Shown here: piece by piece, positions 1-24,347 of the stretch | Numbering within the stretch: position 1 is the stretch's first letter | How the letters are laid out: each line of letters begins with the position of its first letter | Virus record (IMG/VR): IMGVR_UViG_3300032086_003056 | Location: 1-24,347 of that record | DNA: 24,347 bases | From: a virus | Strand: one strand, 5' to 3' | Program-made: the position numbers and the translations under genes | Notes under the pieces: model-generated | Database searches by the model: none | What the model saw: the letters and a program-made list of their open reading frames with translations, nothing else | What the model was told of the DNA's origin: nothing

Positions 1-800
1 TCGTTTCCGAACAGCTCTATATTATCATACAGCCAACGATAAATTTCTTCCATTTCTTCTGCTCGCACTGATCCACACAGCAGTTTACGAGCTTCTTGGA
101 TCTTGCCTGCTTTGAACAACTCGACCATGTCAAGTTTCCAATCAGTTTCTCCACTGTCACCTTGCTGCGGCATTACTAGTGCACCGTCTACTACATTTTG
201 CTGTACCATGTTAATACACTTGCGCAAGTCGGGATATGTTGCTTTTACAAATGTATCAAGTGTGTCTAAGTCTGGCGTAATACCTTCTGTAATCAAAATC
301 TCTGCAATACGAGCAGTAAACTCTGTTTGATCGATCTTAGCAATGTGAAAGCCCTGACAACGTGAATGAATAGCAGGAATAATTTTGTTTGGATAGTTAC
401 ACGTTAGAATAAAACGTGCGGTACTGTGATACTCTTCCATTACACCACGAAGCGCTGCTTGTGCGTTTGGAGACAAATAGTCAGCTTCGTCTAACAACAC
501 AACTTTAAAATCCCCAAAAGGAATCATTTGCACAAAGTTTACAATTTTATCACGAACATCGTCTACAGAGTTAGTGCGACTTGCGTTAATCTCAAGTACG
601 TCAAGCGGATTAATGTCAAGCTCGTTAAACAACAGCTTTGCTAGAGTTGTTTTACCGATTCCTGCATTACCGCTGAACAGCAAATGCGGAATAGTCTGTT
701 CTTTAATCCAAGTGTTTACTTGATTACGCTGTGCATCATCTCTAAATACATAACCGTCTACAGTTTTCGGCCTATACTTCTCTACCCAAAGTTCTTTCAT
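1..800 (-). CDS. 44: Sliding-clamp loader AAA+ ATPase, T4 gp44-like (3' end cut by window)
   Basis: The frame is open from an ATG at 800 to the window edge (266 codons), so the C-terminus is missing. The protein begins MKELWVEKYRPKT, typical of RFC/gp44 clamp-loader subunits. A Walker A motif GNAGIGKTT is at about residues 44-52, Walker B VVLLDEAD at about 100-107, and the RFC-type SRC motif at 146-148 carries the arginine finger. In T4 the gp44/gp62 complex uses ATP to load the gp45 clamp onto primer-template DNA for the replicative polymerase. An AAGG ribosome site precedes the ATG. The T4 partner genes (45, 62) would be expected beyond the window edge but are not visible. Identification as a clamp-loader ATPase is firm; the gp44 name follows from the T4-like context. 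Confidence 0.93.
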   Translation of the reverse strand, partial: MKELWVEKYRPKTVDGYVFRDDAQRNQVNTWIKEQTIPHLLFSGNAGIGKTTLAKLLFNELDINPLDVLEINASRTNSVDDVRDKIVNFVQMIPFGDFKVVLLDEADYLSPNAQAALRGVMEEYHSTARFILTCNYPNKIIPAIHSRCQGFHIAKIDQTEFTARIAEILITEGITPDLDTLDTFVKATYPDLRKCINMVQQNVVDGALVMPQQGDSGETDWKLDMVELFKAGKIQEARKLLCGSVRAEEMEEIYRWLYDNIELFGN

Positions 801-807
801 TATTCAA

Positions 808-999
808 TTACCTTTTGATATTAACTTTATAAGTGTCGTAGTTATTTGTGTTTCCTGTGTAATCATCAATAAACGATTCAGGAATATTTGGATTGTAGTG
901 CTTTATTTCAGCTGCGCTGTAAGTGCTGGGATCTTTAACGCCATACTTGTCAAGTAAATCGAGGGCCCATTCAGTGTATTCTTTTCTGTTTTTGAACAT
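808..999 (-). CDS. Small hypothetical protein
   Basis: A 63-residue product starting MFKNRKEYTEW and ending 7 bases before the clamp-loader ATG. The frame stays open upstream to an ATG at 1053, but the sequence between 1053 and 999 is better explained as the 3' end of another frame (the 971-1135 ORF), so the ATG at 999 is preferred; 1020 is also possible. The composition (YTEWALDLLDKYG, a Pro/Tyr/Asn-rich middle, charged tail) is soluble and protein-like. I do not recognise a family. No clear Shine-Dalgarno precedes any of the candidate starts, so the start is uncertain. Confidence 0.55.
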   Translation of the reverse strand: MFKNRKEYTEWALDLLDKYGVKDPSTYSAAEIKHYNPNIPESFIDDYTGNTNNYDTYKVNIKR

Positions 1000-1135
1000 A
1001 TGATTCTTTATATTTTCCATCAAGTGTGTAATACGCAGAGTTATACCACGCATCTTGTATACTAGTTATAGCATGATATTTCTTAGAAAGCAATAGTTTA
1101 TACCATGCAAAGAAAAGTTTTATACGTTCTACCAA
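971..1135 (-). CDS. Possible small protein with TTG start
   Basis: A 54-residue frame beginning LVERIKLFFAWYKLL, rich in Tyr, Lys and Trp and ending KQKRIH. No ATG lies between the stop of the upstream gene (1129) and the body of this frame. The TTG at 1133-1135 is preceded by GGAAGAG and would overlap the upstream gene by 7 bases. The frame also overlaps the following gene by 29 bases or more. The amino-acid composition looks coding, and dense overlaps are normal here, but I recognise no family and the call is tentative. Confidence 0.4.
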   Translation of the reverse strand: MVERIKLFFAWYKLLLSKKYHAITSIQDAWYNSAYYTLDGKYKESYVQKQKRIH

Positions 1136-1338
1136 AAGCCCAACACTCTTCCATTCCCTGCAATAATAGCAAAACATGTCACAATATGTAACACAATCCA
1201 AAATGTTCTAAATGCTAAAGCTCTTATTACATCTTTTTGAGGAATTGGCAAGAATTCAGGTTTATCTTCATCATTTAAGCCTATTGGCATTCCTACAGTT
1301 CTTGCCCATAATTTTAAAAATCTACGTTGACCGCTCAT
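1129..1338 (-). CDS. Small membrane protein, unknown function
   Basis: A 69-residue protein with a basic, proline-containing N-terminal half (about residues 1-42) and one hydrophobic segment, RTFWIVLHIVTCFAIIAG at about residues 44-61, long enough for a single membrane span. The tail is only about eight residues (ending GRVLGFW). Its ATG overlaps the TGA of the ATP-grasp gene by four bases (ATGA), so the two are probably translationally coupled. I do not recognise a family. A small inner-membrane protein with the N-terminus in the cytoplasm is the simplest reading (basic residues flank the N-side). Confidence 0.75.
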   Translation of the reverse strand: MSGQRRFLKLWARTVGMPIGLNDEDKPEFLPIPQKDVIRALAFRTFWIVLHIVTCFAIIAGNGRVLGFW

Positions 1339-2156
1339 ATAATGCCATAATCTTTTTGCAGTTTTGGATTTATGATTTTCATTATGTCTTTTGCTTTGTA
1401 GTTACCACGTCGTGGCAATGGTTCTATTTCTGCTATATAAAACTTATCACTGTCTTCTTGTGTGATTACATCAATACGTATAAAGTCAAAATACTTTGCT
1501 ATTGGTTTGCAAACCGCAATTTGTTGATTCCATGATTTTGGTTTTACAAAGGCTTGGCTAATTGCATTGACCAGTTGGGCTCCAACAGGACTTCCATCAG
1601 GCCAGACCATTGCTTCTTTTATATTAGGAGTACCTTGTTCTATATTATACACAGTTTGAGTCATAAAATGATCTCCATAGATAAAAAAGTGTTTATAATC
1701 TACAATATCATTTAAAGCAGATTCGCTAAAATACAAAGGAGTGCCGCATTTTTGATATTCGTATAAACCAAAACTTTCCTTTTGATATAAAGTTAGCAGA
1801 TCATTTTTAAACTTAGAATATCCATTATAATCGGTTGCATCTGTAGTACGTCCTAAGCAAAACTTCCCGTCTTGAATCCTAGCATTTAATCCTGAATATA
1901 AATTACATTTGAGATAAAAATTAGGAATTTTGGTTTTTTCAAAAACTACAGCAGGATCTTTGTCTATAACTAAAGGAGGTAAGATATGTTCTGTGCTAAC
2001 AAAATCCTGCATCCATGTTTTGACTTTTAATTTATCATTTGTCAGCAAAAACAAATCAAGATTATTGTTTTTCATAGATTCAGCACATGCACGGATAAAT
2101 TTATTCCATGGGCTTGCTTTACGATCAAACTTATCTCTTAATTTGTAGTTGTTCAC
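1335..2156 (-). CDS. TupA-like ATP-grasp family protein (putative)
   Basis: A 273-residue protein with a GTG start that shares one base with the TAG stop of the upstream mazG-like gene (TAGTG). The C-terminal part has the look of TupA-type ATP-grasp enzymes of polysaccharide biosynthesis: a hydrophobic strand with YFDFIRIDV (about residues 223-231), then FYIAEIEPLPRRGNY. The acidic and Asn/Glu-like positions of this region bind Mg-ATP in the family. A basic segment near KCGTPLYF and the PDGSPVG loop lie in the middle. ATP-grasp enzymes join a carboxylate to an amine or similar nucleophile. The substrate cannot be read from the sequence; a role in modifying host-surface or virion sugars is only an inference. 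The family match is moderate because the N-terminal half is divergent. Confidence 0.6.
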   Translation of the reverse strand: MNNYKLRDKFDRKASPWNKFIRACAESMKNNNLDLFLLTNDKLKVKTWMQDFVSTEHILPPLVIDKDPAVVFEKTKIPNFYLKCNLYSGLNARIQDGKFCLGRTTDATDYNGYSKFKNDLLTLYQKESFGLYEYQKCGTPLYFSESALNDIVDYKHFFIYGDHFMTQTVYNIEQGTPNIKEAMVWPDGSPVGAQLVNAISQAFVKPKSWNQQIAVCKPIAKYFDFIRIDVITQEDSDKFYIAEIEPLPRRGNYKAKDIMKIINPKLQKDYGII

Positions 2157-2578
2157 TATAAGTCGCCGTCTTTACGATTCTCACTGTAAAATGCGTCAAA
2201 TTCTCCACCTGGATAACGTGCTTCTAGTTTCTTTACATTTTCTGCTATTACTTCGTTAGGATCTTCGCCGATTGCATTTACAGCGTTGATCCAATACCAC
2301 ATAATATCACCAAGCTCACGTTTCATATGGAAAATAGTTTCTTCGTCACATGGCTTACCTTGGAAGATCATTTTCTTTACAATCTCAGCAAACTCACCTG
2401 CTTCGCTTGCAAGTCCGATAGCACCAGTAAGAAGGCGTGCACTGTTTACTTCAGCACCGTTAACGCCTGTGTCCATATCAACCATACGATTGTACATTTG
2501 TACAACAGACTTAGATTCGTTGCTGGTTACAGCATCTACAAACTCTTTATACTTGTTTAAATCAACAATATTAGTCAT
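2156..2578 (-). CDS. mazG: MazG-type nucleoside triphosphate pyrophosphohydrolase
   Basis: A 140-residue all-alpha NTP pyrophosphatase. The metal-binding pattern ExxE...ExxD is complete: SEAGEFAE gives E59 and E62, and RELGD gives E88 and D91, in LASEAGEFAEIVKK and MKRELGDIMWYW contexts typical of MazG-like proteins. The family hydrolyses (d)NTPs to the monophosphate and pyrophosphate. Phage MazG was proposed to lower host ppGpp or to recycle nucleotides, and which applies is unresolved. The gene has its own sigma70-like promoter (2602-2630) and an AGGA site before the ATG, so it is likely expressed early. It is coupled to the ATP-grasp gene downstream by a one-base overlap. Confidence 0.88.
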   Translation of the reverse strand: MTNIVDLNKYKEFVDAVTSNESKSVVQMYNRMVDMDTGVNGAEVNSARLLTGAIGLASEAGEFAEIVKKMIFQGKPCDEETIFHMKRELGDIMWYWINAVNAIGEDPNEVIAENVKKLEARYPGGEFDAFYSENRKDGDL

Positions 2579-2601
2579 TATTCACATCCTGTTAAAAATT
2601 T

Positions 2602-2630
2602 ATACTACTATGTATTTCTAGTTATGTCAA
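2602..2630 (-). promoter_or_regulatory. Sigma70-type (early) promoter for the mazG-like gene
   Basis: On the minus strand a perfect TTGACA (2625-2630) is followed after exactly 17 bases by TAGTAT (2602-2607, four of six matches to TATAAT). The predicted start of transcription is near 2595, giving a leader of about 17 bases with an AGGA site before the ATG at 2578. A TATAAATT box (2597-2604), one base off the late consensus, overlaps it, so late transcription from the same place is possible. Confidence 0.6.
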
Positions 2631-3717
2631 CTAGTTTAATATGATGTTCAGTACATGCGGTGTATAGTTTTTTTTGTAAATGCTGAATTAATTTATTCAT
2701 CACTCTTTTGTAATGCCTATTTGTAATAAAGGGCATGATTTCTTTGATTTGAGCCAATGTTCTATTACTATACTCTGCTACTTTTTTCCTATAATTATAT
2801 TTTTGTTGTTTTTTGGTATCCTTTGTTTTCCAAAAGCTAAAAAATTTGTCTGGTATCTTTAAATCAAAAAATAGTTCATCGTACTCGTACAAGTGTAAAT
2901 TTCGTGTGTAAGTTGCTGCATCTTCTAAACTTGCTTGATAATAGTCATGGTTGAGATGTTTTGCATAATGTTGTATAAGGTGAAAGTATGTATTAAAAAA
3001 TTCCTGTAGAAATTTCTTTGCAGTTTTTTTATTAACATACTGTTTGTAAATTTGAGTATGTAGTATATATCTCCAGTGTATTGTGCTATTATATTGTATA
3101 GACGGTAATAATTCATTTAAACTAATATATGCAAGATTCCAAGTACCAGCTTCGAACCCCCCAAACTGATCAAGTTGTTTTACTTCGGGCCAATTATGAT
3201 AAAAAATTTCTTCTATTGCATGTGGACTGTTAAAATCCCTTGTGGCAAAAAGTTTTAATTCTTTTATTAAATTAGTCAACATAAATGTATACCTAGATTC
3301 ATTAACAACAATAAGATCATCAATATGTAAATTACAAGTCATGCTTAGAATTGTAGGAAAAAAATGATGTAAGTAAAATTTGTTTTTGTTCTGTACATTA
3401 TTGACATATTTGTTATTATACAAATTTACAACTGATTCTACATATTGTCTATCTGACCAATCTTTATCTAAAAAAGTATCTGTAGCTGTAGGATAAACAT
3501 CTAGCGGAGATTGCACACTGTCTGGGTAAAAATATTCGTTAGCGCTAGAAGCACTTACTTGACAATCAGATTGTAAACAGCTTAGTAAAAAATTCCCGCC
3601 AGCACCTGGAGGATAAACTAATCCAGTGTCGATGAAGCAGGGTCGCTGCACACTTGTTTGCCATAAGTCTTGGTTCATTTCCAAAACTTTTTGTTTGTGC
3701 GCAGTGACCTTATTCAT
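2608..3717 (-). CDS. Unknown protein with P-loop-like motif (possible sulfotransferase-like)
   Basis: A 369-residue protein rich in Tyr, His, Asn and Lys. Near the N-terminus a short hydrophobic strand leads into VYPPGAGGNFLLSCL (about residues 34-48), which resembles the nucleotide-phosphate loop at the start of sulfotransferases and related P-loop folds, but without the Lys of a classical Walker A. Further on, YEYDELFFDLKIPDKFF (about residues 278-294) resembles a helix seen in phage proteins of this sort. The C-terminus is basic and helical. The ATG overlaps the TGA of the 55-residue gene upstream (ATGA). A PAPS-dependent sulfotransferase is only a guess; the alternative is a lineage-specific protein of unknown fold. 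The gene itself is clear. Confidence 0.7.
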   Translation of the reverse strand: MNKVTAHKQKVLEMNQDLWQTSVQRPCFIDTGLVYPPGAGGNFLLSCLQSDCQVSASSANEYFYPDSVQSPLDVYPTATDTFLDKDWSDRQYVESVVNLYNNKYVNNVQNKNKFYLHHFFPTILSMTCNLHIDDLIVVNESRYTFMLTNLIKELKLFATRDFNSPHAIEEIFYHNWPEVKQLDQFGGFEAGTWNLAYISLNELLPSIQYNSTIHWRYILHTQIYKQYVNKKTAKKFLQEFFNTYFHLIQHYAKHLNHDYYQASLEDAATYTRNLHLYEYDELFFDLKIPDKFFSFWKTKDTKKQQKYNYRKKVAEYSNRTLAQIKEIMPFITNRHYKRVMNKLIQHLQKKLYTACTEHHIKLVDITRNT

Positions 3718-3881
3718 GAAAAGTCAATATCAATACCATTAACTGTGTATGTTGAACCGTTAAATCCTTGATCCATTTTTTCAATGTCGGACATTTTCTC
3801 ACCATTTTTACGCTCATATGGTGAAAATTCTCTTGCTTTTTTTACTACCTGTTTAGGTTTCTTTTTATTAAATATTCTCAT
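3714..3881 (-). CDS. Small basic hypothetical protein (55 residues)
   Basis: A 55-residue frame starting MRIFNKKKPKQVVKK and ending NGIDIDFS. Its ATG (3879-3881) overlaps the TGA of the groES-like gene by four bases, and its own TGA overlaps the ATG of the next gene by four bases. This double ATGA linkage makes it a real cistron despite its length. The first 20 residues are strongly basic and the rest is mixed. No domain is recognised. Without it there would be an unexplained gap of about 160 bases here. Confidence 0.82.
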   Translation of the reverse strand: MRIFNKKKPKQVVKKAREFSPYERKNGEKMSDIEKMDQGFNGSTYTVNGIDIDFS

Positions 3882-4270
3882 TTTTGTATAAAATCACTTG
3901 GGTCTACGGTCATGTGATCTCCGTCATTATACTCATTACCAAATATTACGTCATCAGGTTTTGTTTCACTGTACCCTAAGACTGCTGCATTATCAACCAT
4001 GCGAATAGTGCCAGTAAAATCATCTGTTTCGAAGTCCACACCCCTAGTCCAGCGGCCGTGTTCTATAAGGACCCAGTCACCGATGTCATACTCGTCAGTA
4101 TTACGAGGACCTTTGTCAAATACACGTCCCCAACGAGCGTGAACGCCGCGGGTTTTGCCATCATCACTAGATATAATCAAACCACCTTTGGTTTTTTGAT
4201 CGCCAAAATCCATGTCCGAAACAAGAACTTTATTACCAATGGCTCTCACTTTAGATTTAAACTTTTTCAT
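3878..4270 (-). CDS. 31: GroES-like co-chaperonin (T4 gp31-type)
   Basis: A 130-residue protein from the ATG at 4270 (MKKFKSKVRAIGNKVLV); an in-frame start at 4300 lies inside the upstream gene and is less likely because AGAGGA precedes 4270. The GroES signature is present: VRAIGNKVLV, the mobile-loop-like KTKGGLIIS (about residues 26-34), then GRVFDKGP and YDIGDWVLIEHG (the GD of the second beta segment). A C-terminal extension of about 35 residues follows. In T4, gp31 replaces host GroES so that GroEL can fold the major capsid protein gp23. The gene is one base from the stop of the upstream gene and overlaps the gene downstream. Confidence 0.85.
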   Translation of the reverse strand: MKKFKSKVRAIGNKVLVSDMDFGDQKTKGGLIISSDDGKTRGVHARWGRVFDKGPRNTDEYDIGDWVLIEHGRWTRGVDFETDDFTGTIRMVDNAAVLGYSETKPDDVIFGNEYNDGDHMTVDPSDFIQK

Positions 4271-4271
4271 A

Positions 4272-4511
4272 TTAGTCCTCTTGCGGCCCTGGATCTGCAA
4301 TTACTGCATCATTGTTTTTGTAATACTCAGCTAACACTTCTTCTCTAGTACGAACAATTTTTCCGCCTGGACCTATTTCGTCACCTCTAGCATTAACGTT
4401 CATGTTTCCTACTGCTGGAGTTAACTCATTTTTCTTACGCAGCATATCCATGTCTACTAACTTGCCACGCATAGTTCGATGTTGTTTTCTACCTGGATTC
4501 TTTTGTACCAT
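4272..4511 (-). CDS. Conserved small phage protein, unknown function
   Basis: A 79-residue soluble protein, basic at the N-terminus (MVQKNPGRKQHRTMRGK) and acidic at the C-terminus (ending ADPGPQED). The middle is Asn/Gly-rich (VGNMNVNARGDEIGPGGK) and is followed by a predicted helix with TREEVLAEYYKNN. A strong AGGAG site overlaps the queD-like stop codon (TAAGGAG), and the stop lies one base from the groES-like start, so the three are one operon. The sequence resembles small proteins I associate with T4-like marine phages, but I know of no assigned function. A virion or chaperone partner role cannot be told from the sequence. Confidence 0.75.
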   Translation of the reverse strand: MVQKNPGRKQHRTMRGKLVDMDMLRKKNELTPAVGNMNVNARGDEIGPGGKIVRTREEVLAEYYKNNDAVIADPGPQED

Positions 4512-4521
4512 TTAACTCTCC

Positions 4522-4995
4522 TTAGTCAAACTCGTTGTCTTCTCTATGACCAACACGCATACTCATGTTAGCATCTGTTTCGCGAACTTCTACTTTAGAA
4601 CACCAAACACGTTCTCCGGGTTCCCAACTTGGTAAGAATATAGTGTTGATGTATTCATACAAGAAATCAGCAATACCTTCACACCCGGTTTTTTCAACTT
4701 CTGTAATCTTTGCAAGGCCAAGTTCACCTAGTTTAAGTAGATGTTCACGTTGCGGATCATCCTCTGCAACTAGCAGTGTGTGATCAAACCAGTCTTCAAG
4801 TTTATCTTTTAGCGGTCGTAAACCGCCAAAATCCACAACCCAATTACGAGCATCTAGATCATCTGTTTCAAATTCAAAATGAAAAGAAAATGCATAGCCA
4901 TGTACTAGATTACAATGACTATCTGCTCGCCATTGGCGGTATGCACAAGGTGCAATTTGTCTATATGTTTTTGTACTAATGTATTTTTTACTCAT
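4522..4995 (-). CDS. queD: QueD/6-pyruvoyl-tetrahydropterin synthase-like protein
   Basis: A 157-residue T-fold protein. Features of QueD/PTPS: SHCNLVHGYAF (Cys28 at the catalytic Cys position and His32 at a zinc position), NWVVDFGGL (like the VxDFxxL of the family), a FDHTLL motif and the C-terminal VRETD with the pterin-binding Glu. QueD makes 6-carboxy-tetrahydropterin from dihydroneopterin triphosphate, the first committed step to preQ0 and queuosine. By alignment with E. coli QueD, the zinc ligands H16 and H33 fall on Tyr19 and Tyr34, so either zinc is bound differently (His27 may help) or the reaction has changed. No folE, queE or queC gene is seen here, so a complete phage preQ0 pathway is not shown. 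The fold call is firm; the substrate is not. Confidence 0.8.
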   Translation of the reverse strand: MSKKYISTKTYRQIAPCAYRQWRADSHCNLVHGYAFSFHFEFETDDLDARNWVVDFGGLRPLKDKLEDWFDHTLLVAEDDPQREHLLKLGELGLAKITEVEKTGCEGIADFLYEYINTIFLPSWEPGERVWCSKVEVRETDANMSMRVGHREDNEFD

Positions 4996-5014
4996 ATCTA
5001 ATCCCGTGTATTAC

Positions 5015-5548
5015 TTATCTTAAAAATTCTTTGTAGTCTAAATTATATTTAAAGCTATCTACTTTGTGTATACCTATTAAATATAGCACGTAACTAGCTA
5101 CAGAGCTACCTCGCCCTACGCCCCATACAATGTTATTTTCTCGCATGAAGTCTACTAGATAAATCAAATATCTTAACAGATCATACATACCATGTTTTTC
5201 ATATTCTCTCAATTCGTCTTTTATTCGTCTTATTCTTTTTTCATTATGATGTCTAAGATACTGTGCATCATAAAGCCATTGAACTACATCTAGTTGTTTA
5301 TATGTATCAGGCATTAACCATTCTGATTGACACACTGCATCAAACTGTGTTTTGTCTACATCTAAAGGAATATATTTTTGTAACTTATCAAGACCTTGTG
5401 TTTCCATAGCAGTGTTAAACTTATCTACTTCGTCACTTGGTTCGCATAAAACAACATGGCATTTGTTAGCATTGCCACTGTAAATCATATCGATAAGATT
5501 TTGATTGGTGAAACGAGGTACACCTAGATGATCTGTTTTCATAAGCAT
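5015..5548 (-). CDS. Stand-alone DnaE-like (DNA polymerase III alpha) fragment
   Basis: A 177-residue protein whose C-terminal third matches the start of the palm domain of bacterial PolIII alpha: a helical YEKHGMYDLLRYLIYLVDF stretch, then IVWGVGRGSSVASYV and a final YNLDYKEFLR, parallel to the GPGRGSxAGSxV and FERFLN blocks of DnaE. It stops right after the FERFL equivalent, so the catalytic Asp motifs that follow in DnaE are absent and it cannot be a complete polymerase. Two starts are possible, 5548 and 5542 (MLMKTD). A sigma70-like promoter ends only six bases before 5548. It could be a diverged accessory protein using the GRGSS nucleotide-binding loop, or a decoy of the host polymerase; neither is shown. 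Confidence 0.75.
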   Translation of the reverse strand: MLMKTDHLGVPRFTNQNLIDMIYSGNANKCHVVLCEPSDEVDKFNTAMETQGLDKLQKYIPLDVDKTQFDAVCQSEWLMPDTYKQLDVVQWLYDAQYLRHHNEKRIRRIKDELREYEKHGMYDLLRYLIYLVDFMRENNIVWGVGRGSSVASYVLYLIGIHKVDSFKYNLDYKEFLR

Positions 5549-5553
5549 GTATT

Positions 5554-5582
5554 ATTTTAATCTATATTGATTAAATTGTCAA
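5554..5582 (-). promoter_or_regulatory. Sigma70-type promoter before the DnaE-like gene
   Basis: On the minus strand TTGACA (5577-5582) is separated by 17 bases from TAAAAT (5554-5559, five of six matches to TATAAT). The expected start of transcription (about 5546-5548) coincides with the ATG at 5548, so a transcript from here would be leaderless or start translation at 5542. The match could be chance in AT-rich DNA, but the perfect -35 and spacing equal those at 2602-2630 and 23180-23208. Confidence 0.45.
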
Positions 5583-5775
5583 GATCATTATTGCCTTGAT
5601 CTGGTTTATTTTTAAATTTACGTTCTTCTAATTCAATTTTAAATAAGTCAATTGCACTAGCAATTTGCTCTTGTAATTGTTGATTAGCACCTGCAATAAA
5701 GTATTTTCTAGACAAGTCGTCTATTTTTTCGAGAATTTCTTTTTCAGATAAATCACTGAGATTACCTAGTATCAT
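5557..5775 (-). CDS. Small helical hypothetical protein
   Basis: A 72-residue protein that looks almost wholly alpha-helical: LSEKEILEKIDDLSRKYF, then QQLQEQIASAIDLFKIELEERK, then an acidic tail (NNDLDNLINID). Its ATG overlaps the TGA of the upstream structural gene by four bases, so it is made from the same late transcript. Similar small helical proteins occur near neck or baseplate genes in T4-like marine phages as I remember them, but no function is known to me. A tail-assembly partner is a guess from position. Confidence 0.75.
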   Translation of the reverse strand: MILGNLSDLSEKEILEKIDDLSRKYFIAGANQQLQEQIASAIDLFKIELEERKFKNKPDQGNNDLDNLINID

Positions 5776-6335
5776 GGTGTATCATATAAGCCCAAATACT
5801 TGCCAAACACAGTTACACCGCCGTTTGTTGTCCATAATTCAACAAATACAGGATCATTTGTGCTACTTACAGTAAACGAACTAGGCCAACTTGTATCTAC
5901 TTTCAGTGTTCCGCCGTTAGCAACTATCCAAGATAAGGTCCTTGATGATCCGTCGCTAGTGAGTTGCAATAACATTTTTGCATACTTAGAACTAGCAGGC
6001 CAATTACTCAAAGTAAGTGTAATATTTGCAGAAGCTTGTATAGTTTGATATGGCGCATTAGCCCAATCAACTTCTAAATCACCTGCTACAGAACCGTATG
6101 AATATACAGATTGTGTCCAGTTTTCTAATCTAGTGTTAGCAATTTTTACACCGTTAAAATCATTATCTGCGTTTAGTTTTGCAGTGTTAGTTTGCAGTGA
6201 TTCTATTTCGCTTTTTGCAGCTACAAGACTGTTTTTGATCAAATTAAAGTTATCTCTAAAACCTTGACTATTATTGTCTTGACCTGCTACTGGATAGTTA
6301 GCATCTATATTGTCAGCTGTAATACTACTTGCCAT
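5772..6335 (-). CDS. Fibre/baseplate-like structural protein with short N-terminal module
   Basis: A 187-residue protein. Residues 1-45 (MASSITADNIDANYPVAG... QGFRDNFNLIKNSL) are a diverged form of the N-terminal module shared by the 225- and 2268-residue fibre proteins in this window. The rest is beta-rich with Thr/Ser and Trp repeats (ITLTLSNWP, LSWIVANGG, VFGKYLGLYD) as in phage fibre tips or small beta-barrel domains. A perfect TATAAATA late box lies 22 bases before the ATG and GAGGAA serves as ribosome site. It likely belongs to the virion and is made late. The exact place in the tail is unknown. Confidence 0.7.
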   Translation of the reverse strand: MASSITADNIDANYPVAGQDNNSQGFRDNFNLIKNSLVAAKSEIESLQTNTAKLNADNDFNGVKIANTRLENWTQSVYSYGSVAGDLEVDWANAPYQTIQASANITLTLSNWPASSKYAKMLLQLTSDGSSRTLSWIVANGGTLKVDTSWPSSFTVSSTNDPVFVELWTTNGGVTVFGKYLGLYDTP

Positions 6336-6356
6336 TTCTAATTCCTCAATATATAC

Positions 6357-6364
6357 TATTTATA
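6357..6364 (-). promoter_or_regulatory. T4-type late promoter (TATAAATA)
   Basis: The minus strand reads TATAAATA exactly, the T4 late consensus recognised by gp55 sigma with gp33 and the gp45 clamp. It sits just after the stop codon of the amidinotransferase gene and 22 bases before the ATG of the 187-residue structural gene, leaving a leader of about 16 bases with a GAGGAA ribosome site. Confidence 0.75.
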
Positions 6365-7672
6365 CTAAAAATAATTTTGCATGCCGCCTTCGCGAACAGT
6401 ATCAAGTGTTAAACAATGTAAACCGCCATCCCAAAAATTTCTATGTCTAAATCTACAGTATATTGGCTCTACGCCGTGTTTTTCAAGTGCGTTGTGCACA
6501 TCTTTTTGGTAATTCAAAGATAAAATAGTTTCTGGATTGACACTGAGCATGTTGACTTCGAAAAGTGTCTCTTCAGCATATCCAACCCACTCATTTAACC
6601 AACTATCAACAAAGTCAATTATTTCAGGATTTTCTTTGTTAAATGGACTCCACCATCTACCTTGTGTTTCAGCTTTATCATTTTTCCAACTTCCCCAATC
6701 ATGTTGCATTTGTCCTGTATGATCAATTTGAACTATATCCCATCCCGGGAATGTGGTTTTATAAAAATCAGGATCTTCCCACGGGGCACAGATTAGCAAG
6801 CCTGGCCTAGGTAAGTTTATACTACCGTCATTATGACCACCAATTGCCGCAGTTACTTGCTGGAATTCTGTAAATTTAGTCATAACCTTGTCAATAGATT
6901 TAAAATCTTGTATATCGCATATAATTTTATCTCCTACTCGAGTAACACATGGAGCAAAACTACTATGGCTTACTTTACTGATTAATTGTAAAAAATAATG
7001 ATGGTCGTTATTTGTAGGATCCGCTGTGTCCCAAAATTCCAAACATTCTTCCCATGTTTGAAAAGGCTTAATACCGTTCCATGGGTGTCGTCTAAATTCG
7101 CCAAAAATTTGGTTTCTTACTTGATCGTCACTTTGTGCAATAGGTCCAACAGGGCCAACTTTTTCACCTCTAGCTAGACCGTCGTATTGTAATCTTGCAG
7201 CATCAACTAAGCTGGAGTCAGTGATATTAGGATTGACAAGAACATCTCTAGTATTGGTTTCGAACATAGTGTGTGCTAGTTCTAAATAGTAATGATCGGC
7301 AGATGTAACGTAAAATTTATCTCCCATAACTAAAAATTGATCTCGCGGAGTGATAGGAGGTTTTGGAACTTGTCCGAATGTTACTCTATGTCGATTTTCG
7401 AACCATTCCATAATTGTAGTAGGCGAACCAATTTCTTGTCGCATATTATAAAGTGGATCTAAGCGAACAACATCAACGCCAAAGTCTTCTAAAGTTTTTT
7501 GTATATTATCAAGATCTTCCCTAGTTTCGCTTACTAGTCTTTGCATAAGATCACGAAGTTTATGATCTTTCATATCCTCAAAAAACTCTGGGGGGTAGCA
7601 ATCGCCTAGTACAACTTGCTTTAATGGATCCCAGCCGTTGTAACTGTTTACTTTATCTATTCTATATGTCAT
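6365..7672 (-). CDS. Glycine/inosamine-type amidinotransferase
   Basis: A 435-residue pentein-fold enzyme. It starts with the family-like VNSYNGWDPLKQVVLGD, has a D(K)FYVTSADHYY segment, the GGHNDGSINLPRPGLL block with H280 at the catalytic His position, and the C-terminal WDGGLHCLTLD with C420 as the nucleophile that takes the amidino group. The length fits AGAT/StrB-like enzymes, which move an amidino group from arginine to an amine such as glycine to give guanidinoacetate. The acceptor here is unknown. The gene overlaps the next upstream gene by 11 bases and ends directly before a late promoter. It closes a tight five-gene run that begins with the 929-residue structural gene. Family call firm, substrate open. 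Confidence 0.88.
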   Translation of the reverse strand: MTYRIDKVNSYNGWDPLKQVVLGDCYPPEFFEDMKDHKLRDLMQRLVSETREDLDNIQKTLEDFGVDVVRLDPLYNMRQEIGSPTTIMEWFENRHRVTFGQVPKPPITPRDQFLVMGDKFYVTSADHYYLELAHTMFETNTRDVLVNPNITDSSLVDAARLQYDGLARGEKVGPVGPIAQSDDQVRNQIFGEFRRHPWNGIKPFQTWEECLEFWDTADPTNNDHHYFLQLISKVSHSSFAPCVTRVGDKIICDIQDFKSIDKVMTKFTEFQQVTAAIGGHNDGSINLPRPGLLICAPWEDPDFYKTTFPGWDIVQIDHTGQMQHDWGSWKNDKAETQGRWWSPFNKENPEIIDFVDSWLNEWVGYAEETLFEVNMLSVNPETILSLNYQKDVHNALEKHGVEPIYCRFRHRNFWDGGLHCLTLDTVREGGMQNYF

Positions 7673-7994
7673 CTGGAAAGTCTCTGTATAAAAAATGTTG
7701 TATTGTTTCTATGTCTACTAAATGGTTAAAACCTACATGTTCACCTTCGATATTTTCTTCATTACGAATAACGCTAGTCATTGCATCATCTAACTGCTGC
7801 ATGTTACTGAATTCCATGTCAATTCTAAATTCAGGTAGATCCATGGATCTAAATCCTAGCTTCATCCTTGTGATACGATAAGTTTCCATGCGTCGAAGCT
7901 TTACCATTTTATCAAGAAACTTTTTCATAAGTCTTACAAACTCATGTGCATTTGTATCTTCACTGTGGTCAGCATAAATTGTATAAACGTCCAT
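7662..7994 (-). CDS. Small alpha-beta protein (DUF6614-like, tentative)
   Basis: A 110-residue protein beginning MDVYTIYADHSEDTNAHEFV, with RRMETYRITRMKLGF (about residues 34-48), LPEFRIDMEFSN, and ending HFLYRDFPDDI. The order strand-helix-strand-strand-helix-strand suggests a ferredoxin-like dimeric alpha-beta barrel. The YRITRxKLG and LYRDFPD blocks recall a family I remember as DUF6614, found in marine bacteria; that name is from memory and not checked. It overlaps amidinotransferase by 11 bases and the gene upstream by one base (TAATG), so it is part of the same translation-coupled cassette. Function unknown. Confidence 0.75.
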   Translation of the reverse strand: MDVYTIYADHSEDTNAHEFVRLMKKFLDKMVKLRRMETYRITRMKLGFRSMDLPEFRIDMEFSNMQQLDDAMTSVIRNEENIEGEHVGFNHLVDIETIQHFLYRDFPDDI

Positions 7995-8425
7995 TATGGA
8001 AGTGGTCCTAGAATTTCAAATCCGTCTAATTTTTCTTTATACTTATCAGCTAATCCTAGGTACAAGAATTTATATCCTTTGTCTTTGTAATATCTGCACT
8101 CGTGTTGTAAACTTGCATAACCTAACCTAAGTTTTGGATTTTTATAGTCCCACGCAAATTGTAATGATTCAGCATGCTCGTCATCGAATAAATGTATTAA
8201 GCTAAAGGCAACCAATCTGTCACTATCAAAATATCCAATTACATCACACGCATTATAATCACTATCAAAAATAGGCATAACACTTTTAAATTGTTTGTAA
8301 ACACAATAATCTTTGTAAATTTGATTAAGATTGTCAATTGGCGGTGAGTCTAGCATTTTTGCATTTGGTAAAAGTTCATAGTTAGTTTTAGATAAATTTA
8401 TTCTAGAATATATTAGTTCATTCAA
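7994..8425 (-). CDS. GNAT-fold acyltransferase, arginyl-tRNA-protein transferase (ATE)-like
   Basis: A 143-residue protein. The C-terminal half, from LVAFSLIHLFDD through SLQFAWDYKNPKLRLGYASLQHECRY to YKFLYLGLADKYKEKLDGFEILGP, has the same order of elements as the C-terminal domain of bacterial ATE/Aat-like aminoacyl-transferases (a strand, a YDP-like turn, a long helix, then YLYLGY and a K-F-x-P tail). It is shorter than full ATE (about 240 residues) and lacks the N-terminal Cys cluster. Such enzymes move an amino acid from aminoacyl-tRNA to a protein N-terminus. That activity is inferred, not shown. It overlaps its neighbours by one and four bases. Confidence 0.65.
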   Translation of the reverse strand: MNELIYSRINLSKTNYELLPNAKMLDSPPIDNLNQIYKDYCVYKQFKSVMPIFDSDYNACDVIGYFDSDRLVAFSLIHLFDDEHAESLQFAWDYKNPKLRLGYASLQHECRYYKDKGYKFLYLGLADKYKEKLDGFEILGPLP

Positions 8426-8907
8426 CTATCTCTCCATGCTACAACGCTTTGATAATTTTCATTACTCCAGTTTTTGTAATAGCCTTGGTCTTTTAATATT
8501 TTACTTGCTTCTGATAGTTTAGATGCACGCTGCAATAAAACAAGAATCGCTTTTCCAAAATTCATTGTTTCACCATTAATTATTTCTGCATCTTTAGGAT
8601 GATCTTCTAAAGCAACAAGATCAATTTCGTTGTCTTTGCATTCTTGATTAAACTGATCTACAATTTGTTGTAATTCAGATACAGTAAACTGGTCTTGGTT
8701 AGCAAAACAAGCTACAACTTCAAAGCTATCATCCCAGCTATCTTTTAACCTAGCGAATTCTTCAGTAAGACTTTGTGAATTGCAATCTACATACCTAATT
8801 GACTTTTTCAACAAGGCTTTTTTTGCAAACGGACAGGGAATTGCATCTAATTTTTTACTTTTTACAGATACAAAATTCAGTATCCATTCTTCGATTTCAG
8901 TTTGCAT
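8422..8907 (-). CDS. Unknown protein with CPFA motif
   Basis: A 161-residue protein starting MQTEIEEWILNFVSVKSKKL, with PCPFAKKALLKKSI at about residues 24-37 and a later alpha/beta part (FEVVACFANQ, DLVALEDHPKD, FGKAILVLLQRASKL). The CPFA segment after an N-terminal helix resembles small proteins of unknown function in aquatic bacteria; whether the Cys binds a metal or a substrate is unknown. Its ATG shares a base with the stop of the 929-residue gene (TAATG) and its TGA overlaps the ATG of the GNAT-like gene by four bases. Placement in the amidinotransferase cassette suggests a joint pathway, which is an inference. Confidence 0.72.
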   Translation of the reverse strand: MQTEIEEWILNFVSVKSKKLDAIPCPFAKKALLKKSIRYVDCNSQSLTEEFARLKDSWDDSFEVVACFANQDQFTVSELQQIVDQFNQECKDNEIDLVALEDHPKDAEIINGETMNFGKAILVLLQRASKLSEASKILKDQGYYKNWSNENYQSVVAWRDS

Positions 8908-11696
8908 TAAACTACGTATTCTTTATCCTGGAACACAATATATTGATCATTTGCATTGTTTTCTGCATTATCTATAATCAGCCTATCAGCATCCAGTTCA
9001 AATTCCTTAAAGTTAGTATTAGAACTATTTATTTTTTCAATAACTTTTGAACTTGTTCCTGGTTTACAATAGCATAATACTAGAGCAGGCACATATCCTA
9101 TTTCTGCAATAGAATCTTGCGGAGTTTGCATCCATAATGGCAAAAAGTCTTTTTCGGTTTCGCCTATTTTTTTAATTTCATCACGAAGGTTATCTATACT
9201 TGCAATTGTTTTCTTATTTTTAATAATGCTGTCCACAGTGTATAAATCAAAGTCTGCAGTGACTACATTTGGATTTGTCGGTCGTATTTTATAGTGAGTC
9301 GCAGCTCCTACTTTTGAAATTTCTACTTCTAGATTATTACCAAGATTACTGCCTACGTACAATTTATTTGCAAGAATCCATTCTAAAATTTCATTTTCTC
9401 TAGTTTCCACAGTTAAATTTACACGAAAGTCAAATATTATATCGCCTTGCTCGCGAGTGCCTATTACCACATGGTATGGCTCACTATCATACAATTCATC
9501 CTCATTATCGTAGTGTGCACTATTGACGACTAGAGGTGTGTTGTCATTATGTAAATATGTTTTTCTAGTCTTTGATTTAGTTGTACTATTACTAGGATCA
9601 ATTACGTCAAGATAAACAACTTCGTATACAATATTTTGTGTACCTAATTCTTTAGCAACCGCTGTTTTTAACTGGCCTATTTGATACGTTTTACGTTTTC
9701 CGTAAAGATTAGTTGCTGCAATATAGTGTTGCATATTTTTTGTTTCAATGCCACTATAGAGCAATACTTTTGGATCGTCTTGTATGCCAAAATTTGTATC
9801 ACTAGGCCTAAACAGCCATTCTGGTTTAAATATTTGAGGATCGTTTATTATATTTCTAAACTTATCACGTTTTGATCTAGTTAAACTAGGTTTGATAAAA
9901 AGATTACTAAATTCTTTATCATTAGGGTCAGCTACTTTTATTTTGAAAGTCCGTGTCTTAAGACTGTAACCAAAATGATCTTTTGCTGTAACTGTAAAGT
10001 TGAATTCTCTATCTAGTCGAGTGGTATTGTTATCAAATTTTGTGCTGCTTGAATCAAAAACTGTAAGTCCTTGTTCATTTACATTTCCAAAACTTTTTAC
10101 AGTTCCTAATAACTCTCCGTCAAAGTTTAAACGCATCCCAGGTGGAAGACTTCCCGATGTTAAGGTATAAAATACGTTTGCATTTGTAACTGATGACGTT
10201 GCAACTACTTTTTTAACACTTACGTAGTTTGCACCTATAGACCCTAAGTCTGCATCAGTAACCCATGTAATTTCACTTTCTACTTCTCCTAAAAGCTTTA
10301 CAGTGAAAGTCTTAGTAGATTTTGCTTCTTCTGCTTCTGTAAGATCAAATATACCTAAATTTATTTCTGTTCCTTTAGGTATAGCAGTTTTTGTTCCGAA
10401 AGTCAAAGTTATTTCATCATATAATGAATTACTAAAATCGGCATTTAGTATTTTATAGGTAAATCCAAGAACTGTAAAAGTTCTGCCTATTAGATCTAAC
10501 TCGGTAATTTTTTCTGTTTTGCTAATCTTTATAGTAGCGGCGTTTTTTGCTATATCTTCATAAGCGTATTGCTGGAGTTCTACACGTTCGGAGTCGAAAC
10601 TTACTCGTGTAGCAGTTACAGTAAATTTATAAGTTTTTGTCACACTTGGTTGAAACGGAGTTCTGCCAACGATATAACCATTTCTAAAATCTAATCCTAA
10701 TCCAGGAGGAAGTAAACTGTCAGTACCGTCGTCGTTTATTTCCTCTAACCTATACCAAACTAACCCTTCTAGAGTAGCATTGTTGATTACTTGCAGAGGC
10801 AAAGACACATAGTTATTTGCTCGTCTATACCCAAAGTCACTTGGAGTAAGCCAAACAGGCGCTCTTAGTTTACTAACATCTGCTGTAAATGTGCCTGTAC
10901 CCGCTTGCATCAATGTCACATCTGATGTAAAGAAATCGTCACCTACAACAAATATACGGAATGTTCTAGGAATAACAAATTCACCGTCTGTTAAATCAAC
11001 AGTAAACTCAAAATATCTGTTGAGCTTCCTAGGAACTTTTGTTGGTACACTAATATCGTATTTTACTAAATCATAGTAATAACTATCAAAACCGTTTGAT
11101 GATTGAGCTATTAAACTATACCAATCATACCCTGTGCCTGATCCGTAATCATATGCACCGATATCATAACCACCTTGTTGTGCTTTTTCTATAGCGAGTA
11201 TAGGATCAACTATACCTTGTATTTTTCCATCAACAGTTAATGATAGACCTGGCGGCAATATACCACTTGCAAGACTGTATCTTAAGGTTTGTCCTGCTCT
11301 TGTATCATCGTCTGTTGCTTCTAATTGAAAATCAACAAGAGCATTGTCTAATACAAAATAAGCCTTGTTGTTACCAATCGGTAAAAGATCTTCAGCAGTA
11401 GTCCACTGAGGTACATCTGATCCATTTACAATAATGTTAAATGTACGATCATATAAATTGCTATTATAACTAGCACGTAAAACAAATCTGTACTTCGTTT
11501 CATATGCAACCTCAGCTGGTGTACCTATAATTTGGTGTCCGACTATACGTGTACCTTTTGGCAAACTTCCGCTAATCAAAGTAATTGTTGCGGTAGGTTC
11601 TGATATCGGAAGATCTACAGCAACAATGCTATTTTCTTCTAGTGTAGCAATTGTATTGCCAGACTTTTTGGTCCAAATTTGATCAATATGCATCAT
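8907..11696 (-). CDS. Large virion protein with putative Ig/cadherin-like (He_PIG) repeats
   Basis: A 929-residue beta-rich protein with no signal peptide. At least four copies of an LPPGxxLxxxGxIxGT motif are visible: SGSLPKGTRIVGHQIIGTP (about 43-61), GILPPGLSLTVDGKIQG, LLPPGLGLDFRNGYIVGRTP and GSLPPGMRLNFDGELLGT. Each is followed by a strand such as YKFTVTATR or FNFTVTAKD, the pattern of putative Ig (He_PIG) domains. Such repeats form rod-like adhesins and tail appendages. A second ATG at 11693 is better spaced from the AGGAG site than 11696. A late box lies at 11709-11716. Probably a tail or baseplate appendage that contacts the host; the T4 counterpart cannot be named. Confidence 0.82.
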   Translation of the reverse strand: MMHIDQIWTKKSGNTIATLEENSIVAVDLPISEPTATITLISGSLPKGTRIVGHQIIGTPAEVAYETKYRFVLRASYNSNLYDRTFNIIVNGSDVPQWTTAEDLLPIGNNKAYFVLDNALVDFQLEATDDDTRAGQTLRYSLASGILPPGLSLTVDGKIQGIVDPILAIEKAQQGGYDIGAYDYGSGTGYDWYSLIAQSSNGFDSYYYDLVKYDISVPTKVPRKLNRYFEFTVDLTDGEFVIPRTFRIFVVGDDFFTSDVTLMQAGTGTFTADVSKLRAPVWLTPSDFGYRRANNYVSLPLQVINNATLEGLVWYRLEEINDDGTDSLLPPGLGLDFRNGYIVGRTPFQPSVTKTYKFTVTATRVSFDSERVELQQYAYEDIAKNAATIKISKTEKITELDLIGRTFTVLGFTYKILNADFSNSLYDEITLTFGTKTAIPKGTEINLGIFDLTEAEEAKSTKTFTVKLLGEVESEITWVTDADLGSIGANYVSVKKVVATSSVTNANVFYTLTSGSLPPGMRLNFDGELLGTVKSFGNVNEQGLTVFDSSSTKFDNNTTRLDREFNFTVTAKDHFGYSLKTRTFKIKVADPNDKEFSNLFIKPSLTRSKRDKFRNIINDPQIFKPEWLFRPSDTNFGIQDDPKVLLYSGIETKNMQHYIAATNLYGKRKTYQIGQLKTAVAKELGTQNIVYEVVYLDVIDPSNSTTKSKTRKTYLHNDNTPLVVNSAHYDNEDELYDSEPYHVVIGTREQGDIIFDFRVNLTVETRENEILEWILANKLYVGSNLGNNLEVEISKVGAATHYKIRPTNPNVVTADFDLYTVDSIIKNKKTIASIDNLRDEIKKIGETEKDFLPLWMQTPQDSIAEIGYVPALVLCYCKPGTSSKVIEKINSSNTNFKEFELDADRLIIDNAENNANDQYIVFQDKEYVV

Positions 11697-11708
11697 CTAC
11701 TCCTATTG

Positions 11709-11716
11709 TATTTATT
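11709..11716 (-). promoter_or_regulatory. Late promoter (AATAAATA) before the 929-residue gene
   Basis: The minus strand reads AATAAATA, one base from TATAAATA and identical to the boxes at 13257, 20451 and 20746. It is 12 bases before the ATG, so the mRNA would begin almost at the AGGAG ribosome site (11700-11704). It would also drive the overlapping four-gene cassette downstream. Confidence 0.5.
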
Positions 11717-11720
11717 AGGA

Positions 11721-12398
11721 TTAGATACTTCCGAAATCACTGGTTAATGATGCAGGGCTTGTGAAACTGCCATAATCAATTGTAGTAGTGGCAATAATAT
11801 ATGAGCCGACAGTAGTTACATTTTGTATAAATCCGCCAAAATCTAATGCATTAGAATCATCTGTAACAGTCACACCATTTACTGTGCCAACCACGTTACC
11901 TATAAAGCTATTTGCAGTTATTGATCCTACGTTTGTAATATTGTTACTATTTGCGTTAAGGGTTCCACCTAGTGTAGGAGAAGTGTCTAACGCAACTAAA
12001 CCGTTAGGGTCAATAGCAACATTTACATCGTTACTTGTAATTGTTGTATCAATATTTGTGCCGCCCTTGATACCAAAAAACTTTCCAGTACCGGATACGC
12101 TTACACTGTCTGAATCTGTTTGTATTGTAAAAGCTTCTGTACTGCTTATTGTTATTTCGTCATTGGTGCTACTAAGGTTAATATTATTTCCAGCTTTTAA
12201 ACTCTTGTAGTACTGAACATTGTTTTCTTTTGTATAAAAAACACCTTCACCTGTGCCTAAATTTTCTATGGTATTGTTAAAATCAAAACGTTGATCTAAA
12301 TCTGCAAAGTTTGTGTTAACTTTTTGGAACGCTTGCCTTAGATTATCCCCTGTGCCATCGTTAGCAATGTTACCTATGTTAATTGTTTGAACTGCCAT
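11721..12398 (-). CDS. Fibre-like structural protein with DGTGD module
   Basis: A 225-residue protein. Residues 1-35 (INIGNIANDGTGDNLRQAF then VNTNFADL) are the same module as at the start of the 2268-residue fibre, and DTSPTLGGTLNANSNNI (about 139-155) repeats a second block of that protein. The remainder is low-complexity, Ser/Thr/Asn-rich beta sequence. The ATG follows a GGAGAGA ribosome site, 11 bases after the stop of the 275-residue gene. The N-terminal module probably trimerises or docks these proteins onto a common site, while the rest differs. Made late; position in the tail unknown. Confidence 0.75.
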   Translation of the reverse strand: MAVQTINIGNIANDGTGDNLRQAFQKVNTNFADLDQRFDFNNTIENLGTGEGVFYTKENNVQYYKSLKAGNNINLSSTNDEITISSTEAFTIQTDSDSVSVSGTGKFFGIKGGTNIDTTITSNDVNVAIDPNGLVALDTSPTLGGTLNANSNNITNVGSITANSFIGNVVGTVNGVTVTDDSNALDFGGFIQNVTTVGSYIIATTTIDYGSFTSPASLTSDFGSI

Positions 12399-12409
12399 TT
12401 ATCTCTCCG

Positions 12410-13237
12410 TTAAAGTGCTGCTATTCGTGTTTTGAATGCAGCAAAATCTGCACTTGCGGCTACTTCTGCTTTTAAAGTTGCAATGCTTACATATCCTGGA
12501 ATTGTTCCATTTACAGCATCAACAAGTAGTGTAGAATCATCTGCAAATACGCTACCTTTTAATTCTCCGACAAAAGTATTAGCGGTTACAGTACTAAATT
12601 TGTTTGATGCTGAGCCTATGTTATATGTTGCATTATTTGCTGGAATAACGTTGCCGCGAATTGTTCCATCTAAATTTATAGCACCAAGTAAACTATCTAT
12701 CATTACAGTACTGTCGTCTGCAAACACCGAACCTACTAAGTCACCAGTATTGTTTACATCAACAGTGATAACACCATTTTGTAGATCACTTGCTTTTAAA
12801 TATCCCGAATCATTAACTAATAGACTATTATTAGAACCTGTAGTTAGTGCATCAGTAATTCCGTATCCTGCAAGGGTAGTAGGCTTACTTGTAAGATCAG
12901 CAAAAGCCACAGTTGTCAAATATCCAGCGTTGTTTGTAAACACAGATATATTTGCACCAGTAGTAACAAAGTTTAGATCGTTTGTTAAGTCGCTTACAGC
13001 AGATGGTGCATTGACTAGATCATTATAGCTAGCAGATGTTGCTACACTTTTTACAGTTTGCCCACCTAGTGTCATTGTATTTGCTGTGAGTGTATCAGAA
13101 GTAATACCACCAGAAGCAGTAATGTTAGTAACTCCTACTACACCGTTGCCTGTAAGATTTAAGTTATCACCTGAAGGTAATTCTTTTATCTTGTTAGAAT
13201 CTAGTGTATCTATTATAAGTGGATATCTATTTGTCAT
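12410..13237 (-). CDS. Fibre-like structural protein with internal repeats
   Basis: A 275-residue Ser/Thr/Asn-rich beta protein. The start, PLIIDTLDSNKIKELPSGDNLNLTGN, is a tail-fibre opening common in T4-like marine phages. Internal repeats: VGSVFADDSTVMIDSLLGAI and KGSVFADDSTLLVDAVNGTI about 60 residues apart, plus YNDLVNAPSAVSDLTNDLNF and FADLTSKPTTLAGYGITDAL, which recur in many fibre proteins. NATYNIGSASNKFSTVTANTF is another fibre block. A late AATAAATA box lies 19 bases before the ATG. Likely a short tail or baseplate fibre. Confidence 0.75.
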   Translation of the reverse strand: MTNRYPLIIDTLDSNKIKELPSGDNLNLTGNGVVGVTNITASGGITSDTLTANTMTLGGQTVKSVATSASYNDLVNAPSAVSDLTNDLNFVTTGANISVFTNNAGYLTTVAFADLTSKPTTLAGYGITDALTTGSNNSLLVNDSGYLKASDLQNGVITVDVNNTGDLVGSVFADDSTVMIDSLLGAINLDGTIRGNVIPANNATYNIGSASNKFSTVTANTFVGELKGSVFADDSTLLVDAVNGTIPGYVSIATLKAEVAASADFAAFKTRIAAL

Positions 13238-13256
13238 TCTCTACTTCTCTTTTGTA

Positions 13257-13264
13257 TATTTATT
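13257..13264 (-). promoter_or_regulatory. Late promoter (AATAAATA) before the 275-residue gene
   Basis: The minus strand reads AATAAATA directly after the stop codon of the 2268-residue gene and 19 bases before the ATG of the 275-residue gene. Spacing and placement match the other late boxes in this window. It would also serve the 225-residue gene downstream. Confidence 0.6.
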
Positions 13265-13265
13265 G

Positions 13266-16200
13266 TTATTTTCCTACTAAGGCTTCAACAACACCCTTGT
13301 CTGCATCATCTTTAATACCTATTGCACGACCAAGTATTGTTCCCACTTTAGGATCATTATCAACAACAGCATATCCCGGAACTGCACTAGTAACTAATAT
13401 GTCACCTTTTTCAACTTTTCCTATTACCTTTACAGGTACACGTCCTACAAGTGCAATACAAGTTGCAATACCAGGACAGTCTTGGTTCATTGTAAATGCT
13501 GCTGTGTTAGAAACCACCCCTGCTACTCTTGTTGACTTGTGCTCTGTGCAGCCTGTGACTTCTTTTTCGCCACCGAACACTAATACTGTGCCAACTTCGT
13601 ATGTATGATCAGCTTCATAATATTCTGCAATGTCTGCATATGTTGCTTCGAATCGTGATCCTACAGTAAGAGTCCAGTTGCCTGTAACAGTACCTGCTGT
13701 TGCACTTCCGCCTGTTGTAAGATTGGTAGTTTGCACATACCCGGAAGTCATTGTCAAGTTTCCTGAAGAAACTGTCAAGTCACCAGATGAAACTGTCAGA
13801 CCTGAGTCATTTGTAACAGTACGCACAATGCCGTTAGTTACTGCGATAATCGTATCAGCTGCAGACTCGGCAAAACCGCCACCTGCTCCTAAGCCAATAC
13901 CCATGCTGCTAGCACCTTTTTCTGTAGCAGCTTCTAAGAAGTTTGTGTAAATCCAAGTAGACGCTAGTTTACTTGTGCTTGTACTATAGCTACTAGCATC
14001 TTGGAATGTGCTGTTGTCTACGTTAGCAATATCGCCTACTTGAACTGCGCCACCTGTTTCTAATGTAGGAGTAGCACCTTCGCCTCTTAGTAATACACCG
14101 CCTGCTGTAGTTTTAAGCACAGTATCAGTGCCGTCCACGTCAAGTATTTGATTACCGTCGATTTGATAAGCAGTAGCATCTACTTCACCTGTTGCCGAAC
14201 GCTTAACTACAGAGTTGTTTGCAGTTGTAGCTGAAAGGTTTGTCAATCCATATGACCCAGCAGCAACTTGTGTAAGCACTTTAGAGCCAGTATTATCTGT
14301 AGTAAAGTCTCCGTCAAGTATTGCATTACCTGAACTTAAAATAGTGCTAATAGAAACTTCTTCAACGTTACCTGTGCCAGCAGTAGTTCTGCCTAAAACA
14401 GTGCTTGTACTAATTTGTTCGATATCTGCTTTTGTAATACTGTTTGCTTTTACAGTTACAGCACCCGAAGTAACTGTAAAATGATCTGTATCAAAACTTG
14501 CTATACCTTTTGTGCTTGTAGTTGCGTCGTCTAAACTTAATTTGCTTTGAGCAATCGCTGCACTTGCATTTATGTCAGCGTCTACAATAACACCTGCAGA
14601 AATAGCACTTGTTATTGTATTAGCACTAGATCTTGTAAGTGTGACATCACCGCTTACAGCAGCGTCTTCCCATGAGCTTCCGCCGTACACTAGCAAGTCA
14701 CTTGTTGCAGCAGTAGAAATACTAATGTCGTTAAGTTCACTTAAACTGTCTTTAGTTGCTATCTGTGCATCAACATATGCTTTGTTTGCTGCATCTGTTG
14801 AGTTTGACGGCGGATCTAAGTTAATTATATTATTATTACCAGCATCTAAATCACCAGTCATTGCCTGTGCGCCGTTTAGCGCCATAAAACCAGGTCCTAT
14901 TTCATCAGATACAGCAATAGCACTTCCTGCTTCGTTAACATGTAAACGTCTATCAATATAACTTTGTACAGCTTTCTCAGTTGGTACAGCACTGTCAGAT
15001 TGTCCGCTCATACTATCATCTGTAGAGAATTCATTAATAGTGGCACCTAAACTAAATCCTAAGCTTTCAGCATCAGAAATACCAATACCACCTGATATAG
15101 TGGTTGTGCCTGTTGCTTGATCTATGTTAAAGAATTGCCCAACTCTAAATACACCAAATTGATCCGAGCTGTTCCAGAACACTCTACCTTTACCACGTTG
15201 CCATACTTCAGCTTTACTTGCACTAGGAGAAGTAGTAAACGGAGTAGGATCTGAGTTGTCAACTGGATCACCTAGTATATCGTTAGGGAAGTTTGTGTCG
15301 TTAAACGACCCAGCGCCTACACTCTTAAATGCCGTACTGGTTGCCCTAACTACAGCAGTTTTTTCTGTAATTTCTGCATCTACACCTTTTTCTAGCCCAG
15401 CTTTAATACTTTCGGGTACATTACCAGTGTATACTGGTTCTGCTAAACCTGCACCTGCATAGCTAGGATGAATGTTTGGTAGTGCTGCACCATTAGAATC
15501 AGTATCAGCAAATGTTATCACAGCATGTGTAACTGGGGTTGCATCGTAATTTGTAATTCTGTGCGTTCTACCAGCCCAAGTAAATAACATTCCAACTACT
15601 CGAGTAGTATTAGGGAATGAAGCCGACCCACCTGTAATTAAATTAATTGCTAAAGTAGTATTTCCTTGTGCATCGCCCTTGCCTGCAATATTTGCTATGC
15701 TGGGCTGGAGGTCAATATATTCAAATTGTTTATCAAACGTAGCTTTTACATGCGTGTTTGGTAAGTCACCGCTGTAATTGTCTTGTGTTGAAAACACAGT
15801 TGTACTATAAGAAGTATCTTGGCTTTCGGTAAATGTGAAAGTTGTATTAGGTCTTGGATCTAATGTTGTAGGGCTTGCTACATCTGCAAAAATAAACTGC
15901 GTTCCATCTCTATATTCTACTAATGTATCGTCTGCTAGATCTTGTTGTAGTGTACCAAAAAAGTTTGTAGACGAAACGTCATCTGCGGTAAAGGTTAATT
16001 CATAAACTGTGCTACTTATTACAGCTGGTGAACCTGTTGCAGTATCAACTTTCACACTGTTAATTTTATAATCTAGTGTTCGGAAGGTGCTGTCATCTGT
16101 AAGGCCTGTGATGGTCAAAATACCGCCTGCCTTAGGAGCTACCGTTACATCATATATTTTAACTGTAGTTTGACTTGTACCGGCACTGAATGTTCCGTGT

Positions 16201-19200
16201 ATTTTGGCAGGTTGTACCATAGTGTCACGTAAAGTTACTGCATCTGGAATAGTATTAGGATCGGCGCCCTCTGACACAATACCAAACTTACCAAAATTAG
16301 AAGTTGAGTTTGTAAGTTTAATATCACTTCCGTCTTTTGAATATATACTAGCTTGGTTATATGTAGATTCAATGTGATCTGCCGTAATTTTTGCACCGTT
16401 AGCAGCAACAATACCGTAGCCCAAGTCGTTTATTTGTTGGAAGTTGCCAACTGTAATACTTCTGCTACCGCCTATTTGTATAAATGTCTCTACATCTACT
16501 GAAGAACTAACGTCACCTACATAACCGGTAGAGTTGTTAGTAGTAGGATCAAGGTATAAAATACATCTGCCTAAATCTTTATCATAGTTACTGATAGCAT
16601 TAATTTGATATCTTACACCGTCTACGTAAAACACACTAGGAACTTGCGGTTCTTTTACCTTTAAACCTTGTATGCCTAATACTGAGCTGTCACCAATTAG
16701 GTCAGTGTCTTCACTTTCAACCCAAAGTGTGAATGCATCTAATGATACCGAGCCTGTAGCATCGGTAAATGTTCCACTGTTGCCACGTATTCTAATAGGT
16801 ATGCTTCCTGCATAAGCATCTGCAAATACACCACCGGCAAAAGTTTTAGTATTTGTGCTTTTGCTTACACTACTAGAATTTGCAATGTAAGGAGACTTTG
16901 TTAATATTTGCCCAACTGGATCTAATACAATACCAAATCCGCCGTGCTCTTGTATTGTGATATTTTCTACAGTTGATGCGTCATTTACAAAAAACACGTC
17001 AAGTTGATCGTTACGTAACGGCGGATTATAATCAATACTGAATACAAAATTTATCTTGTCAATTAAGTCTTGCACAGCACTTATCGAACCTGATTCACCA
17101 GACCCATTACTTAGATTAGGAACCACTTTGTCTGTTACTGTTGAGCTACCTGCTGTGTAACTACTGTCGGTATAGCTAGGTGCACTTGCACTTAATAGTG
17201 AATTGCACAAAGTATATATGTTGTCAATTGCTGCTTCTACTGCTGTTTCTGTTGAGCTATCACCTAGTCTAGAAAGATAATCAGTATCACCCACTTCGTG
17301 ATAAGATCCTTGTATTTCTAAACTTCTTTCTTCGCCGCCTTCTCCTAGGTCGTGTGCTAGTGCATCTACTAATTTATGAAAATCATCTCTGTAAGCAACT
17401 TCGTCGTAAGTTACACTTGAATGATTTGTGTTTAGGAATTGTAACGTTTCTTCTACTATATACTTTGAGTTATCTAGTAATATTTGTTTTGCTGTAGTGT
17501 AAGATCCTGCATTTGTTACAGTTGGTCCAACATTTTTAACACGGTCTGGACGATAAAGATAGTGATATCCAATTTTACCTTTTGCATTACCTTGCTGGTC
17601 ATTTAGTGTAGCACCTTGGGTAGCAGTAGTAATGCCGTCGAAGGCACTGTCTCTATAGAAGTAAGTACTAGCATGTGCACTTTGGGAGACACGCTTACGT
17701 GGTTTGACTAGTGTACGTCTAAACTCATCACCAATGAGCGATGTATTTTGCGGAATTCTAATAGGAAGATCTTCCTCGTAAGTACCACTTTCTACCAGTA
17801 TAGTTACTTGTTTTGCCCTTGTAAGATAACCTACTTCTATTTCTTCGTCTTCTAAGAAATCAATAGGAGCTAACATATTCAAGGAAAATTCTGTTTCTGC
17901 TGGACTTGTTCTATTTGTAAAACTGGTAATCTGTCCTAAAGCGCCACTCTTTTTACCTCTTATGAGTTTACTAGGAAGTGCATCAACATTTGCACTATTA
18001 GTCTGATCTAAATCTGTACCGTCATTTACAACTTTTAGTATATATTTGTTACCATAAACAATGTCTTGCCCACTTTCGGGTCCATTAGTCCATATGTTAA
18101 TAACAAGGTCTTTAAGAGACTCAGCAGCTGATGCTGCACTCAATTCATTATTGTTAACGTGTGTGCCTGACGTGTTTTGTTCGCAGTACTGCTGATATCT
18201 TAATTGTATTTTACCTTTTGTACTGTCATCTATGTAATCGCTAAAACTGCTTGTGTCATATACAGTTGTAAGTGCTGCATCTGTATAAATTTCAAAAGTG
18301 GTAGAAGTTACACTTTTTATGTAGGCAAACTTGCCTTCTAATTGATACATGCCTGGCACTGACGCAAACTTAACCAAGTTTCCGTCGGATAGGTTATGAT
18401 TTGTAGCAGTTGTTACTACACTAGGAGTACTGCCGCTAGACTTTGTGATGGCATCTATTAGTTTTTCATTGTAACCAGTATTTTCAAATATACTTGTATT
18501 AATTAGATTATACAATTGGGTAACAGCAGCACTATTTTCAGTTAAGTGTTTTTTAATTTTTACTCTGTCTGTAATTTCACTGTAAAATTTTTGTGCAAAC
18601 CTCTTTGTAAGAGCATTAGATGTAAGACCTTTATTTAAATCAAATCTTATACTATCTATAAGAGTGCCATAGTCATCTTTGAATTCATGCTGATCAAAAA
18701 CATAGTTCGGATATGTAAATTCAACATATCCTTGTATCTCTGCTACTAGATAATCTTTATTGTTTTTTAGAGCAGTATTTGCATGTGGCATGACCGGACT
18801 GTTAACAGCAAAGCCACTTTTAACCAGTGCATTCACTGTAAAATTTGTATGAGTCACAGTTTGTACGTAAGGGCCTAATGTCTCTTGTGCATAATTTACA
18901 ACTTCGTATGCATGTTCCGCGGCAGCGTTAATAGTTTTGAATGCATATGAAAGACTAGAACCTTCCTTGCCAGCAGGTGCTACAGATTGTGCATCATTGC
19001 CACTTTTACTTACAAATATGACGCTTTGTGCAGAAGAACCGCTGTTATCAACATAGTATTTAGATGCAGCTTGCAAGTCAGTGTTATTCTGTGCTTGTCC
19101 GCTTAGATCGCCGGGATGATCATTTAGGACTAAAGCACCTGTCATTTTATCGCCTTGTCTGCGAACTAGACTTTTTCTAGGAACAGGTTGATCAGACAAC

Positions 19201-20072
19201 CAGAAGCCATCTAAAGCACTGTCATACTTGGAGTCTACTAATTTGTGAGTATCTCCTGCTGCAATTGCAGTTTGGGTAATAACAATTTTGTTGGTATTAT
19301 TTACTGCATCAGATTCTGTTGGATGGAACGATAATTCATTATCATTTACTCTACGTATAAAATAAGTAGTGCCACTTACTAATGCTGGAGATGCAGAAGG
19401 AAGTGTTTCTTCAACAGTGTAAACAAACGCCCGTCCGTTACGCTGAGATGTAAAACCATGACCAGTAACAACAGCATTATTACTAGAATTGTAAGCAGTA
19501 ATTGTAAAAGTATATCCAGATGCATCACTAGGTTCGTCACCTAACGACATGCTAACGCCAGATGGTGCATATCTTTGGTCTGCATGCTTTTGTGTTATAA
19601 CAAGGTCGTCAACTGTATAATTTGTGCTATTTCCTGGCAGAGCATTAAGTGCGTCAGCGGCTGCATCTGAAATTGCAACACCACCAATTGCTAAATTGTT
19701 TGCATTTAGATGCCCGCCTAATGTTGGAGATGTATCGTCAACTATTTCGCCAAATGCAGTTGTAAGAATAATTTTGCCTGGTACAGTTGTTACATCAACA
19801 TTAATTGTATCAGTGCTACTATCGTCTAGTGCATTGTTAGACGCAATAGTAGAAAAAATTACTTCTGTGCCTGTTGCATTTGTTGTAAGTATTTTATTAG
19901 ATTGAAGTGTATCCGGAACATCGCTCATGTTAGTGATGCTAATTTGACCACCTAATCCGAATACTGCATACAGTTCTTGAAAGTTTTCATTTGATTTACG
20001 AAAGCTTTCTCTAATGCTATCTCCGGTTCCGTCGTTACCCTCAATACCAATATCTATTACTTGTCTTGACAT
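13266..20072 (-). CDS. Giant tail-fibre protein (2268 residues)
   Basis: Visible parts in order: the DGTGD module (residues 6-35); DTSPTLGGHLNANN; a TGALVLNDHPG plus KYYVDN fibre block (about 311-345); FVSKSGNDAQ with AFKTINAA (about 352-385), the usual entry to a pectate-lyase-like beta-helix; ESGTYEEDLPIRIPQNTSLIG (about 762-782), a beta-helix rung; GYGIVAANGAKITADHIES (about 1217); a second TGDLDAGNNNIINL with NKAYVD (about 1737); and a C-terminal domain starting ADIAEYYEAD (about 2147) with VAGVVS, GRVPVKV and KGDILVTS, which occurs at the ends of other phage fibres. No enzyme active site is seen. The C-terminal domain may be the receptor tip or a folding domain. GGAGA precedes the ATG. 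Confidence 0.88.
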   Translation of the reverse strand: MSRQVIDIGIEGNDGTGDSIRESFRKSNENFQELYAVFGLGGQISITNMSDVPDTLQSNKILTTNATGTEVIFSTIASNNALDDSSTDTINVDVTTVPGKIILTTAFGEIVDDTSPTLGGHLNANNLAIGGVAISDAAADALNALPGNSTNYTVDDLVITQKHADQRYAPSGVSMSLGDEPSDASGYTFTITAYNSSNNAVVTGHGFTSQRNGRAFVYTVEETLPSASPALVSGTTYFIRRVNDNELSFHPTESDAVNNTNKIVITQTAIAAGDTHKLVDSKYDSALDGFWLSDQPVPRKSLVRRQGDKMTGALVLNDHPGDLSGQAQNNTDLQAASKYYVDNSGSSAQSVIFVSKSGNDAQSVAPAGKEGSSLSYAFKTINAAAEHAYEVVNYAQETLGPYVQTVTHTNFTVNALVKSGFAVNSPVMPHANTALKNNKDYLVAEIQGYVEFTYPNYVFDQHEFKDDYGTLIDSIRFDLNKGLTSNALTKRFAQKFYSEITDRVKIKKHLTENSAAVTQLYNLINTSIFENTGYNEKLIDAITKSSGSTPSVVTTATNHNLSDGNLVKFASVPGMYQLEGKFAYIKSVTSTTFEIYTDAALTTVYDTSSFSDYIDDSTKGKIQLRYQQYCEQNTSGTHVNNNELSAASAAESLKDLVINIWTNGPESGQDIVYGNKYILKVVNDGTDLDQTNSANVDALPSKLIRGKKSGALGQITSFTNRTSPAETEFSLNMLAPIDFLEDEEIEVGYLTRAKQVTILVESGTYEEDLPIRIPQNTSLIGDEFRRTLVKPRKRVSQSAHASTYFYRDSAFDGITTATQGATLNDQQGNAKGKIGYHYLYRPDRVKNVGPTVTNAGSYTTAKQILLDNSKYIVEETLQFLNTNHSSVTYDEVAYRDDFHKLVDALAHDLGEGGEERSLEIQGSYHEVGDTDYLSRLGDSSTETAVEAAIDNIYTLCNSLLSASAPSYTDSSYTAGSSTVTDKVVPNLSNGSGESGSISAVQDLIDKINFVFSIDYNPPLRNDQLDVFFVNDASTVENITIQEHGGFGIVLDPVGQILTKSPYIANSSSVSKSTNTKTFAGGVFADAYAGSIPIRIRGNSGTFTDATGSVSLDAFTLWVESEDTDLIGDSSVLGIQGLKVKEPQVPSVFYVDGVRYQINAISNYDKDLGRCILYLDPTTNNSTGYVGDVSSSVDVETFIQIGGSRSITVGNFQQINDLGYGIVAANGAKITADHIESTYNQASIYSKDGSDIKLTNSTSNFGKFGIVSEGADPNTIPDAVTLRDTMVQPAKIHGTFSAGTSQTTVKIYDVTVAPKAGGILTITGLTDDSTFRTLDYKINSVKVDTATGSPAVISSTVYELTFTADDVSSTNFFGTLQQDLADDTLVEYRDGTQFIFADVASPTTLDPRPNTTFTFTESQDTSYSTTVFSTQDNYSGDLPNTHVKATFDKQFEYIDLQPSIANIAGKGDAQGNTTLAINLITGGSASFPNTTRVVGMLFTWAGRTHRITNYDATPVTHAVITFADTDSNGAALPNIHPSYAGAGLAEPVYTGNVPESIKAGLEKGVDAEITEKTAVVRATSTAFKSVGAGSFNDTNFPNDILGDPVDNSDPTPFTTSPSASKAEVWQRGKGRVFWNSSDQFGVFRVGQFFNIDQATGTTTISGGIGISDAESLGFSLGATINEFSTDDSMSGQSDSAVPTEKAVQSYIDRRLHVNEAGSAIAVSDEIGPGFMALNGAQAMTGDLDAGNNNIINLDPPSNSTDAANKAYVDAQIATKDSLSELNDISISTAATSDLLVYGGSSWEDAAVSGDVTLTRSSANTITSAISAGVIVDADINASAAIAQSKLSLDDATTSTKGIASFDTDHFTVTSGAVTVKANSITKADIEQISTSTVLGRTTAGTGNVEEVSISTILSSGNAILDGDFTTDNTGSKVLTQVAAGSYGLTNLSATTANNSVVKRSATGEVDATAYQIDGNQILDVDGTDTVLKTTAGGVLLRGEGATPTLETGGAVQVGDIANVDNSTFQDASSYSTSTSKLASTWIYTNFLEAATEKGASSMGIGLGAGGGFAESAADTIIAVTNGIVRTVTNDSGLTVSSGDLTVSSGNLTMTSGYVQTTNLTTGGSATAGTVTGNWTLTVGSRFEATYADIAEYYEADHTYEVGTVLVFGGEKEVTGCTEHKSTRVAGVVSNTAAFTMNQDCPGIATCIALVGRVPVKVIGKVEKGDILVTSAVPGYAVVDNDPKVGTILGRAIGIKDDADKGVVEALVGK

Positions 20073-20084
20073 ACTTGTCTCCGA

Positions 20085-20429
20085 TTATTCTTGCATTGCT
20101 TCTATATCAAAGTCTACACTTGTACCACAACCGCATGAAGAAGTTGCATTAGGGTTAGAAATTTTAAACATTTGACCAAAAATTTCAGTTTCGTAATCTA
20201 TTTCAGTGCCAACTAAAAACATAATACTAGTTGGATCTACAACTAATTTTCCGTTATCTGATTCAATTATTTCACTGCCTACTTCAATCTGATCGTTGTT
20301 AATTACATCCCATTTATATTCAAACCCTGCACACCCGCCTCCTTTAATGCTTAAACTAACTGACTTATTATTTGCACTTAATTCGTCAATTTTTTTCTTT
20401 GCATTACTTGTTAAAGACAGAATTGTCAT
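20085..20429 (-). CDS. iscA: A-type iron-sulfur carrier (IscA/ErpA/HesB-like)
   Basis: A 114-residue complete A-type carrier. All three cluster-binding Cys are present: C33 in KGGGCAGFEY, and C99 and C101 in SSCGCGTSVDF. The length and the LVVDPTSIMFLVGTEIDY block are typical. The family takes Fe-S clusters from the scaffold and passes them to target proteins in the cytoplasm. The ATG overlaps the gene upstream by 26 bases, has AGGAATTC as ribosome site and its own late box at 20451-20458. It ends 12 bases before the ATG of the giant fibre gene. HesB-like genes are known in marine T4-like phages; the target here is unknown. Confidence 0.92.
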   Translation of the reverse strand: MTILSLTSNAKKKIDELSANNKSVSLSIKGGGCAGFEYKWDVINNDQIEVGSEIIESDNGKLVVDPTSIMFLVGTEIDYETEIFGQMFKISNPNATSSCGCGTSVDFDIEAMQE

Positions 20430-20721
20430 ACGTAGAATTCCTTGTTACTGTATTTATTTGATTCTTTAAATTGTTTGTACTGCGATTTAATCTTTCAATT
20501 TGTTTTTGCATTTCTTTTATAGCTGTAGTTTGTTCTAAAACTTTTTGTTCTAAAGTTTCAACATAGCGCTGAGACGGCACTGCTTGTTCGCTACCATCTT
20601 CGGCAATTACTGTGTATGAATTCATACCGTGTGCACGCAAACCGCCCATTACCCTGTTGGGATTTTTTGGTTGTGCTAATGATTTACTGCTATACATTGC
20701 ACGTAATAATTGATTAGTCAT
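20404..20721 (-). CDS. Conserved phage protein with C-terminal coiled coil
   Basis: A 105-residue protein. Residues 1-50 are basic and Gly/Asn/Pro-containing (PNRVMGGLRAHGMNSYTVIAE) and include a short beta segment. Residues about 54-92 form a heptad-like helix (LEQKVLEQTTAIKEMQKQIE, then LNRSTNNLKNQI), probably a coiled coil. It is the first gene of the late run that continues with IscA and the giant fibre, and it overlaps iscA by 26 bases. Ribosome site AAAGGA. No function is known to me; a virion assembly or chaperone role is possible. Confidence 0.78.
   Translation of the reverse strand: MTNQLLRAMYSSKSLAQPKNPNRVMGGLRAHGMNSYTVIAEDGSEQAVPSQRYVETLEQKVLEQTTAIKEMQKQIERLNRSTNNLKNQINTVTRNSTYDNSVFNK
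20451..20458 (-). promoter_or_regulatory. Late promoter (AATAAATA) before iscA
   Basis: The minus strand reads AATAAATA inside the 3' part of the coiled-coil gene, 21 bases before the iscA ATG, with AGGAATTC in between. The spacing equals that at 13257 and 6357. It suggests the Fe-S carrier and giant fibre can be transcribed late without the upstream gene. Confidence 0.55.
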
Positions 20722-20745
20722 AGGTAATCCTTTTATTTGATATTG

Positions 20746-20753
20746 TATTTATT
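20746..20753 (-). promoter_or_regulatory. Late promoter (AATAAATA) in the divergent intergenic region
   Basis: The minus strand reads AATAAATA 24 bases before the ATG of the coiled-coil gene, in the 47-base space between it and the divergent metallopeptidase gene. No clear promoter for the plus-strand gene is seen in this space: no good -35/-10 pair and no late box on that strand. Confidence 0.6.
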
Positions 20754-20768
20754 TGCGGTAAATACAGT

Positions 20769-21308
20769 ATGATAAGATTTATAACAGCAATATTAATTGC
20801 TATCTGTATACCGTTATCTTCTTTTGCACGGGATAGAGATGTAGAATTAGCAGAAATGCAAAAGCATATAGACTGGCTTGCAGAAGTCTATCATTTACCT
20901 CACAACGGCCAAGCCCTTCCACTAGTAGTCTATTTGTCGCAAGAGCAAATGAACATTTTCTTTTATGGCGAAGAAAAGTATATAGAAGATAAAAAGAACG
21001 ATAATGTAACTCAGGTAGAGGCTGTGTTTCAACCTACTCCCGGAAGTGGTGTAATATACTTACAAGATGATTTTGATTGGAACAGTATAGAGGATGCAGA
21101 CACAGTAATACACGAACTAGTTCATTATCTGCAACACATAAACAAAACCAAATATTCTTGCAATCTTTTAAAAGAATTAGACGCTTACAAATACCAAAGT
21201 CTGTGGATGTTAGAAAATCCTTCGACTAGGCAAGCACCTACATTTTTAACTGCAATTGCTATACTAGAAACGTGTGCTCAATCTTGGGAACCTCCTACAG
21301 AAGATTAA
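20769..21308 (+). CDS. Secreted HExxH zinc metallopeptidase-like protein
   Basis: A 179-residue protein and the only plus-strand gene of the window. Residues 1-20 (MIRFITAILIAICIPLSSFA) are a signal peptide with probable cleavage after SFA, so it should be exported to the periplasm. The zinc motif is HELVH at H115-E116-H119 in TVIHELVHYLQ. KELDAYKYQ with E136 is a likely third ligand, as in gluzincin-like folds. Two Cys (131 and 168) could pair. The body resembles a family I remember as DUF6647, not checked. It could cut envelope or cell-wall peptide, or host surface protein; no lysis partner is nearby. Its end overlaps the uvsE end by 14 bases. Confidence 0.8.
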   Translation: MIRFITAILIAICIPLSSFARDRDVELAEMQKHIDWLAEVYHLPHNGQALPLVVYLSQEQMNIFFYGEEKYIEDKKNDNVTQVEAVFQPTPGSGVIYLQDDFDWNSIEDADTVIHELVHYLQHINKTKYSCNLLKELDAYKYQSLWMLENPSTRQAPTFLTAIAILETCAQSWEPPTED

Positions 21309-22320
21309 CCAAGCCTTCGACAGCAAGGTTCTTCATTTTGCTCTCGCACATGATGTCTGCATGTTCTAAGAAGGTCAAAGCCCACTGATTGCATGCTGTA
21401 TTTTTGTAGTAGTCACTGTGTGCACGAAGCTTTTGCTTTTTGTAGCCTTGCTCCATAAGCAGTTGCAAATCGGGCAGTGTATTTGTGTCAACAGAGTCTA
21501 TGTATTCTTCGCGGCTTACACTGTAATGAATAGCAGGACGCACACCACGCCAACTGTCGAACACACGTTTTACACGGTCATCGTTGACTTGAATGTATTC
21601 GCCGTCGCTGCGAATGTAGTGATGATGAATATCGAGTACTAGCGCAACATGTTTTTCTAGTTCAAGTGATGCATCAAGACCCCACGAGTTCTCGTCGTTC
21701 TCGATAGTGATACAGTTTCTAGCTTCGGGAGACAATCGTTTAAGTGCGTCTTTGATACCGTCTGGACCTTGCCGACCGGAGATATGTACGTTGCACTTGA
21801 AGTCTTGCCATTGCTTTCCGTAGCCCATCCAACGTGCCATGTTGATGTGATATTCAAACTCGTCAATGCTACGATCTACAATGTCAGGATTGTCACTAGC
21901 AAGTACAGTAAATTGGCCAGGATGCATAGACAAACGCACATCAAGCTCGCGAGCAAGTTCGCCCACTTTAGCAAACTCACGCTCGCAATAAGCAATCACG
22001 TCAGGCTTTTGCCAAAAGTATCGCCAATCTTCTTGAGTGTACACAGGTAAACAATCACTGCCTAGTCGAATCATGCGATACACAGGAGCACGATTGCCCA
22101 CATACCAAATTAGGTTGTAGTAAGATTTGATGTTGTGGACCATAATGTTCCAAAGGCGTTCTTCGGCAACTTCACGAGTTTGCCTGTTGAGCCAGGCAAC
22201 AGTTGTGGACCTAGTATTGAAAGGACGTTGAATTTCTTCAAGCTCTTTCTTTTTAAGCGATTGATCAGAGTGCATGTACTTACATGCGAAACCAATACGT
22301 TGTGTGTTATTGTCAAACAT
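21295..22320 (-). CDS. uvsE: UV-damage endonuclease UvsE (UVDE)
   Basis: A 341-residue TIM-barrel enzyme of the UVDE family. Family segments: RIGFACKYM at the N-terminus, MHPGQFTVLAS (about residues 152-162), NVHISGRQG, NCITIENDENSW (metal-binding Glu), LVLDIHHHY and AIHYSVSRE. These carry the His, Glu and Asp residues that hold the metal ions. The enzyme nicks 5' of pyrimidine dimers and 6-4 photoproducts, a route distinct from T4 DenV. It would protect phage DNA in sunlit water. It overlaps the gene upstream by eight bases and the convergent metallopeptidase gene by 14 bases. Base composition is somewhat richer in G+C than the neighbours to my eye. Confidence 0.93.
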   Translation of the reverse strand: MFDNNTQRIGFACKYMHSDQSLKKKELEEIQRPFNTRSTTVAWLNRQTREVAEERLWNIMVHNIKSYYNLIWYVGNRAPVYRMIRLGSDCLPVYTQEDWRYFWQKPDVIAYCEREFAKVGELARELDVRLSMHPGQFTVLASDNPDIVDRSIDEFEYHINMARWMGYGKQWQDFKCNVHISGRQGPDGIKDALKRLSPEARNCITIENDENSWGLDASLELEKHVALVLDIHHHYIRSDGEYIQVNDDRVKRVFDSWRGVRPAIHYSVSREEYIDSVDTNTLPDLQLLMEQGYKKQKLRAHSDYYKNTACNQWALTFLEHADIMCESKMKNLAVEGLVNLL

Positions 22321-22585
22321 AGCTTGCCATTATTTGCCATTTATTATGATCGAAAATATTATATTTCAACCTGTATAGTGTAGCATCGCTTTTAGATAAA
22401 GTAAAGATAACTTTGAAAGTATCTAAGCCGCCGTCTACACTTACATCCTCAACTACAATGTCCATGTTTACTGAATGTTTCACAAGAAAACCTAAATAAC
22501 CAGCACGATTTTTTAAAGCATTAATTGTTTCTTGAACCTGTGCAGCAGCAAAAGCATAGAACCTAATTTCAATATTATCATTCAT
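22313..22585 (-). CDS. Small hypothetical protein
   Basis: A 90-residue soluble alpha/beta protein starting MNDNIEIRFYAFAAAQVQETINALKNR, then strands around VKHSVNMDIVVEDVSV and TFKVIFTLSKSDATLYRLKY. The strand-helix-strand-strand order could be a small ferredoxin-like fold, but I recognise no family. Its ATG overlaps the TGA of the 62-residue ORF upstream by four bases (ATGA) and its end overlaps uvsE by eight bases, so it is part of the same coupled operon. Confidence 0.75.
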   Translation of the reverse strand: MNDNIEIRFYAFAAAQVQETINALKNRAGYLGFLVKHSVNMDIVVEDVSVDGGLDTFKVIFTLSKSDATLYRLKYNIFDHNKWQIMASYV

Positions 22586-22770
22586 ACAAGTGTATCCTCG
22601 TAACTGTCAAGGCGTCTGTTAGTTACTGTGTACCAAAAACTATCACCTTTTTTCTCAACAGCTTTTAGGCCAGCTTCATCAGCAAGCTCTTTAGTAGAAA
22701 AAACGCCCACTAACTTTTGCCAATAGCCAGCGGGCGGTTTTTTGTAAATTATAGTAACGTAGGTTTGAAT
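22582..22770 (-). CDS. Small protein with apparent non-canonical (ATT/ATA) start
   Basis: A frame with strong coding character fills what would otherwise be a 200-base gap: PPAGYWQKLVGVFSTKELAD, then AGLKAVEKKGDSFWYTVTNR, ending DTLV. Its TGA overlaps the next ATG (ATGA). No ATG, GTG or TTG stands at the expected start. After the TAA of the upstream gene comes TTAGAGG, then GTA TTA ATA ATT, so ATT at 22768-22770 (62 residues) or ATA at 22771-22773 is the best-spaced start. The frame is the same as that of the upstream gene, so TAA readthrough would fuse the two. A GTG start inside (22.7 kb, at VGVF) would lose a third of it. I recognise no family. Confidence 0.55.
   Translation of the reverse strand: MQTYVTIIYKKPPAGYWQKLVGVFSTKELADEAGLKAVEKKGDSFWYTVTNRRLDSYEDTLV
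22698..22743. terminator. Bidirectional rho-independent terminator-like hairpin
   Basis: An eight-pair stem, CGCCCACT (22704-22711) with AGCGGGCG (22729-22736), contains one G-T wobble and a 17-base loop. A run of six A (22698-22703) stands on the left and six T (22738-22743) on the right, so the structure has a U-tract in either direction. It lies inside the 62-residue ORF. On the minus strand it would stop or weaken transcripts coming from the promoter at 23180-23208 before the uvsE genes. Confidence 0.5.
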
Positions 22771-22785
22771 TATTAATACCTCTAA

Positions 22786-23142
22786 TTATGCTGCAATTTT
22801 CTCAGGGAGCATTTGGAAGCCAAAGGTATCGACTACAAAAGCATAATCGTTTTCGTCTACAATAACATCGCCAACGGAGACGGAGGAGAAGCTATCATGT
22901 ACCTCGATATCTCTTATATGGTTATGAGCAAAGTTGCCCTTGTAGAATACATCTTCGAGGTTAGTACCGTCGACGGTCAGTACGTGATCGTAGTAACCAA
23001 GTTCCAAAGCCTTAGTGGCATTAGGAATTACTCGCTTACCGAACATGTAAGACTTAAGGGTGTGCTTACGGACAATTACACCTTCGTTAACCATGTCAAC
23101 TTCAGCGTCGGTGAATCGAATCTGGAGAACTTTGTACTTCAT
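22786..23142 (-). CDS. Conserved small phage protein, unknown function
   Basis: A 118-residue protein from the ATG at 23142 (MKYKVLQIRFTDAEVDMVN). The frame is open to an ATG at 23247, but that start would lie inside the glycosyltransferase gene and upstream of this gene's own promoter, and GAAGAAG precedes 23142. Sequence blocks: EVDMVNEG, LGYYDHVLTVDG, FAHNHIRDIEVHD, VGDVIVDENDYAFVVDTFGF. It is a small beta-rich protein resembling conserved hypothetical genes I associate with T4-like marine phages. It is the first gene after a strong sigma70-type promoter, so it is probably early. Codon use seems richer in G+C than the neighbours. Confidence 0.78.
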   Translation of the reverse strand: MKYKVLQIRFTDAEVDMVNEGVIVRKHTLKSYMFGKRVIPNATKALELGYYDHVLTVDGTNLEDVFYKGNFAHNHIRDIEVHDSFSSVSVGDVIVDENDYAFVVDTFGFQMLPEKIAA

Positions 23143-23179
23143 CGGAGCAACTTCTTCTGTGCTGTTTAAGTTATAATAT

Positions 23180-23208
23180 AATATACTACAATTATCGCCA
23201 GTTGTCAA
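23180..23208 (-). promoter_or_regulatory. Sigma70-type (early) promoter
   Basis: On the minus strand TTGACA (23203-23208) is followed after exactly 17 bases by TATATT (23180-23185, five of six matches). Transcription would start near 23173, leaving a 30-base leader before the ATG at 23142. The -35 lies within the last codons of the glycosyltransferase gene. This is the best early promoter in the window. Confidence 0.7.
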
Positions 23209-24010
23209 CCACCCATGGGTCTTTACAGTTTGAAGGATTTGGATCACCGTGGAACACTGCTATACAACAGTCTGCTGGTGGTACGACATTTTCAATAACC
23301 TTTAAAGTTCTATATCCAGGACTTTTGATAGGAGTTGCCCACTCTTTACTCGATCTCACTTCCCATTTCCAACTACGTATCCATTGATCAGGAAAAAACT
23401 CTGCTTTTTTATTTCGCATAGCCCAATCCCATATATAATCTTGGTCTCCTCTAAATCTTTTTTGTATATCTCGTTGATTATCTGTAAAATCTAACCATAA
23501 TTGATTTAGTTCTCCACTTGTAAACCTAATAACACTACTATTATACTTTTTCCATTCGGTGCGTTGTGAACGTAAAAAATCTCTAATTATACACCAGTTA
23601 TCTGCTTTATACGTGAATAATTTATCTATGCTAGCACCAACTACAACATCTAAGTCCATATATAAAATTTGTCCAACAAGCCCTAACTCATTAGAAAACA
23701 TGTAGGGCTTTGCCCACCAACCTTGAATACCAGGAGGTAGTTCAACAGTTGTTATATTAGGATTTAGATTTGTAGGATCGTCAGTCAAGCATACAAAAGT
23801 AAAATCATATGTGCAGTGCCTTTTACACATATTGTAAAGAGTGTTTACATACTGTGCAGGATATTTAGATCCATGTTTCACACAGACAATATTATATCCT
23901 GCAGAAGCAATCTTAGACTGCTTCCTTTGCCTCTTGAGTTTTTTGTATTCTTCCTTCGTATATTTAGACTTATCTAGTTTCTGCAATTTTATCTGCCAGC
24001 CCAAATTCAA
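23192..24010 (-). CDS. Glycosyltransferase (GT8-like, DxD motif)
   Basis: About 272 residues. After a Lys-rich N-terminus the fold begins at [20 protein letters not shown]. The metal-binding DxD is in [10 protein letters not shown] (about residues 115-124), then SSVIRF and [11 protein letters not shown], and the end has [11 protein letters not shown] with a His typical of GT8-like retaining enzymes. It would move a sugar from a nucleotide-sugar to an unknown acceptor (host surface glycan, phage protein or DNA base). There is no ATG: the given start is TTG at 24010, inside clpP by 41 bases. A TTG at residue 9 (about 23986) is also possible. The gene end holds a promoter for the next gene. Confidence 0.75.
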
Positions 24011-24347
24011 CAGCTTCTTGTGCAGTCATAAAGTTATCTCTATCCATTGCACGCTCAAACTCATCATAAGTTTTACCTGCTGTATTATGCTTTACATAAA
24101 GTTCTGTAAGCATTTTTTTCATATAGGTAATTTCTTGATATTGAATTTCAATATCACTTTGCATACCTCTAGCGCCGCCACTAGGCTGATGAATCATTGT
24201 TCGACTATGCGGAAGTACAAATCGTTTACCAGGTGCACCTGCTTGAGCAAGAAAACTGCCCATTGAACAAGCTTGTCCGATCACAATAGTAGATACATCA
24301 GGTTTAATAAATTGCATAGTATCATAGATGCTCATTCCGCTTGTAAT
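23970..24347 (-). CDS. clpP: ClpP-type serine protease (5' end cut by window)
   Basis: The frame is open to the window edge and begins [19 protein letters not shown], matching the middle of bacterial ClpP, so about the first 70-80 residues are missing. All three catalytic residues are visible in the fragment: Ser28 in QACSMGSF, His53 in MIHQP and Asp104 in DRDNF. There is a two-residue insertion in the handle helix region compared with E. coli ClpP. Full ClpP forms tetradecameric rings that degrade proteins fed by ClpA/ClpX. Phage copies may act in host takeover or as a maturation protease; which one is not shown. It overlaps the glycosyltransferase gene by up to 41 bases. Confidence 0.92.

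Follow-up and report, generated by a model that had tools for sequence, protein, structure and literature searches.

Guanidine hydroxylation is carried out by haem enzymes of the YqcI/YcgG family, among them AglA, in which a thiolate haem is bound by Cys44, and ChmN, in which Cys47 is the haem ligand (PMC12866846, PMC10849742). In argolaphos synthesis, hydroxylation of an arginyl amide is the work of a haem enzyme of the YqcI/YcgG family, while a role as tRNA-dependent ligases has been proposed for GNAT proteins (PMC12866846, PMC8976061). The argolaphos cluster encodes the YqcI/YcgG enzyme AlpD together with the GNAT proteins AlpF and AlpO, described as peptide aminoacyl-tRNA ligases (PMC8976061). 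Proteins of the DUF6875 family are reported to bind haem and oxidise tryptophan (a preprint, as cited in PMC13307353). Here we describe a cassette of four phage genes whose products appear to be distant members of known enzyme families, in a combination that appears to be undescribed in phages. A search of the open-access literature for amidinotransferases in connection with cyanophages or with auxiliary genes of marine viruses returned one broad survey, on the metabolic genes of such viruses, and no account of the four-gene set; an earlier sequence-only reading of this DNA had likewise known of no described system of such composition.

The cassette lies on the minus strand of a window of 24,347 nucleotides, the whole stretch of DNA that was analysed (IMG/VR record IMGVR_UViG_3300032086_003056). 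Directly upstream is a putative tail or adhesin structural gene (11696-8907, minus strand), whose 929-aa product contains Ig-like He_PIG repeats (PF05345, 1.3e-12). There follow, all on the minus strand, the genes for a 161-aa protein referred to here as CPFA (8907-8422), a 143-aa ATE_C-like protein with a TTG start (8425-7994), a 110-aa DUF6614 protein (7994-7662) and a 435-aa amidinotransferase, AMT (7672-6365). The coordinates and the successive overlaps of 1, 4, 1 and 11 bases among these five genes had been read exactly from the sequence, and the TTG start sits within the 4-base overlap. Since the overlaps leave no intergenic room for a small open reading frame, a precursor-peptide (RiPP) reading of the cassette is disfavoured. 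The earlier remark that no promoter is visible also holds: sigma-70-like sites between 6200 and 12500 occur at chance level (27 observed, 26.6 expected) and none stands out as a promoter. A T4-late-promoter-like site, TATAAATA (6357-6364, minus strand), separates the cassette from the gene of a 187-aa putative structural protein (5772-6335, minus strand), whose N-terminal sequence is like that found in the 225-aa protein and in the 2268-aa protein. Its position after the cassette and before the next structural gene fits co-expression of the cassette with the upstream gene, and this single copy in the window is weak evidence, because 3.5 copies would be expected by chance. A megablast search for close relatives of the window among phage isolates found none; near-identical copies are present in a few IMG/VR contigs.

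Scanning IMG/VR with alignments of three of the proteins gave 380 confirmed matches for the amidinotransferase, 291 for CPFA and at least 592 for the ATE-like protein, and 80 loci were kept for each. The fetched loci were annotated by HMM, and ATE-like loci sharing most 4-mers were collapsed, leaving 63 distinct loci. CPFA neighbours the ATE-like gene in 61 of these 63, and in 50 it is the gene immediately upstream and has the same orientation; AMT is found at 34, and so is DUF6614. The orders CPFA-ATE-AMT and CPFA-ATE-DUF6614 each occur in 15/63, and the exact gene order of the window in 5/63, the window included. At several loci (among them L232, L213, L186 and L194) the cassette genes are rearranged, partly inverted and still clustered, and clustering that survives scrambling of order and strand gives good reason to see a functional unit, DUF6614 included. 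The sequence-only reading had suggested a search of viral contigs for co-occurrence and a shared order of the four families: co-occurrence was borne out, with the full order at the five loci just given. The genes were not scattered independently in relatives; dozens of divergent virus loci place members of these families next to one another, and their linkage thus exceeds chance.

The constant core of the cassette is CPFA with the ATE-like gene, and AMT and DUF6614 are variable partners, because loci with AMT only and with CPFA only exist, and AMT and DUF6614 are each absent near about half of the cores. AMT-only loci are common (26 distinct loci), and CPFA occurs without an ATE-like gene in phages S-PM2, Sf-CH11, HMO-2011 and CRP-810. 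Among 14 larger records without AMT next to the set, five carry at least one elsewhere in the same record, in some of them tens of kb away. Outside viruses the ATE-like family is nearly absent: a pattern-based scan of one genome per species, covering 84,980 species and liable to overlook distant relatives, matched one locus. It lies on a phage-like contig, assigned by binning to Bacteroidetes, where CPFA-ATE-AMT is accompanied by a series of 2OG-oxygenase-like genes. Two queries against 50,697 phage isolate records returned no ATE-like gene, and no CPFA relative was found in plasmids. The four families form a conserved, almost virus-only unit in divergent marine tailed phages. Four un- or half-annotated genes can now be treated as one testable unit, which hundreds of marine virus contigs carry and which sequenced bacterial genomes nearly lack.

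Two further gene types were considered as partners. The 2OG-Fe(II) oxygenase was rejected as a general partner, a narrow profile search having found it at 1 of 72 CPFA and ATE-like loci and at 2 of 30 CPFA-only loci. The association is present in L174, CRP-810 and Sf-CH11, and in the last two, both cultured phages, the CPFA-type gene directly follows the oxygenase gene. An extension with radical SAM and methyltransferase genes is real in five distinct loci where the cassette has the tail tube gene gp19 as its context; radical SAM nearness is weak evidence, because such matches number 4-16 in every one of the 11 large virus records with a cassette or AMT that were searched.

The 435-aa protein had been described from the sequence as a complete amidinotransferase on the basis of H280 and C420. 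As a single sequence it is weak against Pfam, and its family profile matches GATM (4.7e-30) as well as HsvA, SxtG and StrB1 (range 4.7e-30 to 5.4e-25). The equivalents of D170, H303, D305 and C407 of GATM are D111, H280, D282 and C420, each kept in 36-37 of 37 sequences; both named residues therefore stand, together with two aspartates, and it is completeness that does not. The position of GATM D254 falls at about F239 and is occupied among relatives by W (the nearest), N, S or, in a few, D, in a gapped part of the alignment. The glycine-binding S354-S355 pair of GATM corresponds to E367-E368, with E368 in 36/37. Judged by these comparisons, the protein is a divergent GATM/StrB-type amidinotransferase. 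It belongs by profile to the same fold family as GATM, StrB1, SxtG and HsvA and has the Cys, the His and two Asp equivalents in common with them, whereas it departs from GATM in having no conserved D254, acidic residues in place of the serine pair and a long variable insert. Because the D254 position is variable and the serine pair acidic, the acceptor is probably not glycine and probably carries a positive charge, or else the donor is altered.

The resemblance of the 143-aa protein to the catalytic half of an aminoacyl-tRNA-protein transferase is upheld by the ATE_C profile (PF04377), against which it scores 25.7 bits (cut-off 25) and which matches 22 of 23 relatives (best 1.2e-7). Against the NCBIfam full-length ATE equivalog it scores 21.8, with 252 needed, and the N-terminal ATE domain is absent. 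When its AlphaFold model (pLDDT 91.5) was submitted to Foldseek, MprF, A-PGS, L-PGS and ATE1 came near the top and the tRNA-dependent peptide synthase Sba18 was included; ordinary acetyl-CoA GNAT acetyltransferases were also among the matches. By profile and predicted fold, a C-terminal GNAT half is common to the phage protein, ATE1, MprF/L-PGS/A-PGS and Sba18, but the phage protein consists of one 143-aa domain without the N-terminal half. This single GNAT domain, the closest folds of which are largely tRNA-dependent transferases, is a candidate aminoacyl-tRNA-dependent transferase.

Two genes had been left as unknown. The product of one, the 110-aa protein, belongs to DUF6614 (PF20319, E 8.6e-21, 74.6 bits against a cut-off of 25), and a search of solved structures gave no useful match for it. 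The product of the other, CPFA, is DUF6875-like with a resemblance to YqcI/YcgG enzymes. C25 of CPFA is kept in 206/206 sequences and W8, A28 and Y144 are invariant too, as expected for an enzyme. DUF6875 (PF21780) is matched by 29 of 62 CPFA relatives (best 2e-5), and most of the matching stretch is the N-terminal part with the motif; the CPFA of the window reaches E 0.014 and 15.9 bits, below the cut-off of 24.5. Looking for DUF6875 in Bacteroidota returned no match and was uninformative. The YqcI/YcgG profile (PF08892) is matched by one of the 62 members, at 0.054. Aligned by hhalign with 14 YqcI/YcgG proteins, CPFA scores 30.7 over 74 columns, short of full length, with the Cys motifs aligned (probability 26%), a score that none of 300 shuffles reached (top 22.95; an earlier set of 59 topped at 25.4) and that exceeds the controls (19.6 reversed, 15-19 for unrelated families and 21.9 for one reversed). 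The order of helices and strands in its AlphaFold model (pLDDT 95.4) agrees with the sandwich fold described for AglA (a1 a2 b1 a3 b2 a4 b3 b4 a5) as far as element order goes. CPFA is likely to be remotely kin to the YqcI/YcgG enzymes, and we regard it as a DUF6875-like candidate haem-thiolate oxygenase in which C25 would be the axial ligand.

CPFA may instead be another small fold with a look-alike CPxA motif and no haem, leaving the cassette as a pathway of transferase and amidinotransferase only. To this we give a substantial probability, appreciably below one half: profile scores are weak, Foldseek with the CPFA model returned no solved structure below 0.001 (AglA was absent from the top 50), and masking the Cys motif lowers the YqcI/YcgG alignment score from 30.7 to 22.3. 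The same masked alignment still extends over 74 columns, however, and the invariant Cys, the DUF6875 matches in almost half of the members and the AglA-like order of helices and strands all speak for the haem protein. The question concerns a single component and is compatible with any of the readings of the whole set considered below. A haem-thiolate CPFA would be unusually small and would provide a function for a whole family of phage proteins, also found in cultured cyanophages and HMO-2011. The CPFA-type genes of S-PM2, Sf-CH11, HMO-2011 and CRP-810 carry the annotation 'hypothetical'.

Considered as a whole, the cassette may be a virus-specific biosynthetic or modification set that yields an oxidised, guanidinylated amino-acid-type product, a reading that we favour tentatively and place somewhat short of an even chance. 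By homology, AMT would take an amidino group from arginine, or from a donor resembling it, and pass it to an amine, the aminoacyl group of a charged tRNA would be moved to an amine by the ATE_C-like GNAT protein, and CPFA, as a small haem-thiolate oxygenase with its haem held by C25, would oxidise the amino-acid or guanidino product. Aminoacylation and amidination would build the scaffold and oxidation would come last. The likeliest product would be a small compound of guanidino-amino-acid type, either free or attached to some component of the virion. In favour of such a pathway we count the linkage, the near-absence from 84,980 species, the GATM profile, the ATE_C and Foldseek matches, the DUF6875 and YqcI/YcgG likeness and the argolaphos cluster. 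Against it we count the shortness of CPFA, the hhalign probability, the lack of a Foldseek match and the DUF6875 score of the window's CPFA, together with the missing N-terminal ATE domain, the acetyl-CoA GNAT matches, the loss of D254 in AMT and the cores that stand without AMT or DUF6614. No redox partner or substrate for the proposed pathway was picked out. The arginine-based chemistry suggested by the sequence-only reading agrees with these assignments, which plausibly put arginine or guanidine, along with charged tRNA, at the centre of the chemistry. Phages with the cassette may run an unrecognised pathway of amino-acid or guanidine modification.

The earlier observation that the set trails a structural gene holds for part of its relatives. 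Tail genes provide the context at 29 of the 63 distinct loci, in three forms: a T4-type hub or baseplate gene before or beside the cassette (16 loci, of which L134 is doubtful, being a long-branch outlier on the ATE-like tree that may be a false ATE-like match), the tail tube gene gp19 (7 loci) and, upstream, a relative of the 929-aa He_PIG protein (6 loci, with a MazG gene between in 4). In some relatives the cassette lies beside MazG, PRPP synthetase, QueD or helicase genes. On the tree of the ATE-like protein, the backbone of which is weakly resolved, all loci with the gp19 context fall into a single group with good support, whereas two changes are needed to account for the hub context. The tail-gene link thus recurs in separate lineages and is not universal. 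It could mean tail-protein modification, late expression or merely a common insertion site. In the cultured phages S-PM2 and Sf-CH11, a CPFA-type gene stands just before the baseplate gene gp25.

Direct modification of the virion, in which the cassette would aminoacylate, amidinate and oxidise a tail or baseplate protein encoded by the neighbouring gene, is plausible and not more, because the tail-gene link recurs yet is not universal; we judge it rather unlikely. The set stands behind tail genes in three or more contexts, which occupy different branches of the tree of ATE-like proteins, its first gene in the window overlaps the 929-aa gene by 1 base, and ATE enzymes act on proteins. However, other loci have the non-structural neighbours named above, AMT is distant in some records, the margins of structural genes in T4-like phages are common sites of variable, accessory insertions, and no conserved modifiable protein was found. 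A role in host metabolism, with breakdown of arginine or recycling of nitrogen during infection and guanidino compounds as by-products, appears improbable. Amidinotransferases do use up arginine and give off ornithine, metabolic genes are common in phages, and stand-alone AMTs in marine phages adjoin KdsA/KdsB or carbamoyltransferase-like genes; yet AMT is no part of the constant core, and a tRNA-dependent transferase fits catabolism poorly. Counter-defence or signalling, by which the ATE-like protein and CPFA would change a host protein or tRNA-linked defence, would suit small, strongly conserved proteins that cellular genomes nearly lack, but many loci lie near late genes, a metabolic enzyme accompanies the set and the data offer no pointer to a defence target, making it highly improbable.

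A more specific form of the biosynthetic reading, in which an oxidised guanidino-amino-acid product would be made by a haem-thiolate oxygenase of miniature size together with a GNAT transferase that consumes tRNA and an amidinotransferase, and would be attached to the virion tail, is in our estimation unlikely. If true, both this kind of virion chemistry and a phage class of haem oxygenase would be previously undescribed.

Compared with known systems, CPFA has in common with the DUF6875 haem enzymes (reported as 'cytochrome P422') and with the YqcI/YcgG enzymes AglA, ChmN, GntA and DcsA the CPxA / PCxxAxxA motif with its invariant Cys and the order of helices and strands. In this comparison of sequences and models it is remotely similar and shorter, at 141-190 aa against about 230-274 aa for YqcI/YcgG enzymes. 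The genes of S-PM2, Sf-CH11, HMO-2011 and CRP-810 belong to the same CPFA family and differ in that the two queries found no ATE-like partner there. By analogy, the bacterial logic nearest to the biosynthetic reading of the cassette is that of argolaphos (alp/agl) in Streptomyces, where a thiolate-haem guanidine oxygenase (AlpD/AglA) is paired with GNAT proteins for which the use of charged tRNA has been proposed. In contrast to the phage set, the argolaphos cluster as listed is bacterial, has enzymes for a phosphonate backbone and includes no amidinotransferase, and its proteins are very distant from those of the phages, which are short.

In the tail-tube context, where the cassette adjoins the tail tube gp19 gene, three further genes come after it in five of the fetched loci (L028, L033, L045, L048 and L049): one is methyltransferase-24-like, one encodes a twitch-domain radical SAM protein (NF033640), and the third, of 150 aa, is conserved. 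In another locus, L174, the order CPFA (the candidate haem-thiolate oxygenase), ATE-like and amidinotransferase is followed by an unbroken run of 2OG-Fe(II)-oxygenase-like genes, five or six in number and assigned by eye (2101-6106); this contig is binned as Bacteroidetes and is probably a phage. A 2OG-Fe(II) oxygenase gene also directly precedes and overlaps the CPFA gene in CRP-810 (L012) and Sf-CH11 (L013), two cultured phages unrelated to each other.

The single-cell Marine virus AG-345-D19 encodes three divergent amidinotransferases on three contigs (L007, L008 and L009). One of them adjoins carbamoyltransferase-like and sulfotransferase-like genes, also assigned by eye, and the third (L009) has G at the catalytic Cys position and also lacks the Asp of the HxD motif.

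Within the window, three putative tail proteins encoded on the minus strand (11721-12398, 13266-20072 and 5772-6335) have similar N-terminal segments, approximating DGTGDxxRxxFxxxNxNF in two of them, while the third has a variant of it; the pattern looks as though one shared attachment domain had been copied onto different fibres. Also on this strand, the 177-aa protein at 5015-5548 belongs to a free-standing DnaE-fragment family: its similarity to DNA polymerase III alpha is confined to one segment of that enzyme (PF07733, 3.1e-13), but it matches the phage family phrog_11127 end to end (6e-42). A 273-aa protein (1335-2156, minus strand) that matches the TupA-like ATP-grasp family (PF14305, 4.5e-6, above the cut-off of that family) possibly acts in sugar or polymer modification.

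Radical SAM matches (PF04055) were present in all 11 large marine virus records searched (72-352 kb, including L197, L079, L220, L024 and L233), at 4 to 16 per record, and are densely clustered in some, such as the 352-kb L197 with its 16 matches. This radical SAM complement is unusually big for phages.
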